From: Pirellulaceae bacterium
GTDB lineage: Bacteria > Planctomycetota > Planctomycetia > Pirellulales > Pirellulaceae
Assembly (NCBI GenBank): GCA_026004775.1
Contig: BPJU01000012.1
Location: forward strand, 62,001 to 126,000
Length of the DNA stretch: 64,000 nucleotides
Direction of reading: 5' to 3'
Shown: positions 1-64,000 of the stretch, piece after piece
Layout of the letters: each line of letters begins with the position of its first letter
Numbering within the stretch: the first letter of the stretch is position 1
The notes under the pieces: generated by a model
Seen by the model: only the letters and a program-made list of their open reading frames with translations
What the model was told of the DNA's origin: nothing
Database searches by the model: none
Position numbers and translations under genes: made by a program

Positions 1-3000
1 TCCCCAGGGATTTTCTTCGGGCTGGCCGTGGCGGGCTTCTTTCACAAGTACCGGCACGCGGCGATAGATCGCCTTGGTCAGCTCAGCGTCGGCACGCGAA
101 CGAAAAATAGGACACGTTCGCGTGTTGGGATTCAAAAGCGCGATGTCCTCCGGCGACAGACGAAAACAGCGATCCGGGTTCTTCAGTTCCGACGTATCAT
201 GCAAGAAAAACGCAAACTCCGCCCCGGCCCCCGATCCTTGCCCCACCGCCGCCATCGTCAACAAGCAGAATTTGTAGCTGCGGTGAACGCCGGGGAAAAT
301 CGCGCGGCGATTTTCAAAATCGTACAGGCTGGCCAGCGAGCGCTTTTCGATCAGGTCCTGGAAGAAAAACTTGGTCGTATCATCGGTGGCGATTCCCGAC
401 GGGACGATACAGCCAACTCGGCCGCGACGATTAACCAGTGATCGCTTAAGTTCGGCAAAAACCGCATACGTGTTGATGTCACCCCGACCACAAAGAGGAA
501 ATCGGCCACCGCCTCGCAAAAAGTTGCTCGCTGCCTCCGCAGCACGGAGCGCCTCGCGGTATTCAGCAAGCAACGCGGGATTGGTCTTGGGCAACTTGGC
601 GATCAATTCGTCTCGCTTCGCCTTGTTCGGGGCGTTGGCGATCTCGGGATCTCGAGAGGCGAAAAACTCCTTTTCCTGTAATTTCACTCGTTCCCACGGC
701 GGATTCCCCAGCACCACGTCGAAGCCGCCGTCGGCAAACACTTCCGGAAACTCCAGCGGCCAATGGAAGAAACGGTTCTTGAAGGCCAAGGTCTGCGCTT
801 GGCTCAGAGCTCGTGGGTCGATCGCACCGCCCGACAAATGCTCGGCCAAAACGTAAGTTGTGATATACCGGCCGTCATCGCCGGCAGCTTGGCCTTTGGC
901 CGAAGTAGCAGCCAAACGCTGAAAAAATGCGGCTGTCCACAAGTCGCATGCTTGACGCTGGCGCAGAGCGAACGAGGAATAGCGAGCACGCTCGTAGAGT
1001 TGTTTCTTGCGGCGGATCGATTCGGGAGAATCGTCGGCGATTTTGTCGAGTTCGCGTACCAGTTGGACAAGCTGGTCGGAGCCTTGCGACACATCGAATG
1101 AAATGCGCATTTGGCCTCGCTCCAGGTCGCGGCGCTCGGCCTTGTTCGCCGCCTTCAGACGCCGGGCGGTCTCCTTGTCGTCGCCCGCCAGCGGCGTGAA
1201 GGCCTCGTCGGGGATACCCTGCATGAGCACTTGCAAATCAAATACGCCCACCAGCGAATCACCACAGCGGATACGATGATCCAAAAAGGTGAGCGGTTTA
1301 TCGGACGTGTGTCCTTCCAGCCACAAGGCGACTCGGCACAGATCCACGGCCAGGGGGTTTTTATCCACACCGTAGATACAGTGAGAGATGACATCGCGGA
1401 TTGCTTCGCGTACGGGTTCCGGTGCCGGTTCGTCTTCACCCGTCCGCACGCGTGCCAGTTCTTTGCCCAATCGCCGCGCGGCGGCCAGCAGGAAGTGGCC
1501 CGAGCCGCATGCCGGGTCGCAAACACGCATCGACAGGATCGCTTTTTCTTTGGCATTATTGTCAGTACAGGACTTTAACCGATCTTCAAGCACCGGCTCC
1601 AGAGCTGACTTGATCAGTTCCCCCACCAGTTCGGGCGGCGTGTAATACGAGCCGGTGCTCTTGCGCTCCGAACCGGCCACAAATCGGTAGACGGGACGTC
1701 CGGAGCCATCGCATTCGACAGTCGGATGGAACTCCAGCAGGCTTTCGTACACCGAGCCGAGTTCTTCGGTGTCCAAGGCGGCGTAATTGACGCGGCGCGG
1801 CGGGCTGCCGTCCGTGTCGCGGTAGTAGGCCAGATGCCAAAAGGCGTCAAGCAAATCGCGGTTGGTGATCCGGCAATTGTCCAGGTCGACCGGCTCGAAC
1901 AACTCGCCGTTCAATACGGGCAGGCCGAGCGTGGACGCCAGCGGTTTTCCGCCTAGCTGCTGCACAGGCTGATCGTCGGCCAGCAGCTTCCATAACACGC
2001 GCAAGCTCAGCCAAAGATCGTCATGCTCGGTGTAGGCGGCTCGCTGGTCCACCAGCCGGCGCAAGCGGCCGATGCTGTAGTGTTCCCGATACAACGGATC
2101 GGTGCTCAGCACGCCCCGATCTTCAGCTACCATCAAAAAGAGAAACCGGTAGACCAGTCGCAGTAGTTGCCGGTACAGCTCCTCGGGAGCGATGCGGTGT
2201 GAATCCCCTTCCCGGGCTTGGACTCTGCGCCGCAAATCCTCGTTTTTCGGATGCCTCAGAAATCCGTTCGCCAAGCGCATGATACATTCTTCTACGCCGT
2301 CGCGCAGCCGATCGCGTACGCGGCCGCCCTGCTCTACCGAATGCTGGTAGTATTGCTCCAGCAGGCATTGGTGAGCATCCGCTTCCGATTGAGGCAGACG
2401 AGTGCGGTGCAGCAGGCGAAAAAGGACGGCAAAGTCCTGGAAGAGGCGCTGTTCCAAGATCGCTTCCAGGTCGAACTCCACGTAGCATTGCCGGCGGATG
2501 TAGGTGCTGTCGCGCAGCAGCCTCAGGGTCTTGCCGTTGGTTACCAGTCCCCACAGGGTTTCGGTCCGGTTCAAAAATTCCTGCACCAGGGAATGGGGAG
2601 CCAGGCGGGGCCGGCCACTGGGGGCTACGCGTCCCAGCTCCTGCCGCACACCGACAATGTGCACGGGTGGCGCGTACTCCGCGTCACCGGCTCGGTGTGA
2701 AACAGCAAAGCTCATCCCGCCCGCCTCATAGGCACGCCGGTTGTACTCCAACTCATAACCCAACAGCCCCAGAAACGGGATCACCCACGCGTCGCGGGTC
2801 ACGCTCGTGCCGAGGTCCGAGTCGGGTAAGTTCTGGAGCCGATGCTGGAATACCTGCCACAAGGCTCCCGCATCGGCGAACACACCGGCAATGGTATCGG
2901 TGAGGCTTCGGCGCGCCTTGACTTTGAAGTCACTCAGCTTCTGGCCAGGCAACTCCTCGGCCAGCAACTGATCAAAGAGATCCGGGGCAAACAGCCCTCC

Positions 3001-3030
3001 TTCAATCCGGACCGCAGGAAATGCCGTCAT
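1..3030 (-). CDS. drmMI: Eco57I-type adenine-specific DNA methylase, DISARM DrmMI-like (3' end outside window)
   Basis: Open frame of at least 1,010 codons running off the left edge. It is read directly from the minus strand because its stop lies outside the window. The SAM-binding motif DPACGSGHF starts near residue 505, and the adenine-methylase catalytic motif NPPWE is at about 776-780, followed by KLQEKEFF. Near the edge there is an NPDRCFRLSPEDI stretch and ENPWG, as in the long Eco57I/PglX-like methylases. Its ATG (3030) overlaps the stop of the upstream helicase gene as ATGA, so the two are probably translationally coupled. In DISARM class 1, the SNF2 helicase DrmD and adenine methylase DrmMI are encoded together with drmA, drmB and drmC; methylation marks self DNA. 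The drmABC core would lie to the left, unseen. Methylase identity is strong. The DISARM assignment rests on the pairing and could instead be another methylase-helicase defence module. Confidence 0.8.
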   Translation of the reverse strand, partial: MTAFPAVRIEGGLFAPDLFDQLLAEELPGQKLSDFKVKARRSLTDTIAGVFADAGALWQVFQHRLQNLPDSDLGTSVTRDAWVIPFLGLLGYELEYNRRAYEAGGMSFAVSHRAGDAEYAPPVHIVGVRQELGRVAPSGRPRLAPHSLVQEFLNRTETLWGLVTNGKTLRLLRDSTYIRRQCYVEFDLEAILEQRLFQDFAVLFRLLHRTRLPQSEADAHQCLLEQYYQHSVEQGGRVRDRLRDGVEECIMRLANGFLRHPKNEDLRRRVQAREGDSHRIAPEELYRQLLRLVYRFLFLMVAEDRGVLSTDPLYREHYSIGRLRRLVDQRAAYTEHDDLWLSLRVLWKLLADDQPVQQLGGKPLASTLGLPVLNGELFEPVDLDNCRITNRDLLDAFWHLAYYRDTDGSPPRRVNYAALDTEELGSVYESLLEFHPTVECDGSGRPVYRFVAGSERKSTGSYYTPPELVGELIKSALEPVLEDRLKSCTDNNAKEKAILSMRVCDPACGSGHFLLAAARRLGKELARVRTGEDEPAPEPVREAIRDVISHCIYGVDKNPLAVDLCRVALWLEGHTSDKPLTFLDHRIRCGDSLVGVFDLQVLMQGIPDEAFTPLAGDDKETARRLKAANKAERRDLERGQMRISFDVSQGSDQLVQLVRELDKIADDSPESIRRKKQLYERARYSSFALRQRQACDLWTAAFFQRLAATSAKGQAAGDDGRYITTYVLAEHLSGGAIDPRALSQAQTLAFKNRFFHWPLEFPEVFADGGFDVVLGNPPWERVKLQEKEFFASRDPEIANAPNKAKRDELIAKLPKTNPALLAEYREALRAAEAASNFLRGGGRFPLCGRGDINTYAVFAELKRSLVNRRGRVGCIVPSGIATDDTTKFFFQDLIEKRSLASLYDFENRRAIFPGVHRSYKFCLLTMAAVGQGSGAGAEFAFFLHDTSELKNPDRCFRLSPEDIALLNPNTRTCPIFRSRADAELTKAIYRRVPVLVKEARHGQPEENPWG

Positions 3031-5936
3031 GGTTTCACCATCGGTTGCAATATGAGAATGCCCAACAGATCCGGGGGTAATTGAGGATTAACTTTCAGCT
3101 CGCGAACGCGCAACCGCACTGCTTTACGAATGCGCTTGTGGCTGTTTTCCAGCTCTTGGGCTTTCTGGAAAATTTTCGTATTCACTTCACTCATGAAACC
3201 GTTTTCTTTGTTCGATTCCAGCTTTCCTTGTCTTACACCGAGTTCCTTGAAAACCATCTCTACCAGTTCGCGTTTTTCCGCGGTGGAGAGGTTTCCATCC
3301 GGTTTGGCTTCGGCCAGCAGGCGCATGGCCTCGTTATCCGGCAGCCACCGGTCCGTTGGTGTATTGGATGGGTGGCAGCCCAGGACGAGCACTTGTTCGG
3401 AGAGCATCGGTGGCTGTTCAGGGATTTCCAGCAGGTAGCGTACTCGCAGGAGCAGCAGGCTTGTGAGAAACCGCACGGCTCGCGTCCTGAGCACACCACA
3501 ACGGGAAGCTGCGGCATCTTTGCCTTTGGTTAACGCTTCTTCCAGCAGGTAGCGTGCCAAGGTTGCCACAAACGGGTGGTTGCGGCCCACGTATTCGGCG
3601 CCTTGGGGCGTGGGGGATACAAAACTGATGTGCCACGCCGGCGAGCTACGTTTGGTTGCGGATGCACGCGGTTCTGGAAGAGCCAAACGAATCGCGTCGG
3701 GCAAAGTAGTGACTGAGGAAAGGTCCACACAGTAGACATCGGGGCGGTGGAGCTCGGGTTGGATGGCCAATCCCAAGCGTTGGCCGGCGCTCAGCACAAA
3801 CTCGCACACGGCATCCGGGTCGCCGAGCACGGCGTCGGTGGCTTCCAATTCTCGTTGGACTTCTTCCGGTTTGATGGCCCGCTGGGCGAAGCGCGTCCGG
3901 TTGGTCCGTTCTCGTTGCGCGTCCAGATCCCAGCGTTTATGAAACTCTTGCAGTTCGGGGTTTTCATGAAAAAGCTGCAACTGGAGAGGTTGGGATTGAT
4001 CGTGCTGCCGCAAGAACAGCGAGTTGAGAACGGCCTCCATCACTGTCTCGCTTTCGTCGGGCACGGGAACATAGGTTCCCAAGACCCGGTGGATTTCTTT
4101 GGCCTTATCCAGCAGCACTTCGATGACGGCGCCGTCCACGGGATTGTCGCGGCCGTAAAAGCGCACCGCTTTTACCTGGGGGGAGGTTTGTCCGTAGCGG
4201 TCTACGCGTCCCTCACGCTGCTCGAGGCGATTCGGATTCCACGGCAGGTCGTAGTGGAGGACGGCGGTGAACTTTTCTTGCAAATTGATACCTTCGGAAA
4301 GGCAGTCGGTGGCTACCAGCACCCGTGGCCGGGTGGCGTCGATTTGGTCGATGATCGCCCGCCGCTCTTCATCGCCGATACGGCCGGTGATAGTTGTGAC
4401 CTGTACGTCGTCTGCCAAAGCGTTTTGGAGCTGCGTCGCGACATATTCGGCGGTGGCCACGTAACGGCACCAGATGATCGGGTAGAACTTCTCACGAAGA
4501 AGGTCTCGTACCACTTCGATGCACCGGGCGATTTTCGTATCGGTATTCGAGTCGCAGAGGGATTGTGCGAGTTGCTCCAGTCGGCGAAGACGCCGCTGGG
4601 CGCTGGCCGGCAGAATGGCTTCTGCTTGTTCGATCGGCGGTGTCGGGTTTTCGTCGTCGCTGTGGTCGTGAGCGTTTTCGAAGACCAACGGGGTGAAATC
4701 GACGCTTTCCTCATCGGGATGGGGAGCGGCGGATTCGAGGCGTTTTTTCAGGGCTGCCACGGCGGCAGCCGGGCTGGACATGACACAGCGCAACAGAGCC
4801 AGAGCGCCCCAGTAGCGTACCCGGCGTTTGCGCTCTTCCAGGTTCTGGCCGGTGCGGACAATTTCGGAACAAAAAGCAAACGTTTTTTCAAACAGCTCGC
4901 GATAGGTTTTTGACAGGGTGTAGGTTTCGTCCGTGCTGATTCGCTCCGGGAAGCAATGTGCGGCTTGCCAATCTTGTTCGATATCTTTTCGCGTGCGTTG
5001 GACAAAGTGGCGTGCCAGCTCTGCTCGGTCTGATTCGGCAAGTGAGCCGACGTTCAGTTGGCGGAAGTTGGGCTGTAACAGCCCCAGGAGGGAGCAGAAC
5101 GCGGCTTCCACCCCGCTGTGGGGCGTTGCTGTCAGGAGAATAAGGTGGCGCGATGGGTCCTGGGCGATTTCTCGCAGGAGCTGATGGCGCTGCTGCTGGC
5201 TTTTGTTGTGCGGGCTTGCTTCGGCGGCCCCGTGTGCTTCGTCGACAATCACCAGATCCGGGCAGAACTGCAAGAACTGGTGTTTGTTACGGTCGCTTTT
5301 GACCCAGTCGATACTGATGACTTGAATCGGATAGTATTCGTAAATGCTTTTATCCGCGGGTTTCCAGCGTTCCAGGCGGCTGATGGTACTGGAGCGGACG
5401 ATGACCGACTCGAGGTTGAACTTTTCGCGAAGTTCTTTTTCCCATTGGTCGCACAGGTAGGGCGGGCAGAGGACGGCCAGCCGCCGGATTTCGCCTCGAT
5501 CCAGGAGTTCTCGCGCGACCAGCAGGGCTTCGATTGTCTTGCCGACGCCCACATCGTCGGCGATGAAGAGCCGCACTGGGTCGAGGCGCAGGGCCATCAG
5601 GAGGGGGACGAATTGATAAACTCGGGGGCGAATCGAGATCCTTCCCAGGCAGCGCAGCGGTGTTGCCCCTTCGCGGAGGGTCAATCGAGCCGCCTGCCAC
5701 AGGAGAAAAGCGCTGCCGGCGTCCGACAGATCGTCGGGCGAGGGTGCGGGAAACTGTGACGGCTGGATGCGTTCTTCGGCCAGGGTGTACTGGACGAGTT
5801 TTTCAAGCTCCCGGTGAACGGCGACCACTTCGTCGATGGCACCTGTGAGCGGTCGCAGTTTGGCGGTTTTCGGGTCATCACTTGGCAGCAGCACCCAGTC
5901 TCGATCTCGAAAACGGACGATGCTTCCTGGCTGCAT
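3027..5936 (-). CDS. drmD: SNF2-family helicase, DISARM DrmD-like
   Basis: A 969-residue superfamily 2 helicase from ATG 5936 (MQPGSIVRFRDRDWVLL). An in-frame ATG at 5993 would add 19 residues of poor quality. Walker A is GVGKT at about residues 130-134, the DEAH box at 232-235, and motif III LLTATPHSG follows near 268-276. The C-terminal helicase lobe has the SNF2-style motif VI, LEQREGRVDRYGQ. The N-terminal RDRDWVLLPSDD segment is what I expect of DrmD-type proteins. In DISARM class 1 this helicase works with the adenine methylase and DrmABC to restrict incoming phage DNA in the cytoplasm. It is the first gene of a leftward operon and its stop overlaps the methylase start by 4 nt. It could belong to another SNF2-plus-methylase defence type, but helicase activity is well supported. 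Confidence 0.8.
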   Translation of the reverse strand: MQPGSIVRFRDRDWVLLPSDDPKTAKLRPLTGAIDEVVAVHRELEKLVQYTLAEERIQPSQFPAPSPDDLSDAGSAFLLWQAARLTLREGATPLRCLGRISIRPRVYQFVPLLMALRLDPVRLFIADDVGVGKTIEALLVARELLDRGEIRRLAVLCPPYLCDQWEKELREKFNLESVIVRSSTISRLERWKPADKSIYEYYPIQVISIDWVKSDRNKHQFLQFCPDLVIVDEAHGAAEASPHNKSQQQRHQLLREIAQDPSRHLILLTATPHSGVEAAFCSLLGLLQPNFRQLNVGSLAESDRAELARHFVQRTRKDIEQDWQAAHCFPERISTDETYTLSKTYRELFEKTFAFCSEIVRTGQNLEERKRRVRYWGALALLRCVMSSPAAAVAALKKRLESAAPHPDEESVDFTPLVFENAHDHSDDENPTPPIEQAEAILPASAQRRLRRLEQLAQSLCDSNTDTKIARCIEVVRDLLREKFYPIIWCRYVATAEYVATQLQNALADDVQVTTITGRIGDEERRAIIDQIDATRPRVLVATDCLSEGINLQEKFTAVLHYDLPWNPNRLEQREGRVDRYGQTSPQVKAVRFYGRDNPVDGAVIEVLLDKAKEIHRVLGTYVPVPDESETVMEAVLNSLFLRQHDQSQPLQLQLFHENPELQEFHKRWDLDAQRERTNRTRFAQRAIKPEEVQRELEATDAVLGDPDAVCEFVLSAGQRLGLAIQPELHRPDVYCVDLSSVTTLPDAIRLALPEPRASATKRSSPAWHISFVSPTPQGAEYVGRNHPFVATLARYLLEEALTKGKDAAASRCGVLRTRAVRFLTSLLLLRVRYLLEIPEQPPMLSEQVLVLGCHPSNTPTDRWLPDNEAMRLLAEAKPDGNLSTAEKRELVEMVFKELGVRQGKLESNKENGFMSEVNTKIFQKAQELENSHKRIRKAVRLRVRELKVNPQLPPDLLGILILQPMVKP

Positions 5937-6380
5937 GGTTTTTTTCCCGGCTAGTGGGGGCTTATGATTGCTGGACGTGCTTGGTGGCTCCAACGTACCT
6001 GGAACACCGCATGGACAGTCGTTTTCCCGATGCCCTTTGGCCCTTTATGCGATGGAATTGGGTTTTCGGGCGGGGTGTGCTACCGACAAGATTAAGATAG
6101 CGTAACGGTGGCGATGGTGTAGGGTGAGCCCGGATGAATCGCGGGCGGTGTTGGTGGCGGGTCGAGTAGCGGTTGGGGCAGCCGCCATGAGTGCCTGCCT
6201 GGCAGGGGGTGATGGGACTGTCCTGTGCGCTCTTGCTACGCAGCACGAGCGGTTGAAGAAGTCCGCCACGTTCCTCGACTGGGGCCAACGACGAGCGCAT
6301 GTTGAATAACCTGACCGTGTCGGAGGCAGGACTCATTATGAGCGTGGGCGATAATCCGACTCGCCTTTTTGAGAACGGAG
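5937..6380. other. Intergenic, no gene seen
   Basis: About 440 bp between the leftward exonuclease gene and the start of the helicase gene. No convincing frame, RNA gene or repeat was found. It presumably holds the promoter of the DISARM-like pair, but no clear -35/-10 was identified. Confidence 0.4.
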
Positions 6381-8117
6381 CTACTGGTCGTCGCGCAGGC
6401 TCTCGATCGGCCTCAGGGCGCTTGGGCGAGCCTTGGTTACTCCTCCGAGCGCCTTGAAGCACTCTTGAGGGTCCACTGTCTCAAGCCGCAAGTTGTGGTA
6501 TTGTTCCCGTGATGCCGTTAAACGGGCGAGCACTAACAGAGCGGGGTGTCCGGTGGCAGGATCATAACCTTCTACGGCGATGCGCACTTGAACCGCAGAG
6601 ATAAGGCGTGCCGTGTCAGCTACGAACATCTCATGGAGAGTTCGCAACACCAATTGGTATACCATATTATCATAAAGCCGGTTACGTTCCGAGGTGGGCA
6701 TGGGAACCTCTTTAACCGTCATTTCTTTCTTTAAAGGGCGGTAGCTTTTGACCTGGGGAATCACGTCCGGCCGTGGTGCCATTCTCACTACGGAGAGGAT
6801 ACGCGTTTCTGAGTCATAGCTCAAATGGCACGCGGTGGGAAAGTCGTCAGGAAGCTGAGACGACGCCAACGTCCGCATCATCGTTTTTTCCACGCACGCC
6901 GGATCGCCTCGAAAATAGCCTTCTTTTTCGGCACTAATATGCGAATTATGCTGCACGGCGTGGGCCTTGTATCGGCGCTGCCGTTCCTGGTAGGCTGCCA
7001 GTGCCTGCTGATATTCACTCCACCGCTGCTGATATTGTCGCTTGGCCAATTCTAGTTGTTCGCGATACTGCAGGACCAAAGCATTCCAGTGGGAGACTTT
7101 TTCGTTGTATCGGCGGACATCCGTCTCGTAAGCTTGTCGCGCTAATTGTCGCTTTTTTTCCAGCCGCCACGGAAACAGAGTATCTGCGACGTCAGCGGCT
7201 ACCTGGTACTTAGGGCTGTTTGGGTCAGGTCGTTCTTCAGGTCGCGGTTTCAGTTCAGCCGCGGGGGGATCGGGACGCTGTATCGTGGGGGCGGTTGGGG
7301 GAGGTTCGTCGAAGTCCAAAGGGACCATCCAGCGTCCCCAATCGAGGGGGGACGCTTTCTGCAGGCCGTTTACCAAAATAGACGTGATGGCTTCCAGGCG
7401 CCTCTGCAAGTCGTCATTCAACGTCGCGCAGGAAACTTGAAGCGACTCCCATTCTGTAGAGCTCGCCGTTTCCTGCTGTCGCGGCCGGGGAGTCCTGGGA
7501 GGCAAAGGCTGGCCATAATAGCGCACGAGGGAGTGGCGGCAGATGTGGTGGAATGTTGCCAGTGTTCCGTAGCCCGCCTCTCGCATCCGTCGTAAATACC
7601 GGTGTAGCAGGCATGCTGCCGCCAGGGCGTCATCTGCGGCACGATGGCCGTTACGGAAAGGCACCTTCATTTCGCGGCACGCCGTTTCCAACCTTCGGCG
7701 CGGCCGTGCCAGCAGCACCTGGCCCAACTCCATAATGCAAAGAGCCGGTAGCGACTCTGTGATACCGACACGCCCAAGCTCCGCCATCAAGAAACGCATG
7801 TCGAACGGAGCATTGTATGCGGCGACGAGCCTGTTGTTCAACGAGTCCATCAGCGGAATTACAATGTCAGCGAACCGAGGGGCATCCTGGACATCTTTGT
7901 CGGCAATACCATGAATTTCGGTAGCGCGCGGATCGATTGGCTGTCCGGGATTAATCAATGTTTGCAAGACGGTGACTGCACGTCCGAATCCGTCGGTGTG
8001 GACGACAGCTACTTCTACCACTCGATCGGTTGAGGCATCCAATCCCGTCGTTTCAAAATCGATCACCGCCACCGGAAGCGTTTCCAGAGGGCACGTGTGG
8101 AAATCACAAGTCGCCAT
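6381..8117 (-). CDS. DEDDh 3'-5' exonuclease (DnaQ/epsilon-like) with long coiled-coil C-terminal extension
   Basis: A 578-residue protein. ATG 8117 is chosen because AAGGGG lies 6-7 nt upstream; an in-frame ATG at 8204 would leave only 17 nt to the upstream gene. Residues 16-170 form an RNase T/DnaQ exonuclease. DFETTG (D20, E22) is Exo I, AAYNAPFDMRFL holds the second-block Asp, and HRAADDALAA supplies the His and Asp of the DEDDh signature. The middle (about residues 320-400) is a charged, Gln/Arg/Tyr-rich region likely to form a coiled coil. The rest has no recognised domain. DnaQ-like domains degrade or trim DNA or RNA from 3' ends, and the extension makes a plain proofreading subunit unlikely. 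It is the last gene of the operon with the RecQ-like helicase-nuclease and the tail-anchored protein, which suggests a nucleic-acid-targeting defence module. That role is inference. Confidence 0.8.
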   Translation of the reverse strand: MATCDFHTCPLETLPVAVIDFETTGLDASTDRVVEVAVVHTDGFGRAVTVLQTLINPGQPIDPRATEIHGIADKDVQDAPRFADIVIPLMDSLNNRLVAAYNAPFDMRFLMAELGRVGITESLPALCIMELGQVLLARPRRRLETACREMKVPFRNGHRAADDALAAACLLHRYLRRMREAGYGTLATFHHICRHSLVRYYGQPLPPRTPRPRQQETASSTEWESLQVSCATLNDDLQRRLEAITSILVNGLQKASPLDWGRWMVPLDFDEPPPTAPTIQRPDPPAAELKPRPEERPDPNSPKYQVAADVADTLFPWRLEKKRQLARQAYETDVRRYNEKVSHWNALVLQYREQLELAKRQYQQRWSEYQQALAAYQERQRRYKAHAVQHNSHISAEKEGYFRGDPACVEKTMMRTLASSQLPDDFPTACHLSYDSETRILSVVRMAPRPDVIPQVKSYRPLKKEMTVKEVPMPTSERNRLYDNMVYQLVLRTLHEMFVADTARLISAVQVRIAVEGYDPATGHPALLVLARLTASREQYHNLRLETVDPQECFKALGGVTKARPSALRPIESLRDDQ

Positions 8118-8221
8118 GTTTCGCCCCTTGCATGCCACCACGTGTGCACAGGATTCCACATTCGCTAGCACACTATTTTCATCTAATGTCAACAATATTC
8201 GCATCCGACGTTCAAGGCGTA

Positions 8222-8854
8222 TCACAACCGAGCGGCTGAGAAAATAAGATATCCCAAAAGCGCTAGCCCCAGTAGCTGGAGCAAAGCCAGCCCGAAACTG
8301 AACCATTTTATTCGATCGCGCAGCTTGGATATCGAGGCGTTAAGTTCCATTCGACTCCTGGAAACTGCGGCCATCATCGAGTCTCGACTAGCCGTGATCT
8401 GACCCTCGACGCCCTTGTACACCTCCTGTAATTGCTCGGCATTGGCCCGGTGATGGTGATTGACACAAGCTGAGATTTCTGCCGTTGCCTTGGAGAGTTC
8501 CTGTCTGCTGGTTTCGTTGAGTTGTCCCAGGGAACTGGTTACGTTGCGGACGGCGGTTTCGATGACCTGACGATTGGCTCGAATGGCCGATTCCAGCTGT
8601 TCTCCGGTCTTGGTGACAGCCGCAAGGATTTCTGATGTGCCGATGCTCCGTAAGGCGCGCGCTACCTCGACCTGTTCGCGGGAGAGCGTTTCCAATTGAT
8701 TGGCCAAATTGCTTAGGTGCGCCTGCGTTTGTTCCAGGCTGGTTCGTGCGGCGGCATACCCACCTACCTCGGCTTTCAATTTGATAAGGCTCTGCGTTAT
8801 TTCTCGTAGAGCTTTTTCGACGTCCATCAACTGTTTTGTGATTGGATTGTCCAT
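8222..8854 (-). CDS. Coiled-coil protein with C-terminal membrane anchor
   Basis: 210 residues, with no family recognised by name. From about residue 5 to 180 the sequence is heptad-rich and polar (many Gln, Glu, Leu, Ala, Ser), as in methyl-accepting or tether-type coiled coils. It ends in one hydrophobic segment (WFSFGLALLQLLGLALLGYL, about 185-204) and a very short tail, so it is probably a tail-anchored inner-membrane protein with its coiled coil in the cytoplasm. Its start lies 2 nt after the stop of the RecQ-like gene, indicating tight co-expression. A membrane-tethered coiled coil beside a helicase-nuclease and an exonuclease could act as a sensor or scaffold; this is inferred from context only. 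Confidence 0.7.
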   Translation of the reverse strand: MDNPITKQLMDVEKALREITQSLIKLKAEVGGYAAARTSLEQTQAHLSNLANQLETLSREQVEVARALRSIGTSEILAAVTKTGEQLESAIRANRQVIETAVRNVTSSLGQLNETSRQELSKATAEISACVNHHHRANAEQLQEVYKGVEGQITASRDSMMAAVSRSRMELNASISKLRDRIKWFSFGLALLQLLGLALLGYLIFSAARL

Positions 8855-8856
8855 CT

Positions 8857-11800
8857 TTAGGCTCCCAGGACTTTTTCCACACTATGTTTTGCGCGTCTGA
8901 GCAGGACCGTTACCGCGGGCAGAAGTCCTTCTTGTGGAAACGACTGCAGGATTATTCTTGCGACCCCGATACGTGACTTGAATGCTCTGAGGAGTGCGGT
9001 GGCGATGATATGCGCAAGCTGTGGCCGTTGGTGAGCGCAGAACGACGCGGCAACGAATACGCGCCGGAGTATCACTTTGTCGTCCAGGCCGTATCGCTCT
9101 CTGGCAAACCGCACGCCGGCGAGGATGTTGCGCGCTATAGTGTCCTCATTGGGCGTATCGCACAAAGCTTCCGCCAAGCCTCGCAAAACGCGCAAGCCGG
9201 GGTGATCGGGATAGGCCTCCAACGCCCGCCCGACCTCGCCCCGAACCCGTGCAGCGTCAACCCGAGAATTAATGCGCTGGATCAACGCCACGATGCGGCG
9301 CAACCCGCCGTCGACAGCCCGGGTCATTTCCGCGATGCTATCGGAATATTCTGTGGTACCCAAGTACTGAAGCAGCCGTCTGCGGAACTGGTCCTCATCA
9401 TGAGATTCTTCACAAATGGCCAGCATCTCGGCGAGTGCTTGCCTCCTACTTCTCTCTATCACCCCGTACACAAAATCGACGAGTTCCCGCGCGGCCGCAC
9501 GCACAAAATCTGTGAGCTGAAGTGGACGCAGTTTCTCGAGTCGCTTGCGAACCGCGCGCCCCTGTCCTACCTGATAATTGCTGACGTATCCTTCAATGCT
9601 TCGAATAATCGCTTCCCGGGAAGCACCAGCTACCTGTACAGAAAAGGTGCGGCTTGCATGATCAATAGTATAATCCGAGATGACTCCCATACACACCAAA
9701 CGATGTAGAGCTTGTTCTCGCTTCACACGATCCGAGTCCGTATAGGTGACTTGCAAAGAGCGCCTCGCTTCAATATCACCGATATTATCTAACAAGTCGC
9801 AGATAGCTTGGTAATCCGAGTCCGAACCGGAAAACGACTGGGTGTGGAACCACAGCATATTCACCACATCGTCCCGAGCCTCGGCAGGAATGGCCTGAAC
9901 CTCATGGTATAACTGATCGGCAGGTAGGGACGGGTCGAGGAGTCGTTTTGCACGAGCCGGGTTGTCATTGGAGAAGATCAGATAACACAACGACTGCTGC
10001 CCGTCCCGTCCTGCCCGGCCAGCTTCCTGATAGAATGCTTCGACACTTGGAGGGAGCGAGTAGTGGACGGTGTACCGGATGTTCGGTTTATCGATGCCCA
10101 TCCCAAAAGCCTTGGTGCAGACGAGCACCGGTATTTGATCTCGTTTGAACTTCAGGGCGACGAGCCGTCGTTGGTGTCGCCATTGTGTCTCTTGCCATCG
10201 GTGGGGCGGCTTTCCACTGTAAATGTCGGTGACGAGGTGGAGGGTGCGGCGGATTTTCTGTTCAACCGTCGTGATGCCGTATTCTCCATTGACCCACGGG
10301 CAGAACACCAATCCGCTGCATGTGTATTGGGAACGCGGTTGATAAAAAACCGAGGCGCTCAGCCCGAATTCTAAAGGTATTCCTTGCAAGATCCCACATA
10401 GAGTCGCAAACTTTTCGCGCGGTCGGCACGGCACTGTACGAAAGCGTAATTCAGGGCGATCGAAGGTGCGTGGCGTAATTACCGCATCATACTCGAGAAT
10501 TTCCAATTCGCGCTGGACGTCTCTCAGGACACTCCGGGAAGCCGTACCGGTCAAAGCCAGCAGCGGAGGTCTCTTGTTCCCGGTCCGGCAATACTCTTTG
10601 ATGATCCGGGCGATGTTCAGGTAAGCGGGTCGAAAGTCGTGGCCCCACTCAGATACACAGTGGGCTTCGTCTATGGCGGCTACAGAAATGCATGTGTACT
10701 GGCTAAGCGCGCGCAAAGCGCTACGGAAAGATTCATCCTGAAGGCGTTCAGGAGCAATGTAGCAGAAAAGGTACTCACCGCTCGACAGCACCTCGACTAC
10801 CCGATGACGATCTTCCGCATCCAGCAAACTTGTCACCTGGCAGGCACGATCGATTCCAATACGGCGCAAGTTATAAAGTTGATCTTCTATCAAGCTCAAA
10901 ATGGGGGCAACAACCAGCGCAATCCCCGGTCGCAGAAGCCCTGCCATCTGAAAAATGGCGGATTTGCCCGCACCTGTGGGAAGCAAAACCACGGCGTCCT
11001 GCCCCTTCAGCGCACGAACCAGTGACTCGTACTGCCCTTCGCGAAACCGGGCAAAGCCGTAGACGCGTTTCAGTAGGCGTTCACAGACTTGTCGGTCGGG
11101 GTGGGGCACGTCGGCTGGACCGCCGGTTGCTGTCAGGTCGGTGGCGATCGTAAAAGGCAAAAATATATCACGAACGAAGATTCGGCGATCGGGCGGCTCC
11201 GCATAGTGGGCGGTAAAGTCGACCACAAGGTCTGCAGTACTTTGATCGGCGTTGTGGAAGTGAGGCGATTCCGCTCCGTAGAGGCTGGCTACATCGCTCA
11301 ATAGTTCGTTGAAGTCATCCAGTATATGATCGACAATTGTTGTGGTATCCCAGCTCTCGGCTGCTTTGTCCCACAAAACCGCTACTTTCCAATCTTTCGT
11401 AGATGGGTTTTCCATGCCGCAGAAACGGAGAAAGTACCATAGCGCAAGCTGAAGCTGGTGGGCGCGACGGCAGACGTAAATAAACCGCGCTGTATCCGTG
11501 GGAACGACACTTGCCGCAGCACCACAGAGCAGACTTCTCAGTACGGACGCTTGGGGACCGTTTCCACGCCGGACCTCGTCTGCTGCGATTCGCAAGATGT
11601 CGAAGCCCAAGGACCGAAGCATGGTGTCCCTTTGACGATCTGCCACTATCGTTTGGCGATGCTGCACCCCATCGATCTCAATGACCAACTTCGGGCCGTT
11701 GGGAATACACATCGTGAAATCGACTCGGCTGGATAGCGGGGTATTCTGGGTAGCTTTGCCCACCAGCAGCTGTACCTGGCGCATCATCCAGGCTGCCGCG

Positions 11801-12438
11801 TCCGGGCCACAAACGGAAGGAAGATAGCGGTTGACAAAGAGTTCCTCCTCCAGGCTATCAAACCCTGATGCCCAGTGTGGCGTTGGCCGGCCCATGTAGC
11901 TCGCTTGAACAAGCACGTCGTTCAGCGGCTCTTCAGATCCGCAACTAACCCCAATCGCACGGCTTAGATTTTCCTCCAGAGATGGTGACAGGCACGTCAA
12001 CCGTCCCTTCTTCAGGATTTTCTCTGCCACGGTTATCCAGGTGGGGCAGCTTAACAACTTCGCGGGACGCTTTGGCATATCCAATTGCCATTGGCTAAGA
12101 GCTCGCACCAAGTCCGGCGGCACGTCAGTCAGAACGCATTGTTCGACAATACGGCGAGGCCCCGCACCACACTCCAGGTATACGGCGTCGGTGCACAAAC
12201 ACGCGGGTGAAGCAGGCAAACGTATCGGATCGAGAAAAACCCACGACGTGTCAGCATGGCCTTCATTCTCATTACCACTTGCCGGGACGACGGCCTTGCA
12301 CTTCGGATATTGGCTGCATCCCCAGAATGCTTGGCCAGCGAAACGTCCTTTCCCCGCCTTCCTCAATTGCATCGGGGCACCACACTGAGGACAAGTTGGC
12401 ACGCGTTGTTCAACTTGGTCGGTTTTGTTCATGGCCAC
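8857..12438 (-). CDS. RecQ-like superfamily 2 helicase with N-terminal zinc ribbon and PD-(D/E)xK nuclease domain
   Basis: 1,193 residues from GTG 12438 (GGGAG five nt upstream); ATG 12432 is an equally possible start. Residues 16-47 form a topoisomerase-type C4 zinc ribbon (CPQC ... GCSQYPKC). Residues about 236-292 look like a DUF559/Vsr-type endonuclease core: D240 in RVDF, EID at 254-256, VQH, then a conserved GFDILRI strand. The helicase begins at 461 with the RecQ-like GFARFREGQ. Walker A is LLPTGAGKS (485-493) and the DEAH box is at 590-593 in AIDEAHCVSEWGHDFRP, a RecQ hallmark. The second lobe ends with EAFYQEAGRAGRDG. The ~350-residue C-terminal region is unassigned; no HRDC domain is seen. 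Combining DNA unwinding and cutting in one chain points to foreign-DNA processing. It is first in a three-gene operon. Confidence 0.85.
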   Translation of the reverse strand: MAMNKTDQVEQRVPTCPQCGAPMQLRKAGKGRFAGQAFWGCSQYPKCKAVVPASGNENEGHADTSWVFLDPIRLPASPACLCTDAVYLECGAGPRRIVEQCVLTDVPPDLVRALSQWQLDMPKRPAKLLSCPTWITVAEKILKKGRLTCLSPSLEENLSRAIGVSCGSEEPLNDVLVQASYMGRPTPHWASGFDSLEEELFVNRYLPSVCGPDAAAWMMRQVQLLVGKATQNTPLSSRVDFTMCIPNGPKLVIEIDGVQHRQTIVADRQRDTMLRSLGFDILRIAADEVRRGNGPQASVLRSLLCGAAASVVPTDTARFIYVCRRAHQLQLALWYFLRFCGMENPSTKDWKVAVLWDKAAESWDTTTIVDHILDDFNELLSDVASLYGAESPHFHNADQSTADLVVDFTAHYAEPPDRRIFVRDIFLPFTIATDLTATGGPADVPHPDRQVCERLLKRVYGFARFREGQYESLVRALKGQDAVVLLPTGAGKSAIFQMAGLLRPGIALVVAPILSLIEDQLYNLRRIGIDRACQVTSLLDAEDRHRVVEVLSSGEYLFCYIAPERLQDESFRSALRALSQYTCISVAAIDEAHCVSEWGHDFRPAYLNIARIIKEYCRTGNKRPPLLALTGTASRSVLRDVQRELEILEYDAVITPRTFDRPELRFRTVPCRPREKFATLCGILQGIPLEFGLSASVFYQPRSQYTCSGLVFCPWVNGEYGITTVEQKIRRTLHLVTDIYSGKPPHRWQETQWRHQRRLVALKFKRDQIPVLVCTKAFGMGIDKPNIRYTVHYSLPPSVEAFYQEAGRAGRDGQQSLCYLIFSNDNPARAKRLLDPSLPADQLYHEVQAIPAEARDDVVNMLWFHTQSFSGSDSDYQAICDLLDNIGDIEARRSLQVTYTDSDRVKREQALHRLVCMGVISDYTIDHASRTFSVQVAGASREAIIRSIEGYVSNYQVGQGRAVRKRLEKLRPLQLTDFVRAAARELVDFVYGVIERSRRQALAEMLAICEESHDEDQFRRRLLQYLGTTEYSDSIAEMTRAVDGGLRRIVALIQRINSRVDAARVRGEVGRALEAYPDHPGLRVLRGLAEALCDTPNEDTIARNILAGVRFARERYGLDDKVILRRVFVAASFCAHQRPQLAHIIATALLRAFKSRIGVARIILQSFPQEGLLPAVTVLLRRAKHSVEKVLGA

Positions 12439-13158
12439 CAGTGCTCCCGAACAGACCTCAGTGGACTTCTCCTCTGGAGCGCCAGTCAGTCCATAGTATG
12501 GTGAAACACTCCAGGATTCATGCTGTGCTACTGCGCATGAATTTCAACGGAACTTGATGGACGCTGGTGAGCCCGGATTACGAAAGGCCGTACCGGCTCA
12601 ACGCGCTCAGCACCGTATAAGATACTCAGCGTCTGAGAGGGCCGTCAAACGATTGAATCGCGGGTGTGTCTGCTCGGCGACCTCACCACTCTATCCTGCT
12701 GATGGGTGCACCGACCGTTGCAAGTCAATCGCGGCACTCGCCGTGGTGCCAGCCCGGCTAACCGGACGACCTCTTCAGATAAACGATATCGAATGGCCAG
12801 GTGGCGGTTGATACCGGGGTACTCGTCCGGACACGTGCTTTCCATGTCTGCAAACGATAACGGGGCGCGTTCCTTCTCCGCTCGCGCTGGCCCAGGTTTC
12901 CAGACTGCATGGTTTCCTGGGCTCGCACAAACCGCGGAAAGCATCCCATCGCCAGGCGGGCAGGTATGGCTGTGTGGTGCCATGTCATGCGTGGGGGCCA
13001 GCCAGGGCCAAGCTGCACGGCCCGTGGAGGATTGGGTGCTCACCGCAAAGGCAGAGGGGCAGGGATTTTTAGGGATGCCCTGTCAGAATTTTGGCTCTCC
13101 GACCGTAAACAGTTCTATAGCGGGAATTCCGTTATCGCTGTCTGTCTTAGGAGGCATT
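12439..13158. other. Divergent intergenic region between RecQ-like operon and cmr scar
   Basis: About 720 bp separating a leftward from a rightward operon. The frame of the cmr1 remnant stays open upstream to 12706, but that stretch is compositionally non-coding and lacks RAMP features. No CRISPR repeats or other repeats were seen by eye. Promoters for both directions should lie here. Confidence 0.4.
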
Positions 13159-13917
13159 ATGCCACGTGAAGTTCCGGATGTGGCGACGAGTTGGGTTCCT
13201 CCTGCGCCTGCGCATCCGAAGCGCTGCCAAGAACTCGTGACACCGATGTTCGGCGGAGAAGTAGAGCCGTGGGCCAACGATCCCAATTTGCCGATCCGTC
13301 CCACCGCAATCCGTGGCCAATTCCAGTTCTGGTGGCGGGCGGCGGTCAGCGCCGCCTGTTGTACAAAAGACCCGTTGTGGGAAATGCAGAGTCAAATCCG
13401 GGGCAACGCGGGGCATGCCGGCCCGGTGCGGATTCAATTGGAGCTGCTTGGGTGCGGCGAACCCAGGCCCAGTGCGGAATTTCAACGTGACATGAAAGAT
13501 TCACGTCGCTGTCGATCGATGCCCTCCTGGAAAATGCCCTTTCAACGAACTGCTTTGCCGTACGCTTTGTTCCCGTTTCAGGGGCAATTGGCGGCCGACC
13601 GCCCGGCTGTTGAGATACAGCCGGCGGCATGGATCCAGCGTGGCCTGTTCAGGTTGAACATTCACGGTGACGATGGTGTGGACTATCTACGCCATGGTCA
13701 ACCGGCGCATTGGGGTTGGGTCAATTTGGGTGGTCTGGGAAGCCCCACGCGACGCGGCTGTGGAGCTATTCGATGCAATGCGCTAGCAGCCCGCAATAGT
13801 GACGAGCTGAAAAGACGAGATGCACGAAACAGGCCTGGCAGTTCGCGCTGGCGCGAACCAGAGACCATTCAAAGAATTATTCATCGAAGGGCTCTGTCAC
13901 TTGGGAATCGGAGGTAA
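13159..13917 (+). pseudogene. cmr1: Truncated type III-B CRISPR RAMP gene cmr1 (N-terminal part only)
   Basis: ATG 13159 is preceded by AGGAGG at ideal spacing. The protein begins MPREVPDVA and carries Cmr1 N-terminal hallmarks: LVTPMFGGEVEP, LPIRPTAIRGQFQFWWRA, and near residue 190-205 GWVNLGGLGSPTRRGCGAI, the glycine/arginine-rich RAMP loop. Cmr1 binds target-proximal RNA in the Cmr effector complex and normally runs to several hundred residues with a second RAMP fold. Here homology stops near 13800 and the frame continues only to the stop at 13915-13917, through sequence that in the +1 frame encodes the end of Cmr6. So a deletion has removed the rest of cmr1, everything between, and most of cmr6. 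No cas10/cmr2 is in the window. The fragment may still be translated but cannot form a normal Cmr1. Confidence 0.8.
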
Positions 13918-13978
13918 GGCAACCAGCGGCTATGGACGGTTTTGCAAGGTAAAGCGTATGTGTTGCCTGAAGCGATGA
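13811..13978 (+). pseudogene. cmr6: 3' stump of type III-B CRISPR RAMP gene cmr6
   Basis: In the +1 frame relative to the cmr1 remnant, the frame opens after a TGA at 13808 and reads ...RPFKELFIEGLCHLGIGGKATSGYGRFC... to a TGA at 13976-13978. The LGIGGKxxxGYGRF glycine loop followed by a short tail is the C-terminal signature of Cmr6, which normally ends the cmr operon. Only about 55 codons remain. The junction with cmr1 falls near 13800. The stop overlaps the ATG of the next gene (ATGA, 13975-13978), so the downstream gene was evidently coupled to cmr6 before the deletion. Confidence 0.7.
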
Positions 13979-16900
13979 ACGACGGTGAAAAATTTCCGAT
14001 GGTTGGGTGCTTTATGCTTTGGGAAGAACTCCTGCGGCAACTGGAACAGCTGCCTGATGATGCTAAGCAATGGGATGAAGTCGAGCGGTACCTTGATCGT
14101 GCTTTGGCGCATCTACGCGCCCGGCGTCAAAGGCTCGAGGAGCGTGGACGGTTGCAGGAATTATTGCAGAGGCTGGCCGACGAGTATGGAGAAGACCTGC
14201 GGTATTTTCAGTTCGACCGGGCGTTGGGGTGGATCGGTTCCGAACGACTCGCAAAGCAACCGGCTGCCGCGATAGAGGCACTCCAGGACCTCTTGGAACG
14301 GTTGCAAGCCTATCGTATGCATCGGTCTTCGGTGCCGAAGACGATGTCGGAATCGCGTCGACAACGGGATGAATTAACGGTTTTGGAAGAGACAATAACA
14401 TCTCTTTACGAAAGACTTGATGCGATTTTTGGACCAGGCATCGACGAAGGGGCAACCACTGTGCCGGCTGTCGAGTCAACGTCGACGGCAGAGGAACCGA
14501 GCGGTTTTGGAGGAGTTTCTTCATCTAGCGAGGTCCAAACTGTCGAGTCAACGTCGACGGCCGAGGAGCCGAGGGAGCCGTCCGGATCGCTCATTACCCC
14601 CGAGTCGCCGGCGGCGGGGAGAACAGATGAGTCGCTTGAACCGCCGACGAGTACTCGGGAGCCGTTACCGGAGGAAGAAGGACGCTCGGAGCCCGCCACA
14701 GTTTCGTCTGAGACAGAGGAGCGCGTTTCGCCGATCGCTCCCGAGTATGTGCAACCGGCGCCACCGGAATATCGGTTCTCGGCGGCGGATTCCAGCACGG
14801 AAATAGCTCGTGCCCTACTGCAGCTTAAAGCTTCCGTCAGAGTACCGTTCCTCCCCAACCTCATCTGGCGGTTGATTGGCGAGGGACGATGGGGATTCGC
14901 GTACTATTTGGCTCAATGGCTGAATGCCTCCGACCAGGGTTGTTGGCCATACGTGCCGGCATGGTTGATCCGAGCTTGTGTCAACGGACTACACGTGAAA
15001 AGTGCGTATGGCACTATGGCGACGTTGCTCAAGGAAGATTTCAGTTACCTGAGCAAAGGTTTGGTTTCTGGGGGGGATTCAGATTGGGGAGAAGCTGTCG
15101 GGTACTTGTTGGCTGCGGCGTCGTTGCGGCCCGCTTTGTTAGCTCCGGCGACCGGGGCATCCAGCGTCTTGCATGGCTTACACACTTCCCAGGGGCTTGA
15201 CCAACTATACGATTACTGTCGGCGCGTTGCCGAGTACGGCGACTTGGGCCATCCGCTGGATCCGACCACCCTAAAACAGATCAAGACCCGGGCAGCCTGG
15301 CAACGGGAGCTCGATGAACTTTACGGTGAGGTGGAGGCGTGGTATCAGCGAGCCCTGGGAATGACCATGGTGTATGCTCCTGCCAGCAAAGTGTGGCGAT
15401 TGTGGCTGAAGTCAAACGGCTTGATTTATAACTTACTGAAACCGCTTCGCCAAAAAGACGGCAGCCAGAAGGATGCGGTACTCCAGGAAGCCGACCGCCT
15501 TTCGGATCCGGCCGTCGTAGCGCGGGAGGTGCAGCGGCTGGATCGTCAGCTCCGACAACGCCGTAAAGACGACATAACAGCCAAAGCGCTAGGGCAACTC
15601 CAAAGCCGTACACGGGAGGCGGTTAACTTCGTTCGGCGGTGGGTAATGCTGTTGCAGTCCGATCCCTCCATTCAACGCCGATTCGTGCAAAAGCATGTAG
15701 ACGAACTTCGGATGCACTTGGCGCCTCGCCATGGGAAGGTCCTGGAGGAACTGGACTGCTTTGTTGTACAGGCGAAGAGTCCCATGGTCCTAGCGGCGTT
15801 GAGCGTGCTTCGCAAGGCAGTGGAAAGTGTGCGAGCCCTTTTTGATCCTGCGGAACCTTTCGATCCGGATGAACCCGATTTGCGGCAATTCCTCCAGTGG
15901 GATTTATTGCGCGTCGGCGGCATCCGCTTGGACGCACAGTGGGAACCTCATTCTCTCAACGACGAGGTGGTCGCACAGATAGTCGAGTACTTAGCCGACG
16001 GTGAGAGAAGTTGGCGGGATGCCTTTGACCGCTATTGCCAGGCGCTCGACCACGAGGGTACGTTGCGGGTGATTGGCGTTTTAGAGACTATTGCGCCAGC
16101 GACATCTGAAACCGATCGCCTGCGGCAACGCCGGGACGCTGAAGTTGAGCAATGTAGGCAAGCCCTAAGTCGCGATATCGAGAATACGAGATTCCAGATT
16201 GAAGAAGCCGTCGCTCTTGGACTATTGCGGGAACAGGAGCGTATCGGATTTTCTCGAATTGTCGATGCAGTGGAAATTGCCGCAACCGACGCACTTTACT
16301 TTCCTGATTTACACCGGCATCTGCGCGAGGTTCGTGACAGAATTGCAGCGCAGGAAAAACAGGCGGAGCAGGAGGTAACCCGACGTCTGCGCGAATCAGG
16401 GTTAACGGTCAATCATCCAGCCTATGTTCGGATCGAAAATGCCATCAGAGAGCGTGACTATTTTACCGCGCACGAGTATATTGACATGGCGCTCCGAGGT
16501 GATGAGTTGCCGGGAGTAGAAGAACGCCGTGAAGTGCTGCGGGAATTTCTTGATTGCTTTTCAGCTATTGAAAACTACTTGATTGCCGCTGAAGCCCGCG
16601 CTAGCGGTCTGAACCGTATCATGGACGACATACAGTCCAACAGGGATCTGGGGCCTGTAACCTTGCAAAGGGTTCCTGGTGCGCAAAAGAAGGAAGCAGC
16701 GCGCATGGTTAGGACATGGTTTTCGGCTAAGAACGATTACGGTATCACGCATGATGCTATCAAAACAATTCTGGAGTGCTTGGGTATGCCCGTGGTCCGT
16801 CTTGAAAAGAATGGTTCAGCAAATCGTTTGTGGTTTGACGTTCACACAGAACGCATAGCCGATCGCGATTTCTGTCCCGTGCCGGGTTATGGCTCTCAAG

Positions 16901-19314
16901 CGAACGGGCGTTACCGGCTCCTGTGTGTGTGGAACAGGCCGGCCGAGGAGGAGATACTCCGGATGGTTCGCGCTCTGGGACATACAGCTCCGGTCGTGGT
17001 GTTCCATTTCGGCCGGATGTCTCTGCAACGCCGCAGGGACTTGGCCCGGTTGTGTCATGAGCGCCGGCAAAGTTGCCTTGTGATAGACGACGTTTTGGTG
17101 CTGTTTCTTTGCGGTGAACGTGGGTCGCGGCTTCCTGTTTTATTTGAGTGCGGTTTGCCGTTTACTCACCAGGATCCATATACGACGGCCGCCGGCTTGG
17201 TGCCTCCGGAGATGTTTTATGGTAGGCGTCAGGAGGCCGATTCCATTGTCGCCCCTGGGGGCACGTGCTTCATTTACGGAGGCCGGCAGCTTGGTAAGAC
17301 CGCCCTGCTTCGACGAGTCGAACAAACTTACCACGATCCGAAACGGGGTTGGATAGTCGTATGGCTGGATTTGAAAACCGAAGGCATTGGTACCGGCAGG
17401 ACGTTAGATGCCATTTGGACGCTATTGGCCCACCGGTTTAAAGAGGTTGGAGTTCTCGATGCGCAGACCCCCGCTAATATACGGCCGGAACGTTTGTTGG
17501 AGTTACTCGAGGCGTGGTTACGGGGACATTCCGAGCGTCGAATTCTCCTGCTATTGGACGAAGCGGATCACTTTCTGGAGTCGGATGGCGAAGAAACCTC
17601 GCCTGGCCCGTTTCACCGCGTGGCGATGCTCAAGGGGTTGATGGATCGGACACAACGTCGATTCAAGGTGGTTTTTGCCGGTCTGCACGATGTGCAACGT
17701 ACAAGCCGCCAAGTCAATCAACCGCTTGCCCCCGGGCACACGGGCGATCCGGTGTGCATTGGCCCGTTGTTGAGTCGCGGCGAGTGGCGTGAAGCTCGAG
17801 CACTGATCGAGCGCCCTTTGGCGACCATCGGGTATCGCTTCGAATCTCCAGATTTAGTTACCAGAATCCTGTCACAAACAAACTACTATCCGAACTTGAT
17901 CCAACTTTATTGCAAGTACTTGCTCGACTCACTTCAACGACGCCACATAACATCGTTCGATGCGCGCCACTCCCCTCCGTACACTATAACCGCCAGCCAC
18001 ATCGAAAGTGTATCCCGCAATCCAGAGTTGCGGCGTGCGATCCGCGACCGGTTCGACCTGACTCTGAATCTTGACCGCCGTTATCGTGTTATTGCCCTGG
18101 TAATAGCCATGTACAGCCAAGGTAGTCCGGAGGAGGCAACCGAGGGATTCTCGGTGAGTTGGGTCCGCGATCAAGTTCTCACTTATTGGCCTCGAGGATT
18201 TAGGAACTCCAGCACGGAAGACGCTCTGCGCGTGCTGCTGGACGAAATGGTGGGCTTAGGGGTACTGGTGAAAACCGGTCAGGACAGGTACGGCTTGCGC
18301 AGCCCGAATCTCGTCCTATTGACCGGCACGGTGGAGCAAATCGAGGCAGATCTGCTTTCCTGTGATACCTGGCCCGACCCGATCGAGTACAACCCAGGAA
18401 CCTTTCGGCCTGTGCGGCGCGACGCTAGCGGAAAGACCGATCCCACACGGCGTAGCCCGTTAACGGCCGAGCAAGAGTCGGTGCTTCGCCAACGCGATAA
18501 TGGCGTTGTGGTACTCTGCGGTTGCGCGGCCGCCCAGCTGGACGAAGTCGCAAACTTCTTAGAGGCGGCGTGCGGTCAAGAGTTCTTCCAGCTCTGGAGC
18601 CGTGTCAGGGACGTACACGGCCTTCGCACTCACCTGGAAAAGTTGCGATCGCGCGTAAAAGATGGCGTTACGGTAGTGTTAATTCCTGCTGACTCTCCGT
18701 GGGAGCCCTCCTGGATTCGGCAGGCACAAACGCGCGTCAAACGCCTGCATTCGCAACAGTCCTTCGCTCGGATAGTGTTCCTGGCAGACCCGGAAAAAGT
18801 ATGGCGGTTTGTGGATACGTGGCACAATCCGTTTGAAGAACTGTTGCAGGATGGAGTCCGCAAATTGAGTTTGGCACCATGGCACACAGCTACCGTCCAG
18901 CAATGGTTGGACGAGTGCGGATTCGGTGCTTCGGCACAAGAGAAATTGGATGAAGTCATGTCGGTGACCGGTGGTTGGCCTGCTGTATTGGAGAGGTTCC
19001 TTCAAACTACGGCGCCCGATCGTAATAACTGGCGTGCCGGCCTCGAAGGCACCCACCGCGAATTGATGGCAACGGAATGGAAAACGCATTGGCAGGAAGC
19101 GTTCGGCCTGAATGTGGTGCCGTATCCCGAGTTGCTCTCCGGTTGGGCACAACTGGGACCAGCAACCGTCCCGGAACTGGCGGAAGTCCTGGAAGCTAGC
19201 GCGACACAAGTGCAACAGGTGGTACGTTGGGCCGAGATCTTGAATCTTGCGACGGCTGTGGGAAATGATCAGTGGGAACTGGTTCCGGTTGTTACCCGAA
19301 TTGTGCTGGGATAA
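13975..19314 (+). CDS. Giant P-loop (AAA/STAND-like) ATPase, candidate type III-B CRISPR ancillary protein
   Basis: About 1,779 residues from ATG 13975, which overlaps the cmr6 stop; a TTG at 13942 and ATGs at 13999 and 14014 are alternatives. No Shine-Dalgarno is evident, consistent with coupling. Layout (numbering from 13975): residues 1-140 charged helical; about 150-265 an acidic Ser/Thr/Glu/Pro linker with an internal repeat; about 280-1000 mostly helical, unassigned; a small alpha/beta domain just before the ATPase; FYGRRQEAD then P-loop GGRQLGKT (1102-1109) and Walker B LLLLDEAD (D1195, E1196); then a helical lid as in STAND/AAA ATPases. A further alpha/beta region lacking an intact P-loop (VVLCGCAAAQLDEV) and a winged-helix-like end follow. 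I do not recognise a named family. The frame is intact over 5.3 kb beside a deleted operon, suggesting selection. A switch or effector role in defence is inferred. Confidence 0.75.
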   Translation: MNDGEKFPMVGCFMLWEELLRQLEQLPDDAKQWDEVERYLDRALAHLRARRQRLEERGRLQELLQRLADEYGEDLRYFQFDRALGWIGSERLAKQPAAAIEALQDLLERLQAYRMHRSSVPKTMSESRRQRDELTVLEETITSLYERLDAIFGPGIDEGATTVPAVESTSTAEEPSGFGGVSSSSEVQTVESTSTAEEPREPSGSLITPESPAAGRTDESLEPPTSTREPLPEEEGRSEPATVSSETEERVSPIAPEYVQPAPPEYRFSAADSSTEIARALLQLKASVRVPFLPNLIWRLIGEGRWGFAYYLAQWLNASDQGCWPYVPAWLIRACVNGLHVKSAYGTMATLLKEDFSYLSKGLVSGGDSDWGEAVGYLLAAASLRPALLAPATGASSVLHGLHTSQGLDQLYDYCRRVAEYGDLGHPLDPTTLKQIKTRAAWQRELDELYGEVEAWYQRALGMTMVYAPASKVWRLWLKSNGLIYNLLKPLRQKDGSQKDAVLQEADRLSDPAVVAREVQRLDRQLRQRRKDDITAKALGQLQSRTREAVNFVRRWVMLLQSDPSIQRRFVQKHVDELRMHLAPRHGKVLEELDCFVVQAKSPMVLAALSVLRKAVESVRALFDPAEPFDPDEPDLRQFLQWDLLRVGGIRLDAQWEPHSLNDEVVAQIVEYLADGERSWRDAFDRYCQALDHEGTLRVIGVLETIAPATSETDRLRQRRDAEVEQCRQALSRDIENTRFQIEEAVALGLLREQERIGFSRIVDAVEIAATDALYFPDLHRHLREVRDRIAAQEKQAEQEVTRRLRESGLTVNHPAYVRIENAIRERDYFTAHEYIDMALRGDELPGVEERREVLREFLDCFSAIENYLIAAEARASGLNRIMDDIQSNRDLGPVTLQRVPGAQKKEAARMVRTWFSAKNDYGITHDAIKTILECLGMPVVRLEKNGSANRLWFDVHTERIADRDFCPVPGYGSQANGRYRLLCVWNRPAEEEILRMVRALGHTAPVVVFHFGRMSLQRRRDLARLCHERRQSCLVIDDVLVLFLCGERGSRLPVLFECGLPFTHQDPYTTAAGLVPPEMFYGRRQEADSIVAPGGTCFIYGGRQLGKTALLRRVEQTYHDPKRGWIVVWLDLKTEGIGTGRTLDAIWTLLAHRFKEVGVLDAQTPANIRPERLLELLEAWLRGHSERRILLLLDEADHFLESDGEETSPGPFHRVAMLKGLMDRTQRRFKVVFAGLHDVQRTSRQVNQPLAPGHTGDPVCIGPLLSRGEWREARALIERPLATIGYRFESPDLVTRILSQTNYYPNLIQLYCKYLLDSLQRRHITSFDARHSPPYTITASHIESVSRNPELRRAIRDRFDLTLNLDRRYRVIALVIAMYSQGSPEEATEGFSVSWVRDQVLTYWPRGFRNSSTEDALRVLLDEMVGLGVLVKTGQDRYGLRSPNLVLLTGTVEQIEADLLSCDTWPDPIEYNPGTFRPVRRDASGKTDPTRRSPLTAEQESVLRQRDNGVVVLCGCAAAQLDEVANFLEAACGQEFFQLWSRVRDVHGLRTHLEKLRSRVKDGVTVVLIPADSPWEPSWIRQAQTRVKRLHSQQSFARIVFLADPEKVWRFVDTWHNPFEELLQDGVRKLSLAPWHTATVQQWLDECGFGASAQEKLDEVMSVTGGWPAVLERFLQTTAPDRNNWRAGLEGTHRELMATEWKTHWQEAFGLNVVPYPELLSGWAQLGPATVPELAEVLEASATQVQQVVRWAEILNLATAVGNDQWELVPVVTRIVLG
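14468..14573 (+). repeat. Imperfect direct repeat in the ATPase linker
   Basis: Two 34-bp copies (14468-14501 and 14540-14573) differ at only a few bases, and their starts are 72 bp (24 codons) apart. Both encode VESTSTAEEP in frame. This marks a recent in-frame duplication in the disordered linker. Confidence 0.85.
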
Positions 19315-19499
19315 AATATGTAAGAAGTTATTGTGCGGTCCCCCACGGGGCAGATACGGGGCCGGTGGCTAATCGTGCCGTGTTGTGCAACCCGCTGAAA
19401 GTGCTTTGCCGTTACATACACCTAATCGACTTTCAACCACCTAAATGGTGATCGCCTTACCATTCGCACAACTCGCAGCAAAGAGAAGGAGGAAGAAAT
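19315..19499. promoter_or_regulatory. Spacer with strong ribosome binding site for the DUF932 gene
   Basis: A 185-bp gap after the ATPase stop. It ends in AAGGAGG seven nt before ATG 19500, among the best Shine-Dalgarno sequences in the window, which fixes the start. No clear terminator was seen, so read-through from the ATPase gene is possible. Confidence 0.5.
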
Positions 19500-20552
19500 A
19501 TGGCTCACGAGATCACTATTCGCCCCGATGGCACCGCTGAAGCGGCGTTTGCAATGGAGCCCGCATGGCACGGTTTGGGGGTGGTGATCGACCACGCCAT
19601 GTCCAGCGAAGAAGCAATTAAGGCAGCACAACTGGATTGGATTGTTGAGCTGGCCCCCCTGAAAGCGTCATGGAATAATGTGGATCGCAAAGTAACAAAT
19701 GCATTTGCGACAGTCAGAACCGATACGGGAGACGTACTGGGTATTGTGTCCCACAAGTATAAAGTGGTTCAGAACTACGAGGCATTTTGCTTCCTGGACT
19801 CGCTGGTCGAAGAAGGCCAAATGACTTATGAGTCGGCGTTTAGTCTGAAGGGCGGCAAGAAAGTCGTACTGCTTGCCCGGTTGCCCTCCGTTGACCAGAT
19901 CGTACCGGATGACCTCCTCCAGCGCTATTTACTACTCTCGCTATCCCATGACGGGTCATCCGGGATACTTTTCGGTCCCACTTCCGTGCGCGTCGTATGT
20001 GCGAACACGTACGCGCTGGCATTGCAGGAGGGATACATAAGGGATATCGGGCGTTTCCTGCCGCGGGACATCCGTGGAACGCAAACACTTTCGGTGCGTC
20101 ACATGGGAAACGTTGCAGATAAGTTGCACAATGCCAAATTGCTCCTGCGGGCAGTTAACGTTATGCTCGATGACTTTGCTGGACTCGCTCGGCGCCTGGC
20201 CCAGTACCGACTAACGGACGAACAATTCAGGCATTTTCTGGATGTGATGTGCCCAAAACTGCCGCCGTACGATCCGGATTACACTCAACAGCGTGCCAGG
20301 GAGATAGAGGCAACGCGGGCGAGCATACACCGTTTATTTTATGAGTGCGATAGACAGAACCTTGCCGGTATCGAAAGGTCGGCATGGGCGGCATTTTGTG
20401 CTGTGGCCGAGCACATCGACCATCTTCCTCGCCGAGGTGCTACGGCTGTACAGAGAGCTGAAGCACGTTTTAATATGGCTCTGTACGGCCCGGGCAGGTC
20501 GATGAAACGGCGAGCCCTGGAAACGCTCCAACGCTTAGTGCTCGGTGCCTAG
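19500..20552 (+). CDS. DUF932 family protein (phage/plasmid-like TIGR03299 type)
   Basis: 350 residues with the family's recognisable course: an N-terminal PAWHGLGVVIDHAMSSEEA segment, then VRTDTGDVLGIVSHKYKVVQNYEAFCFLDSL, then VVLLARLP and the TSVRVVCANTYALAL block. Proteins of this family are common on phages, plasmids and integrated elements; their biochemical role is not settled. There is no signal peptide or membrane segment, so it is cytoplasmic. It sits 185 bp downstream of the giant ATPase on the same strand and may share its transcript. Its presence fits the mobile, defence-island character of the region. Confidence 0.85.
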   Translation: MAHEITIRPDGTAEAAFAMEPAWHGLGVVIDHAMSSEEAIKAAQLDWIVELAPLKASWNNVDRKVTNAFATVRTDTGDVLGIVSHKYKVVQNYEAFCFLDSLVEEGQMTYESAFSLKGGKKVVLLARLPSVDQIVPDDLLQRYLLLSLSHDGSSGILFGPTSVRVVCANTYALALQEGYIRDIGRFLPRDIRGTQTLSVRHMGNVADKLHNAKLLLRAVNVMLDDFAGLARRLAQYRLTDEQFRHFLDVMCPKLPPYDPDYTQQRAREIEATRASIHRLFYECDRQNLAGIERSAWAAFCAVAEHIDHLPRRGATAVQRAEARFNMALYGPGRSMKRRALETLQRLVLGA

Positions 20553-21588
20553 CGCCGGCGGTAGCGGAGCAGTCTTCAGCGGCTTGTCATAAACCTGGCC
20601 GAGAGTGCGTCGGTAATGAGGACGCCATTCCATTGCCTGGGAGTACGGCGAGCTACGCACGGGCACGGCCGAAAAAAGGAACCGCCGAGGCGTAAAAGTA
20701 AGGGTAAACCGAGGCGCAAAAGCGCGAAAGGAAACAGTAATCGTTCATCCTTAAAAAAGATTTCTCTTACCAGTTTTTAGCAGAATGGGTCATAAACGAT
20801 TCGGCAAAGGGAAAAATGGACCAAAATTTGTCTTCGTTGCTGGCAATAGGCGTGGCAGATCCGACTCGTGTGGCAGCAGGTGGCGACGCTTAAGACCAAA
20901 TTGGCTGCGGCGCGGAAAACGTCGTCCCATTCGTTAAAGCCGGAATCCTCGGACATCGCCAAGCCTGCAATAGTAGGAGTGGTGCCCGAAATGAAAGCAT
21001 GATTCTGGAGCATACACGCCGGGGCCAGCCCAGTCATCGCAGACACGCCTGAGTTTTGGGTGAAAAAGTTATGGTCACGGGCTTTGGCGGCCGACGTGAC
21101 GCGGCGTAGGGTGATCAAGAGTGCGCAGGAAGCCTGCGGACGCTGGGAGCGGCGTAAGTTTTTGAGTGCCGGAGTTAAGATAGATGCGACGGGCGGCCAG
21201 ATGTTCCTGGCAGGTAACGTGTTGCCCCGCTTATCCCCCGAACATCCGTCGGCCGCCCCGGTTGGTGCACTTGTGCTTTTTTGTCGGTGAGGCACCGCAC
21301 GAGGTGGATGAGCCCCATGACGGGGAGGCACGGACCGCCCGTTGCGGCTGAGGATACGCTCGGGACGGGTTTTGCCGCGAGCTGGAGCGAGGCAGATAGG
21401 CCGCTGGGCCGGTGCCGGGGATCCGCTGTGTCAAGTTTGGTCGAATAGTATCGAACGGTTTTTGATAGAAGAGTATTGGTTAAGGGGAGCTCAGGGCCAC
21501 AGTTGTGAAAATCTTTGTCAGGTTTGGCCGGCGGATTTTGCACTGATTCCGGTGCGGGACCGTGGTCGGTCCTGCCTCGGGTGCAACA
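20553..21588. other. Intergenic, about 1 kb without a recognisable gene
   Basis: Short frames on both strands resemble nothing I know and lack ribosome binding sites. Around 20685-20740 there is an imperfect direct repeat of CCGAGGCGYAAAAG. The stretch is probably decayed sequence between the defence island and the kinase pseudogene. Confidence 0.4.
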
Positions 21589-23866
21589 ATGGCGGAACGA
21601 AATCCGGAACAATCGATCTTTTTGCATGCGGTTGGGCTTGCGGCGGCGGACCGTGGGGCGTATCTGGATGAGGTTTGCCGGGAGAACGCGCAGTTGCGTG
21701 CTCAATTGGAGGCCCTGCTCGCCGCTCATGACCAGTTGGGCTCCGCGGCGTCCTCCTCGTTCCCGTCGAAAACTACGGTGACATTCACGTCGCTAGCCGA
21801 AACTGTCGGCTCGCGGATTGGCCCTTATCGTTTGATGGAGCAGATTGGCGAAGGGGGGTTCGGCTTGGTGTTCGTCGCCGAGCAGCAGGAACCGGTTCGC
21901 CGCAAGGTGGCTCTGAAGGTTATCAAGCCGGGAATGGACAGCCGCCAGGTGATCGCCCGTTTCGAGGCCGAGCGGAAGGCGCTGGCGCTGATGGACCATC
22001 CGACATCGCCAAAGTGCTTGATGCCGGCGAAACCGCCGGTGGCCGGCCGTACTTCGTGATGGAACTGGTGCGGGGCATCCCGATCACCGATTACTGCGAC
22101 AGCAATCAGCTCGTGCTGCAAGAACGGCTGGAGTTGTTCGTAGCCGTTTGCCAGGCGGTGCAGCATGCGCATCAGAAGGGGATCATCCACCGCAATCTCA
22201 AGCCGTCGGACGTCCTTGTCACCCCGCATGACGGCAGGCCAGCGCCGAAGGTCATCGACTTCGGCGTGGCCAAAGCGATCGGCCAGCAGTTGACGGATCG
22301 CACTCTGTACACGCAGTTTACGCAAATGATCGGTACGCCCGTGACCATGAGCCCGGAGCAGGCAGGGATGAACGGGATGGACGTCGACACCCGCTCGGAC
22401 ATTTACTGGCTCGGCGTGCTGCTTTACGAGTTGCTGACCGGTACGACGCCGCTGGAGAAGAAGCGGTTCCAGGAGGCGGCGTACGATGAGATTCGCCGGC
22501 TTATTCGGGACGCGGAGCCGCCCAAACCGAGCACTCGGCTGAGTACGTTCGAGTCGATTGCCTCTATCGCGGCCCAGCGGCGGATGGAGCCGGCCAAACT
22601 GGCACGACTGGTGCGGGGCGACTTGGACTGGATTGTGATGAAGGCGTTGGAGAAGGACCGCAGCCGCCGCTACCATACGGCCAACGCCTTCGCCCAGGAC
22701 GTACAGCGTTACCTGGCCGATCAGCCGGTGGAGGCGAGTCCGCCGTCGGTTTTGTACCGGCTGCGCAAGTTTGTGCGGCGGAACCAGGCAACGGTGCTGA
22801 CCGCGTCATTGCTTCTCGTGGGGCTGCTGGTGGCGGTCGTCGGCCTGACGATCGGGTACGTGTGGGCCGAGGGAGCGGTGAGGAAGGAAGGGCAAGCCCG
22901 TGAGGAGTCGGCTGGCTGGTGCAGATCGAGCAGATCAACAACACCCTCTTGGACATTCTTATTGATTTCGATATTCGCAAGGCGAAGGCCGGCTCCGATC
23001 CGCTAGAATACGTGCTGGCCCAGCGGCTGATCGAGGCGGGCCGGAAGCTCGACGCTCAGGCGGTCCCTGATCCGCTGATGCTGGCCCGGCTGCACAATCG
23101 GCTGGGGCGGACGCTCGTGGCGCTGGGGCGACCGCAGGAAGCGATCGAGTTTCTCAAGGCGGCACGTGATCGGCTGCAAACCGAGCGGGGATTCGACCAT
23201 CCGGATACGCTGGCCAGCAGGAACGACCTTGCACTTGCCTACCAATTCGCCGGCCAGCTCGACCTGGCCCTGCCGTTCATGGAGGAAACCCTCACCCTCC
23301 GCAAGCTCAAGCTGGGGACCGACCACGTCGACACACTGGTGACCATGCACAATCTGGCCAACATCTACTCGGCCCTCGGCCGGAACGCCGATGCGCTGAG
23401 AATTCATGAAGAGGCGTTCCAGCTTTACAGGGCGACGCTGGGCCCTGAGCATTCCGACACACTCTATACCATGAGCGGGTTGGCCCGGTTCCTGGCCACG
23501 ACGGTCGATACGAAGATGCGCGATCCACGGCGCGCCCTAGAGCTGGCCACGATGGCAGCCGAAAAGTCGCCGCGGAACGCAACCTACCGCGACACGCTAG
23601 GTATAGCCCGCTATCGTGCCGGTGATTGGAAGGGAGCCGTTGCCGACTTGGAAAAGGCCAACGACCTCCGCAAACCGGACGAGACCAGGAACGCCTCCTC
23701 TGCGTTCTTTCTGGCCATGGCGCATTGGCAGCTTGGCGAGAAGGACAAAGCCCGTGCGTGGTTCGATAAAGCCTCCGGCTTGATGGAGAAAGGCCGACGG
23801 GAGGACTCCGAGTTGGAACGATTACGTGACGAGGCGGTCGGGCTATTCGGGGGCCAGAGTAATTGA
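21589..23866 (+). pseudogene. Ser/Thr protein kinase (Pkn type) with TPR domain, frame-broken twice
   Basis: Three consecutive frames together encode one planctomycete-style kinase. Frame 1 (from ATG 21589) holds the N-terminal FLHAVGLAAADRGAYLDEVC module and the start of the kinase (IGEGGFG, VALKVIK). Frame 2 (about 22005-22915) continues from [18 protein letters not shown] through DFGVAKA and MSPEQAG to a transmembrane segment ([23 protein letters not shown]). Frame 3 (from about 22919) carries tetratricopeptide repeats to 23866. The first break looks like a lost A near 22002, where the expected CCGAACATC reads CCGACATC. The catalytic loop reads HRNLKPSD instead of HRDLKPxN (Asn codon at 22194-22196), so even a repaired protein would lack the catalytic Asp. 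A dead gene is the simplest reading. Confidence 0.85.
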
Positions 23867-24147
23867 TGGCCCCGGCGGTTCCCATTTCCGCTGGTGTTTG
23901 GGACACAGCGAATCAAGGAGCACTACTCCCGGGCCACGCCCAGCAGTCATGGTCGATACGCAGTGGGGCTATCAGATGCCTTTCGGCCGTGGTATGATCC
24001 CAAGATATGGCTGGGTTTCCGTTTCCAGAGGGATTTCGTTCTTGCAGTCAGCCTTGTGGAACACCCCAGCCATATTTTTGGCCAGATCACATTTTCCTAA
24101 CGATTGCATTTGAAATTTCGTAACCCTCCCACGTTAGTATAAGCGGC

Positions 24148-25254
24148 ATGAGCCAGGACTATAACGCCGAAATAGAACAGCTTTACGAAACGATAGCCAG
24201 TGGCTTTACATTTCTATTCACGAATGCCGCCAAGACGGGGCACTGGTCCGAGCCGCGCAGCACTGCGCTGGCCGCCATTTGCCTCACGATGCTAGAAGAT
24301 GCCTCGTCGGTGTGGCTGCGGGCCGTCCGGGATTGGATTGAGGCGCAGCAGATCCGGTCGGGGCATGCCCAGGGGTCGTGGTGTGAAGAGATCTGGGACA
24401 CAGGCATGTGCGTATACGCCTTGAAAGAATTAGGCGTCAACTCGCGCCATCCGACCGTGGAATCGGCGCTGGACTGGATCGGCAGCCTTTATTCCTTAAA
24501 CGGCCGGGGCAACTGGCACGATGAACTTTGGGAAACCTGCTGGGCGTTGATAGCCATCCTTCGTTGTGGCCGAACGCCCCCATCGGTCGATATCGTTCAG
24601 CCCATACGCTGGCTCATTTCCCTCCAGCAGCCGGACGGAAATGTCGTGGCGCCTCACTATACCGGTTATTTTTTGCTTATTCACACTCTTTCTCGAAATG
24701 TAATGCTGGAAAGGGAGTTCCGAAATACTTTGGACGCGGCTAAGGACAAATGCACGGAGTACTTGCTGAAGATGTTGAAAGACTGCGAGCAAGGCCGTCT
24801 GTGGACCGGTGAGCCATGGTCTAATGGCCAGATACTTTGGGCACTGTGCGTTGCCGATAGTCTGCCGACAGACAACGAGGTCCTAATCCGAAAGATTGTT
24901 TCGTGGTTCCGTGATGCTCAAGGCCCGCAAGGAAACTGGCTTGACGTAGAAGATACGGCCTCTGCGATTTTGGGTTTGGTTTCTTTGGTACGGTTGCTCG
25001 CTACATCGGGAGGGCTGACAAAAGAGGGCGCGGAGTCGCTCGTGGAACGCCGCCTGCGTAGGATGATATCCGTACCAGCCTTAAAAACACGCAAGCCTTT
25101 CCTGGAACGCGACACGGAGACCGGTTATGTGTGTATCAACGTCCCTGTAGGCGCCATGAATTTGGTCGTTGGCGTCCTTGGGTTTATACTGGTAGCTCTT
25201 GTCGCTTGGGTGGCCAATGTCGTGCAGATTCTGGAATGGCTTAAACACCGCTAG
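24148..25254 (+). CDS. Prenyltransferase/squalene-cyclase-type toroid repeat protein with C-terminal membrane segment
   Basis: 368 residues. Four or five spaced repeats have the alpha/alpha-toroid pattern with Gly-x-Trp turns: GHWSEPRSTALAAICL, GSWCEEIWDTGMCVYALKELG, GNWHDELWETCWALIAIL, and GPQGNWLDVEDTASAILGLVSL. These resemble QW-like repeats of terpene cyclases and prenyltransferase beta subunits, but no DxDD or zinc-ligand motif is seen, so enzymatic activity is doubtful. A single hydrophobic span near residues 336-360 (NLVVGVLGFILVALVAWVAN) anchors it. The next gene, a SAM methyltransferase, starts 11 nt downstream, so the two form an operon. The function is unknown; it may be a binding scaffold at the membrane. 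Confidence 0.65.
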   Translation: MSQDYNAEIEQLYETIASGFTFLFTNAAKTGHWSEPRSTALAAICLTMLEDASSVWLRAVRDWIEAQQIRSGHAQGSWCEEIWDTGMCVYALKELGVNSRHPTVESALDWIGSLYSLNGRGNWHDELWETCWALIAILRCGRTPPSVDIVQPIRWLISLQQPDGNVVAPHYTGYFLLIHTLSRNVMLEREFRNTLDAAKDKCTEYLLKMLKDCEQGRLWTGEPWSNGQILWALCVADSLPTDNEVLIRKIVSWFRDAQGPQGNWLDVEDTASAILGLVSLVRLLATSGGLTKEGAESLVERRLRRMISVPALKTRKPFLERDTETGYVCINVPVGAMNLVVGVLGFILVALVAWVANVVQILEWLKHR

Positions 25255-25265
25255 AGCAGTTACCC

Positions 25266-26258
25266 ATGAACAGTTCGCGGACCAGGGTCGCTGAAATATT
25301 TAATGCCATGCGACGCGATTATGATCAAATCTCCGATCTCTGGTATGCATGGCTATTTTGTCGACTTCATTGGCTAATCGTGGATCGGGTTATCAGATTG
25401 TGGCGCGATCCGACCCAGCAGCGTGTATTGGACATAGGCTGCGGCACGGGATTCCAGACTTTTTTATATGCCTCGGTTGGTGCCAAAGTAGTTGGGATCG
25501 ACGTCGCTGAAGCTTTAGTGCAGGAAGCCTGGGATAAAGCTGTCAACGGACGGCATATTGATGGCCAAAACCTGTTCCCCGCTCACTTCCGTTTTGTCGA
25601 GCACTACAACAAGAGAATCGGAACGCGGCTGGCACGTTGGTTCCCCAACAGACAGTTCGTCATGCCTTCTTTCCAATTAGCTTCCGCGGACCGGCTCCCA
25701 TATATGGATGAGTCGTTCAGTCACGTAAACTGTTGCGGAAGCGTACTGAGCTTCGTTGACAAATATACCACCGCATTCGATGAAATACGTCGTGTCTTGC
25801 GGCCTGGCGGAACTTTTATTCTGGAAGTGGAAAGCAAGTATAATTTCGATTTGATCTGGCCTGTACTGGATGCTACGGTGCTGCGTGGCAAACTGGGTTA
25901 TGACACCGGCTTGCGTGAGGCGCTTGTGCTGTGGAAGAGTGGTCTGGGTCAGCATGTCTGGATGGAATACCCGTTCGGCAATATTGAGCGGCCAATCCAT
26001 ATGAATATTCGGCTGTTCTCGCGCCTTGGATTAAAAAAGGAGCTATGTTCACGCGGACTTTGCCCCTCCAGATGGTGGACCATCCATTCGATCACCAACC
26101 TCATTCCGAGTACCCTCCTGGACAGTCCGCGCCCAAGTAAATTTCTCGTTAGACTGTTTTCGTGGCTGGCTCGACTTGAGGAAACACTGCCGTTTTCGCT
26201 TCCTGGATGCAGTCTTGTTGTATTTGGCGCAAAAAGAGATCGACAAGTAATTGCCTAA
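25266..26258 (+). CDS. Class I SAM-dependent methyltransferase
   Basis: 330 residues. VLDIGCGTGFQTFLYASVGAKVVGIDVAE is the SAM-binding motif I and following strand (about residues 55-85). The FSHVNCCGSVLSFVDKY and RVLRPGGTFILEVES segments are motifs II/III of the UbiE/Methyltransf_11 type. Substrate cannot be told. The C-terminal third (about 230-330) has hydrophobic stretches and is not assigned. It is the second gene of an operon with the toroid-repeat protein (11-nt gap), implying a shared, possibly lipid- or terpenoid-linked, task. The gene ends directly at the ~280-bp dispersed repeat. Confidence 0.8.
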   Translation: MNSSRTRVAEIFNAMRRDYDQISDLWYAWLFCRLHWLIVDRVIRLWRDPTQQRVLDIGCGTGFQTFLYASVGAKVVGIDVAEALVQEAWDKAVNGRHIDGQNLFPAHFRFVEHYNKRIGTRLARWFPNRQFVMPSFQLASADRLPYMDESFSHVNCCGSVLSFVDKYTTAFDEIRRVLRPGGTFILEVESKYNFDLIWPVLDATVLRGKLGYDTGLREALVLWKSGLGQHVWMEYPFGNIERPIHMNIRLFSRLGLKKELCSRGLCPSRWWTIHSITNLIPSTLLDSPRPSKFLVRLFSWLARLEETLPFSLPGCSLVVFGAKRDRQVIA

Positions 26259-26540
26259 TGCGGTAACCGTTCACCGTTGGCCAGCCGGCAACCGCGGCAG
26301 GCCGACTGGTATAGATCGCTATCGACTTAATGTGCGCGAACCCTTTTGGTTACTAAACTCCCATGGTAATGGCGAAAAGACAAAAGTGGTCAGAATAATA
26401 GACCATTTTTTCGACAATCAATCTTTTGGCGAGTACCAGAACTATCCACAGCAGAGAAGGTGCCGGGCGCGTTCGCCAAACCGGTTCCCCACCGTCTGGG
26501 ATAAATAGTCGAATGCCCTTACTGGTGGCAAGTGAAAAAC
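26259..26540 (+). repeat. Dispersed ~280-bp repeat, copy 1
   Basis: Aligns by eye along most of its length, same strand, with 51672-51955. Shared blocks include CTCCCATGGTAATGGCGAAAAGA, then GGTCAGAATAATA, CTATCCACAGCAGAGAAGG, CGCCAAACCGGT and CCGTCTGGGATAAA. Both copies begin with GTAACCGTTCA directly after a gene's stop codon. No protein is recognisable in it. Confidence 0.8.
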
Positions 26541-26677
26541 GGAGGTGTACCCCATCCTTTGAACGACGGCAAGCGGGTTCTTAGCTAAAGCTAGCGGCCC
26601 GCGAGACCCATTCCCGAGGTCTCGCGCCGCCGCTGGAGCGCTATTCCGCTTACCATCACCATACGGTGTCCCCCACG

Positions 26678-27500
26678 TTAGCCGCCGCGGCGCGCGAGTT
26701 TTTTCGCGCGTTCCTTTCCCGTGCAGGTCCCGGCTGACGCCACCCCATACACCGCGGCCGGCGTGCAGTAGCCAAGTGCCATATGCGGTCGCTCGTAGTT
26801 GTAGAACCGAAAGTACCCATCCAGGCCCACATGCAACTCCGCTACGCTCCCATACTCCTTCAGGTAAATATCCTCGTACTTCACCATCCGCCACGCTCCC
26901 ATACTCCTTCAGGTAAATATCCTCGTACTTCACCATCCGCCACAATCTCTCCACGAACGCATTGTCCGTCGCACGGCCTCGCCCGTCCATGCTGATCGCC
27001 ACGCCCGCTTTTTCCAACCTCCCAGTATACGCGGCCACCGTATACTGCCGATCCTGATCGCTGTTGAGAATCTCCGGCACCCCTTGCTCCGATGCCTCCT
27101 TGAGCGCCTCTAAGCAAAATAATCCGTCCAGCGTGTTCAACAGCCGCCACGAGAGCACATACCGGCTGTAGCAATCTACTACCACCGTCAAGTACATGAA
27201 CCCACCGCATATCGGCACATAGGTAATGTCGCTCGACCACACCTGGTTGGGACGCTCCACCTGCAAATCCCGCAGCAAATACGGGTAACTCCGATGCTCC
27301 ACACGCCGCTGTGTAGTGCGCGGCTTGGGGTACACGGCCTCCAAGCCCATCCGCCGCACCAACCGCTGGATCCGCTTGCGATTCACCCCTAACACCTTCG
27401 CTATCCGCCGGCTCCCAGGAAAATGCGTGTGTACTGCTCGTGGATCTTGCGCATCAATACAAGATTATCCTTCCATTCGTCCGCCGGCTCGTAATAGTAG
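26678..27500 (-). pseudogene. IS3-family transposase orfB, broken
   Basis: Reads as an rve-type integrase: LARSSYYYEPADE, then RKRIQRLVRRMGLEAVYPKPRTTQR, the first Asp in QVWSSDITYVPI, the second in ILNSDQDRQY, and Glu in NAFVERLWRMVKYEDIY, ending NYERPHMALGYCTPAAVY. The coding runs across at least three frames (breaks near 27400 and at the 49-bp duplication near 26890). DQDRQY departs from the usual DQGxQ(F/Y). It cannot produce a working transposase as it stands. Confidence 0.8.
26844..26941. repeat. Perfect 49-bp tandem duplication inside the transposase remnant
   Basis: Positions 26844-26892 and 26893-26941 are identical. Because 49 is not a multiple of three, the duplication shifts the orfB frame between the VERLWRMVKYEDIYLKEYG and AELHVGLDGYF segments. 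Confidence 0.95.
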
Positions 27501-27876
27501 CTCGAACGAGCCAACCTTAAAAGCTCACACTGATGCCGAACCTTAACTCCGCATGCTCGGGTTCCACACAACCGCGAAGCTCCCGAATCGAACTGGGTAG
27601 CTTTTTTCAGCCATTCCAGTTCCATCGGTAGCCGCCCAGTCTCCCGGTACAATTCGGCGACCAGCTGCTCTTGCTCACGACTGACGCCCGTCCGGCCGCC
27701 CCGAACACCTCTGCAGCCTGGGTCGGCAACTGCCGTCTCCACTTCGCAATCTGTACCGGATCTGCTTGAAACCGCGGCGCCAGCTCGCTCAGTGTCCCCT
27801 GGCCCCGCACCGCCGCTAACGCGCCCCTCGCCTTCCCCGCCGCCGTATGAACTTTTCGCTTCCGACCCATCCTCAT
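27500..27876 (-). pseudogene. IS3-family orfA (helix-turn-helix protein), broken
   Basis: From ATG 27876 the frame gives MRMGRKRKVH and a helix-turn-helix with QIAKWRRQL, typical of IS3 orfA. The expected continuation (TGVSREQEQLVAELYRETGRLPMELEWLKK) is in another frame, so an indel near 27690 breaks the gene. Confidence 0.7.
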
Positions 27877-28134
27877 CTCCTCCAGATCCGATTACCAGCA
27901 CCATCCGCTTTAACTTGACTACTGGTCCAATTCCCTCGGCCCGTATACCGCCACCCCCAGGGGTGCCAACCACCAAGATCACGCTTATCGGTGCCGATAA
28001 TCCCCCACGCTTTTTTTCGACCACAATTGTGAATGGTTTTATTGGCTGGTACAATCGGCACGTGGTAGTGCAACCCAGTCACTGGTAGCGGTCACGCGGG
28101 TACATTGTGGTTCGCCGCTTGCGGCGTTCGATCC

Positions 28135-29931
28135 ATGCTCGGAACCACTTTCCATCACAACCGCGATTTATCTGTCACCCTCACCATTCGTTTTTCCGTG
28201 CTGCGAATGATCTGCCTGCTTGTTGGCCTGTCACCATTGTACGGCATCAGCGAGTATTTGATCGGAGAAGAATTACGCATCGCCATCGTCCAGCGCAGTA
28301 TCGCCCCGCAGTTGGCTGCCAACCGAGAGGCAATGATCCAGGCAATCGATCAGGCGGCCGGCGGGGGAGCCCGAGTAGTAGTCTTTCCCGAAGGAAGTCT
28401 CTCGGGAAACTCGGTTACCTCCGCAGAACTTTTAGAAGCGCGACGAGATCTGGCACAAGCGGCACGCCGGCGAGCGGTGTATCTGATATACGGTGAAATC
28501 GATCTGGACCAACAAACCAAGAATGCTCGGCAGGCATTGACGGTGATCGATCCTCATGGCCAGCAGATTTACCATTATGTCAAACACTACGACCAGCCTA
28601 CCGCAAATCTCCCTGGGACTTTTTTGATCGACGGCATTCCGTGCGCAGGTATTATCTGCGCCGACCGTTGGTTGCGAACTGTTGAGGAACTACCGATTCA
28701 ACGGGGCGCCCGTATAAGTTTTGAACTTTCTGCCAATTACTCCCAGGAATGGGTGGGGGAACTCGGATGGTACTGGTATGTTCCGCGAGCGATTCGCAAT
28801 GGCTGCTGGGTCGTCTTTGCCAACTCAGCCGAAAACGCCAATACGCCGGGGCATGGTCATAGTGCCCTGATTGCACCGGATGGCACGCTCGTTGCCTCAT
28901 TTCCCGACAATCGGCAAGCGATACTGTGGGCGGGAATCGACCTTGACGAGCCCACCGGAGAGGCTGCTGCCGCACGCCTGAGGCATCCCGTTGTGGGACG
29001 TTTCTGGAAAGCGGGACTGGAGCTGTATCAAGGCCGAAAGCTACTGACAACATCTGACTTTTCCACTTACACAACTACTCGCCGCGGGGTCGTCCTGGGA
29101 GCGGCCAGCGCCGTTCTGTCCGAACAGCAGATCGAGCGTGTGGTCACTCAGGCCGCTCGCCGGGGTGTGCAACTTCTTGCTCTTCCCACCCTCGCCTCCC
29201 GTGACCATATCGCGCAACTCCAACGACTGGCCCGCGAGCATCGACTTGCCATCGCATCCGCAGCTACGTTGACCAGCGCAAGCCACACGACGACAGACTC
29301 CGAAGTATTCCTGATAGGCTCGGAGGGTGACTTCCTGGTCCGCCGACCGCTAATGTCCCAGGTGGATCGCTGGACTTTCGAGCCGTCACTCGACAAGATC
29401 GTTTTTGTCCTTGACGGCGTTCCCGGTATCTTGCTTGCAGGCGAAGAAATCCAGTGGGCTGAAGTGATCGAGCTTGCTGCCGTTGCCGGGGCGCAGCTTC
29501 TTGTCCATGTGGACGACCCTCAACCTGCACATGACAGGCAGTCGGTTCGGTTACAGCAGCAAGCCGTAGCGGCTTCCTATGGCATGTTCAGTGTCTTTGC
29601 CGGGGCAACCGGTGCCACCATCTGGGAAGACCTCAATTCTCGTCAAGAACGACGAGCGGTAATCAACGGCATGTTTTCGCCGCGTCGCGATGACCTTGAG
29701 ATTTACTCCCCTTTCTCCGCCAACCTGATAGCTCGAGTGCGGCCGACGGAGACATTGATTGTCGCACGCCGGGAGCTTGCGCCCACGAACGGTTACTTCC
29801 AGGACCGCGTAGCTCGGTTCCCGGAATTGGCTTCGTGGCTACGCTGGGGAGCCGCCGAGCTCTTTCCCGGTATGGTGTCGCGCGCCACTAAATCAGGCAG
29901 GGAAAAAAAATCAGGCAGGGAAAAACAATAG
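28135..29931 (+). CDS. Secreted two-lobe nitrilase-fold (carbon-nitrogen hydrolase) protein, second lobe degenerate
   Basis: 598 residues from ATG 28135; the frame extends to 28105 and ATG 28207 is also possible. An N-terminal hydrophobic stretch (SVLRMICLLVGLSPLYGIS) suggests export or anchoring. Lobe 1 (about 45-300) has the nitrilase triad: E86 in VFPEGSLSG, K150 in YVKHYDQ and C175 in GIICADRW. Lobe 2 (about 320-560) follows the same course but LLALPTLASRDH replaces the Glu motif and GILLAGEEIQW the Cys motif, so it is probably inactive and structural. Nitrilase-fold enzymes hydrolyse nitriles, amides or N-carbamoyl groups; substrate unknown. The C-terminus SGREKKSGREKQ comes from a tandem 18-bp duplication. 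It stands alone, flanked by an IS remnant and a glycoside-hydrolase-like gene. Confidence 0.75.
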   Translation: MLGTTFHHNRDLSVTLTIRFSVLRMICLLVGLSPLYGISEYLIGEELRIAIVQRSIAPQLAANREAMIQAIDQAAGGGARVVVFPEGSLSGNSVTSAELLEARRDLAQAARRRAVYLIYGEIDLDQQTKNARQALTVIDPHGQQIYHYVKHYDQPTANLPGTFLIDGIPCAGIICADRWLRTVEELPIQRGARISFELSANYSQEWVGELGWYWYVPRAIRNGCWVVFANSAENANTPGHGHSALIAPDGTLVASFPDNRQAILWAGIDLDEPTGEAAAARLRHPVVGRFWKAGLELYQGRKLLTTSDFSTYTTTRRGVVLGAASAVLSEQQIERVVTQAARRGVQLLALPTLASRDHIAQLQRLAREHRLAIASAATLTSASHTTTDSEVFLIGSEGDFLVRRPLMSQVDRWTFEPSLDKIVFVLDGVPGILLAGEEIQWAEVIELAAVAGAQLLVHVDDPQPAHDRQSVRLQQQAVAASYGMFSVFAGATGATIWEDLNSRQERRAVINGMFSPRRDDLEIYSPFSANLIARVRPTETLIVARRELAPTNGYFQDRVARFPELASWLRWGAAELFPGMVSRATKSGREKKSGREKQ

Positions 29932-30298
29932 CCTCGCTTGTGAAAACAACCGCTTACAGTGTGTATCATCCAGCAATGCGATTTAACGGTGCTCTTACAA
30001 ATATACGAGAATTACCACATACCGGTAGACAGGTGAGTGGACGCCGCGTGCATACGTGTGAAGTAACCGTTCATGGTCGACTCACAGGCTGTTTCGGGGC
30101 CTCGCTTCCACAGGTGCGGAACACGTGCGTGTTCCGCATACGGAATGTGGACGCTTCGCGAAGATTTTTTCGTTGCGGAAGTCTTGCGGCGGCCGCTACC
30201 GCGTCCGCCTTGCGACTTCCGCTACCCCATAAGCCAATGTCGTGTTCTTCATTTTCTAACCGTGAGCGGTTACCGTGTGAAGTGAGGAGTGATAGCGG
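29932..30298. other. Intergenic with palindromes
   Basis: About 370 bp. It contains a copy of the AACCGTTCA-type palindrome at 30064-30075, a related inverted one at 30256-30266, and the perfect hairpin at 30115-30138. GAGGAG lies 11 nt before ATG 30299. No gene was recognised. Confidence 0.5.
30115..30138. other. Perfect 11-bp inverted repeat (hairpin)
   Basis: TGCGGAACACG, a 2-nt spacer, then CGTGTTCCGCA. No T-run follows on either strand, so it is not a standard intrinsic terminator. It may be a protein-binding palindrome or an RNA hairpin in the leader of the downstream gene. Confidence 0.7.
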
Positions 30299-32983
30299 AT
30301 GATGAATTACAAGTTATGGGGATTTTTCTCTGTGATAGTATTGTTGGATTGTTCTATCATCCTGGGTCAGAGACCGTTTGATGGCAAAACATTTCGTGGA
30401 AGAATAGCCTATTCCTGCGACGGCAATTTTAACGATCCGGATGACTGGGCTGCTTCACCGATGGCGCTAGCGCTCATGGGGACTGCTGGTGTTCAGGACC
30501 GGCTTGTGCATTTTCATTACAATTCGATATTGTGGGCTAACGAGGCGATTTGGGAGCGGCGGCATGAGGAAGCGGTTCTCGAGGCGGTTAGCCGGTTCGG
30601 ATTTGACAAAGACCGATTCTTTAACTGCCGGAGGAATCCTGAAGAGGCGGTTGCCCACCTGGCTCGACAGATCCAGCGATCGAATCACAGTGACCCACTT
30701 TATATCATTCTAGCCGGGCCGGTTGATATCCTTTTGGCGGCTCTGAAAAGATCCTCCCCCAGCGCTTGCAAGCACGTATATGTAATTTCCCATAGCCGAT
30801 GGAACGAAGGATTTCGTGGTGAGGGGGAAGAGCCTGCTCTGGGCGAGTTTCATGGTATTTCCTTGGGACACACCAAGAGGGATGTCCTGGAGATGGGGGT
30901 ACGATGGGTACAGATTCCGGATCAAAATCCCACGCTGTCTGCCGCTCGATACGTTCGCGCCTCGACTCTCGGATATCCTACCCACTCGCGCTGGGCTCCG
31001 TCGCGCCCGGAGGAGTTCGCTCCCTATTTCTGGCTGCGTGACTCACACGATCCGAAGTTCCGTTTTCTGTGGTATTGGCTGGAAACATCCACCCGCCCCG
31101 ATTGTTCGGATGCCGGTATGACGTACTTCCTGTTGACCGGTGACCCAGTGGCCACGCCTCAGAAACTGCACGAGTTTCTTTCCGGCCAAGTCAAAGCGCC
31201 TCCGGCGGGCAGAGACACAATCCGGCTGGAAGCAGAGAACTTCATCGGCTTGGAAAATTACAAAATCGTGCGAATGGACCGCCGAGTTTCGCACAGTCTG
31301 GCGATCTCTCCCGTATCCCCTCAAATACCTACTCGCCTTCACACAGTGGTGGATGAACCCTATGTGGCCGACACGGCAACATACGCTACTTTTTTGGCGT
31401 ATCGTGGAAAACCCGGACTCACGTTTACAGCCACACTGGTTGGGGCCGGACAGCCACTGCCCTCTGTAGAAGTCAGAATCGACAACTCCGATTGGAACCA
31501 GCTCAAGTTGGGAGACATATCATTACGGATCGGCGATCCGGTGGAAATACGTTTAGAAGGAACTTTGCCTGAACTGGATTACCTTGAGTTGCGAAGAACC
31601 AGCGACGGTGGTGCCGTGTCTGAGTCCACTTCGAGCAATTCCAGTCTATCCGGTGCACAGCTCCGCCCGGGCGGCACGGTTCACGAGCGATTCGCCGTCA
31701 CTGGGCCACTGGACAACGTGAGGGCCTTGCCTGGCCAGGTGATTGTGGCGGAACGACGTGCCGGCTTCGCCGGATACTTGAAGGTCAATGGAGGTCGCGC
31801 GCTGTTTTTATGCGGGCCGGACAACCCGGAGGAATTTCTCTATTTAGGCAGACAAAACCCCGATGGTACTCGAGTCGGTCCACAAATGGAGATAATCAAC
31901 CTCTTAGGACAAACGGGTGTCAATGCTCTTCACTGCCAAATATTTCGCATGCGCGCCTGTAATATCAAAAACGAAGGAGACGACACCCATTGCCCTTTCA
32001 TCGATAATGATCCAACCAAGGGATTGAATCCCAGGATTCTTGACCAGTGGGATACCTGGTTCGCCGAACTGGAACGGCGCGGCATTGTTGTGCATTTGGA
32101 ATTCTACAATGACGCTACAGACGTAACTCGTATGGGGTGGGAACTCGATGCCAGCGGAAACCTTCACCCACAGGAACGTGCCTTCATTGAAGGAATAGTG
32201 CGCCGTTTCATGCACCGGCGTAATATCATTTGGGGAATCGAAGAAAGCTCGAATAAACTTCCGCGGAAGGCGGTATCCCACTTTCAAAAGGTCGCCGAAC
32301 TTATACGGCAGACGGACGCTCACGATCACCCGATCGTACAGAGTCTGGTGACACCGGAAACGGCTGAACGGGACATACATCCCGATATGGTAGGTAGTGA
32401 GGACTACCGGGATGATCCCCATATCGACATAATCACCTGGTTACATATCCCACCGCGCGCGATGGATTTCGAAGCACAGTATCAGGCATATTTAGGCTAT
32501 GCCTGGCGAGATCGCGATCGATTCATCGTGATGAAAAATGAAACGGAATATCATCCGATTGATCGTCGCGTGCAACGCATTCATCAATGGGCAGCAGCCT
32601 TGGCCGGAATGCATGCGTTAGAGGCTCAATTGAACGCCGCCCGTCGGGATCGGAGCGACCGGATCTTCGACTCGGGGCTGGTGGTGCAATTCATGGAACA
32701 AACTGATTGGTATCGAATGAAACCCGATTCGAATCTGGCTAGAGGTTCAACTCGATGGGTACTGAGTCAGCCCGCCAGAAGTTATATCCTTTTTACATAC
32801 TCCTACGAATCAGCGATGGGCCTTAGCGACTTACCGCCAGGACAGTACGAACTGCTCTGGTATGACGCAACCAGCGGGAAGCGGGAAGTACGCAAAGTGC
32901 ATCACGAGGGTGGTCCAGCTTCCTGGGAGCGCCCGCCTGGGTTCGGGGCTGAGTTGGCTGTATACGTGCGCCGTGTAGACTAG
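30299..32983 (+). CDS. Large secreted glycoside-hydrolase-like protein with nucleoside-hydrolase-like N-terminal domain
   Basis: 894 residues with an N-terminal signal peptide (LWGFFSVIVLLDCSIILGQ); ATG 30302 is an alternative start. Residues about 30-260 resemble a nucleoside-hydrolase-like fold (AYSCDGNFNDPDDWAASPMALALM, IILAGPVDILLAALK). Residues about 300-430 look like a carbohydrate-binding jelly roll (IRLEAENFIGLENYK). Residues about 490-894 look like an (alpha/beta)8 glycosidase of the apiosidase/DUF4038 type: a Glu near 646 in IIWGIEESSNK and another near 744 in IVMKNETEYH are candidate catalytic residues. It would act on plant or algal polysaccharide outside the cytoplasm. It appears monocistronic. 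Exact substrate and family number cannot be given from sequence alone. Confidence 0.65.
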   Translation: MMNYKLWGFFSVIVLLDCSIILGQRPFDGKTFRGRIAYSCDGNFNDPDDWAASPMALALMGTAGVQDRLVHFHYNSILWANEAIWERRHEEAVLEAVSRFGFDKDRFFNCRRNPEEAVAHLARQIQRSNHSDPLYIILAGPVDILLAALKRSSPSACKHVYVISHSRWNEGFRGEGEEPALGEFHGISLGHTKRDVLEMGVRWVQIPDQNPTLSAARYVRASTLGYPTHSRWAPSRPEEFAPYFWLRDSHDPKFRFLWYWLETSTRPDCSDAGMTYFLLTGDPVATPQKLHEFLSGQVKAPPAGRDTIRLEAENFIGLENYKIVRMDRRVSHSLAISPVSPQIPTRLHTVVDEPYVADTATYATFLAYRGKPGLTFTATLVGAGQPLPSVEVRIDNSDWNQLKLGDISLRIGDPVEIRLEGTLPELDYLELRRTSDGGAVSESTSSNSSLSGAQLRPGGTVHERFAVTGPLDNVRALPGQVIVAERRAGFAGYLKVNGGRALFLCGPDNPEEFLYLGRQNPDGTRVGPQMEIINLLGQTGVNALHCQIFRMRACNIKNEGDDTHCPFIDNDPTKGLNPRILDQWDTWFAELERRGIVVHLEFYNDATDVTRMGWELDASGNLHPQERAFIEGIVRRFMHRRNIIWGIEESSNKLPRKAVSHFQKVAELIRQTDAHDHPIVQSLVTPETAERDIHPDMVGSEDYRDDPHIDIITWLHIPPRAMDFEAQYQAYLGYAWRDRDRFIVMKNETEYHPIDRRVQRIHQWAAALAGMHALEAQLNAARRDRSDRIFDSGLVVQFMEQTDWYRMKPDSNLARGSTRWVLSQPARSYILFTYSYESAMGLSDLPPGQYELLWYDATSGKREVRKVHHEGGPASWERPPGFGAELAVYVRRVD

Positions 32984-33628
32984 CGTCGTGCGGTATCTCT
33001 TCGCCCCGGCTCTGGTATCTATTCTGCCCATAGCGGAGAATGCGGCGGACCGCGTGCTACACCAGCGGCAAATGTAGCTGCGCGGGAGTGTAGTGTCTGA
33101 CGATGGTGCAAAACAAACGGACACCATAACGGCTTTCTTGAAGCGAGCCGCGACTTCCGGACCTGGGTCGACCGCATTGCGGGGTAGCTACCGATAGAAA
33201 TCAGGGCTTCGCGCGTTAGAGCCTCTCGCGCCATGAAAAAAACCAGCCGTCCTTGCGTGCTCGAGATACGTGCGGTCACGCCACGCTTCAGCCGGGATCG
33301 ACCAGGCGTGACCGGCTTCGATGACTCGGGCCATCAGCTCCACGTACCACGGCAGGCAGATGTCGTCGTCCCAAACCGCACCGGGTTGGCAGTCGGGCAA
33401 AGCAAGGGCCGTACAAGCGTTGGACTTTTCGCCAACTGTAGGCAAATGCTGCTTTGTCGCAGTGGGCTTCGGGCCCGGTGGATAATTTCGGGCATCCGGA
33501 GCGCACTCGTGCCCGCCGGCGGGTGGGAACACCCAACGCCGCTGGCACATGCGTACGATCGCCGCCCCGTGCTCCTTTAGGTGGAATGACGCACGTCGCC
33601 GTAGCGGCTTACCCGCCCTTCGAGGCGC
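32984..33628. other. Intergenic, possible decayed minus-strand frame
   Basis: About 650 bp. A minus-strand frame (33188-33550) ends in a protein-like stretch (AVWDDDICLPWYVELMARVIEAGHAWSIP), which faintly recalls the C-terminal part of gamma-glutamylcyclotransferase-fold proteins. Its upstream half is not protein-like and no start signal is seen. I do not call it a gene. Confidence 0.25.
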
Positions 33629-36600
33629 TCAGGCCGGTTCGACTCTCACATACGTGTCGTAGAACGACGCGCTTCCCCCGATCGGATCGCTCAAACAGAC
33701 GTTGCCGATGGAGGTATCTTCCCGGAGAACTGGGTTGGGCAGGATTCCCCGAGACCGAGTCGGATCACCTCTGACCGTCTGGCCGTCGACGACTACGTCG
33801 TCCGAGCCATATGCCCAGTGGCCGCAATGCCAACTGACCGCTACTACGCCCGGACGGATCCCTTCGATTACTTCCAGGCGACCGACGATGTCGCGCAACT
33901 GGGAGTCGTTTACCCGGAATTTACCCTGCGGATTCGTAGCTGACACAATACGCACCCACTGGCCGTGGCGCAAGCCAAGTCGGCGAGCGTCTCGGCGGTT
34001 GATCAATACATGGTTACCATCGGCATGGCCGACCTGCTCGCTCAGCCATACGTTGGCGGCCATGGTGCGCGACTGGCCTCCAAGAATGTCCTTAAAGGTG
34101 ATCAATTGCAGCGGGTAGCCGACATCCTCGACCGCGTTCCCCTTGGCATCGCAGACCGGGCCGATCACGGGCAGCCCGTCGAAGTATTCGCCTGTCATAC
34201 TGTGGCGTGCCATAGCGACGGGTTCCACGTACAGGTTGAAATTGCCGGCGTAGGGGTGAGCCTGTCTGTCACCCCGATAGCGCTTGTCCCAGTCTTCGAA
34301 GTTGCCGCCGCGATTGAGCACACTGACCACGCGCCTCCAGTATTTTTGCGGATCCCCTGTTGCCCGCTGCCACTTCTGCTCGTCGAACACCGACGGTGGC
34401 AGGTGCCGGCGTGCTCGACGAAAAAGCTCCAGCTCCTCATCATCGGCTTCGGGAGCTGCTTGTGTGGGGTTACCGGCTTCATCGAGTTTGTCACCCATGG
34501 CGATGTTGACCACAGCTTTCAAGTAGAAGTCTTCGGGGCGGTCGAAGTGCAGCCCGGGACCAAAAGCGTCTTTACCAAAGCCCGACAGACCGAGTCGTTT
34601 GGCCACGGCGATCAGGAAAGCTTCCATCGAAATTGGCATCTCTTCGCCATCGATGGTGACTGTTTGGGTGATCGGGGCTACTACGGGCTGTCGTATTTTG
34701 CTGGCAGTGGTCAGCATCGCCGGCGTCGTGTGCGGCGTACCCCACCGTTCCCAGATCGCCAGGTCGGGAATGATATAGTCGGCGTACATGGAAGTTTCAC
34801 CGATCACGATGTCGCAGGCAATCAGCAGGGGGATTTTTTTCGTGTCGCGCAGAATATCGATCAGTTTGTGACCGGCTGGGCACGACATGACCGGCGTGCC
34901 TTTGTGCAGAAACAGGCACCCTATCGAGTACGGGTACGCATCTGCAGCCGACGGGATGACTTCCTGGTAGACGTTGGAGCTAAACGGGTACCATGGCCTT
35001 TTGGCGTCGTAATGACCGTGGAACAGCGTAGTATCTTCGAACCGCACTTTTTCGCGCGTGATGGGCACTCCGAAGGCGGTCAGTTTGCCGGGATGCATTT
35101 TCTCCAGGTGGTACGGATTGGCCTCGCTGCCACCGAACTCGTGGAAATGTCCCCCGCCGACACTCAGACCGCCTTTCCAGCCGGGATTACCGACAAGCAG
35201 GTTCAGCAGGATAATTGCCTGAGCCTGGTAGTAGCCGTTGGTGTGCTGCACTGGGCCGCGGTAGAACTCGGCCACCGCACGTCTGCCGTGCGAGGTGAAC
35301 TCGTACGCCAGTTGTTCGATGGTGGCTGCTCCACCAAGTTCCTGGTCCAGGCCGGCGATCTGGGCGTACTGTTCCAGTGTCCTTTGGAACGCCCGCTCCT
35401 TGAGCAGCGTGAAGGCTGACTTGACGGGAATGCTGCCGGTGGTCGTATCGACTTCCAAATCACCGATCACCGGGTCGGGCCCGTCCATCTGGACGGGGGT
35501 CAGCTTGCCCCCTACACTGACGACGAACTGGTCCTTATTGCCCAATGGCTGTCCGTCAACAGTGACTTCACTCGCGCGGAGGTAGGCACCGGGTCGTTTC
35601 CCGCCGTCTTCCAGCTTTACCAGGTACGTGGCGGTGGTGAATGACGGTTCACCTGCGGCCTGGGCAGCCGCCTGGTTGGCATTGCGCAGGTACGCAGCGT
35701 GATAGCGCTGGTTTTCGATGATCCAGCGGATCATCCCCATCGCCAGCCCGATGTCGCCGCCTGGTTTGATGGGGACCCACTTCCATGCCTTGCCCGCTGT
35801 CTTGGAGCAGCGAGGATCAACGACGACATATTTAAGACGGTTTTCGACCGACGCTGTTGCCACCAGTCCGCCCATCAGCGGCGGGCCGAAGTTGGCTTCG
35901 AACGCCCCCGTACCAAAGAAAATGATGAACTCGGCATTCTCAATGTCGGGCTTCATGTGCGTCCGGCCATTTCCCCACTTGCCATCGGAGAACGACTGGG
36001 TGCACTGCTCGAATGCAATATGGTGTGACTGCTCGCAGATCGTTGTGTGTTCGAAGGCGTTGACCGAACCGAACGCATCATGGGTGAACCGTTTCATCAA
36101 CTCTTTGCGTCCGTGTTGGATCCGCCCGGCCAGAAAAACAAACCGGTTGTTTTTGGGTCCGAGGTCGGGATGGTCTGGATCGATCAGCTTGTCAAGATGT
36201 TCGGCGTACTTGCTGTGGAACTCATCCAGCGTCATTTGTTTGGCTGCCACGGCTCGGGCATCCCTGGCCAATCGTGCCGCCAGTTCAGCGTCTCGAACCG
36301 CGAACAGTTCGCGCAGGCCCGGCACGCGACCTTCGCCGAACAGGTCCCCGCCTTCCACGATCTCCTGGATCGCCTGGTCGAAGGAAATGCTTTTCCAGCG
36401 GCGCGAGCCGCGCGGCCCGTCGCGCTTCAGGACGACCCGCAATCGATACGGATCGTAGAGTGTCTGGATGCCGGCCTGTCCCTTGGGGCAAATGCGGCCT
36501 TCGATATAAGAGACCGGCAACTCCCGGTGATAGAGTTCTTCGATGTAGACCTTATCCATTGGCCGTGTCCGATAGGGGACGTTGGGGAAGAGCGTCTGCG

Positions 36601-36877
36601 GGCAGTATGGGTTGCCGTCAATCTTGGTCAGGACTGCGGTGTTGTCATCCACCCGATACAGCTTGCACTTGATCGGACAAGAGGTGTGGCACTGGAGGCA
36701 GACACTGTAGATGATGTTCTCCGGTTCGTTGTGCGCGTAGGTATAGTGGCTGTCCACGCCGAGTGTACCTGCATTGGCTTGCCACCCGGCCAAAGCGCTT
36801 GCTGCTGCAAACGCGCTGGTGCCGCCGAAGAACGCGGCCGATTTAAGAAACTGCCTGCGCTCGACAGTGGCAGTCAT
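33629..36877 (-). CDS. ttrA: Molybdopterin oxidoreductase catalytic subunit, tetrathionate-reductase (TtrA)-like
   Basis: 1,082 residues from ATG 36877, with AAGGAG about 8 nt upstream; the longer frame from 36913 adds 12 unlikely residues. A twin-arginine signal (RRQFLK, residues 7-12) sends the folded protein across the inner membrane. A [4Fe-4S] site follows: C60, C63, C67 (LQCHTSC), with the fourth Cys in GRICPKGQAG. The molybdopterin fold covers the remainder; the Cys in TTICEQSHH is a candidate Mo ligand. The length fits TtrA better than shorter polysulfide reductases. It would reduce a sulfur oxyanion such as tetrathionate in the periplasm, taking electrons from quinol through the NrfD and FeS subunits. 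It is last gene of a B-C-A ordered operon. Thiosulfate, polysulfide or arsenic substrates remain possible. Confidence 0.75.
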   Translation of the reverse strand: MTATVERRQFLKSAAFFGGTSAFAAASALAGWQANAGTLGVDSHYTYAHNEPENIIYSVCLQCHTSCPIKCKLYRVDDNTAVLTKIDGNPYCPQTLFPNVPYRTRPMDKVYIEELYHRELPVSYIEGRICPKGQAGIQTLYDPYRLRVVLKRDGPRGSRRWKSISFDQAIQEIVEGGDLFGEGRVPGLRELFAVRDAELAARLARDARAVAAKQMTLDEFHSKYAEHLDKLIDPDHPDLGPKNNRFVFLAGRIQHGRKELMKRFTHDAFGSVNAFEHTTICEQSHHIAFEQCTQSFSDGKWGNGRTHMKPDIENAEFIIFFGTGAFEANFGPPLMGGLVATASVENRLKYVVVDPRCSKTAGKAWKWVPIKPGGDIGLAMGMIRWIIENQRYHAAYLRNANQAAAQAAGEPSFTTATYLVKLEDGGKRPGAYLRASEVTVDGQPLGNKDQFVVSVGGKLTPVQMDGPDPVIGDLEVDTTTGSIPVKSAFTLLKERAFQRTLEQYAQIAGLDQELGGAATIEQLAYEFTSHGRRAVAEFYRGPVQHTNGYYQAQAIILLNLLVGNPGWKGGLSVGGGHFHEFGGSEANPYHLEKMHPGKLTAFGVPITREKVRFEDTTLFHGHYDAKRPWYPFSSNVYQEVIPSAADAYPYSIGCLFLHKGTPVMSCPAGHKLIDILRDTKKIPLLIACDIVIGETSMYADYIIPDLAIWERWGTPHTTPAMLTTASKIRQPVVAPITQTVTIDGEEMPISMEAFLIAVAKRLGLSGFGKDAFGPGLHFDRPEDFYLKAVVNIAMGDKLDEAGNPTQAAPEADDEELELFRRARRHLPPSVFDEQKWQRATGDPQKYWRRVVSVLNRGGNFEDWDKRYRGDRQAHPYAGNFNLYVEPVAMARHSMTGEYFDGLPVIGPVCDAKGNAVEDVGYPLQLITFKDILGGQSRTMAANVWLSEQVGHADGNHVLINRRDARRLGLRHGQWVRIVSATNPQGKFRVNDSQLRDIVGRLEVIEGIRPGVVAVSWHCGHWAYGSDDVVVDGQTVRGDPTRSRGILPNPVLREDTSIGNVCLSDPIGGSASFYDTYVRVEPA

Positions 36878-36919
36878 GGTTTGCTCCTTCGTTACTACCC
36901 TGGCTACTGGCACGATCGC

Positions 36920-38110
36920 TCACCGTGTTGCCGCACTCGTGCCAAGTGCAGCACACTCCGTTTGTCCTGCCGGGCGATGCCCTAGAACCATCCATGCGCA
37001 CCAGAAGAGCCAGCAGCCGCCGGCGATCACTCCGAGCGAAACCAGCCATTCCATCAGGCTCGGGAAGTATTCCGGGATATTGCGGACGTGGTAGTAGGCC
37101 GTAACCAGCTCATGGAACGGTGCATCGATCTGCGCTGGGATTACGATATTCAACCGATAACCCGCCACGCCCAATACGACCGACATGGCTCCGAATGTCA
37201 GAACGGCACGGTTGCGGCGCAGACGCGGTGTCATGAATAGGAACAACGGTATTACCAGGCCCAAGCCGGCATGCAGTATCCATGTCACGGGCCAGTAGGG
37301 CCCGAAGTACAAATGCCGATACGCCGCCACGTCGTGCTCTACGCCGCCGTACCAGACGACCAGCGCTTCAGAAACAAGCAGGAGCGCATCGAGGACCAGA
37401 ATTCCGGCCGTCAATTTGGCAAGAAAGTCCATCGTCGCCTTGTCCTCTTCGTCCTTCTGCCCGAACAAAGTAGCCAGCACCATCAACAGTCCAGCACCCG
37501 ATGCGGCGGCGGACGCCAGGAAGGCCACCGGTGTGACGCCCGTATTCCACTCCGGGCGGGCTTTCACAACCGCGAACAAGGCGCCGGTCCCCCAGTGCAC
37601 TCCGATCGCAGCCGGAATACCAACCAGCGCCAAAACTGTTAACAACCGTTGCCGGGTCACCGGAAGCTCGTCAGCCGACTCCACCGGACGCAGGATCGAC
37701 AGCTCTACCAGCAAAATAAACAAGTAGATCAGGTACACAAACGCTTCCCAACTGAGCAGGGAGGCAGGATTGGGAGAGAAAAGAACGTATATGAACCGAG
37801 CTGGGTGCCCCAGGTCGATCCAGATGAACGTCACGCCAACCAACATGCAGACAAATGCTTGCAGCACAGCCAGCTTGCCAACTCGCTCCAGTCGCTGGAT
37901 TCGAAATCCGTAGACCAGCGACGAGAGCACAAAACCGCCCGCCGACAGGCCAAGAAAGTAGATGTACATGGCCACCCACAATCCCCAAACCACATGGTTT
38001 GACAGATCTGTATGAACCAGCCCAGTACGGGCTCTCCAGATCAGCCCGAAGAGGCCTGGTATGGACAGCCCGGTCAGGAGCAGGATGACAAGCCGTGTGC
38101 GTGCGTTCAT
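36920..38110 (-). CDS. ttrC: NrfD/PsrC-family membrane subunit (TtrC-like)
   Basis: 396 residues from ATG 38110 (AAAGGTG upstream); the frame extends to 38143. About nine or ten hydrophobic spans match the NrfD/PsrC quinol-oxidising subunit, starting with RLVILLLTGLSIPGLFGLIW. It conducts electrons from membrane quinol to the periplasmic FeS and molybdopterin subunits. It lies 42 nt upstream of the catalytic subunit and 182 nt downstream of the FeS subunit, all on the minus strand. Confidence 0.8.
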   Translation of the reverse strand: MNARTRLVILLLTGLSIPGLFGLIWRARTGLVHTDLSNHVVWGLWVAMYIYFLGLSAGGFVLSSLVYGFRIQRLERVGKLAVLQAFVCMLVGVTFIWIDLGHPARFIYVLFSPNPASLLSWEAFVYLIYLFILLVELSILRPVESADELPVTRQRLLTVLALVGIPAAIGVHWGTGALFAVVKARPEWNTGVTPVAFLASAAASGAGLLMVLATLFGQKDEEDKATMDFLAKLTAGILVLDALLLVSEALVVWYGGVEHDVAAYRHLYFGPYWPVTWILHAGLGLVIPLFLFMTPRLRRNRAVLTFGAMSVVLGVAGYRLNIVIPAQIDAPFHELVTAYYHVRNIPEYFPSLMEWLVSLGVIAGGCWLFWCAWMVLGHRPAGQTECAALGTSAATR

Positions 38111-38292
38111 GGTCTGGCACCTTTGCGCGGCTATTCGTTTCACTCCCTGGTTGCCTTTTGCGTTCGTCGGCTGCCACGATCGCTTGCCCTGTTCATGGCA
38201 GCCAGGTCGGTTCCATCAGCGAGGTCGTTTTTCGCAAGCATGCTCCACTTCGCTTTCTCTTGGCCGTCTCCGGCCGACCAGGCCAGAGGTGG

Positions 38293-39117
38293 CTACGTCA
38301 GGTAATACACCGAAGGATCGTTACCGGTCTCCGGTTTGAGCTGCATTACGTGGCGGCCCCGAAAATGCGGGAATACCACATGCGCCGGATCGTCTCCGTC
38401 GCGAATGCGATACACCAGGCTCCTTGCGTCATTCAGGTCGCCAAAATAGATCGCCCGGCCAGGGCAGGCCGCCGCACAGGCCGGCAACATTCCTTTCCGG
38501 ACGCGGTGCAAACAAAAATGGCACTTGCGGACGTTGTTCACCGGTGAAACGCGGGGCTGACGCAGCCGGTTCTCACCATATTCCGGCGACGGCGTCGCCT
38601 CATACGGCATCGGCTCACTGCCCGCGAACACGCCCTCATGTAACACCGTATTTTCCCTGCAGACCGAATAGTAGTCGTGTCCAAAGTCGAAGCTCCTGGC
38701 TCCGTAAGGACAAGCCGCCATACAGTAGCGGCAGCCGATGCACTTGTCGTAGTCGATCGCCACCACCCCATCGTGGCGCTGGTAGGTAGCGCGCGTCGGG
38801 CACACCTGAGTGCAGCTCGGTTGCTGACACTGCATGCATGGCCGCGGAATGAACCGCCGCTCCACGTTCGGATACGTGCCGATCTCTTCCTCCAGCACCA
38901 CCATGTAGTTGACACCGGGAGGCGTATGGTTTTCCGCCTTGCACGCCACCGCGCAGGTCTTGCAACCAATGCACTTCTGAAGATCGATAACCATCCCGTA
39001 ATGCACGCCGCTGGAGCCGGCGTCTGCCCCGGTCGGCCGACAGCCACTGAGGGCCGCCACACCGGCAGCCGCCGCTGTGGCTCCTGCCTGCAACAAATCG
39101 CGTCGAGTCGTTTGCAT
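38293..39117 (-). CDS. ttrB: Four-cluster [4Fe-4S] electron-transfer subunit with Tat signal (TtrB-like)
   Basis: 274 residues. RRDLLQAG near the N-terminus followed by an Ala-rich hydrophobic run and SGC is a twin-arginine and possibly lipoprotein signal. Four Cys clusters are visible: [39 protein letters not shown], and CHFC...CAAACP. This is the DmsB/NrfC/TtrB type that carries electrons between the NrfD subunit and the molybdoenzyme. It is first gene of the operon. Confidence 0.85.
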
Positions 39118-40109
39118 CGCTGGTTGCTCGCCTCAATCCCCGATCTGGCCACCGATATCCCCCATAATCGCGGCTTGCAAACCATATGCCGGTAATGGAA
39201 GAAGAGTGCTGGCAGGCAAAACAGAGGGTCTTTAACCACAGCAAGCTGCACCCCTATGGGGAAAACGAACTGTGACAGATTGGCACATTCTGACTCACCG
39301 CACACCCGGAGTGTGCGAGCGTGATCACCCCCGCAGTTGCAGAGCGATGGTCGAGGTTGACGTGGCTATTGAATTTCTCGCGGAATATTGCGGGTTATCA
39401 AGTTGAATCCTCGCTTGGGCAACCTTGACATCCTGTGAGGTTTGGGGAAAACGACTTCTATCACGTTTCCCGAAACTGCCAGCAAGAGAGAACCTTCCTG
39501 GCGCTCCATGCGCCGAACTGGTGGTCAAAATACCCTCCCAAGGAGGTTCTGGCCATGAAAGAGAACTGCCACGTGGTCCGTCGCAAAGCCCTTGCCATGC
39601 CGGTGCCCAAATCTGAGCAAAAGGCACTTGCCTCCTTCGCTGGCTTTGCCATTTCTCAAAGTAGTTTGCGAAACTTCAACACGTCAAGCTGCCTGTCTGC
39701 TGCTTCACCCGCAAAGCATCGCAAAGGTAGAAGCCTGAGTTACCCGTTCCTTCAGTTGATTGTCCCAATACTCTCCGGATGCCACGACCTACGTGTTGTA
39801 TGCTATTACCGGCATCCCCAATTGGCAAAACGGTCGCTCAACTTAGGCCGCTTCCGATGTATTTCCGGGCCGCGTGCTCTCTTTTCACGCCGACGGCACA
39901 AACTCCTCCCACTCGCTCTCTCCCCGCAAGCGAGGGGGAGTGTAGGTGTCAGGGGGCACATGTTGCGCACGAATAACACCTAAAGACGCACGTGTTAACT
40001 CCTTATATTGGGGCCAAGAGGAATTCGTTGTGTTAGTGTTTTTAGCATTGGCGCGGAGGATAAATGTGTTAGGGTGCAACAACTGCGGTGTTAGTTGGTC
40101 GGGCAGGGG
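39118..40109. other. Intergenic, no gene seen; degenerate repeat copy
   Basis: Nearly 1 kb upstream of the ttr-like operon. Around 39910-39960 a degraded form of the GC-rich palindrome is present (CTCTCCCCGCAAGCGAGGGGG and GTGTCAGGGGGCAC). Short frames have no recognisable protein. The promoter of the minus-strand operon should lie near 39120-39300, but I could not identify it. Confidence 0.4.
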
Positions 40110-40229
40110 GATAACTACCCCCCACAGCCAGGCCCTCTTCCCCTAAAGTGCCGGAGAACCCCTTCCGGCACGCTCGTCCCGGTCGTCGCGGAAAAATACC
40201 TCCCAACTCCCTCTCCCCCCGCTTGCGGG
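40110..40229. repeat. Outermost unit of GC-rich array 1, split by the IS4 insertion
   Basis: Contains CTAAAGTGCCGGAGAACC, CTTCCGGCACGCTCGTCCCG and CGGAAAAATACCTCCCAA, as in the main array, and ends at CTCTCCCCCCGCTTGCGGG exactly where the IS begins. The palindrome resumes at 41903. Confidence 0.85.
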
Positions 40230-41902
40230 CAATACTGTTCGGCACGGCACTTGCTCTCGCGCGGGGGCGGCGGTTAATCAGCTTCGCGTGGACGTAGTAT
40301 GATTGATCCGGAGTAGTTTAGTAGTAGGAGTTACGCATAGTTGTAAGATGCTCACTTATGGGAGGGAAACTATTTTTCGGCGACTAGCTCATGCAACAAA
40401 TAGCGCGACGGTAAACGCACGCAGACGGACGAGCAAAGGCGCGCAGTATCACCACCGCGCGCCCTCGGAGCGAAATGGCCCAAGGACGGTTCTTATATCA
40501 TTGAAGCGGCGGCGGGAACCATCGGTTTAAGTGCCACGATGTGTCGTTCTAACTCCTCCAAAGTAGCCCAGCCCATAAAGTAAAACTGGAGCATCTCCCA
40601 GGTCCGTTTCGTGGGCTTGTTTCCCGTCCACAGCACGATCAAAAGACACGCGATCAGCGTGGCGTAAATTTGGATGGCAACGCCGTTGGGACTGTGGGAA
40701 ATTAGGTGCCGACAGCCCATTACGCATTTAAACCAGCGGAAGAACAACTCCACCGTCCATCGGTAACGGTAAGCCATCGCCACCATTTCGGCTGGCAAGT
40801 TCAGTCGGTCAGTCACCAGCCAAATCTCGTCCGGGGTCCCGTCTGATTTGGTGTACTGCACGATTACCAGGCGTACCGGTTGTTTCAGGTAATCCTTGTG
40901 ATGGGCCGTACCCAGCTTGCTTACGACCACATCACGCTTCACACCGACGGCAACCGCTTCGTCCGACAGCGTACGCTCCTCGGCAACCGTGAAAGCCGTG
41001 TTGTCTTTTACGCGGCCAATAAATGAGGAGCCAGCGTCCAGAATCGCCCGATACAGGGCGAAGTTGGCATAGCCACGGTCCAGCACATAGAGCCGCCCTG
41101 GCTGGAGCATCGCCCGCAATTCATCCGGTTCCGAGCACGCGGCAGGCGTGACACGCACGTCGGCCGGTACTCCTTTGAGAACTTCAAAATGTAGATGGAT
41201 CTTGATGCCACGATGCCGCTCGTCCTGCCAGATGGCCCAAGCCATACGCGGCAAAGCGCGCAAGATCGTGCCATCGACGGCAGTAAGTCCCGCCAGCGCT
41301 TCGGCCTCACGCCCTTGCGTAATGGGCATTGCGCGCCTGGCCAACTCGGGAATCATCTGGTGCAACAGTTCCGGGTCGAAAACATTGGGCGCTTCGCTAA
41401 GCGAACCGAGTGATACCGGAATAATCCCCAAAGCCTTCTGCACTTTGGTCAGGCGAGCGGCCCGCTGCAACCCACGCAAACTGTCAATCACCGGGTTAAA
41501 CAAGAACAGCAATATCAGCATGACATACTGATCATAGTGGAGCTTGCGATTGCCGCTTTTGTCTCGCTCGGTACCTACCGCGTGCAATCGTTCCAACAGA
41601 GGCATCAGTTGTTTGAAGTACTTCAGCCCCTGAATGTCTCCTGGCCGAATATCGTTGCGTCTACGTGGCATGGCCCTTCCTTGGCAAAGCGACTGATCAA
41701 CCTGATAGCGACTGCACTTTGTACTAAACAAGATGACCGAAAAGCGGCTTTTTGGGGAATATCAATTTTGCCTGCTTGGGCCTGCCACAAGCGCGGTTTG
41801 CCACCCGTAACGTATACATAAGTACATTACAGGTGGCCTATTCGCTTCCAGGGTGCCGAAAAGTTCCGGGAAAACCTGCAAATCTCGTGCCGAACAGTAT
41901 TG
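40230..41902 (-). mobile_element. Complete IS4-family insertion sequence
   Basis: 1,673 bp bounded by perfect 17-bp terminal inverted repeats, CAATACTGTTCGGCACG at 40230-40246 and its complement at 41886-41902. The flanks carry a 10-bp direct repeat CGCTTGCGGG (40220-40229 and 41903-41912), a target-site duplication. The target was the loop side of the palindrome in a GC-rich repeat unit. One intact transposase gene fills most of it; 40247-40492 is non-coding. Intact ends and gene suggest recent insertion. Confidence 0.93.
40493..41671 (-). CDS. IS4-family DDE transposase
   Basis: 392 residues from ATG 41671, with AAGGAAGG just upstream; the frame runs on to 41731 without a signal. The DDE catalytic residues lie in LTAVDGTILRA (first Asp), YVLDRGYANF (second Asp) and the YRYRWTVELFFRWFK block (Glu of the Y-R-E-K signature of IS4). 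Length and motifs are complete, so it may be active. Confidence 0.93.
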   Translation of the reverse strand: MPRRRNDIRPGDIQGLKYFKQLMPLLERLHAVGTERDKSGNRKLHYDQYVMLILLFLFNPVIDSLRGLQRAARLTKVQKALGIIPVSLGSLSEAPNVFDPELLHQMIPELARRAMPITQGREAEALAGLTAVDGTILRALPRMAWAIWQDERHRGIKIHLHFEVLKGVPADVRVTPAACSEPDELRAMLQPGRLYVLDRGYANFALYRAILDAGSSFIGRVKDNTAFTVAEERTLSDEAVAVGVKRDVVVSKLGTAHHKDYLKQPVRLVIVQYTKSDGTPDEIWLVTDRLNLPAEMVAMAYRYRWTVELFFRWFKCVMGCRHLISHSPNGVAIQIYATLIACLLIVLWTGNKPTKRTWEMLQFYFMGWATLEELERHIVALKPMVPAAASMI

Positions 41903-42748
41903 CGCTTGCGGGGGGAGAGGGTAGGGTGAGGGGGGCAGGGAGATGGCTAACCCCCTCCCCCGGTCGTCTCCCCCCTAAAGTGCCGGAGAACCCCTTCCGG
42001 CACGCTCGTCCCGCTCGTTGCGGAAAAATACCGCCCCAATTCCCTCTCCCCCCGCTTGCGGGGGGAGAGGGTAGGGTGAGGGGGGCTGGGAGATGGCTAA
42101 CCCCCTCACCACGACCCCCCTCCCTAAAGTGCCGGAGAACCCCTTCCGGCACGCTCGTCCCGCTCGTTGCGGAAAAATACCTCCCAATTCCCTCTCCCCC
42201 CGCTTGCGCGGGGGGAGAGGGTAGGGTGAGGGGGGCGGGAGATGGCTAACCCCCTCACCCGGTCGTCTCCCCCCCTAAAGTGCCGGAGAACCCCTTCCGG
42301 CACGCTCGTCCCGCTCGTTGCGGAAAAATACCTCCCAATTCCCTCTCCCCCCGCTTGCGGGGGGAGAGGGTAGGGTGAGGGGGGCTGGGAGATGGCTAAC
42401 CCCCTCACCCGGTCGTCTCCCCCCCTAAAGTGCCGGAGAACCCCTTCCGGCACGCTCGTCCCGCTCGTTGCGGAAAAATACCTCCCAATTCCCTCTCCCC
42501 CCGCTTGCGGGGGGAGAGGGTAGGGTGAGGGGGGCTGGGAGATGGCTAACCCCCTCCCCCGGTCGTCTCCCCCCCTAAAGTGCCGGAGAACCCCTTCCGG
42601 CACGCTCGTCCCGCTCGTTGCGGAAAAATACCTCCCAATTCCCTCTCCCCCCGCTTGCGGGGGGAGAGGGTAGGGTGAGGGGGGCTGGGGCATAGCTAAC
42701 CCCCTCACCCCGGCCCTCTCCCCCTAAAGGGGGAGAGGGAGTAGGTTT
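41903..42748 (+). repeat. GC-rich tandem array 1, about 150-bp units
   Basis: The marker GTTGCGGAAAAATAC recurs at 42017, 42166, 42317, 42467 and 42617, giving a period of 149-151 bp. Each unit holds the palindrome CCCTCTCCCCCCGC-TT-GCGGGGGGAGAGGG (14-bp arms), then GTAGGGTGAGGGGGG, and a second short palindrome around CCGGAGAACCCCTTCCGG. With the IS-split copy at 40110-40229 there are about six units. The last unit (42692-42748) is a different cap sequence. Because the period is near 150, minus-strand frames stay open (PYPLPPQAGGEG repeats), but these are not credible proteins. Confidence 0.95.
42692..42748 (+). repeat. Cap unit of array 1 (inverse of array 2 cap)
   Basis: The 57-bp end ATAGCTAACCCCCTCACC ... 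GAGGGAGTAGGTTT is the reverse complement of 51977-52034 apart from one base. It replaces the normal unit end and faces the cap of array 2 across 9.2 kb. Confidence 0.9.
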
Positions 42749-43155
42749 CGTACATCACCTTTTGCGCTGGAGTGAGAGTCTGCCGGCATACTTGGACCTA
42801 ATGCTGTGGTTCCAGAAGCGGCTATTTTAAATAGCTTTGCACGATTCGGCGTCATGTCGATGTTTAAGCGGGGGCGCGAGCCCACCCAGGGTGACCTCGC
42901 AAGACGGTCCTCAAAATATCGAAGCACGTTACCTATTTATTCATCCATGGTGCGGCTGGGTGGTCACGTGTCACATTGTCATGCCAGTCATGCCATAGGC
43001 GCTCAATCAATAACATGCAATGGTAAGATTCTCGGGCTAAACCTGACGGCGGATACGGTTTACGTCAGGCCAATGGCACACGATGCAAATGCCACCCAAT
43101 TGCACAAAGCTATTTCGTCGAGAAAAGCTGGCCTCGGTCGAATATGCCGCTCGGA
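42749..43155. other. Intergenic, no gene seen
   Basis: About 400 bp between array 1 and the hydrolase gene stop. No frame, hairpin or repeat was recognised. Confidence 0.4.
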
Positions 43156-45171
43156 CTACTTCGCGGTTTGCGCTTTAAGCTGCCAGCGTTCGTCGAAAAA
43201 GTCCGCCGCGACTACTCGGCCCGCACGCGCTCCGTCGGGAGCCTCGCTTATATCCAGTATCGCCCAGTCCGGCAACTTCGGCGTCTGCTGGGCATTCGTG
43301 CGGTCATGCTCCTCGCGGAACGTCAAACCACTGTTAATCACCACATACCGATTCGGCGCATCAGGGTTAGGATAAATAAAAACCGGTACGTGACCGGCTG
43401 CATCAAACGACCGATCACCCACTCGTATCTGGTCGCGATCCCACCTCAGCGGCAATCGCGATTCCTTGGATCCGTTTAGCCAGAAACGTCCCATAATCTT
43501 ATTACTTTGCGGATCACCCCACAAAACCAGGTGATAGTTCGCCATGTCCTCCCGAGTCACCTCGGCATCCTTCTTTATCCGAAGTTCCCCACGCATCAAT
43601 GTCTTCCACCGGCGGCGGAAGTGTTGCAGCTCGCTTCGCACCCACCGATCCACATTCGGGTGCCAGCACCGTCCGCTCGGTACCACCACCAGAAACGGCT
43701 CGAAAAACAGATCGTCAATCGGCCCCTGTAAACCCGGCTTTTTCCATAATCCATCTTCCAGTTCATTCGGCACCAATTTCCATTTCCCATCATGCACCAG
43801 GGTAATCCGATTAGCGCCATTTATCTCCTTGCGCCCACTCCGATCACTCACAATCTCATCCCCATCGACAGTTAGTTTCTGGATCTGTGCTGGAGGAATA
43901 AGTAACCGGAACGCCGCGACATTGGTTGTGTGGACTTCCAGTACCCCGCCCTCTTCCATCCGTGCATCCACACGGGTGTCTTGCCAATGTTCCTTCAATC
44001 GCAATAGCTCAACCCAATACTGCCTGTTGTAGCGCAAGGTGCGGGTCTGGAGGGTGACTTCTCGAGGTGTCTGGGGGCTTCCTGCTTTTACCGCTTGCTC
44101 CAGGAGCTGCATCAATCGAGCCAGGGTAGATCGCTCATACTGGTGTCCCGTTTGCGGGCCGACAAGATGCACCAATTCGCGTCCATGCTCGCGGTACGCT
44201 TCTTCCATCACTCGAGCCGCCTGGATCTGCCGATCCAGCTCGCCACTGTACGCAATCACCGGAATAGCGAACAGATTGCGCACGTAAGAAGGGGCGTCGT
44301 ACAAGTGCCACAATTTTTGTTCGTATTCCGGAGGGAATTTATCGGGTGTGAGGCCGACATACCGGGCCGTCTCGGCAAAGCCGGCCCCGGGACTCACCGC
44401 CGCCCACCGCCAGGCGTAGTGAGCCCCCAAATGCCACGCCCCGGCTCCCCCCATCGAAAAACCGGCCAACACCACGCGACGCTCATCCACCGGATAGCGA
44501 CGCATTACGTCGTGAATCGCCTCCCAGACATCTGTTTCTCCGGCGAATTTGAACGCCACACACTGGCGGCCAAACGGGTGCACAATCAAGGCGTTCTTGG
44601 GAACCATTGGTCCGGCATCGCGCAGTCGCTGTTCGATGAAGTGCAAATCGGTCACTCGATCCCCTCGCCCGTGCAGCCAGACGTAAAGCGGCAACGGGGA
44701 CAAGCCGTCCCAGTCGTCGGGCACCACAAGCCCATACGGCTGGGGGCTGCCGTCAATGCGGGAAAGGAACCCGAGCACCAGCGGGCCGTGTTCGGCAGTC
44801 CACGGTGCCCTGCCCTGCTCTAACTGGCCAACGCGCATCTGAGCCAGATCCAGCAGGCGGCGGGCTTTTTCCAGATCGCGCGGCAGCGTGTAAAATTCTC
44901 GGTTCTCCACCGCCAACCGCACGGCCTTCACCAGCACCGCCGCATCGGCTCGCTCCGGTTGCCGCACTGCCTCCAGCCGCTGCTCCAGCTCCCGGCAGCG
45001 CTCGAGCAACTCCCGGCCAACCGTTGGGTCCAACTCCACACCCACCGGCGGTACCAGCCTCTCGGGCATTGGCCACAGCGCATCGTCGGATTCCTGCGCT
45101 GGTAATCCTGCTGCTGATACCCAAAAACCAATGCTCACCAAGAGCCCCAGCCACCGGTAGCCGATCATCAT
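43156..45171 (-). CDS. Secreted alpha/beta hydrolase (prolyl-oligopeptidase/esterase type)
   Basis: 671 residues from ATG 45171 (the frame extends to 45204). A signal peptide (YRWLGLLVSIGFWVSAAGLPAQ) opens it. An N-terminal helical region (about 40-125) precedes the hydrolase fold: PLPLYVWLHGRGDR, the nucleophile elbow GFSMGGAGAW, and SGELDRQIQA with a later GHQYE for the acid and base. Residues about 350-671 are beta-rich with no named domain. It would hydrolyse esters or peptides outside the cytoplasm. It lies just downstream of the PQQ-propeller gene: the latter's stop at 45191 is 19 nt from this start, so they are probably co-transcribed. Confidence 0.75.
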   Translation of the reverse strand: MMIGYRWLGLLVSIGFWVSAAGLPAQESDDALWPMPERLVPPVGVELDPTVGRELLERCRELEQRLEAVRQPERADAAVLVKAVRLAVENREFYTLPRDLEKARRLLDLAQMRVGQLEQGRAPWTAEHGPLVLGFLSRIDGSPQPYGLVVPDDWDGLSPLPLYVWLHGRGDRVTDLHFIEQRLRDAGPMVPKNALIVHPFGRQCVAFKFAGETDVWEAIHDVMRRYPVDERRVVLAGFSMGGAGAWHLGAHYAWRWAAVSPGAGFAETARYVGLTPDKFPPEYEQKLWHLYDAPSYVRNLFAIPVIAYSGELDRQIQAARVMEEAYREHGRELVHLVGPQTGHQYERSTLARLMQLLEQAVKAGSPQTPREVTLQTRTLRYNRQYWVELLRLKEHWQDTRVDARMEEGGVLEVHTTNVAAFRLLIPPAQIQKLTVDGDEIVSDRSGRKEINGANRITLVHDGKWKLVPNELEDGLWKKPGLQGPIDDLFFEPFLVVVPSGRCWHPNVDRWVRSELQHFRRRWKTLMRGELRIKKDAEVTREDMANYHLVLWGDPQSNKIMGRFWLNGSKESRLPLRWDRDQIRVGDRSFDAAGHVPVFIYPNPDAPNRYVVINSGLTFREEHDRTNAQQTPKLPDWAILDISEAPDGARAGRVVAADFFDERWQLKAQTAK

Positions 45172-45190
45172 TGCCTGCCTCCCCGCATGC

Positions 45191-46447
45191 CTATCGGTTC
45201 TCACCCGGGCCGGCTGAACGGAAGGTCGGATCCTCTATCCGGTAGAGATGCGTTTTGGTACGCACAATCAGCGCATTCCCCAACACGGCCGGCGAAGCCA
45301 TGCAACCGTTTTCTAATACATTGACTGCTACCCGTTCCATTTTTTCAGGGTTCGCACGGATAACATAGGATTTTCCTTCTTCGTCAAAGAAATAGATATT
45401 TCCGGAGGCGTAGAGCGGCGATGCTGAGTATTTGCCACCCAGGCGCTCTGCCCACATCGTTTCGCCGGTGCGCACATCGAGGCACGATGCTACGCCTATA
45501 TCACTGACCATATAAAGATAGTCGCCTACTACAATCGGCGAAGAGCGGCTGGGAACTTGTTTTGCATTGGACCAAACGATATGCGTCTCGGTAATGTCGC
45601 CCTGGCCGTCGGGGCGCACGGCCAGCAGCTTCAGCCCGCGTTCGGTTGTGATCAGCACCAGCCCGTGGGTGTAGATCGGCCTCACGGCTGCATTGAAACC
45701 ACCGTGATAGACTTTCCACAGTTCGCGTCCGGTCAGGGGGTCGTACGCCACTGTCCCTACCGCTGCCGGGCTGACAAGTTGCCATCGCCCCTCGTGGCGG
45801 AATACCGTGGGAGTACTATAAGCCTTTTTCAAATCCCCGTTGTCCGTTCCGTAGTCGATCGACCGATCCTGCTTCCAGACGGTGCGTCCCGTGTGTTTGT
45901 CGAGAGCGACCACATACTGGAAGTCGAATCCGTCGAAGTTGATGAAAAGCAAGTCTCCCCACACGATAGGTGACGAGCCGGGACCGCGATAATGATCGCA
46001 GGGCAAGTCCTGCCGGCTCCAGAGTATCTCACCGGTACGGGTATCCAAACAGGCCGTCCCGGCACTTCCATAGTGCACCCACAACCGTCCTTCCTCCACG
46101 ACCGGTGTGGGACTGGCATAACTGTTGAACGGATAGCAGAACATCGGCTCAGCAATGCGAAAGACCGTAATATCTTTCAAGATCCGGCCGGTGTGAGCAT
46201 CCACGCACACGGCGTATAATTCCTTGCCATCTTCTGTAGCCGATGTCATCCAGACCTCATCACCCCACACCACCGGAGAAGACCATGCTTTGCCTTTGAT
46301 GAAAGTCTTCCAGGCGATGTTTTTTTCTTCGCTCCATTCGACCGGCAAACGAGCTTGGCCGGCCCAGCCGTTGCCGTCCGGGCCGCGATACTGGTTCCAA
46401 TAGCGCACCGCCCCAGGTTGCTCTTCAGCACCGATCGAGCCAGCCAC
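45191..46447 (-). CDS. PQQ-type beta-propeller protein, signal peptide out of frame
   Basis: 418 residues from a GTG at 46447. The body is a pyrrolo-quinoline-quinone-like eight-bladed propeller: repeated motifs such as AWSSPVVWGDEVWMTS, ASPTPVVEEGRLWVHYG, TACLDTRTGEILW, SSPIVWGDLLFIN, RSSPIVVGDYLYMVSD, ASCLDVRTGETMWAERLGG. Such planctomycete proteins are secreted and not necessarily enzymes. A good signal peptide (MATRTKLAVGVMLF) starts at ATG 46500 but stops at TAG; adding one T to the TTTT run near 46460 would give MLFLAWTVAGSIGAEEQPG in frame. So the gene is either frame-broken there, mis-sequenced, or made without export. Confidence 0.8.
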   Translation of the reverse strand: MAGSIGAEEQPGAVRYWNQYRGPDGNGWAGQARLPVEWSEEKNIAWKTFIKGKAWSSPVVWGDEVWMTSATEDGKELYAVCVDAHTGRILKDITVFRIAEPMFCYPFNSYASPTPVVEEGRLWVHYGSAGTACLDTRTGEILWSRQDLPCDHYRGPGSSPIVWGDLLFINFDGFDFQYVVALDKHTGRTVWKQDRSIDYGTDNGDLKKAYSTPTVFRHEGRWQLVSPAAVGTVAYDPLTGRELWKVYHGGFNAAVRPIYTHGLVLITTERGLKLLAVRPDGQGDITETHIVWSNAKQVPSRSSPIVVGDYLYMVSDIGVASCLDVRTGETMWAERLGGKYSASPLYASGNIYFFDEEGKSYVIRANPEKMERVAVNVLENGCMASPAVLGNALIVRTKTHLYRIEDPTFRSAGPGENR

Positions 46448-46624
46448 GGTCCACGCTAAAACAGCATAACACCAACCGCCAGTTTCGTACGAGTCGCCAT
46501 CGCATCTGTTTATCCTTGGAAGTCGCCAGCAAAATGCTATTATTCGGTGTGCGGGCAGGGTAAAGGAACTTCATGAGTCTGCGGCGGACGCGCCGAGCAC
46601 ATTCTTCGCGTCCCCGCAGGCGGC

Positions 46625-47359
46625 TCAGGGAGCCGGCGGCAGCTCGGCGATCCTCAAATTGCGCCACCGCACCTGCTTGCCGGCGTTTTCCGGGTTGTTC
46701 CCGATGCCGTGAACCTGGAGAGCGATGAAGCCTTCGCGCGTCATGCCGTCGGTTAGATCGGCGGCCGGCACACCGTTGAGCCAGGTACGGATGGAGGTGC
46801 CGATGCACTCGACGCGCACGTGGTTCCATTCGTTCTGGCGGAATGCTTTGCGCGCCGCCTCGTTCTCCTTCAAGTCGAACAGCCATCCGCGCCGCCCTTC
46901 GTCATAAATGCCGGCTGTCCATGCTCGCGGCGACGGATCGATCTCCACCTGATACCCATGCACCCTTCCTGCCGGGACGCGAATCACACGAGTTCCGCCG
47001 TCCGGACCATCCACACGATACACAGCCGGCGAATCGAACACCCGGCTGCGGATCTGCACTCCCGAGTTCAAACCTGGGTCCACTCGGAACTCAAACTCCA
47101 GCACAAAATCGCGGAACAGCCGGTCGGTGCACAGAAAACTATTGGGAGTATTCGGGACAGCCGTACCGACAATCTGACCCTCCTCGACGTGATACTTGGC
47201 CTTGCCTCCGTGCTGCGTGAATCCGTCCAACGTCTTCCCGTCGAAAAGGTCGACGAATACCTCTTGGCCTTGCCATCGAGCGGGTTGGCCCCTGATCACC
47301 CCCGCACACCAACCCGTCATCACAAGCAAAGCCGTCAGCTTCGCCACGTGTCGCAGCAT
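46625..47359 (-). CDS. DUF1080 (3-keto-disaccharide hydrolase) family secreted protein
   Basis: 244 residues from ATG 47359, with GAGGAG 7 nt upstream; the frame is open to 47452. The signal peptide LRHVAKLTALLVMTGWCAGVIRG is followed by a single LamG-like DUF1080 domain: FVDLFDGKTLDGFTQHGG, YHVEEGQIVGTA, FVLEFEFRVDPGLNSGVQIRS, GYQVEID, and GFIALQVHG. The family includes 3-keto-glycoside hydrolases. Its start faces the start of a second DUF1080 gene 181 bp away, so they are divergently transcribed from one control region. Confidence 0.85.
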   Translation of the reverse strand: MLRHVAKLTALLVMTGWCAGVIRGQPARWQGQEVFVDLFDGKTLDGFTQHGGKAKYHVEEGQIVGTAVPNTPNSFLCTDRLFRDFVLEFEFRVDPGLNSGVQIRSRVFDSPAVYRVDGPDGGTRVIRVPAGRVHGYQVEIDPSPRAWTAGIYDEGRRGWLFDLKENEAARKAFRQNEWNHVRVECIGTSIRTWLNGVPAADLTDGMTREGFIALQVHGIGNNPENAGKQVRWRNLRIAELPPAP

Positions 47360-47540
47360 AAGGTAACTCCTCGATGTACTATTTGCGCGCAAGTCTTGTG
47401 GCGTCTGGTCAATGTACAATTTCTGTCCCATCATATCCTGCGGCAGTGGCAACCGCCAGCCGCGTCCGTTATCCTGAATGCCAGCAGGTTATGGCGATGT
47501 GAGAAACGGCAGGGCCAGGCGTTCACGAAGGAGAAGCTCC

Positions 47541-48386
47541 ATGCGTCACGGGTGCCTCGCGGGATGGATCACTCTGCTGCTTCTTTGCGGATGCCCTGCG
47601 TGGGCTGAAGAGAACCAGGAGCCGGCGATCCGCCCCACCGAAGTGATCCAGCTTTTCAACGGAAAAGATTTGAGCGGCTGGTACGTGTGGCTGAAAGACA
47701 CCGGCCGACAGGATCCGCGGCACGTGTTTTCGGTACATGACGGCATGCTCCATATCTCCGGAGACGGCCTGGGAGGCATCACCACGGAAAAGGCGTACCG
47801 CGACTATCATCTGATTACCGAATGGCGATGGGGCAATCGCACCTGGGGATCACGGCAGAACGCCGCCAAAGACTCGGGGATTCTGGTGCACGGCATCGGC
47901 CCGGACGGCGGTTACAACGGCACCTGGTTGTGCTCGATCGAGTCGCAGATCATCCAGGGAGGATGCGGTGATTTCATCGTGGTGGCCGGTAAAATGGCCG
48001 ACGGCTCGCCAGCCCCCCACCGCCTGACAGCCGAAGTGACCCAGGACCGCGACGGCGAATACGTGTGGAAGAAAGGAGGCGAGCGGCGGACGTTCGAGCG
48101 GGGACGGGTCAATTGGTTCGGCCGCGATCCGGATTGGAAAGACGTGCTGGGATTCCGCGGAAAGCAGGACGTAGAACGGCCCGACGGAGAATGGAACCGC
48201 CAGGAAGTGATCTGTGACGGCAATCGCATCGTCAACATCATCAACGGAGTCGTGGTCAACGAAGCGGTCGATGTGTTTCCCACAGCCGGCAAAATCCAAA
48301 TACAATCGGAGTTGGCCGAAATCTATTTTCGCAAGATCGAACTGCATCCGTTGCCGGCCAGGGCGAATCCGCCGGAGGGCCGCTGA
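47541..48386 (+). CDS. DUF1080 (3-keto-disaccharide hydrolase) family secreted protein
   Basis: 281 residues from ATG 47541, with GAAGGAG just upstream (the frame is open from 47478). Signal peptide CLAGWITLLLLCGCPAWA, then VIQLFNGKDLSGWYVWLKDTG, LHISGDGLGGITTEKAYRDYHLITEWRWG, DSGILVHG, SIESQIIQGGCGDFIVV and IQIQSELAEIYFRKIEL. It has an insert between the central strands compared with its divergent neighbour, so the two are paralogues and not a recent duplication. It acts outside the cytoplasm on sugar derivatives, by family inference. Confidence 0.87.
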   Translation: MRHGCLAGWITLLLLCGCPAWAEENQEPAIRPTEVIQLFNGKDLSGWYVWLKDTGRQDPRHVFSVHDGMLHISGDGLGGITTEKAYRDYHLITEWRWGNRTWGSRQNAAKDSGILVHGIGPDGGYNGTWLCSIESQIIQGGCGDFIVVAGKMADGSPAPHRLTAEVTQDRDGEYVWKKGGERRTFERGRVNWFGRDPDWKDVLGFRGKQDVERPDGEWNRQEVICDGNRIVNIINGVVVNEAVDVFPTAGKIQIQSELAEIYFRKIELHPLPARANPPEGR

Positions 48387-48487
48387 TGTGCGGCGATCCG
48401 GGACAATAAGGACCTCGCGGTCCATTTCGGCCGGATCGGACAGCCGCGGCGCCTTGCGACGTGTCGGCACAACGAGGGGGCGTCAGG

Positions 48488-49828
48488 ATGTCGGCTTCCA
48501 AGAGCGCTCCGATATTGGCGGGAATCCTCGTGCTGTTGGCCGGTCTCGTAGGTACGGGATTTTGGTACACATTTCGGGACAACGGTGAACTCGATGATGC
48601 CCTTGAAGCCCTCCGGCTCCAGCAATACGACAAGGCCCGCCAGTTGCTCCTGGACCGTCTGGAACGCCGCCCGCAAGACGCTCACGCTCATCTGCTCCTT
48701 AGCCGAGTATTGCGCCGCATGATCCCGGACGACCTTACCCTGGCCCGACAGCACTTGACGGCCGCACGCCAGTTGCTGGGCCCCAACCCGGAAGTGGAAC
48801 TGGAGGAAGCCATGCTCATTTGCCAGAGCGGATGGCGAGCCCGCGAAACCGAAGCGGACCTGGCCGGGCGAGTCGCTTCTCCGGAGACACCTGGTGACGT
48901 GCGGCTGATGATCTATGAAGCGCTGGTCCGCGGGCACATCCGCGCCGGACGGCTCAATGCCGCCATACGCTGGCTGGACCGTTGGATCGAAGCCTTGCCG
49001 GGTCAAGCCGATGCCCACCGCTGGCGAGCCTGTTTGTTGGAATACCAACAGCGCCCCCACTTGGCGCTGGAGGATTACCGAGCCCTGGCGGCCATGCAAC
49101 CCGATAACCGCACGCTACGCGACCACCAGGGCGTTCTGCTGGCCGAGTCGGGCTACGATTACCAACAGGCAATCCAGCTCCTGGGAGAGGATTTTTCGTC
49201 ACGACACGATCCGCGCACCGTTACCGCTCAGGCGATCTGCTTCTACGGATTGGGGGACCTTGTCCGAGCCCGGCAGGCGGTGGGGCGCGCCCTGCGGCTG
49301 GATCCAAGCTATGTTCCGGCCTGGCTATGGTCGGCGCGGATTGCGTTGGAGGCTGGAGACGCTCAGGCAGGGCTTCAGGCCGCACGTCATGCGCTGGCGA
49401 TGCTTCCGGGGGTGAGCAGCCGCCAAGCCAAAGTCGCGCTTCTGGAACAGCGTTCGCCACCCTTGGCTCACCCGACCACCTACCTGGAACGCCTCCAGCA
49501 GCTTGAGATTCAAGCCCTCAATCAGCTCGGTTCCTTGCAACAGCTCCAGCAGGCGATGGAGCGCTACCGCCGCACGCAGGAGTGCCTGGCCCGATGGAAC
49601 CAACTTGTCGAAAATACGCCGGCCGTACCCGACTTGGATAATCTTTATCAGGCGGCTCAATTGCAACTGGAACTGGCAGATTGTGATGAAGCGGAGACAT
49701 TGGTCCAACGTCTTTTGGAACAAGCACCGGATTATCCGGGAGCCATGCAATTGTTACATGATTGTCATGAGCGCCGCTATCAGGCCCGGCAGGCCATGGA
49801 AAATCCGCCCACGATCACGGAGCCATGA
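48488..49828 (+). CDS. Tetratricopeptide-repeat protein with N-terminal membrane segment
   Basis: 446 residues from ATG 48488 (an ATG nine codons upstream is possible). One hydrophobic span (ILAGILVLLAGLVGTGFWYTF) anchors it. The rest is helical TPR-like: ALRLQQYDKARQLLLDRLERRPQDAHAHLLLSRVL, YEALVRGHIRAGRLNAAIRWLDRWIEALPGQADA, and ICFYGLGDLVRARQAVGRALRLDPSYVPAW. It overlaps nothing, but its stop is 1 nt before the GTG start of the ASPIC/UnbV gene. TPR-ASPIC pairs are common in this phylum; TPR proteins serve as scaffolds. Confidence 0.8.
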   Translation: MSASKSAPILAGILVLLAGLVGTGFWYTFRDNGELDDALEALRLQQYDKARQLLLDRLERRPQDAHAHLLLSRVLRRMIPDDLTLARQHLTAARQLLGPNPEVELEEAMLICQSGWRARETEADLAGRVASPETPGDVRLMIYEALVRGHIRAGRLNAAIRWLDRWIEALPGQADAHRWRACLLEYQQRPHLALEDYRALAAMQPDNRTLRDHQGVLLAESGYDYQQAIQLLGEDFSSRHDPRTVTAQAICFYGLGDLVRARQAVGRALRLDPSYVPAWLWSARIALEAGDAQAGLQAARHALAMLPGVSSRQAKVALLEQRSPPLAHPTTYLERLQQLEIQALNQLGSLQQLQQAMERYRRTQECLARWNQLVENTPAVPDLDNLYQAAQLQLELADCDEAETLVQRLLEQAPDYPGAMQLLHDCHERRYQARQAMENPPTITEP

Positions 49829-49829
49829 T

Positions 49830-51671
49830 GTGCCGGGGTTCTGCGGGCCAAACGGTGCGCACCGAAACCGATTGACCGCCCTGCTGGCAGGGCTGGCACT
49901 TTTGGGGGCCTTCGGGTGCCGGCCTGAGCCTGCGGGCACAGCGGCCACGGAGAACCGCAAGCAACCTGCTCCCAAGACCGCCGCACTTACGTCACCACAA
50001 CCTGCCAGCCCCGCAAGCCGGCAATCCGCCTCACTTCCCGCAGCACCGTTTGTGTTTGCCGACGTCACCGATTCTTCGGGAATTACACACTACTATTACA
50101 ACGGCGAAGAAAGTAACCAATACACGATTCTCGAGTCGCTGGGAGGCGGGGCAGCTTTGGCGGATTTTAATCGAGATGGAATGTTGGATATTGTCCTTGC
50201 ATCCGGAGGAAAAATTACAAGTGACGTTGTAGTAGGTTTTTCCCCGAAATATTATACCCAGGCGGGCCGTTTGCGATTTAGACCGGCGGCCGGCCGGTCA
50301 GGGTTTGAATCAGTGAATTTCTATCACCACGGAATTTACTTGTGTGATTATGATCAGGACGGTTGGATCGATGTACTTATAACCGGATATGGCCGTCTGG
50401 CGTTGTTCAAGAACGTGCACGGAGAACAGTTTACAGATGTCACGGCCCAGGCAGGACTGGATATCCAGCGTCAAGAGCTTCACTGGAGCACTGCCGCGGT
50501 ATGGGCGGATTTCAATGAAGATGGCCATAGTGACCTGTTTGTCGGCCACTATGTCGATTGGCGGTTGAAAAACCAGCCTGTGTGCGCGGGCTACGGCCCC
50601 GGAGTCCCTCGCGACATCTGCCCGCCCAATCGGTTTGCCCCCCTGCCCTGCCAGTTGTTTTACAACAACGGGGACGGAACCTTTCGCGAAGCAGCCACAG
50701 CCAGCGGATTGCTTCCCGGCAAGATACTGGGGGCCATCGCTGCCGATTGGACTGAAGACGGCTTGCTGGACTTGTACGTAGCCAACGACGCTATTCCCAA
50801 TCAATTCTATGTGAATCAGGGGGACGGTACGTTTCGTGAGGAGGCGGTGCTGCGCGGTGTGGCCGGCGGCCCATTCGGCGAACCGGAAGGGAGCATGGGG
50901 CTGGCTACTGTGAGCCTGGATGTTTCGGGCACGAGGGCGATCGCTGTTACGAACTATCAGGGCCAGTTGCATGGGCTGTACGAGGACCGTGGTAGAGGAT
51001 GGTTCGACTACGCGGCGGCGCGCCGCGGCCTGGCGGCTCTGGGAACCAACCACGTCGGGTGGGGCATCGTCTTTGCCGACTGGGACCGAGACGGTGACCG
51101 TGACGCCGTCATCGCTCAAGGGCACGTGATCCGGCATCCGCCCGAGCCACAGTCTTTGGCACAACCGGCATTGCTGCTCCAGTTCCGCTCGGAACACGAA
51201 CCACCACCCACAGGGCGATTTGTCGCCGTGGCCGCCGGTGGCTACTTTGCCCAGCCTCATCGCGCCCGAGCCATTGCGGCGGGTGACCTGGACAACGACG
51301 GAGCATTGGATCTGGTCATCACCCACATCGGAGAACCGACGCGACTGCTGCACAACCAGACACCCGCTTCCGGCAACTGGTGGGGTATTGACCTCGGCTG
51401 TTTCAATGGCCGCGACAAATCCGGATGGAAGGTGGTGGTGGAGGACGATCGAGGAAGGACTCAACACTATTCGTTCGCAAGCGGCGAAGGTTATCTCGCA
51501 TCGCATGACATGCGGCTGGTGGTGGGACTGGGAGCTGCACAGAGCCTCAAGCGGGTTACCATCACGGATGATTTGGGGCGAAGCTGGAGCTTGCCCGAAT
51601 CCTATCTAGCGGCAGGACAGTACCACCGCTGGGATTACCGCTCGGCCGGCACACCGCACCCACCGGATTAG
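49830..51671 (+). CDS. FG-GAP/VCBS repeat lipoprotein with C-terminal ASPIC/UnbV domain
   Basis: 613 residues from GTG 49830, one nt after the TPR gene stop. The frame continues upstream inside that gene, and no ATG fits. NRLTALLAGLALLGAFGC looks like a lipoprotein signal with a loose lipobox. FG-GAP-type calcium-binding loops recur: ALADFNRDGMLDIVLASGG, CDYDQDGWIDVLITG, WADFNEDGHSDLFVG, DWTEDGLLDLYVAND, DWDRDGDRDAVIAQG, DLDNDGALDLVITH. These are blades of an integrin-like propeller. The end (RTQHYSFASGEGYLASHDMRLVVGLG ... SLKRVTITDD) is the ASPIC/UnbV domain. It is a surface or periplasmic binding protein of unknown ligand. Confidence 0.87.
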   Translation: MPGFCGPNGAHRNRLTALLAGLALLGAFGCRPEPAGTAATENRKQPAPKTAALTSPQPASPASRQSASLPAAPFVFADVTDSSGITHYYYNGEESNQYTILESLGGGAALADFNRDGMLDIVLASGGKITSDVVVGFSPKYYTQAGRLRFRPAAGRSGFESVNFYHHGIYLCDYDQDGWIDVLITGYGRLALFKNVHGEQFTDVTAQAGLDIQRQELHWSTAAVWADFNEDGHSDLFVGHYVDWRLKNQPVCAGYGPGVPRDICPPNRFAPLPCQLFYNNGDGTFREAATASGLLPGKILGAIAADWTEDGLLDLYVANDAIPNQFYVNQGDGTFREEAVLRGVAGGPFGEPEGSMGLATVSLDVSGTRAIAVTNYQGQLHGLYEDRGRGWFDYAAARRGLAALGTNHVGWGIVFADWDRDGDRDAVIAQGHVIRHPPEPQSLAQPALLLQFRSEHEPPPTGRFVAVAAGGYFAQPHRARAIAAGDLDNDGALDLVITHIGEPTRLLHNQTPASGNWWGIDLGCFNGRDKSGWKVVVEDDRGRTQHYSFASGEGYLASHDMRLVVGLGAAQSLKRVTITDDLGRSWSLPESYLAAGQYHRWDYRSAGTPHPPD

Positions 51672-51955
51672 GTAACCGTTCACGGTTGGTTAGCAGCAAC
51701 CGCGGCTGGCTGACCGGTGTGCAGCGCTATCGCCTCAATGCGCGCGAGCTCTTTCTGGTTGTTCAACTCCCATGGTAATGGCGAAAAGATAAAAGGGGTC
51801 AGAATAATACACTATTTTTTCCACAATCATTTTTCTGCCGAGTGCCAAGACTATCCACAGCAGAGAAGGCGCCGGGTGTTCGCCAAACCGGTGCTTCACC
51901 GTCTGGGATAAACAGTCGAACGACCTTGCTGGTTTCAAGTGGAAAACCCTATTCG
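51672..51955 (+). repeat. Dispersed ~280-bp repeat, copy 2
   Basis: Follows the ASPIC/UnbV stop codon directly and begins GTAACCGTTCACGGTT. It aligns along most of its length with 26259-26540 at clearly more than half of positions, with long identical blocks. It ends next to the cap of array 2. Confidence 0.8.
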
Positions 51956-51976
51956 TTCTCCCCCTTTAGGACGCAC

Positions 51977-53165
51977 AAACCCTACTCCCTCTCCCCCTTT
52001 AGGGGGAGAGGGCCGGGGTGAGGGGGTTAGCTATCACTCTGCCCCCCTCACCCTACCCTCTCCCCCCGCAAGCGGGGGGAGAGGGAGTGGGTAAGTTTTG
52101 ATCCGCAAGCAGCGCAGCGAGCACGCCGGAAGCGTTTATCCGGCACTTTAGGGGGGTAAGCCGTGGTGAGGGCGGTTAGCTATCCTTCTGCCCACCTCAC
52201 CCTACCCTCTCCCCCCGCAAGCGGGGGGAGAGGGCGTAGGTAAATTTTGCTCCGCAAGCAGCGCAGCGAGCACGCAGGAAGGGTTTATCCTGCACTTTAG
52301 AGGGGTGGGTCGTGGTGAGAGCGGTTAGCCATCCTTTTGCCCCCCTCACCCTACCCTCTCCCCCCGCAAGCGGGGGGAGAGGGCGTGGGTAAATTTTGCT
52401 CCGCAAGCAGCGCAGCGAGCACGCCGGAAGGGTTTATCCTGCACTTTAGAGGGGTGGGTCGTGGTGAAAGCGGTTAGCCATCCTTTTGACCCCCTCACCC
52501 TACCCTCTCCCCCCGCAAGCGGGGGGAGAGGGCGTAGGTAAATTTTGCTCCGCAAGCAGCGCAGCGAGCACGCAGGAAGGGTTTATCCTGCACTTTAGAG
52601 GGGTGGGTCGTGGTGAGAGCGGTTAGCCATCCTTTTGCCCCCCTCACCCTACCCTCTCCCCCCGCAAGCGGGGGGAGAGGGCGTAGGTAAATTTTGCTCC
52701 GCAAGCAGCGCAGCGAGCACGCAGGAAGGGTTTATCCTGCACTTTAGAGGGGTGGGTCGTGGTGAGAGCCGTTAGCCATCCTTTTGCCCCCCTCACCCTA
52801 CCCTCTCCCCCCGCAAGCGGGGGGAGAGGGCGTGGGTAAATTTTGCTCCGCAAGCAGCGCAGCGAGCACGCCGGAAGGGTTTATCCGGCACTTTAGGGGG
52901 GTAAGCCGTGGTGAGGGCGGTTAGCTATCCTTCTGCCCACCTCCCCTACCCTCTTCCCACCGCAAGCGGGGGGAGAGGGAGTGGGTAAATTTTGCTCCGC
53001 AAGCAGCGCAGCGAGCACGCCGGAAGGGTTTATCCGGCGCTTTAGGGGGGCGGTTGTGGTGAGGGCCGTTAGTTATTCTTCTGCCCCCCTCACCCTGCCC
53101 TCTCCCCCCGCAAGCGGGGGGAGAGGGAGTGGGTAATTTTTTTTCCGCAAGCAGCAAGCAGGGCG
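51977..53165 (-). repeat. GC-rich tandem array 2, 149-bp units, inverted relative to array 1
   Basis: The marker AAGCAGCGCAGCGAGCAC recurs at 52107, 52256, 52405, 52554, 52703, 52852 and 53001, with a degenerate eighth near 53149: a strict 149-bp period. Each unit carries the palindrome CCCTCTCCCCCCGC-AA-GCGGGGGGAGAGGG and, on the minus strand, the same CTAAAGTGCCGGA...CCTTCCGG block as array 1. The cap unit 51977-52034 is the reverse complement of the array 1 cap. The right-hand copies are the most divergent. Confidence 0.95.
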
Positions 53166-53466
53166 ACGAGCGCGTCGTTATTGACGCGCCAGCAGCGGGC
53201 TGATAAGTCGCGTTTTTTGCAGCCCAGGCCGGCGGACTGGGTGAGAGAAACCGTACGGCGGATTCCCTCGAGGTGCGTGTAGCCAGGTGGCCGGTTCATA
53301 CATTTCCGTTCATTCTGTGACCGTGAACGGTTTCCGGATTAGTAACCCGATAGTTCGTTCGGCCGGGAGTGCAGGTGGCTGTCGTTATTCGCCAGCAAGC
53401 GGGAACAGTTCCACTCGGCGAAAGAAAATTTCGGAACCCTCGCATTATGGCACGCGATCGCTCTTT
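53166..53466. other. Intergenic with palindrome
   Basis: About 300 bp between array 2 and the lipid kinase. It holds CTGTGACCGTGAACGGTTTCC near 53315-53335, an inverted form of the AACCGTTCACGGT palindrome that opens repeat copy 2. No gene was seen. Confidence 0.45.
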
Positions 53467-54345
53467 TCAAGGCCGAACGACGTGTAACACCCCGGGCAGA
53501 ACCTCAAACGTCGTATCGATGGCTCGGGTCGGTTCGCCGTCGATGCTAAAGTGTAACGCGGGTTGGGAATGGATGTGGACACGGCGCGCCTGCATGGTGG
53601 GGATGCGCTGCGGGTCGCTGGCTCCCAGAGAAAACGCCAACCCCGCAACCAGTATGTCTGTCCACGGCAGTGCCGGCAGCAGCGTGATATCGAGCAAGCC
53701 GTCATCGGGGCGGGCCTTGGGGGCGATGGGAAAGCCGCCGCCGGCGTACATCCCGTTGGCCACCACCAGTCCCCACACGGAAAGTTGCCGGCTGGCATCA
53801 TCCCAATCGACTTGTACTTGATATTCGCGCCACTGCGCAAGATGAGAAACGGCGGTGAGCCAATAGGCGAGCGATCCCCAGCGTTGCTTGTCTTCCGGCC
53901 GAACATCCGCCGCCACGCGAGCCCCCACGCCGGCCGTCGCCGCATTCACGCAGTATTCGGGGGAAGACCCCGCGATGTGGATCAGGTCCGTAGGCCGGAC
54001 GCGGCCTTCCAGCGCCACATCCAGACAGGCCGCCAAATCGTCGACCGGCAATCCGAGCGTGCGAGCCCAGTCGTTGCCGGTCCCTACAGGCAACACAGCC
54101 AGTTCCAAAGCGTCCCAACGGCCTGCCAGTGCGTTGACGAGTTTGCTGATCGTGCCATCGCCCCCGGCGATAATCAGGCGGCGAAAACCGGCGCGTAGCG
54201 CGCTATACAACGCGTCGACCGCCCCCCATAGATCCGTCGGGCGAAACGTAACGATATTGCGCCGCTGGACCTCTTGTTCCAGCCACTGGCTGGCCAGCTC
54301 GAGGTTTCCGGCGCGCTCGTTGAGAATCATGCAGACATCGGGCAC
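53467..54345 (-). CDS. Diacylglycerol/lipid kinase (YegS/DagK family)
   Basis: 292 residues from GTG 54345, chosen because AAAGGAG lies 7 nt upstream and longer starts would overlap the upstream gene. GGDGT (61-65) and LPVGTGNDWART (85-96) are the nucleotide-binding motifs of the DAGK catalytic domain. A later DGLLDITLLP and FSIDGEP match the C-terminal beta domain of YegS/BmrU-type kinases. It would phosphorylate diacylglycerol or a sphingoid-type lipid at the cytoplasmic membrane face. It begins 22 nt after the stop of the upstream lipoprotein gene, so they are an operon. Confidence 0.88.
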   Translation of the reverse strand: MPDVCMILNERAGNLELASQWLEQEVQRRNIVTFRPTDLWGAVDALYSALRAGFRRLIIAGGDGTISKLVNALAGRWDALELAVLPVGTGNDWARTLGLPVDDLAACLDVALEGRVRPTDLIHIAGSSPEYCVNAATAGVGARVAADVRPEDKQRWGSLAYWLTAVSHLAQWREYQVQVDWDDASRQLSVWGLVVANGMYAGGGFPIAPKARPDDGLLDITLLPALPWTDILVAGLAFSLGASDPQRIPTMQARRVHIHSQPALHFSIDGEPTRAIDTTFEVLPGVLHVVRP

Positions 54346-54367
54346 CGAGAAGCTCCTTTGCCCGAGT

Positions 54368-55228
54368 TCAACGCTCCGCGGCGCGGCCGGAACCTGTTGC
54401 CGGTTGGAAGCCGGGCCACCCTGGCTGCCCCACCGCCGGCCCCTGAAGAAAAGGTCCCGACTCGCTTGCCGAGGGTTCAAATGTCACCGGCGCTGCCTGT
54501 GACTCATCCGACTCGTCGTGGAACGGCCGGAACGGAATAATGCGTGCCAGCTCCAAAGGCAACACGTTTTCGATCGCCGCCTGCTGCATCTCTTCACGCA
54601 CACTTCCACTTTGAAACGGTCCCATCCCCAGTACGAACCAATTATTATCGTCCGAACGGGCGATCGAAACGCCCCCAGCCCCCAGCGCTTGGCGGGTGCG
54701 GGCGTCGTAGGCCACGATGCCGATTTTGGCCGTAGCCGTCTGCCGCTTGTTGGTCACAACCTGAACTTCCGGTATCTGGATCGGCATCGGTCCCGGTACG
54801 GCCAGTTGGGGTGAACCGATGAAGCTCTCGGTGCGATCCGTTCCCAGCCCGCCGCTTCGAATCTCAACCACCACGTCGGCATCGGCTTCTTTGTCGACCA
54901 GGTGAGCCCCGGACGACAGCACCCGGTGCCGCACCGAAGCGGCGACGTAGTTCTTGTCGATTCCGTCCAAGTATTTTTCTTGGACGAAAACTTTCCTTCC
55001 GGCCAGCGGGGCAAAATCGACACGTGCCAGCGCCAAATCGACGGCCTGTGAAACCAGCAACTGCTCGACGGCGCTTCGCGGCGTGTCGGTCATTCGAGTC
55101 GTAGCGCAACCCACGCAGGCGACCACGAGCAACACTCCGAGCCACACCATGGCCGGCCCGGCTCGCCACTGCCATCGGCCAATTTCCGCCACAGGCCACT
55201 CCCTGGCTAACGCAGTCGGCAAAAACAT
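54368..55228 (-). CDS. DUF6655-like lipoprotein
   Basis: 286 residues from ATG 55228; ATG 55150 would begin directly at the signal (VWLGVLLVVACVGC), and the frame is open to 55507. The lipoprotein signal ends at Cys of CVGC. The conserved part runs AVEQLLVSQAVDLALARVDFAPLAGRKVFVQEKYLDG, then DADVVVEIRSGGLGTDRTESFIG and QTATAKIGIVAYDARTRQALGAGG, as in the DUF6655 lipoproteins of planctomycetes. The last 50 residues are Pro/Gly-rich and probably disordered. Function is unknown; it is envelope-located. Confidence 0.7.
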   Translation of the reverse strand: MFLPTALAREWPVAEIGRWQWRAGPAMVWLGVLLVVACVGCATTRMTDTPRSAVEQLLVSQAVDLALARVDFAPLAGRKVFVQEKYLDGIDKNYVAASVRHRVLSSGAHLVDKEADADVVVEIRSGGLGTDRTESFIGSPQLAVPGPMPIQIPEVQVVTNKRQTATAKIGIVAYDARTRQALGAGGVSIARSDDNNWFVLGMGPFQSGSVREEMQQAAIENVLPLELARIIPFRPFHDESDESQAAPVTFEPSASESGPFLQGPAVGQPGWPGFQPATGSGRAAER

Positions 55229-55451
55229 TTTCACAGAAAACCGGAACCCTCCCTGGAAAACCTGGTCAGCCCTGGCGGTTAATAGCAACCTTCCCGCGAT
55301 CTGTCTACCGCAAATCACCGCAGATAATGCGGGCTTTCTCGAGGAGTCAACGCGCCGGCTTTGGCGATTCGGGTGCCTCGGCTCGCCGCACCGCTCATCG
55401 GTCAAGGGATTTGGCACGTACCAAGGAAGCGGCTGGCACCGTAACCCCAGC

Positions 55452-57893
55452 TCACCGGCCTGCCCGCTGGGGAGAATAGGCACCTGGCAACAGAGCACCG
55501 GCGGCAATCACCGCCAGTTGGCTCAGCACGAACAGGCCCAGAGCCAGCAACACGCCCTCGGTGAAACCATACGAGTGCAAACCGGCTCCCAATTCATTGA
55601 CACCGAACCACGACCAGCTTGTGACGATGTTGCCTCCCACCGCCAGCAACGCCAGCCCCCGTTCACGAATCATCCCATCCCAGCGAGCATGGAGAATGAT
55701 GGCGTTCCACAGCACAATCATCAACGCGCCGTTTTCCTTCGGATCCCAGCCCCAAAAGCGTCCCCATGAGTCATCGGCCCACAGCCCGCCCCAGACCGTG
55801 CCGACGAAGCTGAACAACAAGGCGAAACAGACAGTGCCGTAGATCATGCGCGAGACGGATCGAGCAGTTTCGGCGTCCCATCGCTTCAGCCACAGCCGAT
55901 CCAGCAGCCAAACCAAGGCCAGTGCCCCGGCCGCAAAGGTGGCACTGTAGCCTACGGTGATGAATACCACATGCGTCGACAGCCAGAACTGTGTGTCCAG
56001 CACCGCTTGCAAAACGGGCATCGTATCGCCGGTCGCCAGGAACGAGGCGATGATCAGTGTGGCAAATCCGGTAAGCGATGCAATCAAATTGCCGACTCCC
56101 AATCGGTACAACACCTCGATCGCCAGCCCCGTAATGACCGCGGCCCATCCGATGAAAATCGCCGACGAGTACAGCGTCGTCACCGGAGGCCGGCCGGAAA
56201 TGTAAATCCGGCTTGCCAGGGCGAACGTATGGACTGCCCAAGTCACTACCATCAACCAGAAGGCGGCTCGATTCAGCGGACGGCTCCAACCCAAGAACCC
56301 TACCGCGGCCAGCACGAAAGCCACCAGGTATGCCCACTGGGCGTGGAAAAACGGAGCATAACGGTTGTAGAACGCCTCATACGATACTTTGCGCGGCTGA
56401 TAGTCGCTGGGAGCCACCTTCGCCAGGTATTGCTCATAAGCAGCAAGCTGGGCGTTAAACTCGCGAGCGTTCCCGTCCCTGTACGCGCGCAGCATACGAT
56501 AAAACGCCTCGGCTCCCGCATTCGGTTCGGCCGGCTGCCCGGGCTGGAGCAAAGTGCTCCGCAGGCGGGCGATGTAGCTGTCCGAATAGACCACCGCCAT
56601 CGGAGTCCAATGGGTAAGCCCTTGTTTGCTTACCGGCACGGTCTGCGGGGCTCCCATCTGCTCCAACTGCTCGGCCGAAGGCAGTTCGTGGACCAGCATG
56701 GCGATCCGCCGCAATGCTTGCCGAGCCTCGGGATCCTCAGCCCGCAACGCCTCGGCCGTCGGAATATTCTCGGGAAAATCCGGCACGCGGAACCCGGACA
56801 GCACCGTCATGTAAGTGTGCAATCGGCGATCGAGTTCCAGGATTTTACGTTCATAAGCGGCCAGCGTCTGGCCTTCGCGCACCCGCGGCGCGATGGCCTG
56901 CACCTGCTTTTCCAGTTCATCCAAAGCCGGGGCCAGTTCTTCGAACGAGTAGCGCATGCCGGGACGGGGGCGCAAGCCGAGGGCATCCAGCACTTCACGG
57001 TTGTCGATGCGCACCACTGGGTACTGGCGCGCTCGAGGCGATTCGGACAGCGAGTCCAACAGCCACTCGACAGCCGATACGGACCGGCCCGAAGAATCGC
57101 GAATCGTTTCGCGGTTCGACAGGGCCTTCAGGGTGGTGCGAGCCATGGTATCGAAAGGCTTGATACGCCCTTCGTAACGCACCGGCAATTCGCCGAACCG
57201 CTTGATGTCCATCGTCTGGTCTGACGGCCGCCACGCCTTCACCGCCGGCCAGATGAGCCACACCACACCGGCCGCCACGACACCCCATACAAACCAGCGT
57301 TGGAAAGAGCGGCCCGATGCCGCCGAGTCATCGGGAGCCACCGTACGGCGGTGGCGGCGGCGTGAAACCGGCTGCGGTTCCGGAACCGCGCGCGCCTCGA
57401 ATAGTGCCCGCTCCCGCCCCACCAGAAACCGCACCAAGGTGCCCCAAAAATGCGCCGCCATCCCCACCATCACAATCATGCACGACACATACGGAATCAT
57501 CCAACCGGTGTTTTTCACCACTTGCAATTCCGTCATTTCCACTCCACCGGAGTTCGTTCCGTCGTCGTAACGGCTCTGGTAAAACGTTTCACCGGCGTAA
57601 CGCATCGGATTATTCATCCAGATGCGCACCTGGCGGTCCACGTTGCGCGTCGGATCCTGGAGGCGAATGATAGACGAAAAATCGCGCGGCGTATTCGTAC
57701 CGCTGTAATTCTGCCGCACCACGTCGATGAGCGTAATCGAATACGGCTTGTAATTCCGGCGAAACCGTAGCGCCAATTGGTACGACTTGCCGCCGGCGGC
57801 CACCTGGTCTTTATGGCCACCCAAAGCGGCCAAGACGGAAACTAAATAGGTTCCCAGCGGCTCTCCCGTCTTCTTGTCAGACAGAGCGCACAT
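55452..57893 (-). CDS. ccsA: Cytochrome c maturation protein: C-terminal part of ResB plus CcsA/ResC
   Basis: 813 residues from ATG 57893. The first ~150 are not a separate domain: LALRFRRNYKPYSITLIDVVRQNYSGTNTPRDFSSIIRLQDP and RQVRIWMNNPMRYAGETFYQSRYD are the end of the ResB extracytoplasmic domain, followed by its last membrane span. A long periplasmic linker follows (residues 240-510). The CcsA part has about eight membrane spans and the haem-handling signature WGRFWGWDPKENGALMIVLWNAIILHARWDG. CcsA exports haem and ligates it to apocytochromes with ResB. The frame overlaps the upstream ORF by 17 nt. Splitting ResB inside a folded domain implies that the two ORFs are one ancestral gene interrupted by a single-base change near 57885. 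Confidence 0.85.
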   Translation of the reverse strand: MCALSDKKTGEPLGTYLVSVLAALGGHKDQVAAGGKSYQLALRFRRNYKPYSITLIDVVRQNYSGTNTPRDFSSIIRLQDPTRNVDRQVRIWMNNPMRYAGETFYQSRYDDGTNSGGVEMTELQVVKNTGWMIPYVSCMIVMVGMAAHFWGTLVRFLVGRERALFEARAVPEPQPVSRRRHRRTVAPDDSAASGRSFQRWFVWGVVAAGVVWLIWPAVKAWRPSDQTMDIKRFGELPVRYEGRIKPFDTMARTTLKALSNRETIRDSSGRSVSAVEWLLDSLSESPRARQYPVVRIDNREVLDALGLRPRPGMRYSFEELAPALDELEKQVQAIAPRVREGQTLAAYERKILELDRRLHTYMTVLSGFRVPDFPENIPTAEALRAEDPEARQALRRIAMLVHELPSAEQLEQMGAPQTVPVSKQGLTHWTPMAVVYSDSYIARLRSTLLQPGQPAEPNAGAEAFYRMLRAYRDGNAREFNAQLAAYEQYLAKVAPSDYQPRKVSYEAFYNRYAPFFHAQWAYLVAFVLAAVGFLGWSRPLNRAAFWLMVVTWAVHTFALASRIYISGRPPVTTLYSSAIFIGWAAVITGLAIEVLYRLGVGNLIASLTGFATLIIASFLATGDTMPVLQAVLDTQFWLSTHVVFITVGYSATFAAGALALVWLLDRLWLKRWDAETARSVSRMIYGTVCFALLFSFVGTVWGGLWADDSWGRFWGWDPKENGALMIVLWNAIILHARWDGMIRERGLALLAVGGNIVTSWSWFGVNELGAGLHSYGFTEGVLLALGLFVLSQLAVIAAGALLPGAYSPQRAGR

Positions 57894-59184
57894 AGGCAGC
57901 CGCCAGGTCGACCGTCGCGTCGCTGCTGGCCCCGGCGCTGGGTCGCGCTGGTTTGATCCGATAGTCTTTTCCTAAACCTTGATCGGCCGGCGCCGATTCG
58001 CCCGGCTTGAGCCTTTCCAGATCGGCGTTCTTGTAATACTCGAGAACCTCGATATCGAACGGCAACCGCTCATCGGAAATCTTCTGCCGCTGCTTCATGC
58101 TGGCCAGCAACAGCTCGCGCGGCACCACCACCACATCGTCATAATCCGGATTCGACGGGTCGATCACCGCCAGCTCGGTAGTGCGAATATCTTCACCGTA
58201 TTGGATCGTCTGCCCCTCGCGGATCGCCATCCGCTCTTCGACGTTGTACACCGTCGCTATATACTGGCCGAACATCATCAACAGAATGCCGGCGTGGATC
58301 AGCACAATTCCGGCTCGCCGCCGGAACAACAACCAGCAGCCGGGCAGAAGGACCAGCCCCGCTGCGGTCCCCTGGATCACCTGCCACAAGATGCGCAGTG
58401 ACGAATCGCTCAGCGCAAAATCCCGGGAATGGATCCAGGAAAGCAGCACCACCAGACCGCACTGGGCGGCTGCGATCAACACGGCTTCCACATAACGAGC
58501 CTCGCGACTGTACCACGTCAGCCGCACCAGCGGCCAAAACAAGCCCACCGCAATCGCCAGCAACAACAACTGAAGCACATTCCAGAACGTCGACCACTGG
58601 AAAAACGGCTCGCCCTGGAAGCCTTCCTTGTTATGGCCGGCGTCAATCACCATCCAGGTAACCCACGCTCCCGTTGCAATCACCAGAAGACCTAACCACA
58701 ATTGCCAGCCCCGGGCATAGACTTTGAAGCGCACGGCGTGAGCGGCCAGCAAGTTGGCGATCATCGCCAATCCAATCGCCGCTCCGCCCGGAAAAGGAAA
58801 ATAAAAAGCCGGAATCTTTGCATGCAATTCCGGGAAGAACGACGGTGGGAAGAAAACTTGGATATTGATCCACGCCAGATACGCGGAGAAGTACTGGTCG
58901 ATCACCTCCCACATGTCGATCGACACTTGTGCCAATGTGCCGGCAAATACCAGAAATATCGCCAGCGCCATCAGGGCGACCGTCAGTTTCAGCGAGGCGA
59001 GCAGCTTCAGCGCGCCGACGAGCCATGCTCCTGGCCCGATCCGGCCCTCGGCGCTGTCCCTCCCGATACTCGGACGATACATCCACCTGCGGCGCAAGCG
59101 TTTCGGTTTGTATGTCAGTGGCCATAATCGCACCCTTGCTGGGATTCTTGCCGGCCCGGGAACTTCATCCATTGTACGGGGCAA
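57877..59184 (-). CDS. resB: Cytochrome c maturation protein ResB, N-terminal part
   Basis: 435 residues as an open frame. It covers ResB membrane spans (LLASLKLTVALMALAIFLVFAGTLAQV is the diagnostic first span) and the start of the soluble domain (DIEVLEYYKNADLE), and stops at YVRSV. Dropping one T from CGCTCTGTC near 57885 restores YVRLSDKKTGEPLGTYLVS in the downstream frame. The start is also unclear: AAGGGTG precedes ATG 59125 (MATDIQTETLAPQ) but that frame is not the ResB frame, so there may be a second indel near 59080; ATG 59082 (MYRPSIGRDS) is the in-frame choice. ResB binds haem and apocytochrome at the outer face of the inner membrane. Confidence 0.8.
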   Translation of the reverse strand: MPRTMDEVPGPARIPARVRLWPLTYKPKRLRRRWMYRPSIGRDSAEGRIGPGAWLVGALKLLASLKLTVALMALAIFLVFAGTLAQVSIDMWEVIDQYFSAYLAWINIQVFFPPSFFPELHAKIPAFYFPFPGGAAIGLAMIANLLAAHAVRFKVYARGWQLWLGLLVIATGAWVTWMVIDAGHNKEGFQGEPFFQWSTFWNVLQLLLLAIAVGLFWPLVRLTWYSREARYVEAVLIAAAQCGLVVLLSWIHSRDFALSDSSLRILWQVIQGTAAGLVLLPGCWLLFRRRAGIVLIHAGILLMMFGQYIATVYNVEERMAIREGQTIQYGEDIRTTELAVIDPSNPDYDDVVVVPRELLLASMKQRQKISDERLPFDIEVLEYYKNADLERLKPGESAPADQGLGKDYRIKPARPSAGASSDATVDLAAAYVRSV

Positions 59185-59257
59185 ATCGCCAAATCGTCCA
59201 TGCGAATCGGATGCTGACGATTGGTCGAAAAGACCAACCGTTTCCTCGTCCAGCTCC

Positions 59258-60320
59258 TTACGGCAGGCGGGTTTCTTGTACGAACCGGCGGAAATTTTCT
59301 TTTTCCTGGTTTGCCAAACTATCGGGTCCTCGGAATTTGAAAAACCATACCCGATCCGGCCGGCGCACGATCGCCCCCAAGATCGCTTCGCCGCCTGGGG
59401 CCTCCGGCATCAATTCAAAGTAATCCGCTACCGCACCTTCCAACTGCAAACGCTGTCGGGCCTGCTCCATTTCGGATTCGCCCCACGGTCCAAGACCGAT
59501 TTGACCGCGCCAGCGGTTCACGTTCTCCAACAAGGAGCCGCTCTGGGGTCCCAGGGCGATCAACGTCACTTCGGCTCGTGCACTGCCGGACACCACGGCA
59601 AAGGCGGCTTGCCGCAGGGCGTCGCCCGGCAAACTCGACCAGTGCCCCGGCACGCCTCCCAGTTGTAAAGATCCGGTTGGAGCGGCACCGGACGCTGGCT
59701 GGCCAGCGGCCTGAGCCGCCCTCCTGTCCGCCGCTTTGAAAATCACACCAGTACGCTTCTTCGCCCGAAGCCGTCTGAAAGGTCTGGATGGCGTCGGCCA
59801 GTTCCAGCGCCGACAACGCCGGCAATCCGATCTGGCCGCGCCAGCGGTTGACGTTCGCCAACAAATACGCATCCCAGTCACCGCCGGTTGCCGGCAGCCG
59901 CGTGACGGAAACCTCTACAGACCGCCCCAATTCCCCGGATGAGACCAGTGTGCGATAGCGAATCGCATCTCCCGCATTTTCACTCCAGCCTTCCGGCAAC
60001 GTCCAGTGTGGATTGCCTTCGGCATCGAAGGTAACGGATTGTACGATCTGCCTTAGTCCCTGTTCATGTTGTTCGGCCAGTTCGGGCGAGGCCACCATCT
60101 TGAAAAACCACACGGCGCCGTCACGCCGCACCACCGCGGCCATGAGCCGGGCAGGCTCGCGCGACGCCGCCGGCGAAACGGCTTTTTGGAGAGGCACCGG
60201 ATCCTTCGGAGCCTGATATCGCTGGATCTTCGGCGATTCCCCACAACCCATAAACACCAATACGAGGGCGCTTGCCAGAATCGCCGTGCGAGAATCGCAG
60301 CCAACCCAAAACATCGTCAC
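59258..60320 (-). pseudogene. Putative lipoprotein with two similar halves, broken by a T-run frameshift
   Basis: Frame 1 from ATG 60320 gives a signal ending FMGCG, then two-fold internal similarity: ANVNRWRGQIGLPALS in the first half and ENVNRWRGQIGLGPWGESE in the second. Frame 1 covers up to GEEAYWCDF near 59740; the second half (KAADRRAAQAAGQ ... FRRFVQETRLP) is in the other frame down to 59258. Removing one T from GATTTTCAAAGC joins them. I know the pattern as a conserved planctomycete hypothetical but not its function. Called a pseudogene only because of the frame break, which may be a sequence error. Confidence 0.65.
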
Positions 60321-60724
60321 AAGGCCTTCTCGATCACCCTGCCATAACGGGAAGACGCAACAGCAATACGCTAATTTCCATTTCTCTGAATCCGGACCAG
60401 CTTACCATCGTGCGGGCAGTTCCAGGCGGGGTTCGACAGTCCAGCCGCATACTCGTTGGACGGCCAATGTCGAAATCACTGCTACTGAGCAAAGTCAATT
60501 ATACCGGCAGGCAGCCCCCAAAACCAGCCGTCCAATCTGCCATCGGGTCAAGAAACAACCTGGCCGCCTCGGTCGCAACACCCACTCGCGAACGGGGCCA
60601 ACGTGCGGTTGATCGAGCTCGCTCAATCGCGCAGGGGCAAATCCACGCCGCCTTCTGCGACTGCGTCTGATATCCCGCTGCGATCTACTGCGCTGAATCG
60701 CGCAAGGGCAAATCCGCGCTGCCG
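60321..60724. other. Intergenic, no gene seen
   Basis: About 400 bp. Near 60625-60720 there are two copies of a short motif (AATCGCGCARGGGCAAATCC). No frame or RNA gene was recognised. Confidence 0.4.
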
Positions 60725-61903
60725 CTACCGCTGAAGCTTAAGAGCGTTGAGCAGCATCTCCATTACCATCGAAGCCGATGATCGATCCGTTTGCTCGTTC
60801 CAGGTCCACATGTTGCGTGTGACGTCGACCATCAACAGGCCACACAACGCCAACACCGCCACCGTGCAGAACAGGAACAATACGTTGACCAGCGAATACG
60901 TTGGCCCGGGAGTCGGAGCCGGCGCATAGGTTTCCACCGGCGCAACCGTGGGCGCCGTCTCTAAGGCCACCGATTCCTCCTCGACAAGTCCCAATCCCGC
61001 CTCATCCGGCACCAGATCGATCACCTGTGACCCGCTCGCTTCATCCTCATCAACTCCCGAGGGTCCGGCAGGTTCAAGCTGGAAGTCTTCCTCGCCCACC
61101 AAAGGTGCCTCATCACTGACGACGGGCGCTTCTTCGTCTTCGGGCAACTCCAACGAAGAGACGGCTCCCAAATCCAACGGTTCTTCGTCAAGAGAAATAC
61201 CACTGTCCGAGGGCGTAGCCAGGTTGATCCCGGTGTCGGAACCCAAAGACACATCGCTGCCGGTCCCGCTGGCAGCCAGCATCAGCTCTTCTTCGTCACT
61301 GAGCGACAGAGCATCTGTATCCAAAGCCAGCTCGTCGCTTCCTCCCGCTAATTCCCCCGTACCGGTGCTGCCCGCTTTGGCCAACTCCACATCCAAGTCG
61401 CTGCTGGCGGGACTGGGCGAGCCGGCAACCAGAGCACTCGACGAACTGGGAGCCACCTTCACATCACTGCTTTCACCATTGACGACCAGTCGCACGTCGC
61501 TCTCCGTTCCACCACCCGGCGACGGCGTGCCGCCCAGCGAGCCGCTATCCATTTCCAGTAACGGATCGCTGGAGGCCAATCGTATGTCACTGTCGTCGCT
61601 CGGTTTGGCCGACGAGCTGCCGATCACCGTGCTGGGCGATTGCGGTACCATATCACTGGGTTGGTCTTGAATCAGCACCAGATCCTCATCATCCTCGCCC
61701 AGCAAGTCCGAACCTGCCTCAAGAGGTTCATCGGTGGCACCGGCCCGCTCCTTGCGGAACCGCTCCACCTCCTCCACCTTGAACTTCCAGCTCGCGCCAT
61801 CCCGGTAGCCATGGATTTCGTTTCGGTCGCGAGCCTCCACGAGCTGCTCGGGCGACATGCCCAGCATCCGAGCCGCTTCTTCCAGACTGACAAACCTGGT
61901 CAT
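60725..61903 (-). CDS. Helix-turn-helix (MerR/excisionase-like) protein with acidic linker and C-terminal membrane span
   Basis: 392 residues. The first ~55 (MTRFVSLEEAARMLGMSPEQ ... WKFKVEEVERFRKER) form a MerR/excisionase-type winged helix as used for DNA binding. Residues about 55-320 are an extremely acidic, Ser/Asp/Glu/Gly-rich, low-complexity linker. A single hydrophobic span (VNVLFLFCTVAVLALCGLLMVDV) near 338-360 precedes a short tail (TRNMWTWNEQTDRSSASMVMEMLL). This architecture recurs in planctomycetes. It would hold a DNA-binding-like domain at the membrane; the target is unknown. The upstream small membrane protein gene is 56 nt away on the same strand. Confidence 0.75.
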   Translation of the reverse strand: MTRFVSLEEAARMLGMSPEQLVEARDRNEIHGYRDGASWKFKVEEVERFRKERAGATDEPLEAGSDLLGEDDEDLVLIQDQPSDMVPQSPSTVIGSSSAKPSDDSDIRLASSDPLLEMDSGSLGGTPSPGGGTESDVRLVVNGESSDVKVAPSSSSALVAGSPSPASSDLDVELAKAGSTGTGELAGGSDELALDTDALSLSDEEELMLAASGTGSDVSLGSDTGINLATPSDSGISLDEEPLDLGAVSSLELPEDEEAPVVSDEAPLVGEEDFQLEPAGPSGVDEDEASGSQVIDLVPDEAGLGLVEEESVALETAPTVAPVETYAPAPTPGPTYSLVNVLFLFCTVAVLALCGLLMVDVTRNMWTWNEQTDRSSASMVMEMLLNALKLQR

Positions 61904-61959
61904 TGTTTCGATCCCCTTCGGTATTTACTGCCTCGGCAAACCACGCAGCCCGCCACCGG

Positions 61960-62298
61960 CTAACGTTTCGTGCCCAACAAAGCTCGAATCTCTTTCGGCG
62001 ATGGTGCCCCGGTATTCAACTCCTCCAATTGCAAGTCCCACGTTATATTGCGCACGCTCCGCAGCGCGATGGCACCGCTAGTGGGATGGATTTCGTAAAT
62101 CCCCATAACTCGCGATTGTGCCGCAATCACCGCCAGAAACCTGCCGGACTCCCCTGCCAAAGGAACGGCGATGATGTCATGCGACCTGGCGGCGGGCTGT
62201 TCGATTTGAGCCATCACCGTCGATCGATCAGATAACCACAACCCGATCAGCCCCGCCAACACTCCACCACCAACGGCGCCCACCAGCATACCGCGCAT
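61960..62298 (-). CDS. Small single-span membrane protein
   Basis: 112 residues from ATG 62298, with GGGAGG six nt upstream; an ATG at 62319 is an alternative. Gly-rich hydrophobic segment GMLVGAVGGGVLAGLIGLWL at the N-terminus, then a periplasm-like domain (IIAVPLAGESGRFLAVIAAQSRVMGIYEIHPTSGAIALRSVRNITWDLQLEELN). Function is unknown. It is first gene of the probable operon with the HTH-membrane protein. Confidence 0.7.
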   Translation of the reverse strand: MRGMLVGAVGGGVLAGLIGLWLSDRSTVMAQIEQPAARSHDIIAVPLAGESGRFLAVIAAQSRVMGIYEIHPTSGAIALRSVRNITWDLQLEELNTGAPSPKEIRALLGTKR

Positions 62299-62319
62299 AC
62301 TCCGCCTCCCTACATCCAT

Positions 62320-62883
62320 TGCTCCGATCGCCCTTAACTACATTCTAGACGCTTAAGCCGTCGTTGCAAGAATTTGCGCCGCCGATCGCGGCCTGGCCCT
62401 TACGGCCCGTAAACGGCCAACCATTCCGCCAAGGAAAAAGCTAAAAGAACCTCTGGGAAGCACGACTAGAACTAATAGCGGTCAGGCATAAGCAACAAAG
62501 GCGGGAGTCCGTGCCGCGATCCGCAAGCCGTCGCCGGAGGCTGTCACAACCGCCGAACTCTCCGTGCAAAAAACACGAGGGCTCGGCGGAATCCAATCCG
62601 CCGAGCCCTTCTTCCCCCCTGGGACGGTGATAGAGCCATCTTGAGTTCCCACAGACCCAAGAGGCCACACCGGACGGTTTTGCGGGGCTTAAGTCGGTTC
62701 GCCGCCGTTGGAATTCAAGCGGGCGGGCGAACGAGCCGTAACGTTTATCGTCCAAACCTGGCAAATTCTTTCGGTTGTCCCAAGTTTTTTGTTTCGGATC
62801 GCAATTCGTGTTGGAAAGATTGCAGCGACTCGGTAAATTTTGCCGATCTACAGGCCGGCGGCCGTAACAAGGAGACAACCGGC
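62320..62883. other. Divergent intergenic region
   Basis: About 560 bp between divergent genes. The only structure seen is the strong hairpin at 62579-62608. AAGGAG lies at 62868-62873, before GTG 62884. Confidence 0.5.
62579..62608 (+). terminator. Rho-independent terminator-like hairpin
   Basis: A perfect 12-bp stem (GGGCTCGGCGGA / TCCGCCGAGCCC) with a 6-nt loop, followed by TTCTT on the plus strand. There is no plus-strand protein gene upstream, so it may end a small RNA transcribed from about 62,350-62,580 or act as an attenuator for the 62884 gene. Confidence 0.6.
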
Positions 62884-64000
62884 GTGAAACGGATGGCGAC
62901 AGGAGGTGGTTGGCGTCAAGTAGCGGCGATGGTTGGCTGGCCGGTGCTGTGGGGAGGGGCTGCGGCCAGCCTGTTTTACGCGGCGCTTTATCGTGGTTCG
63001 ATCCATCTGCCGCTGCTGGAGCGCTACTGCACGGGTCACCCGATATCCGTAGCGGAAGTGGTGCTGTTTTTTGTCGGGTTGGCCGCACTGCTGGTCAAGA
63101 GCAGCGAGCTTTTCCGGCAGACGATCTACACCCGACAACTACCGCTTGAGCCGGCCGGGACTGAGTCGGAAGAGCCGGAACAAGCCGGCCGCTGGATGGA
63201 GCTGTTGGAATCGGACCCTGGAGGGTTGCAGCGATCGTGGCTGGCACAGCGCGTCTACAGCGGTTTGGCGCACGTAGCCCGCACGGGAGTCGGCGGGCTG
63301 GAAGACACGCTGCACCGGTTGGCCGCCAAAGCCGAAGAGCGCCAGCACGAAAGTTATTCGCTGGTCCGCATTGTTATTTGGGCCATCCCGATGCTGGGGT
63401 TTCTCGGCACGGTGATCGGTATTGCGCGCGCTTTGGGTGGGCTCGATCCGGAACAGCTAGCCACCGCGCCGGCTCAAGCCATGCAGGGTCTGCTGGCCGG
63501 ACTGTACGTAGCCTTTGACACGACGGCACTGGCCTTGACCTTGTCCATCGCATTGATGTTCCTCCAGTTTCCGGTGGAACGCATCGAAAGCCAGTTGCTC
63601 GAGCAGATCGGCCAGCGGACGGCCGAACTTCTGGTAGGAAGGTTTGCCGGCTCGGGCAGCTACCAGGACCCGCAACTGGCCGCCATGGAGCGGATGAGTT
63701 ACGCGGTGATCCGGACGGCGGAGAACCTTGTCAAGCGGCAAGCGGAGCTTTGGCAGGCCAGCTTCGAAGAAGTTCGCCAGGCGTGGCGGCAGCATTGGGA
63801 TCGTGCCGGTGCCACGCTCCAGCAGGCGCTGGCCAGCGCGTTGGATTCGGTGCTGGGCCAGCACCGAGAGGAGCTAGCTCAACTGGAAAAAGACGTCGCC
63901 GAAAAAACGGCGGCTCAGTGGCAGGCATGGCTGGTGGAACTGCACCAGAACCAGAGGCTCCTCCAACAGCAACTCGAATCGGCTCAACAGCAACTGGCCC
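62884..64000 (+). CDS. MotA/TolQ/ExbB-family proton-channel protein (3' end outside window)
   Basis: At least 372 codons, open to the right edge. GTG 62884 has AAGGAG 10 nt upstream; ATG 62893 is an alternative. Four hydrophobic spans: about 16-36 (VAAMVGWPVLWGGAAASLFY), 54-73 (VAEVVLFFVGLAALLV), then the conserved pair IVIWAIPMLGFLGTVIGIARALGG and GLYVAFDTTALALTLSIALMFLQF, with the family's GTVIGI and A-x-x-TT signatures. A long Gln/Glu-rich coiled-coil tail follows. Partners (ExbD/TolR/MotB-like) would be downstream, outside the window. MotA-like channels with coiled coils occur in envelope energising systems and in Zorya defence; nothing here decides between them. Confidence 0.8.
   Translation, partial: MKRMATGGGWRQVAAMVGWPVLWGGAAASLFYAALYRGSIHLPLLERYCTGHPISVAEVVLFFVGLAALLVKSSELFRQTIYTRQLPLEPAGTESEEPEQAGRWMELLESDPGGLQRSWLAQRVYSGLAHVARTGVGGLEDTLHRLAAKAEERQHESYSLVRIVIWAIPMLGFLGTVIGIARALGGLDPEQLATAPAQAMQGLLAGLYVAFDTTALALTLSIALMFLQFPVERIESQLLEQIGQRTAELLVGRFAGSGSYQDPQLAAMERMSYAVIRTAENLVKRQAELWQASFEEVRQAWRQHWDRAGATLQQALASALDSVLGQHREELAQLEKDVAEKTAAQWQAWLVELHQNQRLLQQQLESAQQQLA

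Follow-up and report, generated by a model that had tools for sequence, protein, structure and literature searches.

RecQ helicases are mostly repair enzymes, and several described systems resemble parts of the locus analyzed here, a 64,000-nt stretch of a Pirellulaceae genome (the window; Table 1). RqlHI, PsyrTA, and ShosTA, which consist of a RecQ-PRTase or of a PRTase with a DprA-like partner, have the RecQ helicase core in common with it, and in Escherichia coli and Deinococcus, members of the RecQ family described below adjoin HAD, PRTase, and DprA (ShosA/PsyrA-like) parts or form fusions with them. In contrast, the RecQ protein of the window has neither a PRTase nor a DprA neighbor and instead carries DUF559, another C terminus, and a tail-anchored coil as its partner. 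The best stretch of its PsyrT match is the helicase, a search for PRTase on it gave no Pfam match at 0.1, and the adjacent genes (coil, exonuclease, Cmr1-like RAMP, and DrmD) include no DprA-like partner. Dpd provides the best PADLOC match of the RecQ protein (2.3e-91) in DpdF, itself a RecQ-like helicase, and a neighboring gene matches DpdE; however, the best stretch of the DpdF match is confined to the helicase, the NCBIfam DpdF score is 168.9 against a cutoff of 550, and no 7-deazaguanine gene appeared among the neighbors covered by a general scan. Helicase-nuclease immune complexes such as Hachiman HamAB couple the two activities and could thereby recognize and cleave aberrant DNA, but their proteins differ from the pair described here (PMC12278908).

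Consistent with the earlier note, which could name no matching defense system, none of the proteins had a whole-protein match in PADLOC-DB 2.0.0, the best stretches being the helicase or the DEDDh half, and the RecQ-coil pair had no entry in PADLOC or in the literature searched. All three frames lie on one strand, with 2 nt between RecQ and coil. The longest exonuclease frame spans 6381 to 8306, with alternative starts at 8204 (17-nt gap to the coil) and 8117 (104-nt gap); we took the start at 8117 because AAGGGG lies upstream of this ATG with Shine-Dalgarno spacing and the start of the DEDDh domain is just past it. These frames and starts bear out the strand and spacing on which a three-gene unit had been proposed. 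Neither gap within the trio contained a terminator-like site on the minus strand; over the whole promoter and terminator scan, the number of sites was no higher than in shuffles and within their spread.

Table 1. Features of the locus, in coordinates of the 64,000-nt window (Pirellulaceae bacterium GCA_026004775.1, contig BPJU01000012.1, positions 62,001 to 126,000, forward strand)
Feature	Position	Strand	Size	Basis
RecQ-family helicase	8857..12438	(-)	1193 aa	Pfam, motif, AF2, Foldseek, VIA-align
Tail-anchored coiled-coil protein	8222..8854	(-)	210 aa	Position, composition, C-terminal TM
DEDDh 3'-5' exonuclease	6381..8117	(-)	578 aa	RNase_T, PADLOC matches
DrmD/BrxHII-like SNF2 helicase, first ARMADA gene	3027..5993	(-)		PADLOC; Thermus identity
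PglX/DrmMI-like methyltransferase, second ARMADA gene	1..3030, off left edge to ~-455	(-)	1161 aa	
YprA-like helicase, ARMADA	contig 49954-55173 (~-12046 to -6827), outside window		1739 aa	
Cmr1-like RAMP frame	12706-13917			

The RecQ protein and its family

The claim that one protein joins unwinding and cutting domains was supported by Pfam, in which Zn_ribbon_Top1, DUF559, DEAD, and Helicase_C each exceeded their cutoffs. A Zn ribbon (residues 15 to 52) is followed by a Vsr/DUF559-like nuclease domain (~214 to 303, motif DF..EIDG.QH), the RecQ helicase (~450 to 840, with both TGAGKS as Walker A and DEAHCVS as DEAH), and a helical, family-specific C terminus (~860 to 1193). The protein scored 261.9 bits against TIGR00614 (cutoff, 219.8), and its AF2 model (pLDDT 83.5, pTM 0.81) matched RecQ cores by Foldseek and VIA-align (7a8r: Z 28.1, rmsd 3.8, 387 aligned); because the VIA-align rows are mainly model residues 445 to 1032, the rest of the protein was barely probed. 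Outside the common helicase motif, the C-terminal profile matched nothing in the PDB beyond chance (best E 0.0082). Together, these features predict an enzyme that unwinds DNA and probably also cuts it.

We defined the family as RecQ proteins scoring at least 40 bits against A3, a profile of the C terminus, which gave 35 loci before additions (below). The A3 profile was built from 16 rows, the window among them, so that the window score of 401 bits is a match by construction; on the helicase core alone, the protein groups with that of locus L178 (support 99/91). In the tree, 35 family rows separated from 29 generic RecQs (100/100), and hosts from different phyla were intermixed. The tree and the nuclease motif count took in 35 of the 38 family proteins. 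The motif (DF..ExDG..H) was present in 25 of these 35 and absent in 10, including the three deep-branching members L095 to L097 as well as L193 and L098, in which it is degenerate.

By the labels of the records, the family spans about a dozen phyla, and its spread within them is patchy: 9/247, 3/251, 1/249, and 2/246 genomes of four phyla carry it, the seed genome included each time. Copies lie on plasmids of Rhodothermus, Salinibacter, Thermomicrobium, Thermus, Deinococcus, E. coli, and Klebsiella, and tblastn of the RecQ protein against phages returned 26 records, with matches confined to the helicase part among the 20 listed. The genome scan gave the best 80 of 589 loci ranked by similarity to the window, so its loci are not a random draw; L262 to L271 were not chosen in this way, and L261 was left out as a duplicate of L092 from R. 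marinus.

The coiled-coil partner

A coil gene follows RecQ in all 38 family loci read, the window included; overlaps of a few bases are frequent, although gaps were measured from the first start codon lying at most 40 nt upstream of the end of RecQ, a choice that biases them toward overlap. In L096, a transposase stands between the two genes. Among generic RecQ loci with room for a partner, 1 of 71 has a coil gene (L147, 95 aa), and the pairing thus exceeds chance (38/38 versus 1/71).

This comparison includes two choices made with sequences in view. Under our first coil rule (G+P+C+W+H+F+Y no higher than 0.10), 20/35 family loci had coil plus membrane helix; loosened to 0.15 after near-miss sequences had been viewed, the rule gave 29/35, with 4 coil only and 2 other, against a background in the same loci of 37/3284 six-frame ORFs (90 to 450 aa) passing at 0.15 and 23/3284 at 0.10, partners counted. 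Of 81 generic loci, 74 with room, two had coil plus membrane helix (L101 and L268) and two coil only (L097 and L147), and three of these (L101, L268, and L097) were moved to the family, raising it from 35 to 38, with their coils already seen. Grounds independent of the coil exist for each: L268 has its own A3 match (1.3e-13), though no locus A3 score; L101 is its sister in the helicase tree; and L097 groups there with L095 and L096 and scores 32.9 bits. All 10 loci found by the RecQ C-terminal profile alone (L262 to L271) have the coil gene.

The earlier note's description of a tail-anchored coil beside RecQ held for the window, where the protein is low in G, P, and aromatic residues and its most hydrophobic 19 residues stop five residues short of the C terminus. 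Across the family, a C-terminal membrane helix was present in 32 of 38 partners, absent from five complete proteins (L179, L183, L270, L264, and L097), and indeterminate in one cut at a contig end; tethering is therefore not universal. The 12 residues before the helix hold 93 K/R versus 34 D/E over the 32 proteins, and 0 to 7 residues follow it; because of this excess and the short tail, the coil should be cytoplasmic. It seems to tether RecQ to the cell membrane. HamAB is not known to have such a tether. Homology is not demonstrable by sequence for most coil proteins: with a profile built from 10, 8 of the other 27 outscored the best shuffled decoy, and the remainder were indistinguishable from decoys; the partners are therefore identified by their position and form.

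The exonuclease and the neighboring genes

The third gene encodes a DEDDh domain (RNase_T/DEDDh in Pfam, 2.1e-25), a coil, and a C-terminal domain common to Mrr-type type IV restriction enzymes. Mrr_cat comes after this domain in 4/5 relatives of the C-terminal domain, whereas Pfam found no Mrr_cat in the window protein, which has DEDDh instead. In PADLOC, it matched mREase_IV (7.7e-29 over 272 to 573) and PDC-S48 (7.2e-54 over 17 to 223), a single-gene candidate that matches its DEDDh half and is itself covered over the first half only (model positions 7 to 211 of 411; second model, 13 to 182 of 512). This architecture was found only here among 294 genomes of the phylum, a viral scan gave no matches, and the other 37 family loci gave no DEDDh match, although at least 3 kb follows RecQ in 28 of them. 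Two possible counterparts were rejected: a Thermus "3'-5' exonuclease" in ARMADA locus L272 has no similarity to it, and an RNase H-like gene upstream in R. marinus (P0010) seems to belong to a different family and stops 1.2 kb short of RecQ. A single-sequence structure prediction reached a pLDDT of 41.6 and was left out of interpretation. Of the proposed three-gene unit, the RecQ-coil part is therefore supported and the exonuclease part is not: RecQ and coil occur together in every family locus read, and the exonuclease is mostly apart from them. Judged by these gene contents, the conserved unit is a two-gene pair, and the exonuclease is a local addition outside it.

The genes downstream on the same strand, taken earlier for DISARM-like, are best read as an ARMADA operon. 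ARMADA combines YprA, BrxHII-like, and PglX-like proteins (PMC12458937). DISARM has separate DrmA and DrmB genes with DrmC; the operon here has one YprA protein, which matches DruE (1.5e-89) better than DrmA (4.6e-12), is 48% identical to a Thermus copy over 1687 columns, and carries an MZB (MrfA-type Zn-binding) domain above cutoff (1.2e-06); no nuclease, such as the C-terminal Vsr nuclease of ARMADA YprA, came up when its full length was put through a general Pfam scan. The DrmD-like gene matches DpdE (4.9e-188), DrmD (5.5e-97), and BrxH (6.2e-63) in PADLOC, scores 359.6 against NCBIfam DrmD (cutoff, 610), and is 45% identical to the copy on Thermus pAA1-1b. The methyltransferase has Eco57I/N6_Mtase domains and matches DrmMI (2e-89), its frame here being in two pieces (1161 and 214 aa). 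On the other side, the reported Cmr scar is corrected to a Cmr1-like RAMP frame.

ARMADA itself includes none of RecQ, coil, and exonuclease, but the window and T. thermophilus pAA1-1b share an arrangement in which RecQ and coil precede ARMADA, with gene order and strand conserved, and six near-identical Thermus plasmid records, pAA1-1b included, cover at least 80% of this stretch. Overall, two distant lineages have the pair adjacent to ARMADA, and two have it adjacent to a ShosA/PsyrA-type DprA. We ran the neighborhood comparison proposed in the earlier note: among 112 neighbor proteins of 33 family loci (for L096, two ARMADA genes were entered manually, replacing the coil gene and a shadow frame), 68 PADLOC models matched at 1e-25, the 25 listed representing ~8 proteins, and among 112 of 127 listed control proteins, 2 models matched, in 4 and 1 members (at most 5 proteins). 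By protein, this enrichment is not strong and is suggestive only.

Alternative readings and a proposed mechanism

The pair could serve something other than defense. A RecQ-nuclease held at the membrane with its replicon might repair or restart forks on mobile elements, as the known function of RecQ proteins, the proximity of several copies to plasmid replication and partition genes, and the weak enrichment would suggest; given the very patchy spread, the mixing of host phyla in the tree, and the ARMADA and DprA/PRTase partners, we place this reading on the unlikely side. Alternatively, RecQ might sense phage DNA and the anchored coil oligomerize and breach the inner membrane, killing the cell in abortive infection. 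The frequent membrane helix fits this idea, as do RecQ/PRTase relatives reported to behave like toxins that a partner bearing a DprA-like region restrains (PMC4670107), but the pair is kept where complete coils lack the helix and the nuclease motif of most RecQs read is the more obvious effector, which makes a killer coil unlikely.

Two readings would tie the pair to its neighbors here, and both are harder to sustain. An accessory that works only with ARMADA, which would be compatible with other readings, accords with the shared gene order in the Thermus records. ARMADA genes, however, occur in only one of the 37 other family loci (L096; several flanks are short), L097 having a distant MrfA-like helicase; no adjacent RecQ is listed for Thermus L272, with the whole ARMADA set, or for L273 and L274, with helicase and methyltransferase in the stretch, in gene tables that are incomplete; and the main text of the paper describing ARMADA does not mention RecQ (0 occurrences; PMC12458937). 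We consider such dependence very unlikely. A dedicated three-gene system is equally doubtful: one strand, short gaps, and gaps free of terminator-like sites speak for it, and the lack of a DEDDh match in every other family locus read, with an architecture seen once in the phylum, mostly refutes it as a conserved unit.

We favor, with a probability of about 0.5 that includes the mechanism, a horizontally mobile module of RecQ(-nuclease) and usually tail-anchored coil. Domains, clade, near-invariant pairing, membrane helix, and scattered spread are read directly from the sequences; from them we infer the defense role and mechanism. The constancy of the partnership over about a dozen phyla amid changing surroundings suggests that the two proteins form a complex at the membrane. 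The coil would bind RecQ and keep it at the inner membrane, where foreign DNA, incoming or replicating, would be met; RecQ would unwind it 3' to 5' as the nuclease nicks, leaving it destroyed or unable to replicate. Here, the added DEDDh exonuclease could degrade the resulting 3' ends, with the ARMADA operon next to it. Judging from its partners in other hosts, which are ARMADA in Thermus and HAD, PRTase, and DprA on E. coli plasmids and in Deinococcus, the pair may be a nucleic acid-handling core for varied defense systems.

The RecQ-coil pair is probably antiviral and apparently undescribed. Tentatively, it may represent an immune module family in which a RecQ helicase-nuclease, fixed at the inner membrane by the tail-anchored coil, hits DNA at entry or replication and has been recombined with ARMADA, PRTase-HAD-DprA, or a DEDDh exonuclease. 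As a defined two-gene target, the pair lends itself to testing; if the reading is true, RecQ as a transferable, membrane-bound weapon would connect repair helicases with immunity acting at DNA entry.

A RecQ family paired with a coiled-coil gene

The RecQ protein of the window combines a topoisomerase-type zinc ribbon, a DUF559 domain and a RecQ helicase core, all above curated cut-offs, and its residues 214-303 match an endonuclease-like protein (PDB 3hrl; 6.2e-7). Its AlphaFold model was good (pLDDT 83.5; pTM 0.81), and the helicase core of the model agreed with solved RecQ structures. Of the 35 RecQ sequences scored, from a family of 38, 25 carried the nuclease motif DF..ExDG..H and 10 lacked it. 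Two family RecQs of more than 1700 aa (L098:5838-11051 and L193:7856-13096) have a degenerate nuclease motif and a weak methyltransferase-like N-terminus below the Pfam cut-off.

Genes of the window's RecQ locus and the methyltransferase of the neighbouring ARMADA operon (window positions unless the contig is named)
Feature	Position	Strand	Basis
RecQ	8857-12438	minus	open frame
Coiled-coil protein, 210 aa	8222-8854	minus	open frame
DEDDh exonuclease	likely start 8117	minus	open frame
ARMADA methyltransferase, two frames (1161 + 214 aa)	-1202 to 3030; contig C12 60798-61442 + 61545-65030		

Under an automatic composition rule for coils, whose cut-off had been relaxed, 29 of 35 family loci had a coil gene with a C-terminal membrane helix, 4 a coil only and 2 neither. 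In one of the two failures (L096, Thermus thermophilus pAA1-1b), a transposase separates RecQ from a coil protein that does have the membrane helix; in the other (L264), a broken RecQ frame is followed by a coil protein lacking the helix. Once the distant members L097, L101 and L268 were moved from the generic to the family set, a coil gene was read in 38 of 38 family loci (membrane helix present in 32, absent in 5 and cut by the contig end in 1, L269) and after 1 of 71 generic RecQ genes. Ten loci found solely by A3, a profile of the family RecQ C-terminus, all carried the coil gene (L262 to L271; helix present in 7, absent in 2, cut in 1). In the 32 coil proteins with a helix, 0 to 7 residues separate the helix end from the C-terminus, and the 12 residues before the helix sum to 93 K/R versus 34 D/E, as would be expected of a cytoplasmic, tail-anchored coil. 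Three coil proteins without the helix (L179, L183 and L264) have short C-terminal tails that are basic or aromatic (GVFRKKRTK, GIFFSWK and LWKGLFGRRKR), which perhaps make a weaker membrane contact. Start-stop overlaps between RecQ and the coil gene were frequent (-4, -8 and -23 nt).

By tblastn, RecQ relatives were found in plasmids of Rhodothermus, Salinibacter, Thermomicrobium and Escherichia coli; in every case the next gene encodes a small coil protein whose C-terminus carries a membrane helix. Two E. coli plasmids (NZ_CP086388.1, 45431-50823; NZ_MG516909.1, 54735-60127) show a long RecQ match split in two, with an IS1 transposase annotated beneath. Among the best 80 of 589 loci from a GTDB genome scan, near full-length relatives occurred in MAGs labelled Bacillota, Phycisphaerales, Opitutae, Proteobacteria and Chloroflexi, and further relatives in records labelled Bacteroidota, Balneolota, Actinomycetota and Latescibacterota. 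The A3 profile matched once, and only once, in each of the 11 genomes tried; 8 of these 11 had contributed rows to it. In even samples that included the seed genomes, it matched 9 of 247 genomes in the phylum of L186 (one being the known R. marinus record), 3 of 251 in that of L184, 1 of 249 in that of L181 and 2 of 246 in the window's own phylum, frequencies that are lower bounds, since distant members escape. In a helicase-core tree, a single 100/100 branch parted 35 family rows from 29 generic rows, and hosts from different phyla were intermingled within the family.

No whole-protein match to RecQ was found in PADLOC-DB 2.0.0 or NCBIfam, where the coil protein matched only models of other coiled-coil proteins. 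Searches of open-licence PMC papers that combined RecQ or related terms with coiled coils, membrane anchors, DISARM, defence islands, PsyrTA or PRTase brought up no description of the RecQ-coil pair, and none of these papers came up for RecQ together with DUF559; RecQ does not occur in the DefensePredictor main text. The pair may have been described elsewhere.

The exonuclease as a local addition

DEDDh motifs were identified by eye in the exonuclease. They are followed by a coil and then by a C-terminal domain. In four of five relatives from the same phylum, Mrr_cat comes after this domain; it is absent from the window exonuclease and from the fifth relative. This domain also stands alone, since a 421-aa protein (L070:9130-10395, plus strand) contains it with neither DEDDh nor Mrr_cat and no Pfam hit. 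Neither half of the exonuclease was matched in the 37 other family loci (E up to 1e-6), nor did a DEDDh profile match there; 28 of the 37 extend 3 kb or more past RecQ. In the window's phylum, 23 of 294 genomes matched at 1e-20, all but the window's own over one half only; in its taxonomic family, 3 of 149 matched at 1e-25, the two others over the DEDDh half only. Among plasmids, 2744 records matched, none over 80% of the protein. Judged by these searches, the exonuclease is an addition local to this genome, and it may or may not be co-transcribed with the RecQ pair.

Defence neighbours in the window and elsewhere

Downstream of the trio, on the same strand, lie a DrmD/BrxHII-like helicase and a PglX/DrmMI-like methyltransferase, followed by a 207-aa frame, a TPR protein and a 1739-aa YprA/DruE-like helicase with an MZB domain. 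The ARMADA paper gives the YprA/DruE-like, DrmD/BrxHII-like and PglX/DrmMI-like genes as defining and reports phage protection by an E. coli Type II system (PMC12458937); RecQ does not occur in its main text. The 214-aa methyltransferase frame aligns with the C-terminal region of the Thermus protein. The window gene is possibly broken, and its ARMADA copy may therefore be inactive. On pAA1-1b, the order is RecQ, transposase, coil gene, small frame and ARMADA genes, the latter 45 to 49% identical to those of the window; six near-identical Thermus plasmid records, pAA1-1b included, match this stretch over 80% or more of its length. The two RecQ-ARMADA associations look independent, since the Thermus RecQ branches deeply within the family and lacks the nuclease motif. 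Three further Thermus loci carry ARMADA genes (L272, and in part L273 and L274), and the incomplete gene table lists no RecQ adjoining them. In L272, an NYN-domain gene (21519-22232, minus strand) is annotated between the helicase and methyltransferase genes. On the other side of the window's RecQ, a lone Cmr1-like RAMP frame adjoins it on the opposite strand (12706-13917; RAMPs 5.4e-09, Cmr1 5.1e-12), and a 1790-aa protein with a mid-protein AAA ATPase (13942-19314) had no PADLOC match at 1e-8.

Other partners were seen on plasmids. In one E. coli plasmid, a HAD-like region resembling the Deinococcus HAD, together with a PRTase motif seen by eye, is fused before RecQ, and a DprA gene precedes the fusion. 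Deinococcus pDrdI carries a tight run of MrfA-like helicase, RecQ, long coil and HAD-DprA fusion (L097:4809-15170), the first ending in a PRTase and giving a weak HAD hit. HAD and PRTase seem to shuffle between helicases. Both DprA proteins match ShosA/PsyrA. In RqlHI and related systems, PRTase or RecQ-PRTase toxins are restrained by DprA-like proteins (PMC4670107, PMC9122126); the window RecQ differs, having neither a PRTase nor an adjacent DprA.

Proposed role of the pair

The fixed pairing, frequent start-stop overlaps and membrane tail suggest a coil-RecQ complex located at the inner membrane. One main rival, that the coil kills through the membrane, is made less likely by the five coil proteins that lack a membrane helix; the other, a role of the pair in repair or maintenance, is made less likely by its patchy spread and its defence partners. 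On the simplest reading, RecQ would unwind DNA 3'-5' and nick or cut it with its nuclease while kept at the site of entry or replication of foreign DNA; in this genome, the exonuclease would remove 3' ends.
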